Source: Gammaproteobacteria bacterium (GTDB taxonomy: Bacteria > Pseudomonadota > Gammaproteobacteria > Steroidobacterales > Steroidobacteraceae). Taken from it: a DNA stretch of 64,000 nucleotides. Below, one piece after another: positions 1 to 64,000 of the stretch. The position numbers were made by a program, and so were the translations under genes. The notes beneath the pieces were generated by a model. It was not told the origin of the DNA, made no database searches, and worked only from the letters and a program-made list of their open reading frames with translations. How positions within the stretch are numbered: the stretch's first letter is position 1; every line of letters begins with the position of its first letter. The stretch lies in the NCBI GenBank assembly GCA_025355165.1, contig JANYAD010000030.1, positions 23,854 through 87,853 of the forward strand, written 5' to 3'.

Positions 1-2287
1 CGCTTCGGTAGCGGCGGCCATCGCAATCCGGACATCGCAGATACACGTCAGATAGAAACTGCATCTCGACGTGCTCAAACCCGTTGCCGCCGCAAGTGGC
101 ACAGCGGCCGCTGCCGGCATTGAAACTGAAGGTGCCGGCCGTATATTTGCGCTCGCGCGCCTCAGGCAAACAGGCGAACAAAACACGAATCGCATCGAAT
201 GCGCCGACATAGCTCGCAGGATTGGAGCGTGTGGTGCGACCGATGCGGTTCTGGTCCACCATCACGACTTCATCGATGAGTTCCGCACCTAGCAAGGCGC
301 GGTGCTGGCCCGGATTTTCGGTGCTTTTGCCCTTGGCGCGCAGCAGCGCCGGATACAGCACATCGTGCACCAGGCTGGATTTTCCCGAACCGCTGACGCC
401 GGTCACGCACACTAGTCGCCCGAGCGGGATCGCGACATCGATATCCTTGAGGTTGTGTTCTGTTACCCCTGCGATCCGCAAAGTATCCGAAGCCGGCGGT
501 CGGCCATGTAATAGGGCACCTGCGGCCTGCGCGCCTTTGCGGCCGAACAAATAGTCCGCGGTAAGCGATCCTTTAACACTTTTAAGCTCGCCTAGGGGTC
601 CGTAGAACACGATCTCGCCGCCGTGCTCGCCGGGTCCCGGGCCAATGTCAAGGACCCGATCGGCAGCCTGTATGACCTTCGGATCGTGCTCGACGACGAC
701 GAGGGTGTTGCCGGCATCGCGCAGGCGATGCATGACGCCGACGATTCGTTGCACGTCGCGCGGGTGCAGGCCGATGGAGGGTTCATCAAGAACGAACAGC
801 GTGTTGACCAGCGAGGTTCCCAACGCCGTGGTGAGATTGATCCGCTGCACCTCGCCGCCCGATAGCGTGCGCGATTGGCGATCGAGATTCAAGTATCCCA
901 AACCCACGTCGCATAGATATCCCAGGCGTGCCCGAATTTCCTTGAGCAACAAATCCGTAGCCTCATCGAGGGGGGCGGGCAATTGCAAGTCCGCGAAAAA
1001 TTTTCTAGCCCCATCGATCGGCAGCAGCATCAAATCGCGAATGGTTAAGCCGCGGCTACCTACTCGCCACAGCAGTGCCTCGGGCTTCAATCGTGCGCCG
1101 CGGCAGGCGGAACATTCAGTATAAGAGCGGTAGCGCGACAGCAGTACGCGAATGTGCATTTTGTAGGCTTTGCTCTCCAGCCACACGAAAAAGCGCCTCA
1201 CGCCATACCACACATTCTTGGTCCATTCGCCTTCCCCCTCGATGACCCAGGTGCGCTGCGCCGAGCTCAGTTCCCGCCAGGGAATATCGAGCGGCACGCC
1301 TCGCTTGCGCGCGAACCGCTCAAGATCGGTCTGGCATTCTTTATAGGATTCCGTCTGCCAGGGTTTGATGGCGCCTTGGCGCAGGCTCAACGAAGAATCG
1401 GGAATGACCAACCCATAGTCGACGCCGATGCTGCGCCCGAAACCCCGGCATGTGTCGCACGCGCCTATCGGGGAATTGAAGCTAAAGGTACTTGGGCTCG
1501 GATCCTTGTAATTGATGTCGCAGTCCGGACAGTGCAGGCCCTGGGAAAATCGCCAGCGTGATCGTGGCGCCGGCGTCGCGCCATCGCCGACGGGATAGAC
1601 ATCGACGCGGCCTTGGCCCACTTTGAGAGCGGCCTCAACCGCCTCGCCGGTACGCGCAGTCTCGACCGATGACCAGCGAAACCGATCCTGAATGACTTGC
1701 AAGGTAGCCTCGCGCCGTTCGTGGATGCGCGTATAGCCCTGGCCGGCAAGCAATCTCTTGATCTCATCTTCGGTGAAATTCTCCGGGATCGGCACGGGGA
1801 AGGTCAGTAGTAAGAGCGGATCGCCGTTCTTAGCGGCGAGGTGAGCCAGATGCTGCTGAATGCTGGAGGCAGTGTCGCGCCGCACCGGACGGGCGCAGCT
1901 GCGACAGTGTAGGACTGCGGCGCGCGCGAACAGCAATTTCAAATGATCGTTCAGTTCGGTCATCGTGCCGACGGTGGAACGCGAGGTGCGGACCGGGTTG
2001 GTTTGATCTATCGCGATCGAGGGCGGAATACCCTCGATGCGCTCGACTTGGGGCTTATCCATCCGGTCCAAAAACTGGCGCGCGTACGGTGAAAAGGTCT
2101 CGACATAGCGGCGCTGGCCCTCCGCATACAGCGTGTCGAACACCAGCGAGGATTTTCCCGATCCGCTGACGCCCGTCACCACGATCAGCTCGTTAAGCGG
2201 CAGGTCGAGACTTAAATTCTTTAAATTGTTCTGGCGCGCGCCGCGAATGCGGATCGCGTCCGAGCGAGGGGGGTCAAAGGGTGGCAT
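1..2287 (-). CDS. uvrA: UvrA-family excinuclease ABC subunit A (partial, runs off the left window edge)
   Basis: Manual minus-strand translation from ATG at 2287: MPPFDPPRSDAIRIRGARQNNLKNLSLDLPLNELIVVTGVSGSGKSSLVFDTLYAEGQRRYVETFSPYARQFLDRMDKPQVERIEGIPPSIAIDQT...; Walker A, LSGGE and CxxC motifs. Missing from the ORF track because no stop lies inside the window. Confidence 0.93.
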   Translation of the reverse strand, partial: MPPFDPPRSDAIRIRGARQNNLKNLSLDLPLNELIVVTGVSGSGKSSLVFDTLYAEGQRRYVETFSPYARQFLDRMDKPQVERIEGIPPSIAIDQTNPVRTSRSTVGTMTELNDHLKLLFARAAVLHCRSCARPVRRDTASSIQQHLAHLAAKNGDPLLLLTFPVPIPENFTEDEIKRLLAGQGYTRIHERREATLQVIQDRFRWSSVETARTGEAVEAALKVGQGRVDVYPVGDGATPAPRSRWRFSQGLHCPDCDINYKDPSPSTFSFNSPIGACDTCRGFGRSIGVDYGLVIPDSSLSLRQGAIKPWQTESYKECQTDLERFARKRGVPLDIPWRELSSAQRTWVIEGEGEWTKNVWYGVRRFFVWLESKAYKMHIRVLLSRYRSYTECSACRGARLKPEALLWRVGSRGLTIRDLMLLPIDGARKFFADLQLPAPLDEATDLLLKEIRARLGYLCDVGLGYLNLDRQSRTLSGGEVQRINLTTALGTSLVNTLFVLDEPSIGLHPRDVQRIVGVMHRLRDAGNTLVVVEHDPKVIQAADRVLDIGPGPGEHGGEIVFYGPLGELKSVKGSLTADYLFGRKGAQAAGALLHGRPPASDTLRIAGVTEHNLKDIDVAIPLGRLVCVTGVSGSGKSSLVHDVLYPALLRAKGKSTENPGQHRALLGAELIDEVVMVDQNRIGRTTRSNPASYVGAFDAIRVLFACLPEARERKYTAGTFSFNAGSGRCATCGGNGFEHVEMQFLSDVYLRCPDCDGRRYRS

Positions 2288-2315
2288 ACCTGTAAGTTTA
2301 CAGGACGTGTCAAGC

Positions 2316-2591
2316 CTAGCGGCCGGCGAACTGCTCCATCATAAGTCCGGTGCCGCCGCGGGTCACATGGGCGACTATGGCGGTGCGGCGATGTATTTTT
2401 GTGACTAACCCTAAATTAATCGCGAAAGCCAATTGAACTTGCTGCCCCTTACGCAGCCCAAGGTTTTCCGTTTCGACAAACACTCCGTTTGCGCTCAAAT
2501 TTTTTGCTTTGCAGATGCGGCTTTTACGGCCGGACATCACCACGTACACAGTTGTGCGCGCTCGGTGACGGGTGTGCAGTCGACGCTCCAT
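2316..2591 (-). CDS. PilZ domain protein (putative c-di-GMP binding)
   Basis: Small protein with N-terminal RRLHTRHRAR and NLSANGVFVE motifs typical of PilZ. Confidence 0.75.
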   Translation of the reverse strand: MERRLHTRHRARTTVYVVMSGRKSRICKAKNLSANGVFVETENLGLRKGQQVQLAFAINLGLVTKIHRRTAIVAHVTRGGTGLMMEQFAGR

Positions 2592-2736
2592 CCGTACGAT
2601 CTCTTAATTGTTGCGAGTGATGCCATTATGCACATTCCGCGGCGATAAGGCAGGACTCGACGATGAGCGCAAAGATATGTAAGGCGCGGGGGTCGATAAG
2701 TAAAGTTCGACCACAACCCTTGCAAATCGTCAGCGT

Positions 2737-2934
2737 TTACTCAACGTCCTTTCGACGGATTGAGAGTTGCTCCGGAGCTTCGATTCCCATTTTAATGCGG
2801 CGGCCGGTTCCGCCGAGCAAAGTGATTTGAATCGGACCGTTGGCGAAAAGCTGCGCCATGGTCATGTTCGAATCCACTCCGTCCGCGGGCTGTATGACGA
2901 TGGATTCATCCGCGCGACGGCTGAGGACAAGCAT
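2737..2934 (-). CDS. CsrA/RsmA-family RNA-binding regulator with internal insertion (RsmN/RsmF-like)
   Basis: MLVLSRRADESIVI...IQITLLGGTGRRIKMGIEAPEQLSIRRKDVE matches the CsrA frame; about 15 extra residues between beta2 and beta3. Confidence 0.8.
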   Translation of the reverse strand: MLVLSRRADESIVIQPADGVDSNMTMAQLFANGPIQITLLGGTGRRIKMGIEAPEQLSIRRKDVE

Positions 2935-2937
2935 AAA

Positions 2938-3366
2938 TCAAGCCCGCGCCAAGGCGCGCAGTGCCTTGGCGAAAGTCTTACCCTGCGGGTCGTATGTGAT
3001 CGAGGGTCCGCCGCGCACAATGTCGATTAATTGGCGTACCTGGTGCTGGCGTACGTGAATAATGTGGCCATTGACCTCGTTCGCTGTGCGGCAGCCGGCC
3101 ATCAATTTTAAAAGCAGGCCCCAGCGCTGCGCGACGCTTGCTGCAATCCCGGCACCCAGCGGATTGGCGCACAACTCGCGCCGCTCTTGCTCGAGTTTTT
3201 CAATGCTTGCAAAAAGACTAATTTTTTCTGCCGCGTTCTGTTCCACCGCTTGAGGCGAGTCACCCGTCAGCGCCGTCTTCTCTGCGGTCAAGGTGGACGT
3301 CAGAGCGTGCGCAAGCTCGATCTCGCGATCCAGCAATTCTTCGAGACGGCGCGAATCGGCAGTCAT
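2938..3366 (-). CDS. flgN: Flagellar export chaperone FlgN
   Basis: Helical FlgN-type sequence, located between flgM and csrA. Confidence 0.82.
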   Translation of the reverse strand: MTADSRRLEELLDREIELAHALTSTLTAEKTALTGDSPQAVEQNAAEKISLFASIEKLEQERRELCANPLGAGIAASVAQRWGLLLKLMAGCRTANEVNGHIIHVRQHQVRQLIDIVRGGPSITYDPQGKTFAKALRALARA

Positions 3367-3375
3367 GTTTGGTTG

Positions 3376-3693
3376 CTACTTCAGGCCGCGCTCGAATTGC
3401 AACAGCTTGCCGGCAATCCGTGAGGCATTGATCCGATAAGTGCCCGAGTTGATTGCTTGCTTCACGGCTGCCACTTTGTTCGCATCCACCACCGGACTTT
3501 TGGCGACCGCTTCTTCGATTTTCTGCAACGTGCGAGCCGAGTCCGTCAATGTCACGTGATCTGAAGTCTGAGCCGAAACTACAGACCCCGAGGCATCGCC
3601 TAGCGCCTTTTCAGCTGCAACGCCGTTGCTGCCCGAGCCCTTGGTGGGCGCGATCGGTTCGGCTGCTGAAGGACCACTGATTTTGTTAGTCAC
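3376..3693 (-). CDS. flgM: Anti-sigma-28 factor FlgM
   Basis: C-terminal FlgM-like region ([55 protein letters not shown]); GTG start at 3693 preceded by AGGAGA, preferred over the longer ORF. Confidence 0.85.
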
Positions 3694-3730
3694 CGAAATC
3701 TCCTGGGACAAGCGAACTGTCGATGCGATG

Positions 3731-3757
3731 TTATCGTCAGATATTGGATGAACTTTA
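3731..3757 (-). promoter_or_regulatory. Putative sigma-28 (FliA) promoter upstream of flgM
   Basis: Minus strand TAAA-N15-GACGATAA, 7/8 match to GCCGATAA with exact spacing. Confidence 0.65.
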
Positions 3758-3819
3758 GCGAATCCACCCAAGACCACCCGCTCCCTTCTTTATCGGCTGT
3801 GACGTAGATCACTGAAGGG

Positions 3820-4584
3820 CTATTGCAAAATAATTTCGACGGTTTGTTCGGAGCGGGCGATTCCCTCGACAATTTTTCCGGACGAGAGATTCTGCACCTT
3901 AACCCTTTGATTCATCAGGCCATCGCTCATCGCGCGCCCAGCCATGCGTACACTGATACCGCCCACATCGGCGAGCAAGGTTACCGACTGGCCGCGCTGC
4001 ACCGCTTTAGAGGCCACCAGCTGCTGATTTGTAAGATAGGCCCCGCCGGCAATGGGCCGGCTCGCCGTCAGGCCGATGGCGATGGAAGGATCGTCCAAGA
4101 AGCCTAAGGGCAGCTCCGAAACATCGTGTTCCTCAGTCTTGACGTCGCTCGGCTTGATGCTGGTACCGGCGATGATGGCGTGCGCCGCCACCGCCACGGG
4201 CGAGGTTGAGACGATCCTCACCGGTACATATATATGCCACGGCTTTGGATCCTCGCAACGCAGCTCGATGGTCACGCGATCTTTCATGTGTTGCGGCGAA
4301 GCGGGCACAGCTCGCATCGGCCGGCTGCATTTTTCCGGCTGCAGATGCGAATCGATCGGGCCGGCTAAGAAGCGCTGCCGCTCGGTCAGCTTTGGGAATT
4401 GCAGCGCTGCTTGTGAGCGCGCTAGCGCTTCGAGCCGCGTACGCTCTTGCCCAACCGCGTCCTGCGCAAGGGCGCCCCGCGCAAAGACCAAGTACGGCAG
4501 CAGCGCGCATACGCCAAGCGCCTGCGCGCGGTGCGCGAAGCGGCGGGTCAAGCGGAGGCGACGATATTTTGGCGCTGTGCGCAT
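3820..4584 (-). CDS. flgA: Flagellar basal body P-ring formation protein FlgA
   Basis: Signal peptide and C-terminal FlgA/SAF-like domain (RGQSVTLLADVGGISVRMAGRAMSDGLMNQRVKVQNLSSGKIVEGI). Confidence 0.92.
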   Translation of the reverse strand: MRTAPKYRRLRLTRRFAHRAQALGVCALLPYLVFARGALAQDAVGQERTRLEALARSQAALQFPKLTERQRFLAGPIDSHLQPEKCSRPMRAVPASPQHMKDRVTIELRCEDPKPWHIYVPVRIVSTSPVAVAAHAIIAGTSIKPSDVKTEEHDVSELPLGFLDDPSIAIGLTASRPIAGGAYLTNQQLVASKAVQRGQSVTLLADVGGISVRMAGRAMSDGLMNQRVKVQNLSSGKIVEGIARSEQTVEIILQ

Positions 4585-4598
4585 GTTGGGTAGGATTA

Positions 4599-4615
4599 AA
4601 GCAAGCGCCGTGCCA
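4599..4615 (-). promoter_or_regulatory. Putative sigma-54 promoter of flgA
   Basis: Minus strand TGGCACGGCGCTTGCTT: consensus with GG-N10-GC spacing. Confidence 0.75.
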
Positions 4616-4772
4616 TCTCGAGCATTACCGGCAACACGAATGCGGCAAGTTCTTGCCGGCGGCGGCCGCTGCGATTGCCAATTGCCACGCTTTGAGAACC
4701 CCTACAGCCGCGCAGCGCGCTTTTCGTGTGACGTGCACCACGGTTGCGCCCGGCGACTATTCAGTCTCACCG

Positions 4773-4789
4773 TTGGCATAGCTCTTGCT
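4773..4789 (+). promoter_or_regulatory. Putative sigma-54 promoter of the flgB operon
   Basis: TTGGCATAGCTCTTGCT, GG-N10-GC, 29 bp before flgB ATG. Confidence 0.75.
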
Positions 4790-4817
4790 AATGCTTACCC
4801 CAAGAGGAGTTATACGC

Positions 4818-5204
4818 ATGTTTCAGAACATTTTTGGCATCCACGAGCAAGCACTGCTGTTGCAGGGCCAACGCGTCGGCATCTTGGCGACGAACCTGGC
4901 GAATGCGGATACCCCCAACTACAAGGCGCGCGACATCGATTTCAGCGCGGTGTTGGCGCACAGCGATGCGACACCCTTACCCCTGGCCGCCACGGATGGC
5001 GCGCACTTCAGCATGGATGACACCGCAACGCCTGCTGCGGATCTCAAATACCGCAACCCCTATCAGGCCTCGCTCGACGGCAACACGGTGGAAATGCCGG
5101 TCGAACAGGCGGCTTTCTCGGAGAACAACGTGCGCTATCAGGCGAGCCTGGGCTTTATCAACGCGACGATTGCCCAAATGACGCTGGCAATCAACGGCCA
5201 GTAG
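4818..5204 (+). CDS. flgB: Flagellar basal body rod protein FlgB
   Basis: MFQNIFGIHEQALLLQGQRVGILATNLANADTPNYKARDIDF; RBS AGAGGAG; internal ATG preferred over listed 4785 start. Confidence 0.96.
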   Translation: MFQNIFGIHEQALLLQGQRVGILATNLANADTPNYKARDIDFSAVLAHSDATPLPLAATDGAHFSMDDTATPAADLKYRNPYQASLDGNTVEMPVEQAAFSENNVRYQASLGFINATIAQMTLAINGQ

Positions 5205-5225
5205 CACAGGTCTTAGGAGCTAAAC

Positions 5226-5651
5226 ATGTCTTTGTTCAATGTATTCAACACCGCCGGTAGCGCGCTCAATGCCGAAACCATTCGGCTCAACACCACGGCC
5301 AGCAACCTGGCCAACGCGGAGAGCGTCAACGGCGACCCCAGCAAAGTCTATCGCGCACGCCATCCGGTGTTCCAAACCATGATGGATAACTCCGCCGCCA
5401 GTTTCGATCAAGCGGATGCCGGCGTCGGCGTTCGCGTGCTGGGGGTCGTGGAAAGCACCGCGCCGCCCCTGATGCGCTATCAGCCGGACAATCCGTCGGC
5501 GAACAAGGACGGCTATGTCTTCAGCTCGAACGTCAATTCGATTGAAGAGATGACCAATATGATCTCTGCCAATCGAACTTTCGCAACCAACGTTGAAGCG
5601 ATCAACACGGCACGGGATTTATTACTCAAAACCATTTCGATGGGCCACTAG
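5226..5651 (+). CDS. flgC: Flagellar basal body rod protein FlgC
   Basis: FlgC sequence with NLANAESVNGDPSKVYRARHPVFQT and C-terminal rod motif. Confidence 0.96.
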   Translation: MSLFNVFNTAGSALNAETIRLNTTASNLANAESVNGDPSKVYRARHPVFQTMMDNSAASFDQADAGVGVRVLGVVESTAPPLMRYQPDNPSANKDGYVFSSNVNSIEEMTNMISANRTFATNVEAINTARDLLLKTISMGH

Positions 5652-5668
5652 GCTTAAGGTCACGAACC

Positions 5669-6391
5669 ATGATCATCAACGCTATACATGCTGCCCCGGT
5701 AGCGGGAAACACCGCCGGTAACGCAACCTCCCCACTCGGTGCGATCGCAGGCACCGTGACGGGAAGCACCGGAGCTGCGCCCGCGACCAATGGCACCACC
5801 TTGGGAGGCACCGATTTTCTGACGCTGATGCTGGCGCAGCTCAAGCAGCAGGACCCGACCAGCCCGGTGGACAGCAACACTTTCTTGACACAGCTGGCGC
5901 AGCTTAGCCAAGTGCAAGGCATCAACACGCTCAACACCACGCTCACCAATTCCATTTCATCGAACCAGGCCTTGCAGGCTTCATCGTTGCTGGGTCATCA
6001 GGCATTGGTCAACAGCCCCACCGCCAACCTCGCGGCCGGCGGCGCCGTGAACGGGGCGGTCAATGTTCCGCAGACCACCTCGCAAGTGGTGCTCAACATC
6101 ACCGACAGCTACGGCGCGCAAGTGCGCCAAATCAACTTGGGCGCGCAACCGAGCGGCCTTGCGAACTTCACGTGGGACGGTAAAGAGACCAACGGTTCAC
6201 TGGCCCCGGCGGGGCAGTACAAGTTGAGTGCCCAATACGCGGGTGCGGTTTCGGGTGGCGCCGCCGCGACGACACTGGTCACCGGCACCGTGCAGAGCGT
6301 CAGTATGGGCGCTGGATCGACGGGCCTGACCTTGAACGTGGCGGGAATCGGCAGTGTGCCGTTCAGCAGCGTTCAACAGATTTCAAACTAA
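5669..6391 (+). CDS. flgD: Flagellar hook capping protein FlgD
   Basis: GGTDFLTLMLAQLKQQDPTSPVDSNTFLTQLAQLSQVQGIN. Confidence 0.95.
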   Translation: MIINAIHAAPVAGNTAGNATSPLGAIAGTVTGSTGAAPATNGTTLGGTDFLTLMLAQLKQQDPTSPVDSNTFLTQLAQLSQVQGINTLNTTLTNSISSNQALQASSLLGHQALVNSPTANLAAGGAVNGAVNVPQTTSQVVLNITDSYGAQVRQINLGAQPSGLANFTWDGKETNGSLAPAGQYKLSAQYAGAVSGGAAATTLVTGTVQSVSMGAGSTGLTLNVAGIGSVPFSSVQQISN

Positions 6392-6410
6392 TTCATTCGA
6401 GGAGTTTTAC

Positions 6411-7637
6411 ATGGCTGCTTTTACTATCGCGTTGTCGGGATTGAATGCCGCGAGTTCCGATTTGGACGTTACCGCCAACAACGTCGCCAATGCCAATACG
6501 GTGGGTTTCAAGCAATCGCGAGCCGAGTTCGCCGACGTGTTTGCCGCCGGCGCGGTGAATCTGAATACTTCCGCGATCGGGGAAGGGGTACGCCTTTCAA
6601 CCACCGCGCAACAATTTACGCAAGGCAACATCAGCACTTCAGGTTCGAATCTCGATCTGGCCATCAGCGGCGATGGCTTCTTTACCTTGAAAGACCCCAG
6701 CAGCGGCACTGTCTATACGCGTAACGGACAGTTTGCCGAAGATAAGAGCGGCGACGTCGTCACCGCCAGCGGAGCGGCGTTGCAGGTGTATCCGCCGACC
6801 GGCACCGGCGGATTCAATACCGGCGCGCTGAGCAATTTGAATTTACAGACTGCACAGAGCCAGCCGCTGGCGACCACCGCGGGAACCGTGATACTGAACT
6901 TGCCGGCCGGCTCTACTGTGCCCACCGGGGGTGCGTTCAATCCCGCAGATCCGACCACTTACAACCAATCCACATCGACCACGGTGTTCGATTCGCTCGG
7001 CAATTCTTTTCCGGCGACTTTCTTTTTCACGCAGACGGCCACCGCCGGGAAGTGGAATGTCAACATGACCGTGAACAACGTGCTGAACGCCACCACTGAT
7101 ACGCTGACGTTCTCCTCCACGGGTGCAGTGACGCCGGCAGGAAGCGGTTCGCTGAACTTCCCCGGCTTCACGCCCACCGACGGAGCGGCGGCGATGAACA
7201 TGACCTTCAACTTCAACCAGAGCACGCAGTTCGGCGGCGGCTTCGGCGTTACCTCGATTGTGCAGAACGGCTTTACCACGGGGCAGTTGAGCACCGTATC
7301 CATCGATCCCACCGGAGTGGTATCGGCGGTGTATACCAATGGCCGCTCCACTCAGCTGGGCCAATTGGCCTTGGCGAATTTTCCGAACCCTCAGGGTTTG
7401 AAACAGTTAGGCGGCACGAACTGGTCCGAGACCTTCACTTCCGGCACGCATATTTCCGGTACTGCCGGTTCTTCCGGATTCGGCTCCATCCAGTCGGGCG
7501 CCCTCGAGTCATCGAACGTGGATTTGACCAAGGAGTTGGTGAACATGATAACCGCACAACGCGCTTTCCAGGCGAACGCGCAGGTGATTAGCACCGCGAA
7601 TCAGCTCTCCTCAGCCGTCATTAACATCCAGCATTAA
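6411..7637 (+). CDS. flgE: Flagellar hook protein FlgE
   Basis: MAAFTIALSGLNAASSDLDVTANNVANANTVGFKQSRAEFADVF; starts after a GAGGAG RBS. Confidence 0.96.
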   Translation: MAAFTIALSGLNAASSDLDVTANNVANANTVGFKQSRAEFADVFAAGAVNLNTSAIGEGVRLSTTAQQFTQGNISTSGSNLDLAISGDGFFTLKDPSSGTVYTRNGQFAEDKSGDVVTASGAALQVYPPTGTGGFNTGALSNLNLQTAQSQPLATTAGTVILNLPAGSTVPTGGAFNPADPTTYNQSTSTTVFDSLGNSFPATFFFTQTATAGKWNVNMTVNNVLNATTDTLTFSSTGAVTPAGSGSLNFPGFTPTDGAAAMNMTFNFNQSTQFGGGFGVTSIVQNGFTTGQLSTVSIDPTGVVSAVYTNGRSTQLGQLALANFPNPQGLKQLGGTNWSETFTSGTHISGTAGSSGFGSIQSGALESSNVDLTKELVNMITAQRAFQANAQVISTANQLSSAVINIQH

Positions 7638-7639
7638 TC

Positions 7640-8383
7640 ATGGATAGAGGTTTATATGTGGCGATGACCGGCGCAAAGCAAATCATGCAAGCGCAGGCCG
7701 TGAACAATCACAACATCGCCAACTTAAGCACCATCGGCTTTCGCGCCGATGCCGTGACTTTCGACAGCGAGCCGATTTACGGGCCGGGATTTGCCACGCG
7801 CGTCAACTCAGTGTCGGGCGATGCCGGCATCGATTTTTCGACAGGCACAATGGAAAGTACCGGACGCGACCTTGATATCGCCGTGAATGGAAAAGGGTTT
7901 ATCGCGGTTCGCGGCAGCGACGGCCAGGAAGCCTACACCCGTGCCGGCGACCTGCGGGTTTCGCCGACCGGCGCAGTCACGACTGCGAGCGGGCTGGCCG
8001 TACTGAGCGAGAGCGGGCCGCTGATCATACCGCCCTCGACGGTGGTGAGCATCGGCGGCGATGGCACCGTGTCCGTTGTGCCGCAGGGCTCGGCGCCTTT
8101 TGCGGTGACGCAGGTCGATCGAATCAAGCTGGTCAATCCGCCGACTTCGTCTCTGCAGAAGGGCGATGATGGGCTGCTGCGCTTAAAGACGGGCGGCAAA
8201 GCCAAGACCGACGACACGGTTTCGGTGGCCTCGGGGATGCTCGAGTCCAGCAACGTGAATGCCGCGCAGTCGCTCATCAGCATGATCGAGCTGCAGCGCC
8301 TCTACGAATTTCAGATCAAGAGCATCAACTCAACCAACACGAATGAACAGAGTGCCGAAAAACTCATGACGGGCGGCGCTTAA
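7640..8383 (+). CDS. flgF: Flagellar basal body rod protein FlgF
   Basis: MDRGLYVAMTGAKQIMQAQAVNNHNIANLSTIGFRAD. Confidence 0.95.
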   Translation: MDRGLYVAMTGAKQIMQAQAVNNHNIANLSTIGFRADAVTFDSEPIYGPGFATRVNSVSGDAGIDFSTGTMESTGRDLDIAVNGKGFIAVRGSDGQEAYTRAGDLRVSPTGAVTTASGLAVLSESGPLIIPPSTVVSIGGDGTVSVVPQGSAPFAVTQVDRIKLVNPPTSSLQKGDDGLLRLKTGGKAKTDDTVSVASGMLESSNVNAAQSLISMIELQRLYEFQIKSINSTNTNEQSAEKLMTGGA

Positions 8384-8401
8384 CATGAAAGGACATATCC
8401 G

Positions 8402-9187
8402 ATGAATCTCGCATTATGGGCTGCCAAAACCGGTCTCGACGCGCAAACCACCCGCATGGCGGTGATCGCCAACAATCTGGCGAACACCAATACAACCGGA
8501 TTTAAGGCGGGCCGCGCTGCGTTTCAGGATCTGATGTATCAAAACATTCGTCAAGTCGGTGCGCAGAGTACCCAGAATACACAATATTCCACCGGCCTTA
8601 CGCTGGGTACCGGGGTGCGCATCGTCGCCACCGAGAAGGACTACACACAGGGCAGTGTGCTACAGACCAAGGGTTCCTTGGACATGTCGGTAAGCGGAAA
8701 AGGATTCCTGCAGATCACTTTGCCGGATGGAACAATTGCATACACGCGCGATGGAAGTTTTTCGCTGGACAATCAAGGCAACGTGGTCACGGCTAGCGGC
8801 TATCCGCTGCAGCCGGCAATCAATATCCCGGCTGGCACGCAATCGGTCACCATCGGCACCGACGGCATTGTGACCGTGACCACGGCAGCTAATGCCAAGG
8901 GCACCCAGGTGGGCCAGATCCAATTGGCCGATTTCATCAATGAGGAAGGGCTGCAGCCCACCGGCAACAACTTGCTGGTCGAATCTGCAGCGAGCGGCTC
9001 CCCGCAGGTCGGCACCGCAGGCACCAACGGCTTGGGCACGATCGCGCAGGGTACCCTGGAGACCTCAAACGTCAATTCCGTGACTGAACTGGTTTCGATG
9101 ATCGAGTGCCAGCGCTCTTACGAGATGAATTCGAAGGCCATCAGCACCACTAATCAGATGCTGCAATACCTCACGACGAATCTATGA
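8402..9187 (+). CDS. flgG: Flagellar distal rod protein FlgG
   Basis: [51 protein letters not shown]. Confidence 0.96.
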
Positions 9188-9849
9188 TGCGCCCACTCGC
9201 ATTTTTACTGTGTGTCTTCCTGTCGGCATGCGGTCTGCTGCCTGCGAGGCATCATCCGGAGCCGCCGGCCGCGCGCATACTGCCGCCCCCGACGCCGCGC
9301 ACCGACGGCGCCATCTACCAGCAAGGGCAGCAAGTCGAGTTATTCGCGGATCTCAAGGCGCGCCGCGTCGGCGATGTGCTGACCATTCGGTTGACCGAAG
9401 CGACCAACGCCAGCAAGAGCGCGGCCACGAAGACGGCAAAAACAACCTCGGTGAACAATACCGGGCCAACCGTCTTGGGAAGGACCATTACAGCCTCCGG
9501 CGTGCCGATTTTCACAACAACTTTATCCGGTGCAGACAGCTTTGCCGGCGAGGGCTCGAGCACTCAGGGCAACAGCTTGGCCGGCTTTCTCACCGTAACG
9601 GTGACGGACGTGCAGCCGAACGGCAATTTGGTTATCCAAGGCGAGAAGACCTTGAAACTCAATCAGGGCGACGAATTCGTGCGTCTCTCCGGAGTTGTAC
9701 GCACCGCGGACATCGCGACGGACAACACGGTCAGTTCCTCGAAGGTCGCAGACGCGCACATCAGCTACTCGGGCAAGGGTGTCATCGACAGCTCGAACCG
9801 CTTAGGCTGGCTCGCGCGGTTCTTCAATTCCAAATATGCGCCGTATTAG
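9184..9849 (+). CDS. flgH: Flagellar L-ring lipoprotein FlgH
   Basis: Lipobox [29 protein letters not shown]. Confidence 0.95.
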
Positions 9850-9851
9850 AG

Positions 9852-10970
9852 ATGTGTACTTCAATGATTAAACGAATGCTCCGGGCGGTACTGTTTACGG
9901 CGCTGGCTTCATCGCTCGCGCAAGCCGAACGCATCAAGGATATGGCGCAGATCCAGGGTGTGCGCACCAATCAACTCGTCGGCTACGGACTAGTAGTAGG
10001 ACTCGACAGCACCGGCGATCAAACCAGCCAAGCGCCGTTCACAGTGCAATCACTCAACAACATGTTGGCGCAACTGGGTATCACGGTTCCGCCCAATGTG
10101 ACGCCGCAATTGAAAAACGTCGCTGCCGTGGCCGTGCATGCGGTGCTTCCGGCATTCGTCAAGCCCGGCCAAACCATCGATGTCACCGTCAATTCCATCG
10201 CTAACGCCAAAAGTCTTCGTGGCGGATCTCTGTTGGTCACTGCGCTGCACGGACTTGACGGCCAGGTATACGCGATAGCCCAGGGCAATCTTATCGTCAG
10301 CGGATTCGGCGTCGAGGGCACGGACGGCTCGAAGCTCACGGTGAATGTGCCGAGCTCGGGGCGGGTGCCCAATGGCGCTACCGTTGAACGCGCCGTGCCC
10401 TCGCAATTCGGGCAAGGGGATTCAATTACGTTGAATCTAAACGATCCCGATTTCACCACGGCGACGCGCTTGGTTGCGAGCGTGAATAAGGGCATGGGCG
10501 ATGGCATTGCCAGCATCATGGACGGCGCCTCGATCCGCGTGCGAGCGCCGCTCGATATCACGCAGCGGGTGGCGTTTCTGTCCGCGGTGGAAAATCTTGA
10601 AGTAGAACCGGGCGCCGCCTCGGCGAAGGTCATCATCAACTCGCGCACCGGCACGGTCGTTATCAGCAGCCACGTCATCGTGACGCCGGCCGCGGTCTCG
10701 CACGGTTCGCTATCCGTCACCATCAAAGAAGAGCAGAGCGTGAGCCAACCCGCCCCGTTCTCCAAGCTTGGGCAAACAGTGGTGCTCAACAATTCCACCA
10801 TCAAAGTCGATCAAGGATCGAATCGCATGTTCTTGTTCAAACCCGGGGTGGAGCTTGACCAGATCGTGCGCGCGATCAACGATGTGGGCGCCGCTCCAGG
10901 CGATCTGGTCGCGATTCTTGAGGCCCTGAGGGAAGCCGGCGCGCTGCAGGCCGAGCTGGTCGTGATTTAA
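9852..10970 (+). CDS. flgI: Flagellar P-ring protein FlgI
   Basis: [42 protein letters not shown] at 9852, inside the longer listed ORF 9210-10970. Confidence 0.96.
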
Positions 10971-11876
10971 ATGGCTACCTTGCCTCCCATCGCCTCGCCC
11001 ATGCAGATCCTCGGCGCCGCACCGGTCGACACCTCGACGGCGTCCACGTACACGGACCTCAATGGGCTGGCCGCCCTGAAGCGCGATCCGAACTCGCCCG
11101 AGGCGATCAGCGCGGCTGCGCAACAAGTTGAAGCATTGTTTCTGCAAATGATGCTGAAGAGCATGCGCGAGGCCAGCGCCGAAGAGGAGACGAGCAGCAA
11201 CGAGATGGGTATGTACCAGGACATGTTCGACAAGCAAGTGGCACTAAGCATCAGTCAACATGCCGATTTAGGCATAAGCCGGTTGTTGAAGCGCCAGCTG
11301 GGCGCCACGCCCACCTCATCCGCGACCCATCTGATGTCAGGCAAACCGAGCGCATCGTATAGCACGACGGATACGGCCCAGGCGTTGCCGACGCCGGCCG
11401 AATTCGTGCATCGCGTGCTCCCCTCAATCCGGCGGGCAGCGAACGAGTTGGGTGTTGATCCGATGGGAATCCTGGCACAAGCTGCGCTGGAAACCGGCTG
11501 GGGGCAGCGCATGCCGCGCAACGCCGATGGCTCGGCGAGCCACAACCTATTTGGCATCAAGGCGGGGGATGAGTGGACCGGGGCGCGGGCGCCGGCCGAC
11601 ACCATGGAGGTGATTAATGGGGTTGCCACCGCACACCGTGTGAGTTTTCGCTCTTACGCCTCGATCGAGCAAAGCATCGGCGATTTCACCAGTCTGCTGA
11701 AGAACTCGCCGCGTTACCGCGACGTTCTTGCGGCCGGGGCTGACAGCGGCGCGTTTGTCGCGCGATTGGGGCGATCCGGCTACGCCACGGATCCCGAATA
11801 CGCGAATAAGTTAAAGCAGATCTTGCGCAGCGACACCCTGCAGTCGGCGTTGGCCCCCCGCACTGCAGCATTATAG
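10971..11876 (+). CDS. flgJ: Flagellar rod assembly protein/peptidoglycan hydrolase FlgJ (bifunctional)
   Basis: N-terminal rod-binding domain plus C-terminal glucosaminidase-type domain (LAQAALETGWGQRMPRNADGSASHNLFGIKAGDEW). Confidence 0.94.
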   Translation: MATLPPIASPMQILGAAPVDTSTASTYTDLNGLAALKRDPNSPEAISAAAQQVEALFLQMMLKSMREASAEEETSSNEMGMYQDMFDKQVALSISQHADLGISRLLKRQLGATPTSSATHLMSGKPSASYSTTDTAQALPTPAEFVHRVLPSIRRAANELGVDPMGILAQAALETGWGQRMPRNADGSASHNLFGIKAGDEWTGARAPADTMEVINGVATAHRVSFRSYASIEQSIGDFTSLLKNSPRYRDVLAAGADSGAFVARLGRSGYATDPEYANKLKQILRSDTLQSALAPRTAAL

Positions 11877-11898
11877 AAATCGCGCTGGTTGCCGATAT
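11872..11898 (+). promoter_or_regulatory. Candidate sigma-28 promoter upstream of flgK
   Basis: TATA-N15-GCCGATAT; -35 box imperfect. Confidence 0.4.
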
Positions 11899-11937
11899 TG
11901 AATCAGCGTTAGCGAAATAAGGCGGCCGGAGAACAAA

Positions 11938-13836
11938 GTGTCAGATGTGTTTGGAATCAGTGTCTCGGCGCTACAGGCGTTTCAAAATGCCATCAACGTC
12001 ACCGCCAACAACGTCGCTAATGCCAGTACGGCGGGCTACGATCGCGAAACTGTCAACCTGACCGAGGCGATACCGCAATCGAATGGCGCCGCGACGGTTG
12101 GCGCCGGCGTCGTCGTCAATGGGATTAGCCGCGCGTTCAGCCAGGCTGCGGCAAATCAGCTGAACACCTCGCAGAGCAGCTTAGGGCAGCTCAATGCGCT
12201 ACAGAGTTACAGCAATCAAATAGACAACCTGTTCGGTACCACGGTGGGTGGTTTGAGCACAGCGCTGCAGAGCTTTTACAACGGGTTTTCCAATGTCGCC
12301 GACGCGCCGACCTCCACTGCGTCACGCCAAGCCCTGCTCGGGCAGGCGCAGGGCGTTGCCAGCAGCTTTCAAAATGCCAGCGGCGAACTGAATTCCCTTA
12401 ATACGGATGTGAATTCCCGCATCAGCAGCGATGTGACTCAGGTCAATTCCATCGCCCAGGCCATCTCCTCGTTGAACGCCCAGGTGGTCACGGGCACGGC
12501 GCAGGCCGGCGGCCAACCGCCCAACGAATTGCTTGATAAGCGCGACCAATTGGTGTCGAACTTGTCGCAGTTGGTCAATGTCACGACCACCACCGATACG
12601 AACGGTGCTCTGAACGTATTCATCGGAAATGGCCAACCCCTGGTGCTCCAGGCGCAAACCCTGAATGTGAGCGTGGTGCCTAACCAATTCAATGCCTCGC
12701 AGCTCGAAATCAGCTCGACCGCATCCGGTGCGGTGATCAGCAATAACATCACTTCCGGGGATTTAGGCGGCTTGCTGGCGGCGCGCTCTCAAGTGATCAA
12801 CCCTGCGTTGAATCAGCTGGGGCAAGTCGCAACCGCCTTCGCTCAGACGATCAACTCCCAACAAGCGCAAGGTTTGGACCTCAGCGGCAATCTGGGTGCC
12901 AACATTTTCTCCGTGGGCGCGCCGCTCGCGACTGGATCATCGGCAAATACCGACGCGGTAACCGCAAGCGTGTCGGTGAGTCCGAACGGACTAGGCGCGC
13001 TTACCGCCAATGATTACATCCTGTCCTTCATGGGCGGTACGCCAAAATTGACCAATACTGCCGACGGCACCAGTGTGACGCCGGCGGGCGCAGGCACGGT
13101 CGCAAGCCCGTACACGGCCGCAGGCATCTCCATCGTACTGTCGGGTGCAGCGTCGAACGGCGATCAATTCCTGGTGCGGCCCACCGCAACGGCTGCCTCG
13201 AGTCTGCAGGTCGTTTTGAGCAACCCCGCGCAAATCGCCGCGGCCGGCGCCATCAAGACCGCCGCAGCGGCCACCAACGGCGGTGCCGCCATCATCAGTT
13301 CTGGAACCGTGCTGAACTCGGCCAACCCGAATTTACTGACGCCCGCCACCATCACCTTCGCCAATCCGCCGACCAGCTATGCGATCAACGGCGGTGCGCC
13401 GGTGGCCTATGTCAGCGGCGGCAACATCGCGGTGAACGGTTGGCAGGTGCAGATCAGCGGCACGCCGGCCAGCGGCGATTCTTTTACCATCGGCAGCAAC
13501 GCCGGCGGCACGGGCGATAACCGCAATGCTCTGGCCGCAGCCAATCAACAAAATGTCGGTGTTTTGCAAAACGGCACCACCAGCATCAACGGCGGGGTCA
13601 GCGCGTTGATCACCGGCCTCGGCAGTCATGCGCAGCAGATAAATACCGCGCAGGCCGCGCAGGCCGCGGTCAATACTCAAGCTCAGAGTGCGGTGCAGTC
13701 TAAAAGCGGCGTGAATCTGGATGAGGAGGCAGCCGCTTTGCTGCAATGGCAGCAAGCCTACCAGGCAGCTGCGCATGCCTTGACCATAGGCGCCAGTTTG
13801 TTCACGACATTGATCAATGCGGTAAATGGACGATAG
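11938..13836 (+). CDS. flgK: Flagellar hook-associated protein FlgK
   Basis: GTG start; VFGISVSALQAFQNAINVTANNVANASTAGYDRETVNL and C-terminal SGVNLDEEAAALLQWQQAYQAAAHAL. Confidence 0.95.
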   Translation: MSDVFGISVSALQAFQNAINVTANNVANASTAGYDRETVNLTEAIPQSNGAATVGAGVVVNGISRAFSQAAANQLNTSQSSLGQLNALQSYSNQIDNLFGTTVGGLSTALQSFYNGFSNVADAPTSTASRQALLGQAQGVASSFQNASGELNSLNTDVNSRISSDVTQVNSIAQAISSLNAQVVTGTAQAGGQPPNELLDKRDQLVSNLSQLVNVTTTTDTNGALNVFIGNGQPLVLQAQTLNVSVVPNQFNASQLEISSTASGAVISNNITSGDLGGLLAARSQVINPALNQLGQVATAFAQTINSQQAQGLDLSGNLGANIFSVGAPLATGSSANTDAVTASVSVSPNGLGALTANDYILSFMGGTPKLTNTADGTSVTPAGAGTVASPYTAAGISIVLSGAASNGDQFLVRPTATAASSLQVVLSNPAQIAAAGAIKTAAAATNGGAAIISSGTVLNSANPNLLTPATITFANPPTSYAINGGAPVAYVSGGNIAVNGWQVQISGTPASGDSFTIGSNAGGTGDNRNALAAANQQNVGVLQNGTTSINGGVSALITGLGSHAQQINTAQAAQAAVNTQAQSAVQSKSGVNLDEEAAALLQWQQAYQAAAHALTIGASLFTTLINAVNGR

Positions 13837-13848
13837 GAGACTGCACCC

Positions 13849-15036
13849 ATGCGCGTTACACAATTTCTCGATCAAACGCAGTTTCTGACGTCGATCGGCG
13901 CGCTCGAATCGAGCATCGCTCAGACGCAGAATCAAATGGGCAGCGGTGTTCAGTTCACGACGGCGTCCGAAAATCCCACCGCCGCGGGCAGCGTGAACAA
14001 TTACAAACAGGCCTTAGCGCAAAGCCAGCAATACGGCACCAACGCCTCCAGCGCGCAAACGAATCTGAGTGCCGAGGACAACACAATAGCGCAGGTGCAG
14101 GCTCAGTTGCAGACCCTGCGAGGTTTGGCGCTACAAGCCAATAACGGCACCTTGACCAACAGCAATCGAGCGGCGATCGCGACGCAAGCGGTGCAGATCC
14201 AAAACAGCTTATTGGCGCTCGCGAATACCCAAAACGGTAACGGCGAATACATCTTCGGGGGTTTTGCCACGCAAACCCAGCCCTTCACCTTGAGTGCCAC
14301 GGGTGCGGCCTACAACGGAGATCAAGGTCAGCGCCAGGTACAAATCGCCGCAGGGCAGACCGTGGCCGACGGCGATAACGGCAATACGGTTTTCAATCAA
14401 ATCAAGACCGGCAACGGCATTTTCAGCGTTGCCTCTGCAGCGATCAACACAGGATCGGGAATCGTGGGTGCGACCACGGTGTCGAACGCCGCAGCCTATA
14501 ATGGCTCCACTTACGCCATCAATTTCACCGCGCCGGGTACCTACCAAGTGGTGCAAGGCGCGACCGTGGTCAGCGCGGGCACGTATACCGACGGCGGCAC
14601 GATTGCATTTAACGGGATTCAAGTCACCTTAACCGGGCAGCCCGCGGCAGGGGATTCATTCAGCGTCGCGCCGAGCTCAAATCAAAGCCTGTTCACGACC
14701 GTGCAGAATTTGGTGAGTGCATTGCAAACCGGCGTCGTCTCGTCCTCTTCGAGCAGTTTGAACAACTCGATCGGCAGCGCCATCAATAATATCGATCAGG
14801 CGCTCGCTCAGACTTCCACTGTGCGCGCCAGCATCGGCGGACGCCTCAACACCATCACCACCCAACAATCGGTCGCTGGCACTCAGCAAGTACAATTGCA
14901 ACAGTCGATATCGACGCTGCAGAGCCTGGATTACGCAAGCGCAATCACCACACTGACCCAGCAGAATACGACTCTAAGCGCCGCGCTCCAGGCCTATAAC
15001 CTTACCAAAGGCTTGTCGCTGTTCAAATTTTTCTAA
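13849..15036 (+). CDS. flgL: Flagellar hook-associated protein FlgL
   Basis: Flagellin-like N- and C-terminal helices, directly after flgK. Confidence 0.93.
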   Translation: MRVTQFLDQTQFLTSIGALESSIAQTQNQMGSGVQFTTASENPTAAGSVNNYKQALAQSQQYGTNASSAQTNLSAEDNTIAQVQAQLQTLRGLALQANNGTLTNSNRAAIATQAVQIQNSLLALANTQNGNGEYIFGGFATQTQPFTLSATGAAYNGDQGQRQVQIAAGQTVADGDNGNTVFNQIKTGNGIFSVASAAINTGSGIVGATTVSNAAAYNGSTYAINFTAPGTYQVVQGATVVSAGTYTDGGTIAFNGIQVTLTGQPAAGDSFSVAPSSNQSLFTTVQNLVSALQTGVVSSSSSSLNNSIGSAINNIDQALAQTSTVRASIGGRLNTITTQQSVAGTQQVQLQQSISTLQSLDYASAITTLTQQNTTLSAALQAYNLTKGLSLFKFF

Positions 15037-15563
15037 TGATGGTGGCCGCCGGCGCCATGCACGTGGCCGTGCTCCAATTCCTCCGCGGTCGCATCGCGTA
15101 CTGATACGACCTGCACATCAAAATGCAGGGTCTTAGCAGCCAGAGGATGGTTTCCGTCGAGCGTCACCATATCGCCCATGACACCCGTTACGGTGAAAAG
15201 ACGCATGCCATCCGCGGTTTGCGCCTGGAATTGCATGCCTTTCTTGATTTCTCCCGAGCCTTGCAAGGAGCGCTTCGGCACCCGTTGGATCAAGGCCTGA
15301 TCAAATTCGCCGTAGCCTTCGGCCGGTTGCACCGACACTGCGATGCTGCTGCCGTCCTGCTTGCCCTCCAGGGCCTTTTCCAAGCCTGACACCAGGTTGC
15401 CGTGGCCTTGAATGTAGGCCAGCGGCTCACCGCCCGCCGAGCTGTCTATCACGCCGCCGGCATCGTCCTTGAGGGTGTAATGAATGAGTACGACTTTGTC
15501 TGCAGAAATTTCCACGGGATTATCTCCGAAAGGGGTGCCGGGCACCGGGTTAACAACAGTCAA
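15033..15563 (-). CDS. slyD: FKBP-type peptidyl-prolyl isomerase SlyD-like
   Basis: [46 protein letters not shown]-terminal His-rich tail. Confidence 0.9.
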
Positions 15564-16909
15564 TTAGGGACAATCAATCGCGCTTCAAGGTCGTAGGCAC
15601 CGGCCGCCGTGATCTGCACGTCCACCAGGGAGCCTACCGACAGGGCGCGGCCGGCACGGCGCGCGCCGGCGATACGTACGGTTCCGTCGATTTCAGGGGC
15701 ATCACTGCTCGAGCGCCCGATGGCAACATCACCCTCGATGCGGTCGATGAGCACAGGCATGTTTCGGCCGATCTTCGCCTTGAGCCGCTCAGCGCTGATC
15801 TCGGCAGCGAGTTCCATGAAGCGAGCGCGGCGTTCGGCTTTCAGCTCTGCAGGAACCGGCGTTTCCTTCAGCGCATTGGCGGCGGCGCCCTCCACGGGCG
15901 AGTATTCGAAGCAGCCCACCCGATCGAGTCGCGCCACGCGTAGCCAGCCGAGCAACTCTTCGAAATCCTGTTCGGTTTCACCGGGGAATCCGACAATGAA
16001 CGTGCTCCGTATCGTGATATCCGGCACCACGCACCGCCAAGCGGCGATACGCTCCAGGGTGTTTTCAGCAGCCGCCGGCCGCTTCATCAATTTCAAGATG
16101 CGTGCGCTCGCGTGCTGGAAAGGGATGTCCAGATAGGGCAGCACTTTAGCTTGCGCCATCAGTTCAATGACTTGATCGACGTGCGGATAGGGATATACAT
16201 AGTGCAGGCGGATCCAAACGCCCAGTTCGCCGAGGGCAGCGCACAAGTCATAGAAGCGCGCGCGGCGATCTGCATCGCGCCAAGGTTGTGCCGCGTACTT
16301 CAAATCCACACCGTAAGCGCTCGTGTCCTGCGAAATGACCAGGATTTCCTTGACGCCGGCGCGGACCAGCCGTTCGGCTTCGCGAAGTACCTCGCCGATG
16401 GGCCGGCTGACCAGGTCTCCGCGCATCGAGGGAATGATGCAAAAGCTGCAGCGATGGTTGCAGCCTTCGGAAATTTTCAAGTAAGCATAGTGCCGCGGCG
16501 TGAGCTTGATGCCCTGCTCAGGCACCAGGTCGAGAAACGGTTCATGTTTCGCGGGCAGGTATTCATGCACGGCTGCGAGGACTTCCTCATAGCGTTGCGG
16601 GCCGGTGATTTTGAGCACCTGAGGGTGGCGGGCCAGAATTTTTTGCGGCTGAGCGCCCAAGCACCCGGTCACGATAACCCGGCCATTCTCCGCCAAGGCC
16701 TCGCCGATGGCATCCAACGACTCATCCACCGCGGCATCAATGAAGCCGCAGGTATTCACCAACACGAGGTCGGCTGCAGCATAACTGGCCGCCACCTCGT
16801 AGCCTTCGGCGCGCAGGCGCGTCAGGATACGTTCGGAATCGACCAGTGCTTTGGGGCAGCCTAAGCTGACAAAGCCCACTTTAGGGCTTTTGCGTTTGAC
16901 GGATTTCAC
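15560..16909 (-). CDS. rimO: Ribosomal protein S12 methylthiotransferase RimO
   Basis: [20 protein letters not shown], radical [19 protein letters not shown]-terminal TRAM domain. Confidence 0.95.
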
Positions 16910-17088
16910 GCTATTTCAAGGATGGCGGGTTGCGGAGTAAAATTGTACTCCAAAACCAGGTTTCCCGGCCGATAAGAACTCGACAGCGGTCAACCGCCCC
17001 AGCGGCGTCCCATTCCTGCGTCAAATGGATTTCGCAAATTTTGCGACTTGGCGCAAACAAAAGTTAACCCACGAATCGCCCGGCCCGC

Positions 17089-17116
17089 TCAAGAAACCAC
17101 CCCCCCTGTCCGATAA
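17089..17116 (+). promoter_or_regulatory. Candidate sigma-28 promoter of fliC
   Basis: TCAAGAAA-N12-TCCGATAA about 95 bp upstream of the flagellin start. Confidence 0.5.
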
Positions 17117-17208
17117 ACACTTTGAATGTGTCACCGGTCCGCCCGCAGTGGGCAAAGTGAACACATAGGGCCTAAGAGGGCCGGTGGTTAAACTTTCAGG
17201 AGTCATCA

Positions 17209-18783
17209 ATGTCACTAGTTCTAAATACCAATATCAACTCGCTGAACGCGCAGAACAATCTGGCGGGTTCGCAAGCCACATTGTCACAGGCCTTACAGCG
17301 CCTCTCTTCGGGTTTGCGCATCAACAGCGCCGCGGACGATGCCGCGGGTCTCGCAATCAGCCAGCAATTCACCACGCAGATCAACGGCACCAATCAGGCC
17401 GTTCACAATGCGAACGATGCCGTGTCGGAAGCGCAAACTACAGCAGGCGCGCTGAACACCATCGTCAACAACCTGCAGAGCATTCGTACCTTGGCGGTGG
17501 AATCGGCCAACGGCTCGAACAGCGCCTCTGACCGTGCTGCTCTCAACAACCAAGTGCAGCAGCAGATTGAGGAAATCACGCAGATTGCCCAGCAAACCAC
17601 GTTCAACGGTTTGAACGTGCTCAACGGCTCAAGCGGCACGACCGTATATCAAGTCGGCGCCAATGTCGGCAACACAATTGCCGTCAGCCTGCAGCAGGGC
17701 GTGGCTTCCAACCAGATCGGTCAGTTCTCAACGCAAAGCGGAACTGCGGTCACCAATGGCACGTTGTCGGGCACTTCGACGGTGACAATCGGCGACGGCA
17801 CCTCCACGGTGACGGTCGGTCCGACTGCCAGTTTTGTAGGCTCAACGGTTTACCAGGGCGCAAGCTCGGCGTATGCCAAAGCAGGTGCCGTCAACGGTGC
17901 CGGGTTGCAGGGGCTCACCGCGAGCGCCTCGACCAGTGCGGTTGACAACACCGCGTTCTCAACCGTTTCCGGCGGAACCAACGGTGCCGGCAGCACGGGT
18001 GCCACGGCCAGCACGTACAATCTGAGCATCAATGGCACGGCCATTTTCTCAGGCTCGGGCAATGTCGGCGTCGGCCAGACTTTGACCAGCGCGGCAGTCG
18101 CTGCGCAGGTCAATCTGTTCTCGGGAACCACGGGTGTCACAGCTTCGGTCAACACCAACGCCGCCAACGGCACGGTGGGCGCAGTGGTCCTCAGCAACAC
18201 CGACGGTAGCGACATCATTACCACGCAGGCGGTCACTCTAGGCATCGCGGGAAGCACCGGCGGTGCGGCAGGCGTGGCAGGCGCAGGCACCGGCCTCGGC
18301 ACCACCTTGGCGACCGGCGGCACGGGCTCCACGCTCACGGGCAAGGTTACCTTGACAGATTCTAAGCCGGTCACCATCACGGACGTCGGCACGGCCGGCG
18401 GCGCTGTGACTCTGGGATTCGTCAGCGGCAGTGCGACGGCATTGAGTTCGACGGCTTCGGGGGCGACTGCGACATTGGCCAACCAAAACGTACTGACGGT
18501 TGCTGGCGCGAACAGCACCATCTCCTCGGTCGACGCGGCACTGGCTACGGTCAGCGCTTTTCAGAGCCAATTGGGCGCGATCCAGAATCGCTTCACGGCA
18601 GCGGTCGGCAACTTGCAGTCAACGGCACAGAACCTGACTCAGTCGCGCAGCACCATTCAGGATGCCGATTTTGCCGCGGAAACGGCGAAGTTGACACAGT
18701 CCAACGTGTTGCAACAAGCGGGTATCTCGGTGTTGGCGCAGTCCAACCAACAGCCCCAGCTGATTCTCAAACTTTTGGCGTAA
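17209..18783 (+). CDS. fliC: Flagellin
   Basis: MSLVLNTNINSLNAQNNLAGSQATLSQALQRLSSGLRINSAADDAAGLAISQQF and C-terminal flagellin helix (ISVLAQSNQQPQLILKLLA). Confidence 0.97.
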   Translation: MSLVLNTNINSLNAQNNLAGSQATLSQALQRLSSGLRINSAADDAAGLAISQQFTTQINGTNQAVHNANDAVSEAQTTAGALNTIVNNLQSIRTLAVESANGSNSASDRAALNNQVQQQIEEITQIAQQTTFNGLNVLNGSSGTTVYQVGANVGNTIAVSLQQGVASNQIGQFSTQSGTAVTNGTLSGTSTVTIGDGTSTVTVGPTASFVGSTVYQGASSAYAKAGAVNGAGLQGLTASASTSAVDNTAFSTVSGGTNGAGSTGATASTYNLSINGTAIFSGSGNVGVGQTLTSAAVAAQVNLFSGTTGVTASVNTNAANGTVGAVVLSNTDGSDIITTQAVTLGIAGSTGGAAGVAGAGTGLGTTLATGGTGSTLTGKVTLTDSKPVTITDVGTAGGAVTLGFVSGSATALSSTASGATATLANQNVLTVAGANSTISSVDAALATVSAFQSQLGAIQNRFTAAVGNLQSTAQNLTQSRSTIQDADFAAETAKLTQSNVLQQAGISVLAQSNQQPQLILKLLA

Positions 18784-18807
18784 CAGCCGAAGGTTGAAAG
18801 AGAGTCG

Positions 18808-18848
18808 AAAAAAATCCCACGGCTCGACCGACGACGGTCGGGCCGTGG
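18808..18848 (-). terminator. Strong hairpin downstream of fliC with its U-tract on the minus-strand side
   Basis: CCACGGC(t)CGACCG-ACGA-CGGTCG(g)GCCGTGG stem at 18817-18848; flanking AAAAAAA at about 18808-18814 reads TTTTTTT on the minus strand. Confidence 0.6.
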
Positions 18849-18910
18849 TCATCTGAATGGAATTCGGACACAAGGTTTAAGGTAGTGCAATAAGGTAAAT
18901 AGGTGAACGC

Positions 18911-19267
18911 ATGGCCAGCGACGGACAGCCGGTAAAGATACCGGCGGTGAGCCTAGTGCAAGAAAGTCAGGCGCCTACGATTGCAACGGAACGCAGCGGC
19001 AATATTTTGCCGCGAAGCGGCAAAGCGGCGGCGCATCCGGTGGCGGCCGGCTCTCAGCTACAAGCGCAGGTCGCGCTCCTCAATAAGTATCTCAATGATT
19101 CGGGCCGGCCCGATCAATTTCGCGTGGATCCGGCCTCTAACGGCAAGCTCATTCAGCAAATCAACCCCGCCACGGGCGTGGTTGTCGGCGAATTGCCGGC
19201 CGACGAGTTCGAGGCCCTGGCTCGAAGCGTCGGGATTTCGGGCGTTATCGTCGATAGGCACGCCTGA
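18911..19267 (+). CDS. flaG: FlaG family protein
   Basis: LQAQVALLNKYLNDSGRPDQFRVDPASNGKLIQQINPATGVVVGELPADEFEALA; located between fliC and fliD. Confidence 0.85.
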   Translation: MASDGQPVKIPAVSLVQESQAPTIATERSGNILPRSGKAAAHPVAAGSQLQAQVALLNKYLNDSGRPDQFRVDPASNGKLIQQINPATGVVVGELPADEFEALARSVGISGVIVDRHA

Positions 19268-19286
19268 TCAGCGGAATTGACGATTT

Positions 19287-19303
19287 TTGGTACGACGCTT
19301 GCT
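19287..19303 (+). promoter_or_regulatory. Candidate sigma-54 promoter upstream of fliD
   Basis: TTGGTACGACGCTTGCT, GG-N10-GC spacing. Confidence 0.55.
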
Positions 19304-19329
19304 TAAGTCTGATTGCTGACTGCCGATAA
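19303..19329 (+). promoter_or_regulatory. Putative sigma-28 promoter of fliD
   Basis: TTAAGTCT-N11-GCCGATAA, perfect -10 box and exact spacing. Confidence 0.7.
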
Positions 19330-19358
19330 ATTAAGCAACGTAGTGCGGACCTAATCCT

Positions 19359-20818
19359 ATGAGTTCAGTAATCTCGCCCAGCAGTGCATCGAGCAGCGCT
19401 CCCCCCAATACCCTTATTACCTCCACGGGTATCGGGTCCGGACTCAACATCAGTTCCATTGTGTCCTCGCTGACCAGCGCCTACGGGGCGGCCCAGACCT
19501 ACCAATTGACCAACCAGCAAACCCTCTTGGATTCGCAGGTGTCGGCCTATGGGACATTCGCCAGTGCGCTCGACACCCTCAAGCTGGCAGTCCCGTCACT
19601 TGAGGATGCGAAGCTGTTAGCCGGCTTTACGGCAAGTGTCGCCGACAAAAGCATTGCCACCGCAACCACCAGCGCGTCTGCGGTTGCAGGACAGTATTCG
19701 TTGCAGGTAAACAATCTCGCGACTTCTGCGACGCTCACCTCGCAACCCGTGGTGGGTGGTGCGGCAGCCGCGGTGGGCACCGGGACCCTCACCATTGCGG
19801 TGGGTGCCGCATCAACTTCGATCAACATCGACACCAGCAACAACTCATTGTCCGGCATCGCCGCGGCGATCAATTCGGCCACGAACAATCCAGGCATCAC
19901 CGCGAGCATCATCAATACCACGGGCGGCTCGCGCTTGGTTCTCACCGGCACGACGACGGGCTCTGCGAACCTGATCACGGTTACGCCGGCGGGAGGGGAC
20001 GGCGGCTTGGCCTCCCTCGCCCTCACGCAGACGCGGGCAGCGCAGGATGCAAGTTTTGCGATCAACGGCTTTTCAGCCACCAGCGCTAGCAACCTGGTCA
20101 GCAACGCGATCACCGGCGTGACATCGATCTGCTGCAGTCATCAGCCGCCGGGACGCCGACGACGCTGAGTGTCAGTCCGGACACCACGGCGGCAAACGCT
20201 TCCATCGATAAATTCGTGACTGCGGTCAACGGCGTGCTGAGCAGCATACAGACCCTGACCGCTTACAATCCCGCGACCAAAGCCGCCGGTCCGTTGAATG
20301 GCAACGCGACGCTCGAATCGTTCCAGAACCAGCTGCAAAGCATCCTCGGTAAAATCACGACCGGCGCGCCGGGAAGCGTAAAATCCCTGACCGATCTCGG
20401 AATCAGCGCAGGTGCCGGCGGCACCTATTCCACCGATGAAACCAAGCTGGGCAATGCCTTGAGTGCCAGCCTTGCATCGATCGGCAATCTGCTCGGCGGC
20501 ACCAACGGCATTGCCACCCAAGTCGCCAGTTTAGTCGACGGCTACATCAAGCCGGGCGGCTTGCTCGATACCATCAACAAGGGCTTGCAGACCGGATTGA
20601 GCAGCGTCTCGACGCAACAGGCTGCGCTCACTGCTGACTTGGCCGCCTACTCGGCCAGGCTCAGCGCACAATACAATGCGATGGACCAAGCGGTCGCGCT
20701 GCTTAAGCAAACCCAGACTTATTTAAATGCTGAGTTCAACCCGACTGCGAATGCAGCATCGGGAACCTCGTCAAGCAATTCAAGTTTGGGAAGCGGCAAT
20801 CTCGGCGTCGGCGGCTAG
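19359..20818 (+). pseudogene. fliD: Flagellar cap protein FliD, split by a single-base frameshift near 20122
   Basis: ORF 19359-20168 carries the FliD N-terminus up to NAITGVT and then a nonsense tail. In the other frame from 20123, ATCGATCTGCTGCAGTCATCAGCC = IDLLQSSAAGTPTTLSVSPDTTAANASIDKFVTAVNGV runs in frame into ORF 20216-20818. Confidence 0.9.
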
Positions 20819-20820
20819 CG

Positions 20821-21228
20821 GTGTACCCTCAGCGGGGCGCGGCTCAATACCGCTCAGTCAGCAACCACGGCCTGGTTGCCGAGGCCAGTCCTGCGAGGCT
20901 GGTGCAGATCGTGTATGAACAGATGCTGACGAACCTCGCAACGGCGCAAGGCTGCATGGCGCGTATTCAGAACAACATGCCCGTCAACGAGGTGATCGCC
21001 AAGGGCAAGGCCATGGGCAAGGCCATTCGGCTGATCGATCATCTTAATAATACGCTCGATATGGAGCGTGGCCAAAAGATTGCGCAGGATTTGCGCGCTC
21101 TCTATGTATACATGCTGGCCCGCCTGACCCTCGCCAATGTGGCTAACGATGCGATGATCGTTGCCGAAGTTTCCCGGCTGATCCAAACCGTGAAAACCGG
21201 TTGGGATCAAATCGTCGATACTCGTTGA
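20821..21228 (+). CDS. fliS: Flagellar export chaperone FliS
   Basis: GTG start; ASPARLVQIVYEQMLTNLATAQGCMARIQ...AIRLIDHLNNTLDMERGQKIAQDLRALYVYMLARL. Confidence 0.93.
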   Translation: MYPQRGAAQYRSVSNHGLVAEASPARLVQIVYEQMLTNLATAQGCMARIQNNMPVNEVIAKGKAMGKAIRLIDHLNNTLDMERGQKIAQDLRALYVYMLARLTLANVANDAMIVAEVSRLIQTVKTGWDQIVDTR

Positions 21229-21536
21229 TGGGTGCGCAAGACTCGTCGGTCTTGGCGCGCGCGTTGGCGCTCTCGATGCAGATGCTCGGTGCCGCCGAGC
21301 GTGGCGGCTTGGCGGCACTGCAGTCGCTCGACGCGCAGCGTATGGAGCTGCTAAAGTCATTTCGGATCGATACTCCGCGGCCGAATGCGGCGGATCAGGC
21401 TTGTCTGCAGCAAATTTCCGAGCTGAATGACCGGGCGATTGGGCTGCTGGAACATCATCAGCGCAGCGTGGGGCGCGAGTTGGATTTGGCCGGCGTTGGC
21501 CGCCGGGCGGTGGCTGCCTATGGGAATCATGCTTGA
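21228..21536 (+). CDS. FliT-like flagellar chaperone
   Basis: Small helical ORF overlapping the fliS stop (TGATG); fliT position downstream of fliS. Confidence 0.6.
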   Translation: MGAQDSSVLARALALSMQMLGAAERGGLAALQSLDAQRMELLKSFRIDTPRPNAADQACLQQISELNDRAIGLLEHHQRSVGRELDLAGVGRRAVAAYGNHA

Positions 21537-22113
21537 GTCGATTTTGGGCGATGGACTAATATTCGAGGAAGTGTTGCCGGTGTCCTGGACCCCCGGACCC
21601 CTCGCGGATGGCTTGATCCTGTCAAGGCTCAATGCGGACAACCATCAGCTTCTCGGCGCTGAGTCATCCTTAGACGAGGTGCGGGTGCACGAGGCGCTCA
21701 AGGACGAGTCGGCTGCTCTGCTGCATGAGCTGCAGCGCCTCGAGTACAAGGTCAATATTCTGCTGCGCCTCACGGCTGAGCTGTCGCTGCGCAGTAGCGG
21801 TCTGCCCGCCGCCCAGCGGGTGCGGATGTCCTCGCAGGCCATGGAATGGTTCGCTGATCACCATGCACCAGAGGGCATATTGAAGGACGTACCCAGTGGG
21901 GCCACCGGCACCGTGGCAATCTACATCAACCCCGCTTTGCCCCAGCCTCTCAAGATTTCTTGCGTAGTTAGCGGCCAACGCATTATTGAGGAAACCCGCT
22001 CTACGCAACTGCGCTTCGTGGGCTTGAGCGATGCGGTGGTGGACATGCTGGAGAAGCTTATTTTTCGCCACCATCGACGTTTGGTAGCAGGTGCAAGGCT
22101 CGCGGCGAGTTAG
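21529..22113 (+). CDS. Atypical PilZ-domain c-di-GMP receptor-like protein
   Basis: LQRLEYKVNILLRLTAELSLR...VAIYINPALPQPLKISCVV...; resembles PilZ-type proteins encoded between fliS/T and fleQ in related taxa. Confidence 0.6.
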   Translation: MLESILGDGLIFEEVLPVSWTPGPLADGLILSRLNADNHQLLGAESSLDEVRVHEALKDESAALLHELQRLEYKVNILLRLTAELSLRSSGLPAAQRVRMSSQAMEWFADHHAPEGILKDVPSGATGTVAIYINPALPQPLKISCVVSGQRIIEETRSTQLRFVGLSDAVVDMLEKLIFRHHRRLVAGARLAAS

Positions 22114-22150
22114 CGACTCCGCTCCCGCCGGGGACAATCACCGCGCCTCA

Positions 22151-22171
22151 GTTTAAGGGATGCCCTTAAAC
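22151..22171. repeat. Perfect 9-bp inverted repeat with 3-nt spacer upstream of fleQ
   Basis: GTTTAAGGG-atg-CCCTTAAAC. Confidence 0.85.
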
Positions 22172-22338
22172 TCTTTACGGGGATTTGCCATCTGCTTAAC
22201 TCTTAACTTCATCAGTTAGTATGCGGGCGAACTCGTTATTGATTGAGCAATGTCAAAGGGTTACGAGCAAACGTTAAGAAAAAACCCGAGATATTTGAAC
22301 TCCGTCACACTTTTGTAAACGGGAAGGAGTCCCGCGTC

Positions 22339-23784
22339 GTGCTTGAAGCCAAAGTTATTGTGATCGAACCCTCAGACGCGGAGGCGGCAGCCTTGCTGGC
22401 GCTGCTGCGGTTTTTGGATTTGGAACCGGTACACGTGCATGATCTGGCCGAGTTGCAACTACTCGGTTCCGCTTCGGAGTGTCTGGCGGCCATTGCGCGA
22501 CGCGAAACTGTAAGCACGCTCGGTGTCGCCCTGGTCGCGCAAATGCGCGCGATGCGCCAACCCCTGCCGGTGATTTGCATCAGCAGTGATGGACTGCCCA
22601 AGATCGCGGAGACCAGCAGCGACTTGGCGTGGCTACACCTAGAAACGCCAGTCAAGCAGCGTCGACTGTCTGCCGTATTGGATCAGGCCCAAAACGTGCG
22701 AAGCGGCCACCCCACACAACCGGGCGCGCATCGATTTCGCCCCAGCGGCGCCTCAAAAGCCATGCGGGCGGTGCATCGGCTGGTTGAGCAGGTTGCGCCC
22801 TTTGACAGCAATGTCCTGATTCTCGGCGAATCGGGCACGGGTAAGGAAATGGTCGCGCGGCATATTCACGAGCTTTCCGGGCGGGCTGCGCACCCCTTCG
22901 TGCCGATCAACTGCGGCGCCATTCCCGCAGACCTGCTGGAAAGTGAATTGTTCGGCCACGAGAAGGGCGCTTTCACCGGTGCATTGTCCACTCGAGTCGG
23001 GCGCTTCGAATTCGCGGAAGGCGGAACGCTTTTCTTGGATGAGATCGGGGACATGTCGCTGCAAATGCAGGTTAAATTGCTGCGCGTGCTGCAGGAACGG
23101 ACATTCGAACGTGTCGGGAGCAATAAGGTAATCCGCTGCAACGTACGAATCATTGCGGCCACACATCGCGATTTGGACGCCGCCATCATTGCCGGGCGTT
23201 TCCGCGAGGATTTGTATTATCGGCTGAATGTGTTCCCTTTGCAGATGCCGCCGTTGCGAGATCGGCTCGACGATTTGCCGGTGCTGATCGAGCACTTGGT
23301 GCAGCGTCAAGGCCATGCCGGTCGTCCCATCCAACTCGATCGATCGGCGATGAATTGTCTGGTGCGCAACCGTTGGCCCGGCAACGTACGAGAGCTCGCG
23401 AATCTACTGGAGCGGCTGGCGATCTTATTTCCCGCTCAAATCATTAGCGCCGCGGATTTACCGGAACGTTATCGCAGTGTTGCGGCAGAATGGCCGGGCG
23501 GCGAAATGCGCATTGATAGCACCCCGATGCCGGTGTCACAGTGTTTGCAGCAGCCGGAACCGCTCGAATCCGAGCCCGATGCCGTGGTATACGAAATGCT
23601 GAGCGAGGCGGCGCTGCCGATCGGCGGTCTCGACTTGAAGGACCATATGTCCGCAATCGAAATCGGGCTTATCCGCAAAGCGCTGGAGGAAGCTGACGGC
23701 ACGGTTGCCGGCGCGGCTCGGCTGCTGCGCATACGGCGCACGACGTTGGTCGAAAAGCTCCGCAAATACCGTCTCAGCGCCTGA
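22339..23784 (+). CDS. fleQ: Sigma-54-dependent flagellar master regulator FleQ-like
   Basis: AAA+ ESGTGKE and GAFTGAL motifs, C-terminal Fis-type HTH. GTG at 22339 with AAGGAG RBS looks better than the TTG at 22243 in the ORF track. Confidence 0.88.
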
Positions 23785-23858
23785 CAATTTATTGACGCCG
23801 CGCCCTGCGGTGCTGGTGTTCAAATCGTAACTGGTTGATACGCCGAACAAATACTGCC

Positions 23859-23875
23859 AAGGCACAGATGTTGCT
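23859..23875 (+). promoter_or_regulatory. Putative sigma-54 promoter of fleSR
   Basis: AAGGCACAGATGTTGCT, GG-N10-GC, just upstream of fleS. Confidence 0.65.
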
Positions 23876-23889
23876 TTCTCCCAAGTGGT

Positions 23890-25044
23890 ATGGCAGCCAC
23901 GCAACTCGACCTGATCGAAAATCGCCGCTCTGAGCTTCAAGCTGCATTCCTTGCATTCGGCTCGGTTTCGGAACACCTGTCCGGCGCTTTCGAGTCCCTT
24001 GGCAAGCAGGTTGCCCAGCTGCGAGCCGATCTTGGGGAGGCGCATGCGGGCCAGGAGCATCTAGCAGCCCGCCTGTCGGCATTGATCAAAAGCTTGCCCG
24101 GCGGAGTCCTGGTGTTGGACCGTGGCGGGCACATTCAAGAGTTCAATCCCGCGGCGTTGGACCTGCTGGGCGAACCGCTGGTAGGGCAGGCATTCGGGGC
24201 GGTGTGCGCGCGCGCGTTTCTTCTACAGAGAGATGCCGGCCCCGGCGCGCCCGGCGAAGCGGTGGAATTGCGCAGCGGCCGATTCGTCAATGTCTCGCTG
24301 CGCGCGCTAGAAAATAGCGGCGATGTAGTGCTGCTGACTGACGTCACCGAGTCGCATCTGATGCAGGCTAGCTTGACGCGCCAGCAGCGGCTCCTGACCT
24401 TGGGCGAGCTGGCAGCGGGCCTCGCTCATCAGATCCGCACACCTCTGGCAGCGGCCTTGCTTTACGCCTCGCAAATGATTCTCCCCGGACGAAGCGAAGC
24501 GGACCTTACGCGCTGTGCGCAGAAAACAGTCAGCAGCTTGAAGCAGCTCGACAAGTTGGTAAACGACATGCTGGCATTTGCCCACGGTGGGGCGGCGCGC
24601 GAAGCGGTCAGCGTCAGCGCCTTGCTCGAGCAAGTGGCACAGTGGTTGCGTCCGGCACTGACAGAGGGGACGCGCTTGACCATAGGCACCCAGGCGCCGG
24701 ATCTAATGGTGCGCGCCAATGCGCCCTCGCTGGTATCGGCAGTCTTGAACCTGGCTACCAACGCGCTGCAGTCAGCAGGAGCGCCGCTCAACTTGGAATT
24801 GCTGGCGAGGCGCAGTGCAACCGGACGCGCACAAATCATTGTGAGCGACAACGGCCCAGGCGTGCCGGCGCAAATCCGCGAGCGCATTTTCGAGCCTTTT
24901 TTTACCACCCGGGCGTCCGGCACCGGCATTGGGCTGGCCATCGTCAAATCAGTGGTCGAGGCGCATGGCGGCAGCGTGTGCCTTGCGGACGCCGCGTTCG
25001 GCGCCACCTTCATCATCGAACTTCCGGCAGAGGAGAGGCAATGA
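23890..25044 (+). CDS. fleS: Sensor histidine kinase FleS-like
   Basis: PAS-like region, LGELAAGLAHQIRTPLAAALLYASQM H-box, DNGPGVPAQIRERIFEPFFTTRASGTGIGLAIVK. Confidence 0.88.
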   Translation: MAATQLDLIENRRSELQAAFLAFGSVSEHLSGAFESLGKQVAQLRADLGEAHAGQEHLAARLSALIKSLPGGVLVLDRGGHIQEFNPAALDLLGEPLVGQAFGAVCARAFLLQRDAGPGAPGEAVELRSGRFVNVSLRALENSGDVVLLTDVTESHLMQASLTRQQRLLTLGELAAGLAHQIRTPLAAALLYASQMILPGRSEADLTRCAQKTVSSLKQLDKLVNDMLAFAHGGAAREAVSVSALLEQVAQWLRPALTEGTRLTIGTQAPDLMVRANAPSLVSAVLNLATNALQSAGAPLNLELLARRSATGRAQIIVSDNGPGVPAQIRERIFEPFFTTRASGTGIGLAIVKSVVEAHGGSVCLADAAFGATFIIELPAEERQ

Positions 25045-26432
25045 GCACAGTGAACGATGCGGTTTTGGTGGTCGAGGACGATGCCGCTCTGCGCGAGGCA
25101 TTGCTCGATACGCTGCGCGCGGCTGGGATCGCCGCAGTCGCGGCAGCCGATGCCGCCGAAGCTCTGGCACTGCTTGAGAGCGTCAACATCGGCTTAGTTG
25201 TATCCGATGTGCATATGCCCGGCGGCAATGGCTATGAATTGCTTGGCTCTATTCGGCGGCTGCACCCTTACCTGCCGGTGGTACTCATGACCGCGTACGG
25301 TACGGTCGCGCAGGCGGTGGCAGCCATGCGCGAAGGCGCCACGGACTACATTGTCAAACCCTTCGATGCGCAAGCACTGATCGAAATGGCCCGGCGCCAA
25401 CTGGCGGCGCGGGTCATGCCGAATGAGCTTATCGCCACCGATCCGGAATCTAAACGTTTGGTGGCGCTCGCCCGCAAGATCGCGCAGAACGATGCCACGG
25501 TGCTGATCACAGGCGAGAGCGGCACGGGGAAAGAGGTGTACGCCCGATTCATTCGCGACAATTCGCCGCGGGCCGAGAAACCTTACATCGCCATCAACTG
25601 CGCTGCGATCCCCGAGAACATGCTGGAAGCCAGTCTTTTCGGCCACGAAAAAGGCGCTTTCACCGGTGCACTGTCCGCGCACGCGGGAAAATTCGAACAA
25701 GCTCAGGGCGGCACATTGCTGCTCGATGAGATCTCCGAAATGGACTTGGGATTGCAGGCAAAAATTCTACGCGTCTTGCAGGAACGCGAAGTGGAGCGGC
25801 TCGGCAGTACCCGCACCATCAACTTGGATGTGCGGGTAATTGCCACGTCGAACCGCGATCTGCCTGAGGAAGTGCGCGCCGGGCGATTTCGCGCTGATCT
25901 TTTCTACCGGCTCAACGTCATGTCGCTGCGATTGCCTGCGCTGCGCGAGCGTCGCGGCGACATCCTGCCCTTGGCGCGCCGTGCAATTCAGGCATGCGCT
26001 CGAGCAAGTCAGGCCGCATTGAGCTTGTCTGTCCAAGCGGAGCAAAAGCTGATCGCTTACGACTGGCCGGGAAACGCGCGCGAATTAAACAACATCGTAC
26101 AGCGCGCCGCGTGGCTGGCAGCTGGAGGCACCATCGATGCCGCCGACCTCGATACGGGAGTTGCGAACCTGGCCGCAGCCGCCGCACCAGCGCAGGCCTC
26201 GATGCCGGTCACCGCGGTGCCCAGTGCGACCGATGCCGGCTTGGACCGGGATCTGAAAGATCGAGAGCGCGAATTGATACTGGCCACCCTGCGTATCACC
26301 GGCGGCAACCGCAAGCTTACCGCCGAGCGCCTAGGAATAAGTCCACGAACGCTGCGCCACAAGCTGCAGCAATTCAAGGCAGCCGGCATCAGTGTGCCGC
26401 GGATTCACGAACCACAATTCATGATGGTGTAA
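25041..26432 (+). CDS. fleR: Sigma-54-dependent response regulator FleR-like
   Basis: Receiver domain (VVEDDAALREALLDTL), AAA+ [15 protein letters not shown], Fis HTH; start overlaps the fleS stop. Confidence 0.9.
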   Translation: MSTVNDAVLVVEDDAALREALLDTLRAAGIAAVAAADAAEALALLESVNIGLVVSDVHMPGGNGYELLGSIRRLHPYLPVVLMTAYGTVAQAVAAMREGATDYIVKPFDAQALIEMARRQLAARVMPNELIATDPESKRLVALARKIAQNDATVLITGESGTGKEVYARFIRDNSPRAEKPYIAINCAAIPENMLEASLFGHEKGAFTGALSAHAGKFEQAQGGTLLLDEISEMDLGLQAKILRVLQEREVERLGSTRTINLDVRVIATSNRDLPEEVRAGRFRADLFYRLNVMSLRLPALRERRGDILPLARRAIQACARASQAALSLSVQAEQKLIAYDWPGNARELNNIVQRAAWLAAGGTIDAADLDTGVANLAAAAAPAQASMPVTAVPSATDAGLDRDLKDRERELILATLRITGGNRKLTAERLGISPRTLRHKLQQFKAAGISVPRIHEPQFMMV

Positions 26433-26433
26433 C

Positions 26434-26758
26434 GATGAGCAGCATGCAAATCACACAAGTACTGGCGGAAATGCGCGCGTTGCAAGCTCGCGCTTCAGGC
26501 ATCGGCGAGTCGCCGGTGATGGCAGCCGCGCGGCCCTCGGAATTCGCCAATTTGATGAAAGGATCCGTGGACAGCGTCGCAAGCATGCAAAACCATGCGG
26601 TCTCGCTGGCGAGTGCTTATGAAGCCGGCGACAAAAGCGTCGATCTCACCAACGTAATGCTGGAAATGCAAAAGGCCTCGCTGGCTTTTCGTGCAATGAC
26701 GGAAGTGCGCAACAAGCTCGTCGATGCCTATCAGCAAGTAATGAACATGCCGGTCTGA
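26434..26758 (+). CDS. fliE: Flagellar hook-basal body complex protein FliE
   Basis: ATG at 26434; KSVDLTNVMLEMQKASLAFRAMTEVRNKLVDAYQQVMNMPV; in frame with ORF 25994-26758. Confidence 0.94.
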
Positions 26759-26792
26759 TCAGATCGTCCCTTAAGACCTCGAGGTTTCACTC

Positions 26793-28424
26793 ATGGCCGA
26801 TATCGTACCCACTCCCGCGCCCCCACGCGGCCTAGCGGACATTCCGGGACTCAAGCAGGTGGGATTGCTCGCCGGTGTTGCCGCCGCGGTTGCCGCGGCG
26901 ATCTGGCTGGTGCTTTGGTCGCAAGGACAAAACTATACCGTGCTGTACGGACAGTTGTCCGAACGGGAAAGCGGCCAAGTGATGGATGCGCTCACCGCGG
27001 CGGGCATCGAGTTCAAGCTCAATCCATCGGGCGCCGTGTCGGTGCCCGAATCCAAAGTCCAAGAAGCCCGCATTCGATTGGCCAGCCAGGGGTTGCCGCA
27101 AAGTGATTCGATGGGCGTGGAAATGATTCAAAAGGAGTCCGCGCTCGGCAACAGCACCCTGATGGAAGGGGCGCGTTATCAGTCGATGCTCGAGACTGAA
27201 TTGGCTCGGACCATCATCAAGGTGCAAGGCGTGCAGAGCGCGCGGGTGCACCTAGCGCTGCCGAAGCCCTCGGTATTTTTGCGCGATGCGCGCAAGGCTA
27301 CCGCGTCGGTCATGCTGCAGCTGTATCCCGGGAGGCGGCTCGAGCCCGGTCAGGTAGCGGCCATCGTGCATTTGGTGGCATCGAGCGTTCCGGAACTGGG
27401 GGCCAGCGATGTGACCCTGGTGGATCAAGCGGGATCCTTGCTCAACTCGGCTGACGAAAATGCCGAGGCGGCTGCCAGCGCCCGTCAATTTGAGTACACC
27501 CGCAAGCTGGAGGAGAGCTACCAGAGGCGCATCGTGGAGTTGCTCGAACCCATGATTGGCTCGGGACGTGTGCGAGCCACCGTCACCGCCGATCTTGACT
27601 ACACTGTCACCGAGTCCACGCACGAGAACTATGATCCGCAAAAAACCGCCGTTCGCAGCGAACAGACCAGCAACGAAAGCCGCAAGGGTGGGGAGGGCTC
27701 GGAAGGAATACCGGGCGCCCTCAGCAATCAACCACCCGGCACCTCCGGAGCGCCGGTAATCCCCGGCGCGGCGACACCGGGAAATCCGGGCGCACCCGGC
27801 GCTCAAAACGCCGCGAGTGCCGGACCCAGTTCCAGCGCACAGCGCAGCACGCGCAACTTCGAAGTCGATCGCACGCTATCGTATGTAAAGCAGCCGGTGG
27901 GAACGCTGAAGCGCCTCAATGTCGGTGTTGTGCTCGATGACTGGCAGAAGGTTGACGCTGACGGCAAGGTGACGACCGAGCCGATGAGCGAGACCGATGT
28001 AAAGCGGTTCACGCAGCTCATCAAGGAAGCCATTGGTCTTAAGGAAGATCGCGGCGATCAGCTCAATGTGTTGAACCAAGCCTTCAAAGGCAGCATAGCC
28101 ATCGGTCCGGTAGAGAGCCTGCCACTGTGGCAACAGCCCTGGCTCAAGCAGCTGGCCAAACAAATCGTCGGCGCCTCGCTGGTGCTGCTGGTGGCATTTT
28201 TGGTGCTGCGGCCTTTGATGAAGTCCTTGACCAAGCCGGCGGGCCGATTGTCCGCGAGCGTGGACGATGTAGAAGGCGATCGCCTGAGCCTTTCGGGCCC
28301 AGGAAAGGCCATCAAACTTAGCCCAAGTTTCGAGCAGCAAATCGTCGCGGCGCGGACTTTGGTTGGCCAAGATCCGCGCCGTGCGGCACAAGTCGTCAAA
28401 GACTGGGTATCGGCGGATGGCTGA
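26793..28424 (+). CDS. fliF: Flagellar MS-ring protein FliF
   Basis: YTVLYGQLSERESGQVMDALTAAGIEFKLNPSGAVSVPESKVQEARIRLASQGLP. Confidence 0.96.
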   Translation: MADIVPTPAPPRGLADIPGLKQVGLLAGVAAAVAAAIWLVLWSQGQNYTVLYGQLSERESGQVMDALTAAGIEFKLNPSGAVSVPESKVQEARIRLASQGLPQSDSMGVEMIQKESALGNSTLMEGARYQSMLETELARTIIKVQGVQSARVHLALPKPSVFLRDARKATASVMLQLYPGRRLEPGQVAAIVHLVASSVPELGASDVTLVDQAGSLLNSADENAEAAASARQFEYTRKLEESYQRRIVELLEPMIGSGRVRATVTADLDYTVTESTHENYDPQKTAVRSEQTSNESRKGGEGSEGIPGALSNQPPGTSGAPVIPGAATPGNPGAPGAQNAASAGPSSSAQRSTRNFEVDRTLSYVKQPVGTLKRLNVGVVLDDWQKVDADGKVTTEPMSETDVKRFTQLIKEAIGLKEDRGDQLNVLNQAFKGSIAIGPVESLPLWQQPWLKQLAKQIVGASLVLLVAFLVLRPLMKSLTKPAGRLSASVDDVEGDRLSLSGPGKAIKLSPSFEQQIVAARTLVGQDPRRAAQVVKDWVSADG

Positions 28425-29427
28425 TAAGGTCGACGAACTCGCCGGGACGCAGCGCGCGGCTATCTTGCTCATGAGCTTGGGCGAGCAGGATGCCGCCAAT
28501 GTGCTCAAACAACTCGATGCCCGCGAAGTCCAGAAATTGGGCATCGCCATGGCAGAGCTCAAGGAAGTATCGCGCGAACAAATGAGCTCGGTGCTCGACA
28601 AGTTCATCGGCATCGCGGATGCCAAGGCTAACATCGCTGGCGGGTCGCAGGACTACGTGCGGCGCGTGCTCACCCAAGCGGTCGGAAAGCAGAAGACCGA
28701 TATGCTGCTCGACCGAGTATCAAATGGCCAGACCGGCCAAGGCATCGAGGCTCTGAAATGGATGGAAGCCAAGGCCGTCGCGCAGATCATTAGCGGCGAA
28801 CATCCGCAGATCGCCGCCATCGTCTTGGCGCACCTCGAGCCGGAACAGTCAGCGGCGATTATGCCGCTGCTAAAGGATGATTTGCGCACTGAAGTGTTGA
28901 TGCGCATTGCCTCGCTGAACGAAGTGCCCCAGTCGGCGCTCACGGAACTCGATCAGCTGGTGGAGAAGCAAGCAAACGTGGCACCGCCGACGCCCCTGCG
29001 GCGCGTCGGCGGTGCGCGGACAGCGGCCAATATTCTGAATGCCATGGAGCGTGAAAAGCTCAGCGAGGAACTCGGCAAGATCGAGAAGGCTGACGGCGAG
29101 ATGCACCAGCAGATCAAGGACCTTCTGTTCGTCTTCGACAACCTATTGGATGTCGATGACCGCGGCATTCAGGCGTTGTTGCGCGAAGTGGGGTCCGACA
29201 CGCTGGCGGTGGCGCTGCGCGGCGCGGAGCCCGGAGTGCAGGAAAAGGTACTGAAGAATATGTCGAAGCGAGCCGCGGAAATCCTCAAGGACGATATGGA
29301 AGCACGCGGTCCGGTAAAACTTGCGGACGTCGAAGCGGCGCAAAAGGAGATCATCGTCATCGCGCAACGCATGGCCGAAGAAGGCACTATTAGCCTCGGC
29401 GGCAAGGGAGCAGGTGATTTTGTCTGA
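28417..29427 (+). CDS. fliG: Flagellar motor switch protein FliG
   Basis: GTQRAAILLMSLGEQDAANVLKQLD...GEHPQIAAIVLAHLEPEQSAAIM. Confidence 0.96.
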   Translation: MADKVDELAGTQRAAILLMSLGEQDAANVLKQLDAREVQKLGIAMAELKEVSREQMSSVLDKFIGIADAKANIAGGSQDYVRRVLTQAVGKQKTDMLLDRVSNGQTGQGIEALKWMEAKAVAQIISGEHPQIAAIVLAHLEPEQSAAIMPLLKDDLRTEVLMRIASLNEVPQSALTELDQLVEKQANVAPPTPLRRVGGARTAANILNAMEREKLSEELGKIEKADGEMHQQIKDLLFVFDNLLDVDDRGIQALLREVGSDTLAVALRGAEPGVQEKVLKNMSKRAAEILKDDMEARGPVKLADVEAAQKEIIVIAQRMAEEGTISLGGKGAGDFV

Positions 29428-30046
29428 CGTGAACCCGAAGCAGGCAACTGTCGCCCTGTGGGCGGTACCCGATATGGAGAGCCCCCCCGCGCAGCAAAGA
29501 ATGGCTACGGTCGGCGGTCTTGCCGATCTGCAGGCCGAAGCGCACAAAGAAGCGTTCGAACAAGGACTCGCGGAAGGACGCGCCGCCGGGCGCGCCGAGG
29601 CGCGCGTGCAGGTCGAACGGCTGGCCGGCATGTTCTACGATTTGGCCAAGCCATTTGATGTTCTCGACGCTGAAGTCGAGCGCGAGCTTCTCACTTTGGC
29701 GATGGCGCTCGCGCGCCAAATCGTACGGCGCGAATTGAAAACCGATCCGACACAAATTATCGGCATTATTCGCGAGGCCATTGCCGCGCTACCTGTGGCG
29801 ACGCGCGATGTGCGGGTGCATTTGCATCCGGAAGATGCCGCGGTGGTCAAAGAGCACTTGGCGCCGACGGAAAATGAGCGTGCGTGGACCATCGTTGAAG
29901 ATCCCGTCATGGCGCGCGGCGGGTGCCAGATCGCCACCGCTACCTCGCGAATCGACGCGCGTCTGGAGACCCGGCTCGGCGGTATCTTAAGTGAACTGCT
30001 GGGTACTGAACGACATGCGCCTGTAGCTCGCGGCGGAACTGCTTGA
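29414..30046 (+). CDS. fliH: Flagellar assembly protein FliH
   Basis: FliH-type sequence between fliG and fliI; start GTG 29414 (AAGGGAG upstream) or TTG 29420. Confidence 0.88.
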   Translation: MILSDVNPKQATVALWAVPDMESPPAQQRMATVGGLADLQAEAHKEAFEQGLAEGRAAGRAEARVQVERLAGMFYDLAKPFDVLDAEVERELLTLAMALARQIVRRELKTDPTQIIGIIREAIAALPVATRDVRVHLHPEDAAVVKEHLAPTENERAWTIVEDPVMARGGCQIATATSRIDARLETRLGGILSELLGTERHAPVARGGTA

Positions 30047-31431
30047 TGAGCCAGCCTGCGGCGACGCCCTCTAGACAACAACGCTGGATCGAAAGGATAG
30101 TTCAGGCCCGCGAGCGCATGGCAACTGTGTCGCAGTTCGTGGTCGAAGGAACGCTGAGCCGCATGGTCGGCATGACGCTTGAGGCGGTCGGTTGCGAGGC
30201 CGCGGTTGGCGGTCGTTGCCTGGTCGACGCGGCGGAGGGCAAACAGATCGAGGCTGAAGTGGTGGGGTTTTCCGGCGACAAGCTATTTTTGATGCCCACG
30301 GGAGACATTCGCGGCCTGATGCCGGGCGCACGCGTCATCCCTACGCGAAGCGAGTCCTCGTTCGCGATGGGCGATGAGCTACTCGGACGGGTGTTGGATG
30401 GCGCCGGGCGGCCGCTCGATGGATTCGGCGAATTGCGTTGCACCGATCGGGTGTCACTGGCCGGTGAACCGCTAAATCCGCTCATGCGCCGTGCGATCCG
30501 GGATCCGCTCGATGTGGGGGTGCGCTCCATCAACGCGCTGCTGTCGGTAGGCGGCGGGCAGCGCATCGGGCTGTTTGCAGGCTCCGGGGTGGGCAAATCC
30601 GTGCTGCTGGGCATGATGACCCGATACACCAAGGCCGACGTGACCGTAGTCGGACTGATCGGCGAACGTGGCCGGGAGGTCCAAGATTTCGTGACCAACA
30701 CCTTGGGGCCCGACGGCATGCGCCGCGCAGTGGTGGTGGCCACTCCAGCCGACAATCCGCCGCTGATGCGCCTGCACGGTGCGTGGCTTGCAACCGCGAT
30801 TGCCGAGTATTTCCGCGATCGGGGGCTGAAGGTGTTGCTGTTGCTCGATTCGCTAACTCGTTTCGCGCAAGCGCAGCGCGAAATCGCGCTAGCCATCGGT
30901 GAACCCCCCGCCACCAAGGGCTACCCGCCGTCCGTGTTCGCGCGCTTGCCACAGCTGGTCGAGCGTGCCGGCAACAGCGATCGCGGTGTGGGATCGATCA
31001 CCGCTTTCTATACCGTGTTGGTGGAAGGTGATGACCAGAATGACCCGATCGCGGATGCAGCCCGCGCGATCCTGGACGGACACATCGTGCTGTCGCGCCG
31101 CTTGGCAGAGAACGGCCTTTATCCTGCGATCGATGTCGAGGCCTCGATCAGTCGGGCGATGCACCAGATCGCCACTCGTGAGCAACTCGATTTGGCGAAC
31201 CGCTTCAAGCAAGTTTATTCGACGTATCAGCAAAATCGCGATCTGATCACCGTCGGCGCCTACAGGCGCGGTTCGGACGCGAGGGTGGACCTCGCCGTCG
31301 AGCAGTGGCCAAAAATGCTCGAATTTCTGAGGCAGGATATGTACGAACCGGTGGGAATCGAGCGAAGTTATGCGGATCTGAAGCAACTCGTGACGCAGTT
31401 CTCGGCACCTCCCACGCCAACGGGCCGATAG
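30046..31431 (+). CDS. fliI: Flagellum-specific ATPase FliI
   Basis: GLFAGSGVGKSVLLGMMTRYTKADVTVVGLIGERGREVQDF. Confidence 0.97.
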   Translation: MSQPAATPSRQQRWIERIVQARERMATVSQFVVEGTLSRMVGMTLEAVGCEAAVGGRCLVDAAEGKQIEAEVVGFSGDKLFLMPTGDIRGLMPGARVIPTRSESSFAMGDELLGRVLDGAGRPLDGFGELRCTDRVSLAGEPLNPLMRRAIRDPLDVGVRSINALLSVGGGQRIGLFAGSGVGKSVLLGMMTRYTKADVTVVGLIGERGREVQDFVTNTLGPDGMRRAVVVATPADNPPLMRLHGAWLATAIAEYFRDRGLKVLLLLDSLTRFAQAQREIALAIGEPPATKGYPPSVFARLPQLVERAGNSDRGVGSITAFYTVLVEGDDQNDPIADAARAILDGHIVLSRRLAENGLYPAIDVEASISRAMHQIATREQLDLANRFKQVYSTYQQNRDLITVGAYRRGSDARVDLAVEQWPKMLEFLRQDMYEPVGIERSYADLKQLVTQFSAPPTPTGR

Positions 31432-31435
31432 TGCA

Positions 31436-31897
31436 ATGCCCATGATGAAGTCCAAACGCTTTGAGCCTATCCAGGAAATCGCACTGTCCTCGGCGAACGA
31501 GTTGAGCCGCAGCATGGCCGAGGCGGGGCGCAGAATCTCCGACCTGGAGCATCAGCTTCAGCAGCTTCAGACCTACCGCGATGAGTATGTGCGCGACTCG
31601 GCCAAGACCAGCGGCGCCATCGACGCGGTCAAGCTGCAAAACTATCGTTCCTTCCTCGACCGGTTGGGCGAGGCGCTGAACCAGAAGGTGAGAGCGCTCG
31701 ATTCCGCGCGCAACGAATTCGAGAAACGCCGTGCGCAGTGGAGCGAGAAACGCATCGAGTCCGAGTCCCTGAACCGGGTCGTGGACCGCTTTCGCAACGA
31801 AGAGCAACACGCTGCAGATCGCAAGGAGCAGCGCGATGGCGATGAGGCAGCCATGCGCTTGATGTTGATCGGACGCCTCGATACCGGAAGCCCGTAG
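31436..31897 (+). CDS. fliJ: Flagellar export protein FliJ
   Basis: Coiled-coil FliJ-type sequence directly after fliI. Confidence 0.85.
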   Translation: MPMMKSKRFEPIQEIALSSANELSRSMAEAGRRISDLEHQLQQLQTYRDEYVRDSAKTSGAIDAVKLQNYRSFLDRLGEALNQKVRALDSARNEFEKRRAQWSEKRIESESLNRVVDRFRNEEQHAADRKEQRDGDEAAMRLMLIGRLDTGSP

Positions 31898-31921
31898 CGG
31901 GGGCGTGTTACTCTCGGTGCA

Positions 31922-32377
31922 ATGACCAGCATTTGGGTCGATGCCGACGCCTGTCCCGGCGTGATAAAAGAAATACTGTTTCGTGCCGCGAAGCGCACCG
32001 GCGTACCGATCACGCTGGTGGCCAATCAGGCTTTGCAAATTCCCAGAATCCAGAGCGTCCGCGCCGTCAAGGTTGCCCCCGGGTTCGATGTTGCAGACGC
32101 TGAAATCGTAAAACGTGTCGTCGCCGGCGATCTGGTGGTCACGGCCGATATTCCGCTCGCCGCCGAGGTGATTGCCAAGGGTGCCGAGGCGCTCAATCCA
32201 CGCGGCGAGCTCTATTCTCCCGATACCATACGCGGCGTGCTTGCCATGCGTGACTTCATGGACACGATGCGATCGAGCGGCGTCATCGGCGGGGGCCCGC
32301 CGCCGCTCTCTCAAGCCAATCGCAATGCCTTTGCAGCCCGCCTCGATTCTTGGCTGGCAAAGCGGCCACTGCAATGA
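31922..32377 (+). CDS. UPF0178/YaiI family protein
   Basis: [33 protein letters not shown]...[29 protein letters not shown]. Confidence 0.93.
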
Positions 32378-32658
32378 TGGAAAATGAAGAAGCTGCGCAG
32401 CCGACCGGCGAACCGGAGGCCGGCGAACCGGTGCAGGTGCCATACACCGAGTTATCGCCAGACCTGTTGCACGCCGTCATCGAGTCCTTCGTGCTGCGCG
32501 AAGGCACCGATTACGGCGTGCAGGAACTCCCTTTAGATGCGAAAGTGGCCCGAGTCATGGGGCAGCTCCGGCGTCAAGAGATCAAGATCATTTATGACCC
32601 TAATTCCGACAGCGTGACCATCATACCTGGGCACTCCGATGGTGCGCCGAAGCGCTAA
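32374..32658 (+). CDS. YheU family protein
   Basis: [54 protein letters not shown]. Confidence 0.88.
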
Positions 32659-33484
32659 GCCCCGGCGCTCTAAATTCGCATCAGTCGTCGTTAGATTTTG
32701 GCGCCGAACCAGGAAGCTTGCTCGTCGCGCAAAGCGCTGGTGGCTACCGGCACCGCGAGCGGCGAAACTCATCATGGGCCTGGCGGTCATCCTGATGGTT
32801 TGGCTGGGCGTAAACTGGATATTCCAAGTGCTGCGCAAGCCCTCGGAGTTGTTCTTTCCGGTCAGCGGCACGTTGAACAAGACACCGGTGGAAACCTGGC
32901 GGGCGTACCAGCCCATCTTCAGAAAATATTCCACCAGCATCATGACCCCAACCCTCTTGGCCGCTCTTGCCCAAGTGGAAGCCTCAGGAAACCCCGTGGC
33001 GCGCACGTACTGGCGCTGGTCGTGGAAATCGCTGCCCTTCGAGGTGTATCGGCCGGCATCCACGGCGGTGGGCATGTACCAAATTACCGACGGTAATTTC
33101 GCCGAAGCGAGGCATTTTTGCATCCATGATCATCAGGTTGTTGGTGATGGGCCGTGGAATGATTGGCAGTCCTGCTGGTTCACCCGCTTGTATGCCCGGG
33201 TGCTCCCAAGCGATGCGGTCGAACTGACATCGGCTTACTTAGACCACAGCGTCGCCGCCATCTTTGAGCGCCGCCGCATCGGCTCAGCAACGTTACAGCG
33301 CAAGCAGGCGCTGGCTGCATTGATTCATTTGTGCGGCGCCGGCGCTGGCGATGAGTTCGCGAGGCGCGGCTTTCGGGTGGCCGAGAGTCAGCGCTGCGGT
33401 GATCATCAGGCGCAAATGTATCTGAATCGCGTCAGTGCAATGAAAGAGGTTTTCGATCGCCTGCTGAACGAGGAGGCACAATGA
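32639..33484 (+). CDS. Lytic transglycosylase-like (SLT-fold) protein with N-terminal TM segment
   Basis: LLAALAQVEASGNPVARTYW...STAVGMYQITDGNFAEARHFC. Confidence 0.75.
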   Translation: MVRRSAKPRRSKFASVVVRFWRRTRKLARRAKRWWLPAPRAAKLIMGLAVILMVWLGVNWIFQVLRKPSELFFPVSGTLNKTPVETWRAYQPIFRKYSTSIMTPTLLAALAQVEASGNPVARTYWRWSWKSLPFEVYRPASTAVGMYQITDGNFAEARHFCIHDHQVVGDGPWNDWQSCWFTRLYARVLPSDAVELTSAYLDHSVAAIFERRRIGSATLQRKQALAALIHLCGAGAGDEFARRGFRVAESQRCGDHQAQMYLNRVSAMKEVFDRLLNEEAQ

Positions 33485-33494
33485 AATCGCCAGG

Positions 33495-34460
33495 TCATGG
33501 ACCTTTCGGGGCTTGGCGCGAATCGGTGCAATTCCTCATGGCGCTCTTCAGGGAGATTCGCGAGACGCTGCCGCTTTGATAATCCGTGAGCCATAACGCG
33601 CCGTGTCCTATCCCGAGTGAATCACCGCCCGGACCGATCCACTGGCACAACACAGTATTGGTGTCCGCGTCGATCAGCGATAGGGGCACCTTCGGCATGG
33701 TGGTCCACACTCGATTAGCATCGAAAGCGATGTCGCCGCCGTGGCCGGGGGTGCCCAATGCAATGGTGACGGTATTCTTGGTGCGCACATCCGCACGCGT
33801 TACCGTGCCATCGCCTTGATTAAGAGTCCAAATGGCGCCCGCGCCGGTGGCGAGGAAGCGCGGGCCAGGCCCGGTGGCTACCGTGGTAGTTACCTTTCCG
33901 GTAAGCGCGTCCAGGCCCGTGAGGTCGGCGCCCTCAGCGTGGGAAATCCAAATCGTGCCGTCCTTAAATTTCGGGTTATATGAGCCGGGCGGGGTGTGGA
34001 AGGTAGCGAGAACGGTGCCGTTGCCGGGATCCAAGCGCGCAAGATCGCCCTGTCCGTTCACGACCATCCACACGCTGTCGGCTCCGTAAGCGATGCCGCC
34101 TTCGGCAGCGGCCGGCCCCACCGCAAACGTCGCTGATAATTGACTGGTTTTTAAGTTCACCTTGGCCAGTGTCGGGGGAGATGTACACATCGGAACCCAA
34201 AGATGGCCTGAACCCGCCGTCAAACCGGCGCATGCTTCGCCCGGTAGCCTCACGCGTGCGACCCGTAGATTGGTTTTAGGATCTATGCGATTGACAGCAA
34301 AGGGACCGGTGCTGCCGACCCACACCGAGTCGGCCGTGATCAACACCCAGTCCGCGGTCTTGCCCAACTTAATCGTCGCCAGGGGCTCAAGTTCGGTTAT
34401 GGATCGAGGCGCCGCGGCCGCGCTGCACGACAGTGCATACATCACGCTCGCCAGAAGCAT
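33495..34460 (-). CDS. Secreted beta-propeller (YVTN/Vgb-like) protein
   Basis: Repeated blades (GNGTVLATFHTPPGSYNPKFKDGTIWIS, GAGAIWTLNQGDGTVTRAD); signal-peptide start at Met 34460. Confidence 0.7.
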   Translation of the reverse strand: MLLASVMYALSCSAAAAPRSITELEPLATIKLGKTADWVLITADSVWVGSTGPFAVNRIDPKTNLRVARVRLPGEACAGLTAGSGHLWVPMCTSPPTLAKVNLKTSQLSATFAVGPAAAEGGIAYGADSVWMVVNGQGDLARLDPGNGTVLATFHTPPGSYNPKFKDGTIWISHAEGADLTGLDALTGKVTTTVATGPGPRFLATGAGAIWTLNQGDGTVTRADVRTKNTVTIALGTPGHGGDIAFDANRVWTTMPKVPLSLIDADTNTVLCQWIGPGGDSLGIGHGALWLTDYQSGSVSRISLKSAMRNCTDSRQAPKGP

Positions 34461-34579
34461 GGACTTTTCGCGGTGTCGCACGGCAGGAGTATGGGCCAAC
34501 AAGCCCGCGATTTCTCAGCGAGCTGGTGTATGCTTCCAAAAATTTGTTCCGCGCCAAAAAATTGAGGGGTACAACAATT

Positions 34580-35692
34580 TTGCGATTTAGTCCGCTGGTC
34601 CTGGTCTTGTTCGCCGCTCCATTTGCGCAAGCGCAGGCAGCGCAGACAGACATAGAGCCCGTTCAGCACGAATTCATGATCAAGGATTTCAAGACCGAGG
34701 GCGGCGCCGTGCTGCCCGAGGCACGCGTGGTTTACGGAACTTACGGCAAGCTTAATTCGAAAGGGGACAATGCGGTCCTTCTTCCATCGCACTATATGGC
34801 TGAGATGCACGGCTACGGCTGGTTGATCGGCCCGGGCAAGGCGCTAGATCCGGGAAAGCTGTTCCTGGTCAGCAGCGAGCTGTTTGGAAACGGACGCTCA
34901 TCCTCGCCGAGTAATACGCCGGAACCGTTGCACGGCCCGCGGTTCCCCGTCACCAGCATCCGTGACAACATCCAAGCCGTGCATCGCTTGCTGACCGAGC
35001 AGCTGCATGTTCAGCACCTGCGCGCCGTCATCGGATTCTCGATGGGGGCGCAACAAGCGTTCCAATGGGCGGTAAGCTATCCGGACTTCATGGACGGTAT
35101 CGTGGCGACTTCCGGCACGGCAAAGACTTATGGCCATGGCATCGTGCGTCTCGAAGGTGAAATCGCGGCGCTGACCGCCGACCCGACCTTCGACGGCGGC
35201 GACTACAAGACTCAGCCGACCAAGGGTATTGAGGCTTTCTCCATGGTTTGGGCTGGCTGGTTATTTTCGCAGGAATGGTGGCGCCAGGAGCTGTGGCGCA
35301 CGAACCCCGCTTTCGGCAAGACCTTCGAGGAGGTGGTGGAGCACTTTCGCAAGAGTTTCATTCCTGGAGCGGATGCGAATAATTTGATCCTGCAGATGCG
35401 TAGTTGGGAGTTCCACGACATCGGCAAGACACCGCCTTTTCACGGCGACGTCGAGGCGGCACTGCGTTCCATCAAAGTACCGGTGCTTTACATGCCCTCC
35501 GAGACCGACATGTACTTTCCAACTACCGATGCGCGGTATGAAGCGGCGTTCATCGCGCATTGTACGCTCGCGATCATTCCGTCGCTGTGGGGCCATCCAG
35601 CCGGTGCCGGCGTGGCGCCCGCAGATGAGAAGTTTCTCAATGATCACGTGTCGACGTTTCTTGCGACCATCGGCAAACCTTTGACCCGATGA
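34580..35692 (+). CDS. MetX/homoserine O-acetyltransferase-like alpha/beta hydrolase with signal peptide
   Basis: RAVIGFSMGAQQAFQWAVSYPDFMDGIVATSGTAK; TTG start with signal peptide proposed, ORF itself opens at 34433. Confidence 0.72.
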   Translation: MRFSPLVLVLFAAPFAQAQAAQTDIEPVQHEFMIKDFKTEGGAVLPEARVVYGTYGKLNSKGDNAVLLPSHYMAEMHGYGWLIGPGKALDPGKLFLVSSELFGNGRSSSPSNTPEPLHGPRFPVTSIRDNIQAVHRLLTEQLHVQHLRAVIGFSMGAQQAFQWAVSYPDFMDGIVATSGTAKTYGHGIVRLEGEIAALTADPTFDGGDYKTQPTKGIEAFSMVWAGWLFSQEWWRQELWRTNPAFGKTFEEVVEHFRKSFIPGADANNLILQMRSWEFHDIGKTPPFHGDVEAALRSIKVPVLYMPSETDMYFPTTDARYEAAFIAHCTLAIIPSLWGHPAGAGVAPADEKFLNDHVSTFLATIGKPLTR

Positions 35693-36336
35693 CGTTCAAG
35701 ACGTGGTTGCTTTTCCTGGTAATGGAGACCGCATTGTCTCTGTCCCCGGGACCGGCCGTGTTTTACGTCGTCTCGCAAGGCGCACGGGGCGGATTGCGTC
35801 GCACCCTGCCGGCGGCGGCGGGAATTCTTACCGCCAACGCAGCGTACTTCGCGCTATCGGCCACCAGCCTAGGAGCGCTCATTGCGGCGAGCGCGAGGTT
35901 CTTCGTCATCGCCAAATGGGTCGGGGCCGCCTACCTTATTGTTTTGGGCGTAAAGGCGCTGCTCGCTGCGAACTCCATGCATGCTGTTGCGCTCGAAAAG
36001 GAGCAGGCGCAAAAGCAGCGCCGTCTGGGCGTGTATGTGGGGGCCCTTACCTTGCAATTCGCGAATCCCAAGGCGCTGCTGTTTTTTCTGGCGTTACTGC
36101 CGCAATTCATCAACCTCGCAGCACCGGTGGTACCGCAGATGTTGATCTTGGCAGCGACATCTATGGTCCCGGAATTTTTTATCTTGGCAGGGTACGGGTG
36201 GCTGGCGCATCGCGCGCTGCGCGCAACGGTTCGATTCGGCATGCCGGGCAACATGAATCGTTGGCTTGCGCGGGTGGAGGGCGTCGGGCTATTGGGCTGT
36301 GCGACTCTGGTTTTGAATTTTAATCGCGGCAACTAG
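35689..36336 (+). CDS. LysE/RhtB family transporter
   Basis: ETALSLSPGPAVFYVVSQGARGGLRRTLPAAAGI; multiple TM segments. Confidence 0.85.
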   Translation: MTFKTWLLFLVMETALSLSPGPAVFYVVSQGARGGLRRTLPAAAGILTANAAYFALSATSLGALIAASARFFVIAKWVGAAYLIVLGVKALLAANSMHAVALEKEQAQKQRRLGVYVGALTLQFANPKALLFFLALLPQFINLAAPVVPQMLILAATSMVPEFFILAGYGWLAHRALRATVRFGMPGNMNRWLARVEGVGLLGCATLVLNFNRGN

Positions 36337-36356
36337 CCGTCTAAACATTCGATAAG

Positions 36357-38327
36357 GTGAAATGTATGAGGCAAATCCTTGCGGTTGCGGTTGCGGTTGC
36401 GGTTGCGGTGCTATGCATCGGCGTCGGGCAAATGGCGACCGGGCAAAGCCCGTTGGCGGATCGACTCGTGCATCGATACCTCAGTGTTGAGATTTCGCCG
36501 GACGCACAGCTGGTCGCGTCCGTCGAAGGTGATTCTTCCAACAGCGGCGGTACCCCGACCGTCCGAGATCTTGTGATCCGGCAGGCGCGATCCGGCGCGG
36601 CGATCACCGTCAGCATGCCTTGCGGCCGTGTGCCGGAGTGCTGGCCCGACTCGCCCACGTGGAGCCCGGACGGCAAGCACCTTGCCTTTACCTTGCGTAC
36701 GCCCGGCACTCATGCACGCTCTGTGTATGCGGTATCTTCCGATGGCACTTCGCTGACCAAGCTCCTTGTTTTCAGCGGCACGATTGACCATTTACGATCA
36801 CTGCCGGATGGTCGATTGGCCATGCTCGCCATTCAAAACGCCACCAAGGAGGTCGGAGCGACCCAAGCAGGCGCGCCCGTCGCGGGGGACTTGAACATGC
36901 CGCCGCCGGAGCAGCGAATCGCAATCCTTGACAACGGCGATTTGCGCTTCATATCGCCCCCGAATTTGTTCGTCTATGAATATGACTGGCGAGGCAAGGA
37001 CAAGGGTTTTGTGGGAACTGCGGCTCCCGGGGACGGCGATAACAACTGGTGGACGGCGAAGTTGTACACCTTTGCCGAAAGGGGCGGAGAGGCGCGGGTC
37101 ATCTACGCGCCCGCCGACGAGAGGCAACAGCTGGCGATGCCTAAAGTATCGCGCGATGGAACTCGGGTCGCTTTCATTGCCGGAATTATGAGCGACTTTG
37201 GCTCGACTGGCGGGGACGTGTACACGCTACCGCTCGGTGGCGGTACCGCGACCAATATGACTCCCGACATTCACGCTTCGGCTACCGCCGTTTCATGGGG
37301 GTGCGAGGGGCAGCTACAGGCGGAGTTACTCGCAGGCGACAAAATTCAATTTGCGCAATTGAGCGCCTCCGGTGCGAAGCCTCGCATCCTCTGGAGCGGC
37401 GAGGAATCCTGGGGCGATCGTGACGCTGGAATCTCCACCGCATGCCCCTCAGGAATCACTGCTGATGGGCACGAATCCTTCACCGAGGCACCCGAGATCG
37501 AAATCGGACCCATAGGCCATTGGCGCAAGCTGACATCGGCGAACGCGGGATTGAGCTTGCCGGCACGCGTGCAGAGCGTGTGGTGGAAGAGCGATGGGTT
37601 TGATGTGCAGGGCTGGCTGGTGGTGCCGGCGCATGCCGAGGGGAAGCTGCCGATGATTACTGTGGTGCATGGCGGCCCCGCGTCGGCGGCCACCCCAAGC
37701 TTCATCGGGCCGGGCATCTCTCGCACCTTGCTTGGGCACGGCTATGCGCTATTTTGGCCAAACCCGCGCGGCAGCTACGGCCAAGGCGAGCGGTTCACGC
37801 TGGCGAACGTTCGCGATTTCGGCCATGGGGATTTGCGCGACATTCTCGCCGGCATCGATGCGGCCGCAAAGGTTGCGCCCATCGATCCGGTGCGCCTCGG
37901 CCTGACCGGCGGAAGCTACGGCGGCTTCATGACCATGTGGGCGGTGACTCAAACCAATCGCTTCAAAGCCGCGGTCGCGGCTGCCGGAATCAGCGACTGG
38001 CTGTCGTACTACGGCGAGAATGGCATCGATGCCTGGATGATCCCGTACTTCGGCAAGTCCGCATACGATGATCCTGCGGTGTATGCGGCCTCATCGGCCA
38101 TCAACTATATTCACAATGTGAAGACACCAACCTTCGCCTATGTGGGAGAGCTGGATATCGAGTGCCCGGCACCGCAAACCCAGGAATTCTGGCACGCGAT
38201 GAAAGCCATGAATGTGCCGACCTCAATGATGGTCTACCCGGGCGAGGGACACGGACTGCGCGAACCGGAGCATCTTGCCGACGCCGAACAACGAACGCTG
38301 GCTTGGTTCGACCGGTATCTGAAGTAG
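36357..38327 (+). CDS. S9 family prolyl oligopeptidase
   Basis: RLGLTGGSYGGFMTMWAVTQTNRFKAAVAAAGISDW catalytic region. Confidence 0.92.
   Translation: MKCMRQILAVAVAVAVAVLCIGVGQMATGQSPLADRLVHRYLSVEISPDAQLVASVEGDSSNSGGTPTVRDLVIRQARSGAAITVSMPCGRVPECWPDSPTWSPDGKHLAFTLRTPGTHARSVYAVSSDGTSLTKLLVFSGTIDHLRSLPDGRLAMLAIQNATKEVGATQAGAPVAGDLNMPPPEQRIAILDNGDLRFISPPNLFVYEYDWRGKDKGFVGTAAPGDGDNNWWTAKLYTFAERGGEARVIYAPADERQQLAMPKVSRDGTRVAFIAGIMSDFGSTGGDVYTLPLGGGTATNMTPDIHASATAVSWGCEGQLQAELLAGDKIQFAQLSASGAKPRILWSGEESWGDRDAGISTACPSGITADGHESFTEAPEIEIGPIGHWRKLTSANAGLSLPARVQSVWWKSDGFDVQGWLVVPAHAEGKLPMITVVHGGPASAATPSFIGPGISRTLLGHGYALFWPNPRGSYGQGERFTLANVRDFGHGDLRDILAGIDAAAKVAPIDPVRLGLTGGSYGGFMTMWAVTQTNRFKAAVAAAGISDWLSYYGENGIDAWMIPYFGKSAYDDPAVYAASSAINYIHNVKTPTFAYVGELDIECPAPQTQEFWHAMKAMNVPTSMMVYPGEGHGLREPEHLADAEQRTLAWFDRYLK
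36379..36408 (+). repeat. Perfect (TTGCGG)x5 hexanucleotide repeat in the signal-peptide region of the S9 peptidase
   Basis: ttgcggttgcggttgcggttgcggttgcgg, encodes the VAVAVAVAV run. Confidence 0.95.
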
Positions 38328-38339
38328 GGATGGATACCA

Positions 38340-38356
38340 TTGGCACGTGGCTTGCA
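38340..38356 (+). promoter_or_regulatory. Putative sigma-54 promoter of fliK
   Basis: TTGGCACGTGGCTTGCA, consensus with GG-N10-GC spacing. Confidence 0.75.
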
Positions 38357-38367
38357 ATTTCTGGGTG

Positions 38368-39855
38368 ATGAATGCCATACCGCCAGTTTCCCAATCGCAG
38401 CGCAGCAATGGTGAGCTGAATTTCAATGTGTCAGAGCCTCCCCATATGCCGCTTCCCCCGGCTAGCGGTCAGGATTTTGCGGCCGCCTTGAACCAAGCTC
38501 ATGCTGAGCCTGCGCGCAAGAACATCATCAAAGACCAACATCGAAGCGAGCCCAGCGGCGGGCATTTGCCGCAGCTCGGCAATTCGACGCCGCCTGTTGC
38601 GCCGGCTGCAACCACAGGCGTAGCCGCTGCGCGCCATAGCCTAAATGACCGGGACGACCGGGCGGCGGTCGCGGTGGCCGCCACCCCGATAGGTACCCCC
38701 GCCGCATCAGCAGCCGGTGCGGGCGCACCCGCCCCCACGTCGGTCGGCGCGGCACCCCCAAGCAACGCTTGCACGCCAGAGAGCAATATTGCTGCGACTC
38801 AGCCTCCCCTGAAAGCGCTGGCAGCGGACGATCAGGCAATGCTGAGCGGCGTGCCCGTGCTCCAAAGTTCACCCCCAAAGCCTGTTCCCGTGCCGATCAC
38901 TTCGGCGCCTTCTGCCGCAGGTGCCCGCACACCCGCCATACCGGCCGCAGGTATCGGCCCCCGGCTTATCGCGGCAGCCATTGCAACTGCAGCCACCCCG
39001 GCCTCGGATTCCTCGAACGGCACGCTGAACGGCGCAGTGGCTCCCAACGCCGATAACGCGGCGCAAGCCGTGATGGCGGAAACCCACGCACAAGGCAGCA
39101 CTTTGCCGCTGACGAATTCGCCGGACCTCGCGGTTTCCGATGCGGGGACGGCGCTGGCGCGTGAGGTCGCACCGGCTCCCGGAGTGCCGATTGCACCGGG
39201 ATTCGCCGCCGGATCCCCAGATACTGTAGCGGGTCCAGCGTCCGCGGCAGCGGCGGCTGCAACGGCGGCATCTATCGGACAAGTGGTCGGTGCCGCCGGT
39301 AGTCAGGCCGGCGGTGACAAGCATTCCCGCGGTGGCGGCCCGGATTCTTTTCAGCCCGGCGCCTCGAGTGACGGCGCCGGCGCCGCGCAACTGCTGAGCT
39401 CCGCCAATCCGGGCGCTGCCGATGCATCGCCCACCCCTGCGTTCAAAGTGTCGGCCGGCGTTGACAGCGCCGAATTTGGGCAGGGCGTTGCTAACCACGT
39501 CGGCATCATGATGGACGGCAATTTGAGCAGCGCGAAATTGCAGGTCAATCCACCGGCCCTCGGACCCATCGAGGTGCGGATCGCGCTGCAGGCGGGACAT
39601 GCGCAAGTCTGGTTTACGAGCCACAGCGCGATCACCCGCGATGCGCTCGAGTCAAGCGCGCCAAAACTTCGTGAAATGCTGGGCGCGCAGGGTTTCGCAG
39701 AGGTGAGCGTCGACATTTCTCAGCGCTCTTTCCAGGAACGCTCGCCCCAGCCAAGAAGTTATGAGGGGCCGGCGGCAATTACGCCTGACTCCATCGCTGC
39801 GGTGGGCAGCGCATCGGCGCATACCGCAACCGGGTTGCTCGACGCCTATGCGTGA
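38368..39855 (+). CDS. fliK: Flagellar hook-length control protein FliK
   Basis: Ala/Pro-rich N-terminus and C-terminal Flg_hook domain (LQVNPPALGPIEVRIALQAGHAQVWFTSHSAITRDALESSAPKLREMLGAQGF); true start may be downstream (GTG 38428). Confidence 0.88.
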   Translation: MNAIPPVSQSQRSNGELNFNVSEPPHMPLPPASGQDFAAALNQAHAEPARKNIIKDQHRSEPSGGHLPQLGNSTPPVAPAATTGVAAARHSLNDRDDRAAVAVAATPIGTPAASAAGAGAPAPTSVGAAPPSNACTPESNIAATQPPLKALAADDQAMLSGVPVLQSSPPKPVPVPITSAPSAAGARTPAIPAAGIGPRLIAAAIATAATPASDSSNGTLNGAVAPNADNAAQAVMAETHAQGSTLPLTNSPDLAVSDAGTALAREVAPAPGVPIAPGFAAGSPDTVAGPASAAAAAATAASIGQVVGAAGSQAGGDKHSRGGGPDSFQPGASSDGAGAAQLLSSANPGAADASPTPAFKVSAGVDSAEFGQGVANHVGIMMDGNLSSAKLQVNPPALGPIEVRIALQAGHAQVWFTSHSAITRDALESSAPKLREMLGAQGFAEVSVDISQRSFQERSPQPRSYEGPAAITPDSIAAVGSASAHTATGLLDAYA

Positions 39856-39861
39856 AGCTGT

Positions 39862-40593
39862 TTAGATCATCCCGCCATTGATGGAAATAATTTGGCCCGT
39901 AATGTAGGCCGCCTGACGAGATGCGAGGAACGCCACTAGACTGGCGACCTCATCGGGGGAGCCGGGGCGCTTCATCGGCACCATGTTGCCGATGGCCGTC
40001 TGGTCAAAGGCGCACTTGGTCATCTCAGTTGAAATGATGCCGGGTGCAACCGCATTGACAGTGATTCCGCGGCTCGCCACTTCCAAGCTTAATGCTTTGG
40101 TAGCCGCGTTCAGCGCGCCCTTCGCCGCAGCGTAATTGACCTGTCCCCGGTTTCCGAGAAGCGCGGTCACTGACGAGATACTGATTACGCGGCCCCACCG
40201 CGTTCGGATCATGGGCAGCATGAGCGGTTGCGTAACGTTGTAGAAGCCGTTGATCGAGACATCAATGACCCGATGCCATTGCTGTGGGCTCATTCCAGGA
40301 AAAACTGCATCGTCGTGAATCCCGGCATTGTTGACCAACACCTGAATCGCCCCTTCCTCGATGATTGTGTCCAGCGCGCTTCGCGTCGAGCCCGCATCGG
40401 TCAGGTCGAATTGTATGGCGCTTGCGCTGCCTCCGGCCGCGACGATACCCGCGACGACTGATTGAGCGGCTTCCATGCCGCGATGTGCATGCACGTAGAC
40501 GAAATGCCCTTGGGCACTCAAGGCGCGACATATGGCGCTGCCTATGCCGCCACTTCCGCCGGTGACCAAGGCGCGCGTAGGGGGTTCGATCAT
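39862..40593 (-). CDS. FabG-type 3-ketoacyl-ACP reductase of the aryl polyene-type cluster (ApeQ-like)
   Basis: VTGGSGGIGSAICRALSAQGHFVYVHAHR...YAAAKGALNAATKALSLEVASRGITVNAVAPGII. Confidence 0.9.
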   Translation of the reverse strand: MIEPPTRALVTGGSGGIGSAICRALSAQGHFVYVHAHRGMEAAQSVVAGIVAAGGSASAIQFDLTDAGSTRSALDTIIEEGAIQVLVNNAGIHDDAVFPGMSPQQWHRVIDVSINGFYNVTQPLMLPMIRTRWGRVISISSVTALLGNRGQVNYAAAKGALNAATKALSLEVASRGITVNAVAPGIISTEMTKCAFDQTAIGNMVPMKRPGSPDEVASLVAFLASRQAAYITGQIISINGGMI

Positions 40594-41030
40594 GATCTTG
40601 ACCTTCTCGCGGCATCGAGCACCACCGTGGCGCGGCCGCTGAGCAATGTTCTCCCTGGATCGCTTAATTCGAACTCATATAACGCCGCGAGATCATCGCC
40701 GGCAAGATGGGTGACCTCGCATATCAAGTCAGACTCGATATCATCCAAACGCAAGACGAACAGGCGCATATCGCGCACGCCCGCCAAGAGGCCGCCCTGC
40801 GAGAGGCCTGCGCCGCTCAAAGCACCATGCAGGGCCATGGCTTGCGCGGCGTATTCCACTCCGCAGGCAATACCTAAACGTTGGTGCGAACGCAGCGGAT
40901 TGTCGGGCGCGCGATGCGTACTTGTGCGGCAACGGACGCCCTTCGCATTCCATTCGATCACTTCATCCAAGAGGCACATGCGGCCGCGATGAGGGATGCG
41001 CGCCTCGATCCATTCGCGATTCAGGAGCAT
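40590..41030 (-). CDS. 3-hydroxyacyl-ACP dehydratase-like (ApeP-like hotdog)
   Basis: IPHRGRMCLLDEVIEWNAKGVRCRTSTH...GVEYAAQAMALHGALSG. Confidence 0.82.
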   Translation of the reverse strand: MLLNREWIEARIPHRGRMCLLDEVIEWNAKGVRCRTSTHRAPDNPLRSHQRLGIACGVEYAAQAMALHGALSGAGLSQGGLLAGVRDMRLFVLRLDDIESDLICEVTHLAGDDLAALYEFELSDPGRTLLSGRATVVLDAARRSRS

Positions 41031-41818
41031 GGCTGCACTTGCACGGATGCGCGCGACACATCAAGGTAATCGAGAACCGCATACCCCGAGGAACCCGTTG
41101 CGAGCAAGCGAAGCAGCGGCAAGGATCGCGCCGCAGGAATCGCAGTCCTCAAGGCTTCTAGGCCTTTATCCGGTATGAGGTCTGCATTCTCGTCGGTGAG
41201 GACGAGATCAATCCTCGCCAGCGAAGTTCGACCCCTTTCGGGCGTCAGAACCATCGCGACGCCAAACGCATCCGGTATGGGACGTTTGGCGTGCAGCGGC
41301 GGCGGATATTCCGTGTCATACGCGACCAGCAACACGGCCTGTTGATCGACCGCAGTTTGAGCGAGTGCGTCCAGCAAGCCCGCGACGAAGCTGGCGTCGA
41401 AGGCGCATAGGACATTCGCCTCGGCCATGGAGCCGGTGGAAATGCTCCAATAGCCCGCTGCCACGTTGTGCACGGAATTCGAAAATCGCGTCGGCGAGAC
41501 CTCGCGGGAAGACAGCGCCAAAGCTTGGCAGATTTCGTGGCAGATATGGCCGTCGCTCCCCGAGGAGCAGAATACGCTCGGTATGTGCGCGGCGTCCGCT
41601 TCGGCATTGGCGGCGGCTTCATGCGCAATGGCCAACGCCAACTTCACGACGCGTCCGGTCCGCCGTCGTTCCGCGGCCGGCAGCGTTACGGGGCTGGGCA
41701 ATTGGGTGGGCGCAGATTGGTATGGCTGCCGGCCGGCCAGTACCGACGCGGCCTGTGGCCAGTTGTCAAATCCCGGACCGAGGATGCCGATCCCGCCTAT
41801 GTATGCGGACAATCTCAT
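41021..41818 (-). CDS. Beta-ketoacyl synthase chain-length-factor-like protein (ApeC-like)
   Basis: MRLSAYIGGIGILGPGFDNWPQA...FSNSVHNVAAGYWSISTGSMAEANVLCAFDASFVAGLLDAL. Confidence 0.8.
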   Translation of the reverse strand: MRLSAYIGGIGILGPGFDNWPQAASVLAGRQPYQSAPTQLPSPVTLPAAERRRTGRVVKLALAIAHEAAANAEADAAHIPSVFCSSGSDGHICHEICQALALSSREVSPTRFSNSVHNVAAGYWSISTGSMAEANVLCAFDASFVAGLLDALAQTAVDQQAVLLVAYDTEYPPPLHAKRPIPDAFGVAMVLTPERGRTSLARIDLVLTDENADLIPDKGLEALRTAIPAARSLPLLRLLATGSSGYAVLDYLDVSRASVQVQPCS

Positions 41819-43017
41819 CCGGCGCGGCCGAATATCAAGCTGCAATTCGTGCCGCCGAATCCGAAGGAATTGCTGAGAACGCGCCTCAGGGGTACTCGAC
41901 GATTGTCTCGAATGTAATGGGCCATCAGACTCGGGTCGATCCGAGTGCTCGGTACGCCCCCCGGCATCAAACCGTTCTGCACCGCGAGTGCACTGATCAC
42001 CGCCTCCAACGCGCCCGCTGCGCCCAAGGTATGGCCTGTTGCCCCTTTGGTGGAACTGCAGGGCGTGGTCGGTCCGAACAGGCTGGTCACTGCCTGACTT
42101 TCCGACCGGTCATTGCTGGGTGTCCCCGTACCGTGCAAGTTTATATAGTCGATGTCACCAGGCTCCATCGAGCCTGAGTTCAAGGCCGCTTGCATGGCGC
42201 GTTTCGCACCTAGCCCTTCCGGGTGCGGAGCAGACATGTGGTAGGCGTCACTGGATTCACCCACGCCCAAAAGTAGCACGGAGTCGCCATCGAGGTTTTC
42301 CGTCACCCGTTCCAGCACGGCGAACGCGGCGGCTTCACCGACCGAAATGCCGTCGCGCGCAGCATCGAAGGGTCGGCACGGGGAGGGCGAAGAGAGCTGT
42401 AGCGAATGAAATCCATATAGGGTGGTGAGACACAGCGAGTCGGTACCGCCCACCAAAGCTGCATCGATGACACCTGCTTCGATCATGCGGCGGGCCGCGC
42501 CGAATACTTTGGCGCTGGATGCGCATGCCGACGACACCGCTACCGCCGGCCCCTCCAAGCCGCAGCGCCGCCGTAAGTAGTCGGCGACGGAAAACGAGTT
42601 ATGCGTGGTGCCATATTCGAAACTTGCCGGCAGCGCGCCGCTGACCGGATCGCGCGCCCGGTAAGCGAGCTCGGTTTGCAAGATGCCTGCCGTGCTAGTG
42701 CCGATAAACACACCGACACGACGCCGGCCCCAGCGTGCGGCGGCGCGTTGCACAGTTTCGAAGAAACCATCCTGCTGCAACGCGAGCTCGGCCAACCGGT
42801 TGTTGCGACAATTGAATATCTGCAATGCCTTTGGCAGCCGCTGAGAATCGACCCCCGGCACTTCGCCGATGTGAGTGTCTAGATCCACGCTCTCGAAGGT
42901 GCAGCGCGTCAGTCCGCTGCGTTGCTCGACGAGACTCTGCAATGTGGGCGCGATTCCTCGGCCGATGCAACTGGTCGCCGTAAATTCCGCCAGCAGCAGC
43001 GGCCGCATAGTTCTCAT
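41815..43017 (-). CDS. Beta-ketoacyl-ACP synthase (ApeO-like)
   Basis: SSACASSAKVFGAARRMIEAG (active-site Cys), NLHGTGTPSND and KGATGHTLGAAGALEA (His residues). Confidence 0.9.
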   Translation of the reverse strand: MRTMRPLLLAEFTATSCIGRGIAPTLQSLVEQRSGLTRCTFESVDLDTHIGEVPGVDSQRLPKALQIFNCRNNRLAELALQQDGFFETVQRAAARWGRRRVGVFIGTSTAGILQTELAYRARDPVSGALPASFEYGTTHNSFSVADYLRRRCGLEGPAVAVSSACASSAKVFGAARRMIEAGVIDAALVGGTDSLCLTTLYGFHSLQLSSPSPCRPFDAARDGISVGEAAAFAVLERVTENLDGDSVLLLGVGESSDAYHMSAPHPEGLGAKRAMQAALNSGSMEPGDIDYINLHGTGTPSNDRSESQAVTSLFGPTTPCSSTKGATGHTLGAAGALEAVISALAVQNGLMPGGVPSTRIDPSLMAHYIRDNRRVPLRRVLSNSFGFGGTNCSLIFGRAG

Positions 43018-43832
43018 GGCAATGCCGAGCGCAGCGTGACGGGACTCAATCCCTTAGCATTCATCGCCTCCAGCAAGCGCGGCAACACTTCCACGATCAC
43101 CGGTCTTCCTGCGCGGCTGCGCGCCGCATGGCCATCGTGCAACAACAGGATGTCTCCCGGGCGAAGCGGATTGGCCAAGCGGTTGAATACCGCATCAGGA
43201 TCGGAATTCACGGTGTCGAAGCCGCGGCGCGTCCAACTGGCAAGGCGCAATTTGAGCCGCACCAAGATCGGATCGAGAAAGGGATTGCGCAGACCGGCCG
43301 GTGCCCGAAAGAAAATGGGCATGCTCGCGGTGACGCGATGGATGCTCTCTTGCGCTCGAGAAATTTCGCCGCGCATCCCGCTCGGGCCGAGCAACGAAAA
43401 ATTATGCCGGTGCCGGTGACTGTGATTTTCTATCGTATGGCCGCGCCTGACAATTTCTTGCGCCAAATCCGGGTAACGGAGCACGCGCTCGCCCACGCAA
43501 AAGAAGGTTGCGCTTGCCCTATACCGCTCCAGTTGCGCCAAGACATCGGGCGTGACGCTGGGCTCGGGTCCATCATCGATGGTAAGCGCTACTCCCATCG
43601 CAGTCCTGCCGGTCGCAGGCAGCCGGGTCCAATTCGGGCCGAGCAGCTGGCTGCGCGGCCAAAGTCCAGCCGCGGCCAACGCAACATGGTTCGCAAGCAC
43701 CGCGCTGAGCGCCCATGGCCAGATATGCGGCCGCTCGATGAGCGAAGCGACCGCCCCTAAATGCAAAGCGCCGCTCCCATACAACAACGGCGAGGGCGTC
43801 CACACGCCGGATAAACTATCTTTTTGCTTCAT
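43014..43832 (-). CDS. CE4 polysaccharide deacetylase-family protein
   Basis: TIDDGPEPSVTPDVLAQLERYRASATFFCVGERV...HTIENHSHRHRH. Confidence 0.87.
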   Translation of the reverse strand: MKQKDSLSGVWTPSPLLYGSGALHLGAVASLIERPHIWPWALSAVLANHVALAAAGLWPRSQLLGPNWTRLPATGRTAMGVALTIDDGPEPSVTPDVLAQLERYRASATFFCVGERVLRYPDLAQEIVRRGHTIENHSHRHRHNFSLLGPSGMRGEISRAQESIHRVTASMPIFFRAPAGLRNPFLDPILVRLKLRLASWTRRGFDTVNSDPDAVFNRLANPLRPGDILLLHDGHAARSRAGRPVIVEVLPRLLEAMNAKGLSPVTLRSALP

Positions 43833-44467
43833 TTGAAACGCGAATCCAGAAAATTCTCCCACAGCTTCGACCAGGTGCGCCATTCATGTCCGCCTTCAAT
43901 GACATCGATCGCATCAGGTGGCAGCGCTTTTGCGAGCAAGCTATGCGCCGAGGAAAATCGATCATCGCGCCCATAACCCAAGAATATCGACGGCAAGAGC
44001 GCCCGTGTTTTGAGGTGGCGCCATAGTCGGCGCTCCGAGTCCGCTTCTGCAAGCTCGCCGGGCTCCCATGCCGCCAAGCCGCCGGCCGAAGCAATTTCCG
44101 CGATCAACATGCGATTCCCGAGATAGGGTGCCACCAGAAACAGGCCTGCCAACCCATCCGGATAAGAACTGGCATAGTGAAGCGCCAACGATCCGCCCAA
44201 CGAGATTCCTGCCAGCCAAACCGACGCGCCGGAGGCGAGTGCCGGCAATACGATGTCGAAACGCAGGCGCTGCAACGCTCCCCGGTCAGCCAGGTGCTGC
44301 ATTTCCAGATCGATGAACGTTAGGTCTAAGGGAGTGTAACGGTCAATGACGGCCTGCGCGAAGCCCGCCTGCAAGAAGTCGCGGGCGCATTGATAAGCTC
44401 CGGGCAGCCATATCATTTGCGTCGTTGCCGCGGCGCCGGCTTTGGCCGCGCTAAGCAGACTGCGCAT
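43829..44467 (-). CDS. Alpha/beta hydrolase
   Basis: VWLAGISLGGSLALHYASSYPDGLAGLFLVAPYLG nucleophile elbow; internal Met start at 44467 overlaps the MMPL gene end. Confidence 0.75.
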   Translation of the reverse strand: MRSLLSAAKAGAAATTQMIWLPGAYQCARDFLQAGFAQAVIDRYTPLDLTFIDLEMQHLADRGALQRLRFDIVLPALASGASVWLAGISLGGSLALHYASSYPDGLAGLFLVAPYLGNRMLIAEIASAGGLAAWEPGELAEADSERRLWRHLKTRALLPSIFLGYGRDDRFSSAHSLLAKALPPDAIDVIEGGHEWRTWSKLWENFLDSRFK

Positions 44468-46847
44468 CGGGACTTGCGGCGCCAAAGGCGATGGCGGCAA
44501 ACAGCAGCGCGAGAAACGCGCCCGGGGCCACCGTGGTTCCCAGTGCAACCAGAACCGGGACTTGCGAGAAGGATAGCAGCCCGAAACCAATCACGCAGCT
44601 CGCGTTGGCGATGAGCAGCGATGCGAGCGTGAGCGACTCGCTGGCCGGTTCGCGCTGGTTCGCTTGACGGTCAAAAAACAACGCATAGTTCGATCCGACG
44701 GCGACGATCAGCAGCATGCCCACCAAGTGCAGAATGCTCAACTGCACGCCACTGATAGCCAATGCCGCCGCCACGGTAAGCACCGACAGCACCAAAGGCG
44801 CTAGCACTCGGGCGACCCGCAGCGGCGAGCGCAGCGCGGCCAGCAACAAGACGCTGAGCGCCGTGAATCCCGCTAGCGAAAAACGAATGGCCTCCGATAA
44901 GTAGCTGTCATAAAGAGCGTCCGACTCCTGCTTGAGGTCGAGTACGCGCGCTTCGGGCAAATCTGCCTTGTGCAGTGTGGCCACCACCCGGGCCACGTCG
45001 ATGTCGTGCCCGACGGCCGCGGCACGCAACGGCAGCAACGCATTCCATTGCTCCCTCTGATGGAGAATCAAGGCATCGAATCCCGGGTTTAACGATGTAC
45101 CCGACAAGTCTCGCGACGTGAGCAATGCCATGTGGCGCGTCGTCTCGACATCTTCTAAAAAGGGCTGCAAGCGATCCAGGCGCAGCGGCAAACCCTGGAC
45201 CGCCTGTTGCAAATTGACGCGCAACTGCGCCGGACCCGGAAGGCTGCTGCGACGCATCTCCTGGGCCGCCGTACTGGGCAGGTAAAGAGTCGGATTTTCA
45301 TAGCCCCCGATCACCTTATCGTCTACCAACGATTGCAGCGAATGCGCGGCGCGCTCAGCGCCGCGCAATATTGATTCCATGTCGGCTCCGGACACGATGA
45401 CCAAATCGCGAACGTCTGCGGCGCCTAGATCTGCGCGCAGCTTAGCATCGTAATTCTGCTCTTCGATCGATATCGGGCTCAGCGCGGAAAGCTCGCGATT
45501 CCAAAGCGTACTCTTATGCTGATACAGCACGGCAAGCGCGATCATCGCCAACGCGCTGCCTGAAAGCATCAGGCCGCCGCGGCCGATGCGGTGGCATTTA
45601 CGCAGCAGCCGCGCAACCCCGGCACCGAATCGGCTGACATCGTGGATGACAAACCCCGACGGGAGCAAAGCCGGCAGCACATAACGAGTGACCAGGCCGG
45701 CGGCAATCAGACCGCTGATGGAATACAGCCCCAGCTGCTTCAGACCGGGAAATCCCGACGGCAATAGCGAAGCGAAGCCGCAAACGGATGTCAGCATGCC
45801 TAGTCGAATGGTCGGCCACCAACGCTGGCGCCACGAGCGAGCCGCTTCATCGGAAGGTGCCCTGCGCGACTGAACGAAAAAATAGATGGAGTAATCGACC
45901 GATTCACCAATCAGCGTGATGCCAAAGCCCAAAGTGATGCCGTGAACGACCCCAAAACTTAAGGCAACGGCCGCGACGCCAATCAGTGCGCCGCTGGCGA
46001 CCGGCAGCAGCCCCAAGCCCAGTGCCGTCAGGGAACGATAGACCGCAAGCAGCAGCGTCACCACCAGGATACCGCTGAGGATGGATAGGCGAATCGTGGC
46101 CTTTTCAATTTTGGCGCGCGCTTGCATCGCAAATACGCCGGGTCCGCTTAAGTGCAATTGCAGATCATCGGCCGTCCCGTTTTGCGATTTCCCCGCCGCT
46201 GCGGCAAAGGCGGCGCGAATCGCATCGACTGCTCTGCTTTGCGCGTCGCTGTCCGAGCCAATGGCCGCGGTTTGCGCCACTGCCAAGGCACGAGTTCCGT
46301 CGGCGGACACCCAAACTCCGTCGCGGCTTTCCGGCGACGCGGAACGGGTCAGTTGGTCAAGGATATTGAGCAACTCGCCGGTCGGGTCGCGCGGCAATAG
46401 CGACTTGAACAGCACCCCCGCGGGCGATGCCAAGCTCTCGATCGTGTCTTGAATCGCGGCGTGCAAGCCGGCCGCCGTGAAGCGCTCCGCACTAACCGAC
46501 TCGCTGAGAAGATAGCGGTGCTGAAACAGAAACTCCCGGTCTCTTTGCGCCGCGATAAATTCGCCGTTGCTGACACTGGAAAATTGCGGATCCTGGCGCA
46601 GACGGTTCGCCATGGCGATAGATACCCGAGCACGTTCCGCCGGCTCTCCATGCTCGACGGCGATCAGGATCAGCCGTGAAGCGGGTCCATCGCGCAGCTG
46701 GTCCACCAGCAACTGTTGTGTGGGAGTGGGATGCGCCGGCAAGAAGGCCGATAAATCCGTGATGTAATGCGCCCGCGCCACGACGATCGCGGCAAGCCCG
46801 ATGCACAGGACCCAGACGATGATTACGCGCGCCCGCCTCGAGGTCAT
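44451..46847 (-). CDS. MMPL/RND-superfamily exporter (ApeM-like)
   Basis: 798 aa with two TM blocks, including GITLGFGITLIGESVDYSIYFFVQ. Confidence 0.88.
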   Translation of the reverse strand: MTSRRARVIIVWVLCIGLAAIVVARAHYITDLSAFLPAHPTPTQQLLVDQLRDGPASRLILIAVEHGEPAERARVSIAMANRLRQDPQFSSVSNGEFIAAQRDREFLFQHRYLLSESVSAERFTAAGLHAAIQDTIESLASPAGVLFKSLLPRDPTGELLNILDQLTRSASPESRDGVWVSADGTRALAVAQTAAIGSDSDAQSRAVDAIRAAFAAAAGKSQNGTADDLQLHLSGPGVFAMQARAKIEKATIRLSILSGILVVTLLLAVYRSLTALGLGLLPVASGALIGVAAVALSFGVVHGITLGFGITLIGESVDYSIYFFVQSRRAPSDEAARSWRQRWWPTIRLGMLTSVCGFASLLPSGFPGLKQLGLYSISGLIAAGLVTRYVLPALLPSGFVIHDVSRFGAGVARLLRKCHRIGRGGLMLSGSALAMIALAVLYQHKSTLWNRELSALSPISIEEQNYDAKLRADLGAADVRDLVIVSGADMESILRGAERAAHSLQSLVDDKVIGGYENPTLYLPSTAAQEMRRSSLPGPAQLRVNLQQAVQGLPLRLDRLQPFLEDVETTRHMALLTSRDLSGTSLNPGFDALILHQREQWNALLPLRAAAVGHDIDVARVVATLHKADLPEARVLDLKQESDALYDSYLSEAIRFSLAGFTALSVLLLAALRSPLRVARVLAPLVLSVLTVAAALAISGVQLSILHLVGMLLIVAVGSNYALFFDRQANQREPASESLTLASLLIANASCVIGFGLLSFSQVPVLVALGTTVAPGAFLALLFAAIAFGAASPDAQSA

Positions 46848-47449
46848 GGCAGAGCAGGGCGCAGTGTCATCAGCGAACGATCACCATCGGGTTGGCGGAT
46901 TTCGACTTTCAACAACTGGTCGCGAATACCATCGATGCGTACCTGGGTCACCGAGTTCTTGACCTTGGAGTCAAGCGGCAGCAGCGTGAGGGTCCAGCGC
47001 GCAATATTACCGCTGAATTCCAAACGGAATAATTTCTCCAGCGCGCTTCGATCGCCTGCCAAAGTGGCGCGAATACTTTCTACAAAAGGCAGCACCTGCG
47101 GATAAGCATGCAAATCCAAGATGCGGCGGCTGTGGGCGCGCTCCACCGTCAAGGACCCGCCACTTAAGATCAATGTTTCAGCGCGCGGTTTGAGCGTGCG
47201 TTTTTCGAGCCGGTCAGTTGCGTCGTACCGCAATTCGCCGGAGGACTCGATGGGATGATTCAGGACGTGCAGAAATTGCTGCTCGACGAATTCGACCCGG
47301 CCATGTTGCCGCATCGCGAGCAAGCCCATGAGCTGGTCGAGATCATTGAAAGAAGGCGTTGTGGTTATGCGTGGCGCGGGAGGCGCGGCGCCGGCGGCGC
47401 CCGCGCCTGCCAGGCCGACCATCATTACCAGCAAGAGCGTACGCGGCAT
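46844..47449 (-). CDS. LolA-like outer-membrane lipoprotein carrier protein (ApeL-like)
   Basis: Signal peptide; SFNDLDQLMGLLAMRQHGRVEFVEQQFLHVLNHPIESSGELRYDATDRLEKRTLKP. Confidence 0.78.
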   Translation of the reverse strand: MPRTLLLVMMVGLAGAGAAGAAPPAPRITTTPSFNDLDQLMGLLAMRQHGRVEFVEQQFLHVLNHPIESSGELRYDATDRLEKRTLKPRAETLILSGGSLTVERAHSRRILDLHAYPQVLPFVESIRATLAGDRSALEKLFRLEFSGNIARWTLTLLPLDSKVKNSVTQVRIDGIRDQLLKVEIRQPDGDRSLMTLRPALP

Positions 47450-48378
47450 TAGTTACTCCGATTTTCCGCAGGTCGGTGCCAGAAATCGAAAAAGTTGAAC
47501 CAATTGTAGGGGTCGGTGCGGCAGTAAGACTCGAGCACCGCGGCATAACGCTGCAAGGCGGCGCGCACCGCGAGATCGCGGCTTCCCACCGCCATGGCGG
47601 AAAAGTCCGCCACCGGTTCGAAAACGACGTGGTAGTTATTCTTGCCCCGATAGAGCCCCGCCATGAAGAAGACGGGGCAGCGTAGGATGGCGGCGGCGCG
47701 CATCGGCCCGGTCGGCAAAAGGGCCTGCTTTCCTAGAAAACTGACCGCCTGGGTGGGTTCCGCGCCCAAGGTGCGATCAGCGAGAACACCGACGCAGCCG
47801 CCGCGGTCGAGCCGTTCGGCGATGTTGATCATGGCATCAATTTGGCCAAGTGCGACGATATCCGGAACGGTGTGCGGATTGATGGCCGCGAGGATGGCGC
47901 TGATCTTGCGCGCATTCTCCTCGTACATCGCCATTGACACTCGCAGCCCATCTTGGCGCCGACCAAGAGAATGCATGACCGCAAAGCTGCCCATATGGGC
48001 GCCCAACAGCAGCGCACCCCGGCCCTTCAGGACCTGAGCCAGCACCATGGCCTCTCCTTGCAATGAAACGTTGAATTTCTCGAACTGCTCGTTCATGAGA
48101 AAGACACGGTCGTGAATGGTGGTAGCGAAGCTCAAAATCTGCAGGAAGCGGTCACGGGCAGTGGGTTTCCTTCTCAACGCGAGCCGCAAGTAACAGCGCG
48201 AGTGGCGCCGGGCGCCGGGAGCGAACAAAAAGAAATAAAAGGCGATGCCGTAAAGAATACTGCGGCTCAGGCTTCGACCGAAGCGGATCGACAGGAATGC
48301 CATAAGCTTGAGCAACCACAGGCTGCCGCGCTCGCGATGTCTGACCCACTCGGCCGCTTTTGCTTGATTAACGCTCAT
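47449..48378 (-). CDS. LpxL/HtrB-type acyltransferase
   Basis: WLLKLMAFLSIRFGRSLSRSILYGIAFYFFLF...GALLLGAHMGSFAVMHSLG. Confidence 0.85.
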   Translation of the reverse strand: MSVNQAKAAEWVRHRERGSLWLLKLMAFLSIRFGRSLSRSILYGIAFYFFLFAPGARRHSRCYLRLALRRKPTARDRFLQILSFATTIHDRVFLMNEQFEKFNVSLQGEAMVLAQVLKGRGALLLGAHMGSFAVMHSLGRRQDGLRVSMAMYEENARKISAILAAINPHTVPDIVALGQIDAMINIAERLDRGGCVGVLADRTLGAEPTQAVSFLGKQALLPTGPMRAAAILRCPVFFMAGLYRGKNNYHVVFEPVADFSAMAVGSRDLAVRAALQRYAAVLESYCRTDPYNWFNFFDFWHRPAENRSN

Positions 48379-48664
48379 GCAGAGAGCCGCTTGCCACTTT
48401 TCGATTCTCAACTCGAATCGTGAAGTGAATCAAACCCGCGGCAGTAGCCTCGTGTTCCAGAAGGAGGGTGTCGCGCGGCCGAACCGCGTCGAAAAACTTC
48501 ACAGACCCAATGTGCCAACCCTTCAGATCAATTCCTCGATCAAGTGCAATGGCGTTGAGCATCTGGTCCAGCAAGACGGCGCCTGGCATTATCGGAAAAG
48601 CGGGGAAATGCCCGTCGAATGCAGGATGATCCGCGTCGATATCGACCGAGCTATGCATCCTCAT
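48368..48664 (-). CDS. 3-hydroxyacyl-ACP dehydratase FabZ/FabA-like (ApeI-like)
   Basis: HPAFDGHFPAFPIMPGAVLLDQML hotdog signature. Confidence 0.85.
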   Translation of the reverse strand: MRMHSSVDIDADHPAFDGHFPAFPIMPGAVLLDQMLNAIALDRGIDLKGWHIGSVKFFDAVRPRDTLLLEHEATAAGLIHFTIRVENRKVASGSLHER

Positions 48665-50025
48665 GGCGAGTCGTCCGCCCGCAATCGGCTTTCGGCAAAA
48701 CCCTGCAGTGCGGCTTGCGGCAGTTTGCCGGTCGCATTGCGCGGCAGTTCCTCGACCATGAGCAAAGGCCGCGGCAGAAACGCCGAGTCTATCTTCCGCC
48801 TCAGGTGTTCGATGAGAGTCGCAACGCTCACGCCGGGCGCGACCACTACGGCGCCTAAGCGATCGACGCCGGTAGATTCATTTGGACCTTCGCGCAGGAA
48901 AAACGCACCGTCCCTAACTCCGGGAATGGCGTTGAGCTGGGCATTCAAATAGCCGAAAGAGCTGCGCTTGCCGGCCACGTTTACCAGGTCTGCCATGCGA
49001 CCATGCAGCAAGAACTCCTCCTCGCCTGTGATCTCGACTACATCGCACATGGGCGTCAGCTGCTCAATGTGGCCGCCTTGCGCATAGGCTTGATCTTTCG
49101 ACATACTGAGTCGAACGCCGGGCCAAAGCCGCCATGCGAGAGTGTCAGCAGTGCGGCGCATGGCAATTTGGCCCGTCTCCGTCGAGCCGTAAATTTCCAG
49201 TAGTGGCGTGCGGTATTTTTTCTCCACTTCGCGCGCCAGCGCCTGGTTCAACGGTGCGGTGGCACAGATCACCAGATCTATCGGCGGGAACTGCACTTCG
49301 GAACCCAGCAGCGTGCGCAGGTGAATGGGTGTGGTGACGAGAATTCGAGGCCGCGGAACCGCCTCGACGGCAGCCGCGACGTCGGCGGGATAAAAAGGCC
49401 GCTCGGCGCAGAAGGCATTGCCGCCGAGGAGCGCGAGCAGCACCGACGATTCAAACCCGTACATGTGCTGCCCGGGCACGGTGGCAACTATCGCATGGCT
49501 CTGGCCGTCCACGATACCCAAGCGCGGCGCGCCGGTTTGAATACTGCGCGCCAGCAGACCCCAGGTTTTTTGAAACGGCACGGGTACGCCGGTCGATCCC
49601 GACGTGAACACGATGGCGGCGAGCTGACCGGCTGCGATGGCGGGAATTCTCAAGCTCTCCTGCGGTCCCGAAGGAGCGCATACGGGCAGCTGCGCAGGGA
49701 AATTAAACTGCGGCAAGTCAATGTCGCAGTGCGCATCGTCGGTGAGGCAGAAGGTGTCGGGCGCGAATGCAGAGAGCTGCGCAATGACTTGGGGTGTATG
49801 AGCCGAGGGAAGGAGGCTCACCCGCTGCGACAGAAGGCAGGACGCCAGTCCGACAGTGAAGTGATACCGATCGGCACAAACATTCAAAACATGCTTGGAT
49901 TCGGGCAGCCGCTGTGCAAGGTGATGAGCGTCCGATAAGAATTGTCGGACGGTTATCGGGACACCCGCGCGGTAGGCCACCGTCGCGGTCGGTAAGGTGT
50001 GTGAAAGAAGCGCGATGGGGTCCAT
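48661..50025 (-). CDS. AMP-dependent acyl-CoA/ACP ligase (ApeH-like)
   Basis: AAIVFTSGSTGVPVPFQKTWG, EIYGSTETGQIAMRR, LPRNATGKLPQAALQ. Confidence 0.88.
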   Translation of the reverse strand: MDPIALLSHTLPTATVAYRAGVPITVRQFLSDAHHLAQRLPESKHVLNVCADRYHFTVGLASCLLSQRVSLLPSAHTPQVIAQLSAFAPDTFCLTDDAHCDIDLPQFNFPAQLPVCAPSGPQESLRIPAIAAGQLAAIVFTSGSTGVPVPFQKTWGLLARSIQTGAPRLGIVDGQSHAIVATVPGQHMYGFESSVLLALLGGNAFCAERPFYPADVAAAVEAVPRPRILVTTPIHLRTLLGSEVQFPPIDLVICATAPLNQALAREVEKKYRTPLLEIYGSTETGQIAMRRTADTLAWRLWPGVRLSMSKDQAYAQGGHIEQLTPMCDVVEITGEEEFLLHGRMADLVNVAGKRSSFGYLNAQLNAIPGVRDGAFFLREGPNESTGVDRLGAVVVAPGVSVATLIEHLRRKIDSAFLPRPLLMVEELPRNATGKLPQAALQGFAESRLRADDSP

Positions 50026-50029
50026 GAGA

Positions 50030-50662
50030 TCAACGCGGATTGGTGAAATATACGCGCACAGTAGCCATCAAGCTGCTGCGCTTCACCTCGGGTAGAACGC
50101 GGCGGCGCACGGCGTACTCGAGCGCGAACATGAGCGCTAGCAGGGGCAGCGACAAAAAGTTGACGTATAGCGACCAAACCCGCAGTGGGGCAAGCTCAAA
50201 CAAGAGAAACATTAGCGCCATATTGGTCAGAAAAAAAATCGCCCATGCAGCAGTGACTTTGCGTGTGTAGCCAAGCTCCTGGGCCGACAGAGGTCCGTGC
50301 ACCTGGTCGGCCAGGCGGGTGCACAACGGCACCCGTCCCTTGATCAGTGAGCGTCCGAAGCTCCACGCCATGATGACGTTGAAAGCGCACTCCTGGATCA
50401 AATATACAACGGGGAAATTCGGCGATACGAGAGGCCAGAACTCGTGCAGCACCCAGGCAGCCGCAGCTGCTGCTAGAAGAGCCCACAGCGCTCCGCTCCA
50501 ACGCCAAATCAGAATCAGACCGAGCGTGAGCATGGGCGCGAAGGATAAGGCAGTTCCCAAATTTCGCGATTTGGGATTCGCATTGCTGTAGTGCGACAAA
50601 ACCGAATAAGCGATGAAGCATACGACGAACGCAGCAAGCTGCAGTCTACGCCCCGGAACCAT
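50030..50662 (-). CDS. Multi-TM membrane protein (ApeG/COG4648-like)
   Basis: Several TM helices; located between AMP-ligase and ACP as in aryl polyene clusters. Confidence 0.7.
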   Translation of the reverse strand: MVPGRRLQLAAFVVCFIAYSVLSHYSNANPKSRNLGTALSFAPMLTLGLILIWRWSGALWALLAAAAAAWVLHEFWPLVSPNFPVVYLIQECAFNVIMAWSFGRSLIKGRVPLCTRLADQVHGPLSAQELGYTRKVTAAWAIFFLTNMALMFLLFELAPLRVWSLYVNFLSLPLLALMFALEYAVRRRVLPEVKRSSLMATVRVYFTNPR

Positions 50663-50664
50663 GA

Positions 50665-50982
50665 CTACTTGGTTCTATGCGCCGCAATGTATTCTGCTAG
50701 GTGCCTCAAAGACCGGAAGATGTGCTGATTCTCTTGACTATCAGCCCGCAAGTGGATGCCGTACTGCTTGGAGACGATGAGCGCCACTTCCAGGATGTCA
50801 ATGGAATCCAAACCCAGCCCCTCACCATATAAGGGAGCGTCTGGGTCGATATCTTGAGGTTGCACCTCAAGGTTGAGTGCTTTTACGAACAGCCCGGCAA
50901 GCTCCCGCTGAAGACCGACATCGGTCAGCGGCGCCGGCTGTTGCATGAGCGACGCTTTGTCGGACATAGGCTTAAGCTTCAA
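50665..50982 (-). CDS. Acyl carrier protein (ApeE/ApeF-like)
   Basis: APLYGEGLGLDSIDILEVALIVSKQYGIHL phosphopantetheine motif (LDSID). Confidence 0.9.
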   Translation of the reverse strand: MKLKPMSDKASLMQQPAPLTDVGLQRELAGLFVKALNLEVQPQDIDPDAPLYGEGLGLDSIDILEVALIVSKQYGIHLRADSQENQHIFRSLRHLAEYIAAHRTK

Positions 50983-51087
50983 TTGGAGTTCTACGAAGCC
51001 GCATTATATAGGTGCGAGCCGACGCGGCAACTCGGGTGACAAAGCTGGTGGCCAAAGCGTTGCGCCGCGACCACAAATTGACCGCGG

Positions 51088-51846
51088 CTACTTGCGCACG
51101 CGGCGCGCGGCCAGCAGCGGCAGCCTTAGAACAAAGCCCCAAAATAGACGGAAATGCATCCACGTGAGCAGAGCATTGTCGCGCCAGTAATTGAAGTGGG
51201 AGACTCCTCCCTCGTCGGGCTTAAAATAACGCACCGGCGCCGGCAAATTGATCGGTCGGACGCCCTGCCAGCACAAACGCACCACCGCCTCGACATCGAA
51301 ATCGAAACGCCGCATCCAACGTTGACGCCCCATTATGGCCACGAGGGGGTCAATTGGATAAACGCGAAAGCCAAAAAGCGAGTCCCCGATACCTTCCCAT
51401 AGGGTCTCAAGGTTGGCCCACCAGTTGGAAATCTTCCGGCCGCCCACCCGTAAGGCGGGGGCGCTGCTGTCGAATTGCGGGGACCCTATGACCATGGAAG
51501 CGGGAGATGCAGCAGAGATCTGCATGAAGTAACCGATACTTTGGGCGGGATGTTGCCCATCCGAGTCCATAGTGAGCGCATGGGTATAGCCTAAGGATTG
51601 CGCCTCGCGCATGCCAAACAGCACCGCGGCGCCCTTGCCCCTATTTTTCGGCATCACTAGCACGCGCAGATTGGAATCGCGGGCCGCAATTTGCGCTAAG
51701 CGCTGCGCCGATTCGTCGGTGCTGCCGTCGATGACCACCCAAACGGGGGCCCATTCCTCCAGCGCGGCTCCCACGGTGGAAAATACTTTGGAGCCCGGGT
51801 TGTAGCTCGGAATGAGCACAAGATGGGTGCTTGAGGGAATGCTCAT
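51088..51846 (-). CDS. Family 2 glycosyltransferase
   Basis: HLVLIPSYNPGSKVFSTVGAALEEWAPVWVVIDGSTDESAQRL...MDSDGQHPAQSI. Confidence 0.88.
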   Translation of the reverse strand: MSIPSSTHLVLIPSYNPGSKVFSTVGAALEEWAPVWVVIDGSTDESAQRLAQIAARDSNLRVLVMPKNRGKGAAVLFGMREAQSLGYTHALTMDSDGQHPAQSIGYFMQISAASPASMVIGSPQFDSSAPALRVGGRKISNWWANLETLWEGIGDSLFGFRVYPIDPLVAIMGRQRWMRRFDFDVEAVVRLCWQGVRPINLPAPVRYFKPDEGGVSHFNYWRDNALLTWMHFRLFWGFVLRLPLLAARRVRK

Positions 51847-52607
51847 TCGTGTTTGAGCCAACGAGCCTGCAGAGCGCCCTCGAGCACTTGGCGGTAATAT
51901 CGATCGAGCTCCGCCGTAAAGGCCGCGACGTCTGAAGGCGGGTCGAAGCGCCTGCCGAGCCTGACCCGGTATGTGATGGGCAGGTCAGGGCGCTGGAACA
52001 AGGGCCAACCCTTGCTCAAAAACGCCGAGTCGGTCTCGATGATCAGGGTCTGCACCGGCACTTTGGCATGTTTGGCAATGAGACCGACACTGCCTACCAG
52101 GGGATTGATGGGTGCCCGTGTGGTGCGGGTTCCCTCAGGAAACAGCAGCAGCACGCCGCCCGCGCTCAAATGCGCCACGGATTCTTTCACCATGTGCCGC
52201 GAGGAATCATTTCTCACATAGCGCGCGAGCCGGGAGCCGGCGCCGAGAAATATATTTTTCATGAGTTGCGATTTCATTACGCAAACCAAATTCGGATGGC
52301 GGGTCAGAATCAGTAGCGCATCAATCAGTGCCGGATGGTTGGGGGCTAATATCAGCGGCGGGCCGCCCCGTAGGGCATCGATTGCGCGCAGATCCAAACG
52401 GTAGGTTCCTGTGATCGACAAGGACCAAGAGTAGAGGCGAAAGCCTGCCATGATGCCGCGCCGTCCGACCGCCGCGCCAAGGCGCGCCGGCAGCATGAAA
52501 TAGAGCGGCAAGGCAAAAAGCGACCAGGTCAGGCAAATAAGACCCAGCAGAGTGAGAGAGCTGTAAAGTGCGAAATATTCGTAGGTTGTTTTGATAAAAC
52601 GCGGCAT
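51843..52607 (-). CDS. PlsC-like 1-acyl-glycerol-3-phosphate acyltransferase (ApeD-like)
   Basis: LILAPNHPALIDALLIL and LLLFPEGTRTTRAPI; internal Met start at 52607 preferred over 52991. Confidence 0.87.
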   Translation of the reverse strand: MPRFIKTTYEYFALYSSLTLLGLICLTWSLFALPLYFMLPARLGAAVGRRGIMAGFRLYSWSLSITGTYRLDLRAIDALRGGPPLILAPNHPALIDALLILTRHPNLVCVMKSQLMKNIFLGAGSRLARYVRNDSSRHMVKESVAHLSAGGVLLLFPEGTRTTRAPINPLVGSVGLIAKHAKVPVQTLIIETDSAFLSKGWPLFQRPDLPITYRVRLGRRFDPPSDVAAFTAELDRYYRQVLEGALQARWLKHE

Positions 52608-52612
52608 CGGCG

Positions 52613-53485
52613 TCAGTTTGGCAAGTCTACGACCCGCGAGGATGTCGCGATCATATGAGCGAAACCAAATCCCGCTGTCCAGTAACGGTTGGTTTGCACC
52701 AACGGGCTGGCGGCAAACGCGGCCCCCGCCAGCGTGTCGTAGCGCAGGTATGCTCCCACCCAGAGTTTGGGGTAGCGCTTCGACAGAGCCGCCAGGGTCT
52801 GCGTCCCGGCATACCCGCCCACGGCTGCAAACTCCGGCCGCGCGGCCGTTGCGAATTGGGGGGCAACTGAATAAAAATAAGCGTGGTAGCGATGGTCTGC
52901 AAACAGGGGTCCAGCCAACAACCCCAGATTCCATCCCGGCAGCCCGAATGGATCCCTGAGATCCACGTTGACTCGGGGGCTGAAGGTCCATCCGATCACG
53001 TGCGGCGCGCTTTCAACGGTGGCCGCGGCGCGCAGCGGCATGCGCAAATCCAATTTTAACCTGCGATCGTCGCTGCGAAATAAGTGAAAGTCCAAAGACG
53101 GGCCCACCTCCACCGTGGATTTCAGGTTTGGCATGCCGCTACGTTCGCGGTCGTTGCGAACGGGTGTCGTGAGGTTGAAACTCACATTGATTTCGAGCCA
53201 ATTTTGGTTGAACAAGGTACCGCGCACGCCCTCTCGATCGGCCTTGAGGAATTTGCCGTTATAGCGGATATAGGGCACGGGCAATGGGTATGCATGGGTG
53301 GTGTTGGAACCGCGATAGTCCTCGAAGGCTACCGCGCCTGCGCCTAAGCCGAATTCCCACAGGGGCTCCTGTTTCGCCTCGGCAGGCCAAAACCCGCTGA
53401 TCGCCAGCAGCGATGCGGCGAGCGCGCAAGATTGACCGCTGGTCACGCGCCGGCGTGCAACGCCATCCTTGTCAAGCTCGGGCAT
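52613..53485 (-). CDS. MipA/OmpV family outer-membrane protein
   Basis: EFGLGAGAVAFEDYRGSNTTHAYPLPVPYIRYNGKFLKADREGVRGTLF...LGAYLRYDTLAGAAFAASPLVQTNRYWTAGFGFAHMI. Confidence 0.88.
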   Translation of the reverse strand: MPELDKDGVARRRVTSGQSCALAASLLAISGFWPAEAKQEPLWEFGLGAGAVAFEDYRGSNTTHAYPLPVPYIRYNGKFLKADREGVRGTLFNQNWLEINVSFNLTTPVRNDRERSGMPNLKSTVEVGPSLDFHLFRSDDRRLKLDLRMPLRAAATVESAPHVIGWTFSPRVNVDLRDPFGLPGWNLGLLAGPLFADHRYHAYFYSVAPQFATAARPEFAAVGGYAGTQTLAALSKRYPKLWVGAYLRYDTLAGAAFAASPLVQTNRYWTAGFGFAHMIATSSRVVDLPN

Positions 53486-53556
53486 GCATACACTTCGCCT
53501 TCTAAGGGTCCGCGAGTGAACCCGGGCGACCGCATCCTAGTCTAAGATAGTGAGCC

Positions 53557-54240
53557 ATGCATATCTTGATTGTCGAAGATGATGAAGTTGCGCGCGATTA
53601 CCTGGCTAAGGCGCTGCGGGAGGCGGGCCATACGGTGGATACGGCAGGAAACGGTCTCGAAGGCCTGCACATGGCTTCCTCGGTTGCCGTTGATTTGGCG
53701 ATCGTAGATCGTATGCTGCCGAAGATGGATGGACTCGCGTTGGTGCAATCGTTGCGTGCCACGGGGCGCAAGATACCGGTGCTGATTTTAAGTGCCCTGG
53801 GCGATGTGGACGACCGCATAACGGGCTTGCGAGCCGGCGGCGATGATTACTTGACGAAGCCATACCATATGGCCGAACTGCTGGCGCGCATCGATGCGCT
53901 GGCCCGCCGGGGCGATGCTGGCAACGCTGAGACCAGCACCAAACTGAAGCTGGCTGACTTGGAACTCGACCGCATGACCCGCCGAGTCATGCGCAACGGC
54001 AAGAAAATAGAGCTAACGGCCCGCGAGTTTCAATTGTTGGAGTTCATGATGCGCCATAGCGGCCAAGTCGTGACGCGCACTATGCTCCTCGAAGGCGTAT
54101 GGGACTATCATTTCGACCCTCAAACCAACGTGATCGACGTGCATATCAGCCGTTTGCGTCAGGCGATCGACAAGGATTTCGACAAGCCTTTGCTGCATAC
54201 CGTGCGCGGTGCCGGGTACAGCCTGCGCGAAGACGAATAG
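53557..54240 (+). CDS. OmpR-family response regulator
   Basis: MHILIVEDDEVARDYLAKALREAGHTVDTAGNG plus winged-helix C-terminus (NVIDVHISRLRQAIDKDF). Confidence 0.94.
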   Translation: MHILIVEDDEVARDYLAKALREAGHTVDTAGNGLEGLHMASSVAVDLAIVDRMLPKMDGLALVQSLRATGRKIPVLILSALGDVDDRITGLRAGGDDYLTKPYHMAELLARIDALARRGDAGNAETSTKLKLADLELDRMTRRVMRNGKKIELTAREFQLLEFMMRHSGQVVTRTMLLEGVWDYHFDPQTNVIDVHISRLRQAIDKDFDKPLLHTVRGAGYSLREDE

Positions 54241-54265
54241 TGCGCGCATAGGAGCCGGTCCGGAG

Positions 54266-55633
54266 ATGGGGCCCGATCAACGCTTTCTCGGTATTCTTGA
54301 TACATCACCGTTCCGCATCGCGATCGTCTATTCACTCGTGTTCGCCATCGGCGCGGCCACACTCATTTATGCAGTGGACTTCGCAGTCTCGCGGGTGGTC
54401 GACGGCAGCACCGATAATCTGATCGAAGCCGAAGTGCAGGGTTTGCGCGAGCAAATGCTGGTGCTCTCGCGTAGCGACTTCATCGAGCTGATTGAACAGC
54501 GCTCGCAGGATCAGGACGTGCGGGGTGCGGTGTATTTGATGGTAGATCCGCAGCTGCGGCCAGTCGCGGGCAATGTGCCCGCCTGGCCCAAAATGGGCTC
54601 GAAACAGAAATGGTTCATGTTTAAGGTCTCTGTGCCATTCGGCGACGAGACTCGCGAACACGAAATGCGGGCGCGCTACTTTGCCCTGCCAGGCGGCTAT
54701 CAAATGCTCGTGGGGCACGACGTGCAGGAGCGCCAGGACGTCAAGAGCCTCATGATGCGTGGCTTGATCGCAGCCGTGATACTCACCTTGCTATTGGGCT
54801 TGGGCGGTGGCTTTTGGATGGGGCGGCGCATTCTCGCCCAGGCGGGGGCGATTTCGGCGGTGGCTACGCAAATTATGAACGGTGATTTGTCGCAGCGCCT
54901 TCCAGTGCGCAAAGCCGACGATGAAATCAACACATTGGCCCGGGAGATCAACGGCATGCTCGATAAGATCGAGCAGCTTACCCTGGGCATGCGCACCGTT
55001 CTTGACAGCGCAGCGCATGATTTGCGTACGCCATTGAACCGCTTGCAAGCCAGCGCCGAGAGCGCCATGACATCATTGCTGCCCGGTTCGCCAGAGCGGC
55101 GCGTTCTCGAAAGAGTGAATACGGAAGTCGATCGCATGCGCAGCACGTTGGATGCACTGCTGCGCATTGCGCTCGCCGAGACGGGCACGGTTGCACGGGA
55201 GCCGGTGGATCTGTCGGAACTTGTCGCAAGCGTGGTCGAATTGTACGCGCCGGTGAGCGAGGAGCGCGGCATCGCTTTGGAAAGCACCGTGGCGCCGGGG
55301 GCACAAGTGCTGGGCAATCGGCAGCTTCTGGCGCAGGCGCTCGCCAACCTGCTCGACAACGCCATTAAGTTCACGCCCGATGGCGGGCGAATTCGCGTGT
55401 TGCTGGATGGATCGGGCCGCGCCCCGCAGGTCATCGTCGAGGACAATGGGCCTGGCATACCCGCTGATAAACGCGAGATCGTTCTCGGCCGCCGTGTGCG
55501 GCTGGATGAAGCGCGCAAGTTTCCGGGATCAGGCTTGGGTCTATCCCTGGTAGCGGCGGTGACGAAATTGCATGGCGCGCGTCTCGTGCTCGATGACGCT
55601 GCTCCCGGCTTAAGAGTTTCCTTGAAGTTTTAA
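54266..55633 (+). CDS. Membrane sensor histidine kinase with HAMP domain
   Basis: SAAHDLRTPLNRLQASAESAM H-box, NLLDNAIKFTPDGGRI N-box; start chosen just after the regulator stop. Confidence 0.9.
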   Translation: MGPDQRFLGILDTSPFRIAIVYSLVFAIGAATLIYAVDFAVSRVVDGSTDNLIEAEVQGLREQMLVLSRSDFIELIEQRSQDQDVRGAVYLMVDPQLRPVAGNVPAWPKMGSKQKWFMFKVSVPFGDETREHEMRARYFALPGGYQMLVGHDVQERQDVKSLMMRGLIAAVILTLLLGLGGGFWMGRRILAQAGAISAVATQIMNGDLSQRLPVRKADDEINTLAREINGMLDKIEQLTLGMRTVLDSAAHDLRTPLNRLQASAESAMTSLLPGSPERRVLERVNTEVDRMRSTLDALLRIALAETGTVAREPVDLSELVASVVELYAPVSEERGIALESTVAPGAQVLGNRQLLAQALANLLDNAIKFTPDGGRIRVLLDGSGRAPQVIVEDNGPGIPADKREIVLGRRVRLDEARKFPGSGLGLSLVAAVTKLHGARLVLDDAAPGLRVSLKF

Positions 55634-55662
55634 TAGCGAATAACTATTTTCTCGGAGAATGT

Positions 55663-57717
55663 ATGTCGAAATTTCCGGTCTGCATGATCGCCTGGGCGGT
55701 ATTGGCGGGATGCGCAGTCCCTCAGTTACCGGTCGAGCCCCCGGGCGCAGCGGCACCGGTCTTGAGTTCAGGCATCGATCTTCAGTATGTGGACAGCTCG
55801 GTGCGGCCGCAGGACGGTGTGTACGAGTATCTGAACGGCAAATGGCTGGGCACCTATCAGCTGCCTCGCGACAGGGGCGCGGTGGGATCATTCACGGCGA
55901 TAGAGGATACGACCGAGGAGCAATTGCGCGGCATCGTCGAGGGCCTTGCCGGCGCTGAGGGCGGCAATCGCGATCCGGACGCAAAAAAACTCGCGGACCT
56001 GTATGCCAGCTTCCTGAACGAGGGTCAGATCGAGATGCTGGGTTTAAAGCCGCTGCAGTCGGAATTCGCGCTCATCAATGCAATTAAGGATGTCAATTCG
56101 CTGCCGGCCTTGGTGGCGCACATGAACGCCCTGGGTGCGGGCGCGCCCTATGGTCTGCAAATCAATCCGGATCAGAGAAACTCGACCCGATATGCCGTTA
56201 CCCTATTTCAGGGCGGACTGGGAATGCCCGACCGCGATTACTATTTGAAGGACGAGACCAAGCTCAAAGATGCGCGCGCCGCGTATCTTAAGCACATTGA
56301 GAAAATGTTGAGCATGGCAGGTGAATCCAAAGCCGCAGAGCGCGCCGCGGCGATTCTGAAGCTGGAAACCCGGCTGGCTAGGATCCAGTGGACTCGGGTA
56401 GAGGACCGAGATCCGATTAAGACTTACAACAAGGCCGCACTCGCGGAGCTGCCGGCGCTCATGACGGGCTATGAGTGGCAACGCTATGTGCGCAGCTCGG
56501 GCATTGAAGGCAAGGTCGATTCGGTAATTGTCAGGCAACCTTCGTATTTTAAAGCGCTGGGCAAAGTGATCACCGGCACGCCCTTGGCGGTGTGGAAAGT
56601 GTATTTCAAATGGCAGGTGTTGTCCTTCTCGGCGCCTTACCTTTCAAAGGCCTTTGTCGATGAGCGCTTCGCATTTACCGGCGGGGTGCTGCGCGGGATC
56701 CCGGAGAATCAGCCGCGCTGGAAGCGCGGCATCCGCCTGCTTGACGGGAGCATGGGAGAGGCACTCGGCAAGCTCTATGTCGCGAAATACTTTCCGCCGC
56801 AGCACAAGGCGCGCATGCAGGTTCTGGTGCAGAATTTGCTTGAAGCGTACCGCCGCGATATCGACACCTTGGACTGGATGAGCGCCGAAACCAAAATCGG
56901 CGCTCAAGCTAAGCTTGCGAAAATGCTGCCCAAAATCGGTTATCCAGACCTCTGGCGCGACTATAGCGCCCTGAAAATCGTGCCCGACGACCTTCGCGGT
57001 AACCTCATGCGAGCCAACGAGTTCGAATACCGCCGCAACCTGGCCAAGCTCGGTAAGCCCGTCGATCACGGCGAATGGCGCATGCGGCCGCAGACCGTTA
57101 ACGCCTCCTACAATGCGACCGCTAATGAAATAACCTTTCCTGCGGCGATTCTGCAGCCGCCGTTCTTCGACGCGGCGGCGGACGATGCGGTGAATTATGG
57201 CGGCATTGGCGCAGTCATCGGCCATGAGATGAGTCACGGCTTCGATGATCAGGGCAGCCAGTTCGATGCCGATGGCAATCTGCATGACTGGTTCACGAAG
57301 GCCGATCACGAGAAGTTTGCAGCGAAGACCAAGGCCCTGGTTGCGCAGTACGATGCCTACGAGCCGGTTCCCGACTACCACGTCAACGGCGCACTCACCT
57401 TGGGCGAGAATATCGGTGACAATTCCGGGCTGGCAATTGCCTACAAAGCCTATCGCATTTCGCTGGCAGGCCACGAAGCTCCCGTGATTGGCGGTTTCAC
57501 GGGCGATCAGCGCCTGTACTTGGGGTGGGTGCAGGTTTGGCGGGGCAAGGTGCGCGAGTCCGAGGCCATCCAACGCATCAAGACCGATCCGCACGCACCG
57601 CCGGCCGTGCGCGGTACCGCGCCCTTGAGGAACCAAGCGGGCTTCTACTCGGCTTTTGGCTTGAAACCCGGCGACAAGATGTATTTGCCGCCTGATAAGC
57701 GCGTGAACATTTGGTAA
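55663..57717 (+). CDS. M13 family metallopeptidase, predicted lipoprotein
   Basis: Lipobox LAGC; GAVIGHEMSHGFDDQGSQFDADGNLHDWFT zinc motif; ENIGDNSGLAIAYKAY. Confidence 0.94.
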   Translation: MSKFPVCMIAWAVLAGCAVPQLPVEPPGAAAPVLSSGIDLQYVDSSVRPQDGVYEYLNGKWLGTYQLPRDRGAVGSFTAIEDTTEEQLRGIVEGLAGAEGGNRDPDAKKLADLYASFLNEGQIEMLGLKPLQSEFALINAIKDVNSLPALVAHMNALGAGAPYGLQINPDQRNSTRYAVTLFQGGLGMPDRDYYLKDETKLKDARAAYLKHIEKMLSMAGESKAAERAAAILKLETRLARIQWTRVEDRDPIKTYNKAALAELPALMTGYEWQRYVRSSGIEGKVDSVIVRQPSYFKALGKVITGTPLAVWKVYFKWQVLSFSAPYLSKAFVDERFAFTGGVLRGIPENQPRWKRGIRLLDGSMGEALGKLYVAKYFPPQHKARMQVLVQNLLEAYRRDIDTLDWMSAETKIGAQAKLAKMLPKIGYPDLWRDYSALKIVPDDLRGNLMRANEFEYRRNLAKLGKPVDHGEWRMRPQTVNASYNATANEITFPAAILQPPFFDAAADDAVNYGGIGAVIGHEMSHGFDDQGSQFDADGNLHDWFTKADHEKFAAKTKALVAQYDAYEPVPDYHVNGALTLGENIGDNSGLAIAYKAYRISLAGHEAPVIGGFTGDQRLYLGWVQVWRGKVRESEAIQRIKTDPHAPPAVRGTAPLRNQAGFYSAFGLKPGDKMYLPPDKRVNIW

Positions 57718-57808
57718 GCGTCAAATTCTCGGCGCTTGAAGCCAACTGGGGCTCGATTTACGGAGAATAAGTCCCGGAAAACATTGAGTAAAGAGACTTA
57801 AGTCGATC

Positions 57809-57825
57809 ATGGCATAGAACTTGCT
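57809..57825 (+). promoter_or_regulatory. Putative sigma-54 promoter of the fliL operon
   Basis: ATGGCATAGAACTTGCT, GG-N10-GC. Confidence 0.72.
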
Positions 57826-57868
57826 CGATTACAGATGCGGCGCTTGCCCGCGTCTTGGAATCGAAACT

Positions 57869-58426
57869 ATGGCCGATGAAGCAGTCGACGCTCCTCTCGC
57901 GCCGCCGAAGAAATCCGGCAGCTTGATGGGCACTTTGGTGAATGGATTGGGCATCTTCGCCCTGACCTTGCTAGCGGTCGTGGTCGGCGGCTTCATCAAT
58001 TCCAAGCTGCACCCGCTACCGGACTTGAGGTTGGACAAGGATGGCAAGATCACGGCCATCGTGCCGGTGGCGGCCGCGGCCAAAGCAGCTGAGGGAGGCG
58101 GCAGCGGCAAGCCTGCGGTGTACTACGCCATTGACCCCCCCCTGGTCGTCAATTTCGAGGACGGTTCGGCCGTACGGTTTCTCCAGATCACCATGGAAGT
58201 CATGGCTCACGATGAGAAAGCCATTGAGAGCGTGCAGAAAAACATTCCTTTGATCCGCAACAACTTGTTGTTGCTGATGAGCAATCGCAACTATCAAACC
58301 ATGCTCTCGCGCGAGGGCAAAGAGAAACTGCGCCAGGAGGCGCTCACCGAAATCCGCGCAGTTCAGAAAAAAACAGGCGGCCCCGATGTCGACGATGTCC
58401 TGTTCACCAGCTTTGTGGTGCAGTGA
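57869..58426 (+). CDS. fliL: Flagellar basal body-associated protein FliL
   Basis: TM segment; YYAIDPPLVVNFEDGSAVRFLQITMEVMAHDEKAIESVQKNIPLIRNNLLLLMS; ATG 57869, not the TTG at 57821. Confidence 0.93.
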   Translation: MADEAVDAPLAPPKKSGSLMGTLVNGLGIFALTLLAVVVGGFINSKLHPLPDLRLDKDGKITAIVPVAAAAKAAEGGGSGKPAVYYAIDPPLVVNFEDGSAVRFLQITMEVMAHDEKAIESVQKNIPLIRNNLLLLMSNRNYQTMLSREGKEKLRQEALTEIRAVQKKTGGPDVDDVLFTSFVVQ

Positions 58427-59367
58427 TGGCGGCAGCGCCCGAGCGGATTTCCGACGAAGAAGTGGCTGCGCTCCTCGAAAAGGACGGCAAGGAAAATCCT
58501 CATGCCGTGCGGCCTTACGATTTTGCTGTCCAGCGAATTAACCGGACGCAACTGCCGCTTCTGGAAGTCATCAACAAGAGTTTCGCCGAACGTGCGGGCG
58601 CCTCACTATCGCAACTGCTCGGGCGCGATGCGAGCATGCACTTTGAATCGCTCGAGTCCGTGAAGAGCGCAGACCTGCAGGCCTCCTTACCCACGCCGGC
58701 GACGCTCGCGGTGGTACGGCTGAAGCCGTTGCCCGGCTTCGCCTACGTCAGCGTTGAACCTGCGCTTCTGTTGACCCTGTTGGATGGGTTTTTCGGGGGT
58801 ACCGGAAGAGCAAATGCCGATCCGCAGGCCGCCATCGCCCCGGCAGCTCAACGATTCCTCGCCCTCATGCTGCGAAGCGTCGCGGTCGATCTGGCCTCGG
58901 CTTGGCAGCCGGTGTCCTCGGTCGAATTGGAACTGGTCAAGCAGGAAACCAATCCGCGCTTGGTGCAATTGGGCGGCCAGCTCGAATCAGTCGTGGTGGC
59001 AAAATTTTCCGTGGAATTCGCGGCCCGCAGCGGGCGCATCGAGTGGCTGTTCCCCGACGCGCTGCTCGATCCCATCCGCGGAACACTTGCCGGGGACAGC
59101 GATAATTCGGCTTCCGCCAAACAGGAGCCCTGGGCGCCGACTCTGAGCAGCGCCTTAGTTGACACGCAAATGCATACGCGCGCGGTACTCGCGCAGGCAC
59201 AGATCAGTTTGCGCCAGCTGGTGAGTCTCTCCCCAGGCGACATCATCCCGATCGAGGCGCCCCAGCATGTCACATTGTTTGCCGGCGACGTGCCCCTGTA
59301 TCGCGGCCGCTTCGGCATCTCGCAAGGACGTAATGCCCTCAAAATTCTTCCAGGAGCTGCTGTATGA
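58423..59367 (+). CDS. fliM: Flagellar motor switch protein FliM
   Basis: YDFAVQRINRTQLPLLEVINKSFAERAGASLSQLLGRDASM. Confidence 0.94.
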   Translation: MMAAAPERISDEEVAALLEKDGKENPHAVRPYDFAVQRINRTQLPLLEVINKSFAERAGASLSQLLGRDASMHFESLESVKSADLQASLPTPATLAVVRLKPLPGFAYVSVEPALLLTLLDGFFGGTGRANADPQAAIAPAAQRFLALMLRSVAVDLASAWQPVSSVELELVKQETNPRLVQLGGQLESVVVAKFSVEFAARSGRIEWLFPDALLDPIRGTLAGDSDNSASAKQEPWAPTLSSALVDTQMHTRAVLAQAQISLRQLVSLSPGDIIPIEAPQHVTLFAGDVPLYRGRFGISQGRNALKILPGAAV

Positions 59368-59711
59368 GCCCGCCCGATCCAAAGAGCGCCGCGGTCGCCC
59401 GCGCGCATTTCAGCGACTTGGGTCCCAACACCGCCGGCACGGTGGGCCAGGAGATGAATCTGAATCTCATTCTTGATGTCGCAGTCACCATCGCGCTTGA
59501 GGTCGGCCGCGCAAAGATGTCGGTGCGCGAATTGCTGCAGCTGGCTCCTGGTGCGGTCGTGGAGCTCGACCGTCTGGCAGGCGAGCCGCTCGATGTGCTC
59601 GTGAATGGCGTGCGCATCGCTCGTGGCGAAGTGGTGGTCGTCAACGAAAAATTCGGCATTCGGCTCACCGATGTGGTGAGCGAGACTGAGAGGATGGAGC
59701 ACGCCAAATGA
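59364..59711 (+). CDS. fliN: Flagellar motor switch protein FliN
   Basis: LDVAVTIALEVGRAKMSVRELLQLAPGAVVELDRLAGEPLDVLVNGVRIARGEVVVVNEKFGIRL. Confidence 0.96.
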   Translation: MSPPDPKSAAVARAHFSDLGPNTAGTVGQEMNLNLILDVAVTIALEVGRAKMSVRELLQLAPGAVVELDRLAGEPLDVLVNGVRIARGEVVVVNEKFGIRLTDVVSETERMEHAK

Positions 59712-60070
59712 GCCCCCTGGCGCAGCCGGCTTCGCCGTTGTCGGTTGCCAGCCTGACGCAGCTGTCTTTGAGCCTGATCGCCATCGTGGCGCTAATTCTT
59801 GCAATCGGCTGGGCGCTCAAGCGCTTTAAATTGGCGGCGCCGCGCGGATCTCTGGACAGCGCAGTGCTCGATCAACTGAACGTAGGCCCGCGGGAAAGAA
59901 TCGTCTTGGTTCGCATCGGCGACGCGCAGGTCCTTGTCGGCATCGGCGCAAGCGGCATCGTTGCACTGACCCCCTTGGCCACGCCGATTGCCATCAAAAC
60001 CTCTAACGCTTCGCCGGCATTCGCGGAGCGTCTGCGCGATATCATGAAGCGCTCCGGCGGTTCTGCTTGA
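59708..60070 (+). CDS. fliO: Flagellar biosynthetic protein FliO
   Basis: TM segment; VGPRERIVLVRIGDAQVLVGI. Confidence 0.88.
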   Translation: MSPLAQPASPLSVASLTQLSLSLIAIVALILAIGWALKRFKLAAPRGSLDSAVLDQLNVGPRERIVLVRIGDAQVLVGIGASGIVALTPLATPIAIKTSNASPAFAERLRDIMKRSGGSA

Positions 60071-60849
60071 CGGACGACACTCTGCAACCCGCTCGCGGCC
60101 GCTGGCCGCCGTTGGCCTTGCTCGCAGCTCTAGCGTTGCTCGCGCTGGTGCCGCTTGCGGCAAACGCCCAAGCTGCGTTGCCTGCGGTGGCGCTAAAATC
60201 GGCGGCCGACGGAGTGCAAACGTACTCCCTGACCTTCCAAATACTGATATTGATGACCTTGCTGACATTGCTGCCGGCGATCCTGCTGGCGATGACGGCG
60301 TTCACGCGGATCATCATCGTGCTGTCGATTCTGCGCCAAGCGCTCGGGATGGCCACCACCCCCTCGAATCAAGTGTTGACAGGATTGGCACTGTTTCTGA
60401 CGTTTTTTGTGATGGGATCTACCCTCGAACAATCATATGCCTCTGGCATCAAGCCTTACATGGATGGACAGCTGGCCGGAGAGCTGGCCATCGATCGTAC
60501 CTTGGGGCCGCTGAAGAAATTCATGTTGGCGCAAACACGCGAAACCGATTTGCAGCTGTTTTCGAAACTCTCCGGCAAGGCGCAATTTGCGAGCCCCGCC
60601 GAGGTGCCGCTGTCGGTGCTGGTGCCCACGTTCATTACCAGCGAATTGAAAACTGCGTTTCAAATCGGCTTCATGGTTTTCATACCCTTCCTGGTGATCG
60701 ACCTGGTCGTGGCCAGTGTGCTGATGTCGATGGGTATGATGATGCTGTCGCCGGTTCTGGTGTCCCTGCCGTTCAAAATCATGTTGTTCGTCGTGGTTGA
60801 CGGATGGACCTTGCTCATCGGCACCTTGGCGTCGAGCTTCCACCAATGA
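60067..60849 (+). CDS. fliP: Flagellar biosynthetic protein FliP
   Basis: TTG start; FTRIIIVLSILRQALGMATTPSNQVLTGLALFLTFFVM. Confidence 0.96.
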   Translation: MTDDTLQPARGRWPPLALLAALALLALVPLAANAQAALPAVALKSAADGVQTYSLTFQILILMTLLTLLPAILLAMTAFTRIIIVLSILRQALGMATTPSNQVLTGLALFLTFFVMGSTLEQSYASGIKPYMDGQLAGELAIDRTLGPLKKFMLAQTRETDLQLFSKLSGKAQFASPAEVPLSVLVPTFITSELKTAFQIGFMVFIPFLVIDLVVASVLMSMGMMMLSPVLVSLPFKIMLFVVVDGWTLLIGTLASSFHQ

Positions 60850-61115
60850 CGCCTGAGAACGTCATGGACCTGGCGCACAAGACGCTGCTGGTCACCTCGC
60901 TGATATCCGCGCCGCTGCTGCTCATTGCATTGATTACGGGACTGGTGATCGGCATGTTGCAGGCGGCAACGCAGATCAATGAATCTACTCTGAGCTTTAT
61001 CCCGAAGCTGTTGATGCTGGTGCTGACCCTGTTTGTCGCCGGCCCGTGGATCTTGCGCGTTTTGATTGATTTCACGCACGATTTGTATACCGCCATCCCG
61101 ACGATGGTCGGGTAG
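60846..61115 (+). CDS. fliQ: Flagellar biosynthetic protein FliQ
   Basis: LLIALITGLVIGMLQAATQINESTLSFIPKLL; start Met 60846. Confidence 0.96.
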   Translation: MTPENVMDLAHKTLLVTSLISAPLLLIALITGLVIGMLQAATQINESTLSFIPKLLMLVLTLFVAGPWILRVLIDFTHDLYTAIPTMVG

Positions 61116-61120
61116 CGGCC

Positions 61121-61921
61121 GTGCAACCTTTGACCCTCAATGCCGGCGATGTATCCATGTGGGTAAGCCGGATGTGGTGGCCGGCCCTTCGCATCAGCGG
61201 CTTTGTGCTGACGGCGCCCGCGGCCGGCGAGGGCGTCGTGCCTCGGCTGGTGAAAGTCGTGCTGACGTTGTCGTTGGCTTTCTTGCTCGGCCCCCTGGTT
61301 GAGGTGCCCACGGAGCTGTCGATTTTTTCCGCCGCCGGCATACTGGCTGCTGTCTTGGAATTGCTCATCGGAGTGTCGATTGGAATGGTTGTGCAGCTGG
61401 CGTTCGAAGCGCTGGTATTTGCGGGGCAAAGTGTCTCGCTCTCGATGGGTTTAGGCTTTGCAACCCTGGTTGATCCGCAACGCGGCGCGCAAGTACCCGT
61501 TCTGGGCCAGTTGTTCATGATCTTCGGCACCCTGACATATCTTGCGATCAATGGGCATTTGATGCTGCTTGGCGCATTGGCACAGAGCTTTCACAGCCTG
61601 CCCATCGGCGCCACGCATATCGACAAGGGCTTTCTCATCACAGTGGTGCTGTGGGGGGCGCGAGTCTTCGATACAGGTCTGCTGATCGCTTTGCCTGCGG
61701 TGATCGCCCTGGTCATCGTCAATTTGGCACTTGGCGTGGTGACCCGCGCCGCGCCTCAACTCAATCTATTCGGCATCGGCTTCACGATTACACTGATGAG
61801 TGGGTTCCTGGTGCTTCTCGCCGGTCTCGACGGCCTCATGTCGGGTATCTCCGGCCTCATTCAGACCGCGCTCATGGCAGTTTCAGATCTGCTCCACGCG
61901 GTTCCCGCGGGAGCACCCTGA
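61121..61921 (+). CDS. fliR: Flagellar biosynthetic protein FliR
   Basis: GTG start; FliR-type TM protein between fliQ and flhB. Confidence 0.94.
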   Translation: MQPLTLNAGDVSMWVSRMWWPALRISGFVLTAPAAGEGVVPRLVKVVLTLSLAFLLGPLVEVPTELSIFSAAGILAAVLELLIGVSIGMVVQLAFEALVFAGQSVSLSMGLGFATLVDPQRGAQVPVLGQLFMIFGTLTYLAINGHLMLLGALAQSFHSLPIGATHIDKGFLITVVLWGARVFDTGLLIALPAVIALVIVNLALGVVTRAAPQLNLFGIGFTITLMSGFLVLLAGLDGLMSGISGLIQTALMAVSDLLHAVPAGAP

Positions 61922-63051
61922 TGGCCGAATCCGAATCGGGCGGCGATCGCACCGAAGAACCTTCGCCACGACGCCTGCAGGAAGCGCGCGAGCGCGGCCA
62001 GCTGCCGCGTTCGCGCGAACTGACTAACTTTGCGACCATGATCGGCGGCAGCGCCACGCTAGTGGCCATCGGCGGGACACTTGCCTCGCACTTCTCGCAG
62101 ATGATGCGCCGCTCGCTGTCGATCGATGCGAAGTCGCTGCGTTCCACTGATTCCATGATGGCATCGCTGAGTGATGCCGGCATCAGCGCCGTGAGCGGCC
62201 TGCTGCCTGTGTTCGGTGCGCTGATCGCCATGGTGCTGCTTGCCTCGGTGGCGCTCGGTGGTTGGAATTTCAGCAGCAAAGCGCTGACGCCGGATTTTTC
62301 GCGGCTCAGTCCCTTATCCGGCATCAAGCGACTCGTCGGCCTGCACGGCGTGTCCGAATTGGCCAAGGCGTTGCTCAAGTTCGCAGTGGTGGGCGCCGTT
62401 TGCGCAGGAGTCGTTGGCGCGATCTTCGGCGATGTGCTGGCACTGGCGCGCATGGCGCCTCGCGACGCGATTTCTCGGGGCGCCGGCCTCATGAGCTGGG
62501 CTTTCGTCTGGCTGTGCGCCTCGCTCGCCCTGGTAGCGATCGTGGATGTGCCGTTGCAGATATTCCAATTTAAACGCGCCTTGCGCATGACCCGCCAAGA
62601 GCTGCGCGACGAGGCCAAAGAGTCTGACGGGCGGCCGGAGACCAAACAGCGTATCCGTCAGCTGCAACAGACGCTGGCGCGCCGGCGAATGATGCACAAG
62701 ATTCCCACCGCCGATGTACTCATCGTTAACCCGACGCACTTTGCGGTGGCGCTCAAGTATGATCCGAAAAAAATGCGCGCCCCGATCGTGCTCGCCAAGG
62801 GCGTCGATCTGGTGGCGCAGAATATCCGGCGCATCGCCGAGGAGCATCGCGTCGCGGTGTTCGAGTCGCCCAAGCTGGCGCGCGCCCTATACCGCTCCAC
62901 CGACCTGAACAAGGAGATTCCCAACGGCCTGTATGGCGCGGTAGCTCAAGTACTCTCATACATCTTCCGTGTGCGCACCTTGAATCCAACCATCGCGGCC
63001 CGCGTCGCGCGCCCGACGCCCAGCCTTCCCGATGAGTATGCGGACGTATGA
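61921..63051 (+). CDS. flhB: Flagellar export switch protein FlhB
   Basis: SGGDRTEEPSPRRLQEARERGQLPRSREL and NPTH cleavage motif (VLIVNPTHFAVALKYDPKKMRAPIVLAKG); ATG 61921. Confidence 0.96.
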   Translation: MAESESGGDRTEEPSPRRLQEARERGQLPRSRELTNFATMIGGSATLVAIGGTLASHFSQMMRRSLSIDAKSLRSTDSMMASLSDAGISAVSGLLPVFGALIAMVLLASVALGGWNFSSKALTPDFSRLSPLSGIKRLVGLHGVSELAKALLKFAVVGAVCAGVVGAIFGDVLALARMAPRDAISRGAGLMSWAFVWLCASLALVAIVDVPLQIFQFKRALRMTRQELRDEAKESDGRPETKQRIRQLQQTLARRRMMHKIPTADVLIVNPTHFAVALKYDPKKMRAPIVLAKGVDLVAQNIRRIAEEHRVAVFESPKLARALYRSTDLNKEIPNGLYGAVAQVLSYIFRVRTLNPTIAARVARPTPSLPDEYADV

Positions 63052-64000
63052 CGGCCCGCGGCGCAGCAGCGACTTTCGGCGAATTCGCGCGCAATGGCTT
63101 AGGCGTGCCGGTGCTGGTGATGGTGGTGCTGGCCATGATGGTACTGCCGTTGCCGGCGTTCCTCTTGGATGTGTTTTTTACATTCAACATTTCGCTCTCG
63201 CTCATGATTTTGCTGGCGGTGATCTATGTGCGCCGCGCGCTGGAGTTCGCGACCTTTCCGACCGTGCTGTTGGGCGCGACGCTGCTGCGCCTCGGCTTGA
63301 ATGTCGCCTCCACCCGGATCGTACTCATCAACGGCCACACGGGCGGCCAGGCTGCGGGACATGTCATCGCCGCCTTCGGCCATTTTGTGGTCGGCGGCAA
63401 CTATGCGGTAGGCATGGTGGTGTTCACGGTGCTGGTGATCATCAATTTTGTCGTCATCACCAAAGGCGCCGGGCGCATCTCGGAAGTCAGTGCGCGCTTC
63501 ACCCTGGACGCGATGCCGGGCAGGCAGATGGCGATTGATGCCGATTTGAATGCCGGTATTATCTCGCAAGCCGACGCCATCCTGCGCCGCCAGGAGGTGC
63601 GCGAAGAAGCGGATTTCTACGGCGCCATGGACGGTGCCAGCAAATTCGTGCGCGGCGATGCCATTGCCGGCATCCTGGTGGTGTTCATCAATCTGTTCGG
63701 CGGCACCATTATCGGCGCGGCTCAGCACGGTATGGCGCTCGCCGATGCCGGCCGTACCTACGCCCTGCTCACGATTGGCGATGGGCTGGTGGCGCAGATT
63801 CCAGCGCTGCTCTTGTCGGTGGCGGTCGCCATCTTGGTGACGCGCGTCTCGCGGCCGCATGACATGAGCCAACAGATCATGTCGCAGGTGCTGGGCCAGC
63901 CGCGGGCGCTGGGTGTGACGGCCGGTATCCTGGCCCTGCTCGGCATCATTCCGGGGATGCCCAATTTGGTTTTTTTGGCGATGGCAGCGCTGTGCGGAGC
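63048..64000 (+). CDS. flhA: Flagellar export protein FlhA (partial, runs off the right edge)
   Basis: ATG overlaps flhB stop; MTARGAAATFGEFARNGLGVPVLVMVVLAMMVLPLPAFLLDVFFTFNISLSLMILL...LGATLLRLGLNVASTRIVL. Confidence 0.95.
   Translation, partial: MTARGAAATFGEFARNGLGVPVLVMVVLAMMVLPLPAFLLDVFFTFNISLSLMILLAVIYVRRALEFATFPTVLLGATLLRLGLNVASTRIVLINGHTGGQAAGHVIAAFGHFVVGGNYAVGMVVFTVLVIINFVVITKGAGRISEVSARFTLDAMPGRQMAIDADLNAGIISQADAILRRQEVREEADFYGAMDGASKFVRGDAIAGILVVFINLFGGTIIGAAQHGMALADAGRTYALLTIGDGLVAQIPALLLSVAVAILVTRVSRPHDMSQQIMSQVLGQPRALGVTAGILALLGIIPGMPNLVFLAMAALCG

Follow-up and report, generated by a model that had tools for sequence, protein, structure and literature searches.

A xanthomonadin-type aryl polyene operon at a stable address within the flagellar gene cluster of a soil genus

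The flagellar gene cluster in the 64-kb stretch of DNA analysed here (the window) houses a compact operon of 16 minus-strand genes (39862-53485) that, judged from its sequence, genuinely belongs to the aryl polyene (APE) type. Very probably, the operon directs the synthesis and export of a xanthomonadin-type APE lipid, entered once between fliK and a two-component system (TCS), has been passed on vertically since then, and is independent of the flagellum. Its gene content, homology, synteny and history can be read directly from the genomes that we compared. The predicted product is a xanthomonadin-like aryl polyene, a yellow antioxidant membrane pigment. The novelty lies in the location and not in the system; a literature search for arylpolyene together with fliK returned nothing relevant.

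Open reading frame (ORF) calls bear out the layout described in the original prediction, namely about 16 packed minus-strand genes at 39862-53485 with the named order, orientation and boundaries, and domain searches recovered all of the functions that had been given to individual genes. At the left boundary, fliK (38347-39855, plus strand, Flg_hook domain) converges on the operon, and its stop at 39855 is indeed 6 bp from the stop of the operon's last gene. Reading away from fliK, and all on the minus strand, the genes encode an ApeQ-type ketoreductase (KR; 39862-40593), an ApeP-type hotdog dehydratase (40590-41030), an ApeC-type chain length factor (CLF; 41021-41845), an ApeO-type ketosynthase (KS; 41815-43017), a CE4 polysaccharide deacetylase (43014-43883), an alpha/beta hydrolase (43829-44467), an ApeM-type MMPL exporter (44451-46847), an ApeL-type LolA-like carrier (46844-47449), an LpxL-type acyltransferase (47449-48411), an ApeI-type FabA/Z-like dehydratase (48368-48664), an ApeH-type AMP ligase for the aryl starter (48661-50025), an ApeG-like membrane protein (50030-50662), an ApeE-type acyl carrier protein (ACP; 50665-50982), a GT2 glycosyltransferase (51088-51861), an ApeD-type PlsC acyltransferase (51843-52607) and, as the operon's first gene, a MipA/OmpV outer-membrane protein (52613-53485; MipA, E 9e-39). 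The ApeG-like gene and the MipA/OmpV gene, the latter being the sixteenth, are additions to the earlier gene list. When read from their first starts, the PlsC frame (382 aa) and the hydrolase frame (253 aa, open to 44590) overlap their neighbours, and their likely starts are 52607 and 44467, respectively. Flagellar genes resume with fliL (57821-58426, plus strand) about 4.3 kb beyond 53485, in agreement with the predicted distance of about 4 kb. Domain searches of the intervening stretch identified an OmpR-type response regulator (RR) and a histidine kinase (HK), both divergent from the operon (53557-55633, plus strand), followed by an M13 peptidase (55663-57717, plus strand).

The fliJ-fliK interval (31922-38327) also contains non-flagellar genes, including an alpha/beta hydrolase, a LysE exporter and an S9 peptidase, so that the flagellar block has been broken into twice. 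This second block of cargo is found in some relatives only. An assignment of 34433-35692 as FliI was rejected, as the sequence is that of a hydrolase.

Thirteen operon genes match ape genes of Escherichia coli CFT073 in BLASTP. The KS (PRK09185) possesses the Cys-His-His motifs and is 41% identical to ApeO vs 32% to ApeR, the KR is 47% identical to ApeQ and matches FabG models, and the ACP, with its serine in a DSI motif, is 51% identical to ApeE and scores above the PRK09184 cut-off. The CLF (Ketoacyl-synt_2) matches ApeC. Domain searches combined with BLASTP likewise pair the MMPL exporter with ApeM, the AMP ligase with ApeH and the PlsC protein with ApeD, while BLASTP and profile searches identify the ApeG-like protein. 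The LolA-like carrier (LolA_3) and the FabA/Z-like dehydratase correspond to ApeL and ApeI by domain and profile matches, and the profile of the hotdog dehydratase, built from 76 relatives, matches only ApeP among the E. coli proteins (E 1.7e-6). The GT2 and LpxL-type genes align with the two halves of ApeJ (residues 9-241, at 37% identity, and 247-552, respectively). The best solved-structure matches of the KS (6qsp_A and 7f28_B) and the CLF (7f28_A and 6qsp_B) are partner chains of the same two complexes, which we take to be APE KS-CLF heterodimers. The operon thus combines the paired ApeO-type KS and ApeC-type CLF with an ACP, an aryl-activating AMP ligase, a KR, two dehydratases, the ApeGLM export proteins and lipid-attachment acyltransferases, in the gene order that is standard for beta- and gammaproteobacterial APE loci. 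We also considered the KS as a fatty-acid enzyme and rejected this assignment; it does not group with FabF.

Compared with the E. coli CFT073 apeA-R cluster, the operon shares counterparts of ApeC, D, E, G, H, I, J, L, M, O, P and Q but carries ApeJ as two genes, and it has CE4, hydrolase and MipA genes in addition. Searches of the window against the E. coli proteins found no separate counterpart of ApeR, ApeF, ApeK, ApeB, ApeA or the LolB-like ApeN. In particular, tblastn for ApeR and the second ACP (ApeF), which mark the E. coli/Xenorhabdus subtype, returned only the existing KS and ACP. The cluster therefore has the single KS and single ACP of the xanthomonadin subtype; only one other KS was detected in the genome at E<1e-30, a 33% match on a different contig. 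Domain searches revealed no methyltransferase among the operon genes.

A XanB2-type chorismatase, which by homology is the predicted supplier of 3-hydroxybenzoate and is expected for a xanthomonadin system, is encoded on a separate contig of this genome (C203), unlinked to the operon. It consists of a PF21168 domain and a RidA-like C-terminus, and its closest structures are FkbO and Hyg5. Together with the single KS and single ACP of the cluster, this unlinked chorismatase gene indicates that the operon is of the xanthomonadin type. Within the genus, the chorismatase was found in 16 of 19 genomes with APE and in one of four without (Fisher p 0.04, for genomes that are not independent of one another); it was found in none of 14 control genomes. 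It was not found in three APE-bearing genomes, two of which are 81-82% complete. Genes for DUF3443 and DUF2844 proteins adjoin the chorismatase in the window's genome (L137:10589-12348), and one relative (G017) has the chorismatase within a divergent APE operon (L115). Azoarcus is reported to rely on an enzyme of the XanB2 type for 3- and 4-hydroxybenzoate (PMC3949708).

The xanthomonadin-like cluster of Lysobacter, with one KS and one ACP, is a close parallel. The Lysobacter enzymogenes/Xanthomonas cluster shares with the window the adjacent CLF-like protein, the KR, two dehydratases, the exporter, the LolA-type carrier and a chorismate-derived starter (PMC3691225), whereas in the window's genome the chorismatase is unlinked and the cluster lies inside a flagellar locus. 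Betaproteobacterial loci (Herminiimonas, Polaromonas, Dechloromonas and Thiobacillus) share the core order ACP-apeG-AMP-DH-LpxL-LolA-MMPL-CE4-KS-CLF-DH-KR, and their KS proteins are 62-69% identical to that of the window. Unlike in the window, their GT2(-PlsC-MipA) genes usually sit at the far end of the locus and are encoded on the opposite strand, and the loci lack flagellar neighbours. Steroidobacter cummioxidans 35Y is reported to produce a brominated xanthomonadin and to have a 14-gene cluster (PMC5979037); the likeness is that of a xanthomonadin cluster in a named Steroidobacter.

Production of another type II polyketide or a fatty acid in place of an aryl polyene would be suggested by the CE4 deacetylase (Polysacc_deac_1) and the hydrolase (weak hydrolase matches), neither of which has a counterpart in the E. 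coli cluster. These genes do recur, in 74 and 31 of 80 related APE loci, respectively. The APE types of the KS-CLF pair, ACP, AMP ligase and exporter, the chorismatase in the genome and the Steroidobacter pigment all stand against another product, which we regard as very unlikely. The E. coli Ape orthologues, KS-CLF structure matches and genomic chorismatase instead lend strong support to the original assignment as an aryl polyene/xanthomonadin type II polyketide synthase.

It is possible to outline how such a pathway would operate. The chorismatase would supply 3-hydroxybenzoate, which the AMP ligase may load onto the ACP, and the conjugated chain would be built by the KS-CLF pair, the KR and the two dehydratases. 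PlsC, GT2, CE4 and the LpxL-type acyltransferase may join the chain to a predicted glycolipid anchor, and any part played by the hydrolase is conjectural. MMPL and LolA would then deliver the lipid to the outer membrane, with MipA as its possible receiver there.

The flagellar setting was compared across 23 genomes of the genus, all metagenome-assembled from soil and peat. The APE KS is present in 19 and FliP in 16; 12 genomes have both, seven have APE only, four have flagella only and none has neither. Eight genomes carry KS and FliM on one contig (G000, G010, G021, G008, G019, G011, G001 and G020), and all eight show the order flagellar genes-APE-RR-HK-fliL on that single contig. In seven of them fliK is next to the KR, and in G011 only fliI-fliJ were detected on that side; the fliK side of the junction is also visible on broken contigs of G014 and G018. 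The arrangement thus recurs within the genus, and the corresponding site in a sister genus is free of APE. There, G071 has fliK, 234 bp, RR-HK and fliL and carries its APE on a different contig, and G024 has fliK, a 325-aa ORF resembling threonine dehydratase, RR-HK and fliL. Among 42 sampled genomes of other genera of the family that have both KS and FliP, the two are on different contigs in 40, which in fragmented genomes is not proof of distance, although several of the contigs are very long. KS and FliP are 2 Mb apart in G031 and 18 kb apart in G030, where APE lies past the end of the flagellar block.

The source of the window is a metagenome-like draft assembly of 271 contigs, and the original prediction allowed that misassembly at about 39858 or 53500 could have created the junctions. 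Misassembly can be excluded almost with certainty because identical junctions recur in independent assemblies of other species, and the flagellar embedding is real. The idea that a mobile pigment island arrived recently at an insertion hotspot draws on the variable cargo of the fliJ-fliK and fliK-fliL intervals and on the APE operons of other origin in G017 (L115) and G007 (L112), which lie away from the fliK-TCS site. However, the 16 resident-type KS proteins of the genus form one clade (SH-aLRT 94) whose branching is congruent with the tree obtained for the adjacent TCS, with some support values in these trees being low. Identity to the window declines in step for KS and FliM (rho 0.95), which argues for a single old insertion followed by vertical descent. 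Related APE loci from outside the genus have no flagellar flank except for one weak flgC-like match (L063). A recent mobile island is thus highly improbable. Of the predicted hotspot, the variable interval contents stand, but the APE operon of the window is a long-established occupant that has descended vertically. The resident clade, its agreement with the TCS tree and the KS/FliM correlation together imply that the operon was already inserted between fliK and the TCS before most of the genus radiated; when it arrived, in an ancestor of the soil genus, the TCS would already have been at the site.

Subsequent losses affected both systems. APE has been lost in G013, which nests within the clade, and in G004, which retains fliK-MipA-RR-HK-M13-fliL without the remaining operon. 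In four flagellum-less genomes, namely the pairs G003 and G015, and G006 and G016 (L111, L132, L114 and L117), rimO now adjoins APE; in the window, rimO (15560-16909) lies among flagellar genes. Whole-genome searches of these four found no FliP or FliM, and no flagellar genes are left near APE. Flagella have been lost separately from APE, and repeatedly, within one soil genus. Between G006 and G016, the APE genes exhibit dN/dS of 0.13-0.30, which denotes purifying selection, although part of this divergence may predate flagellar loss.

Position could also reflect function, such that pigment and motility are jointly controlled by flagellar regulators or by the TCS located between APE and fliL, and the original prediction proposed a coupling of pigment or envelope state to motility. 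The operon's first gene diverges from the RR across only 71 bp, and the linkage to flagellar genes is kept in all eight informative genomes. Nevertheless, coupling cannot be a requirement, since each trait is found on its own and the TCS, present in 22 of 23 genomes whatever their APE or flagellar status, is older than the insertion. The operon remains under purifying selection in species without a flagellum, KS and FliP mostly occupy different contigs in other genera, and in G007 and G017 the TCS and APE occupy separate contigs. Alignment of the MipA-RR gap revealed a stretch conserved in five genomes that closes with a -10-like TAAGAT beside the RR start, and of which G000 and G010 keep little or nothing; beyond this RR promoter side, the gap showed no APE-specific conserved regulatory site. 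Consensus promoter scans found no promoters. The RR (88-96%) and HK (78-90%) are conserved far above neighbouring flagellar proteins. Functional coupling of this kind is unlikely; a regulatory link between pigment and motility is possible, with no positive support. As the operon persists in relatives without a flagellum, its address is stable and does not constitute evidence for a link between pigment and swimming.

In APE loci of several genera, among them Dechloromonas, Azonexus and Thiobacillus, MipA precedes GT2 on the same strand, and the roughly 800 bp between the two match a PlsC gene in length. This grouping occurs in nine of 37 APE loci with enough flank, all nine from distant proteobacteria (L044, L048, L049, L055, L062, L064, L068, L084 and L088), and the MipA-bearing loci of other genera lack flagellar neighbours. 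We infer that MipA is an APE-associated outer-membrane protein, a candidate pathway partner and possibly a receiver of the lipid. A combined reading, in which MipA is the missing receiver (MMPL to LolA to MipA) and the TCS ties expression of MipA and of the pigment operon to envelope state and perhaps to motility, is unlikely. Our literature search found no paper joining MipA and aryl polyene.

The recurrent MipA-PlsC-GT2 grouping offers a testable candidate for future work. The neighbourhood is a stable, vertically inherited genomic address, at which operon and flagellum would each do without the other. The locus shows a flagellar cluster eroding around a retained pigment operon, and it provides a clean example of genes that are physically linked and yet functionally independent.
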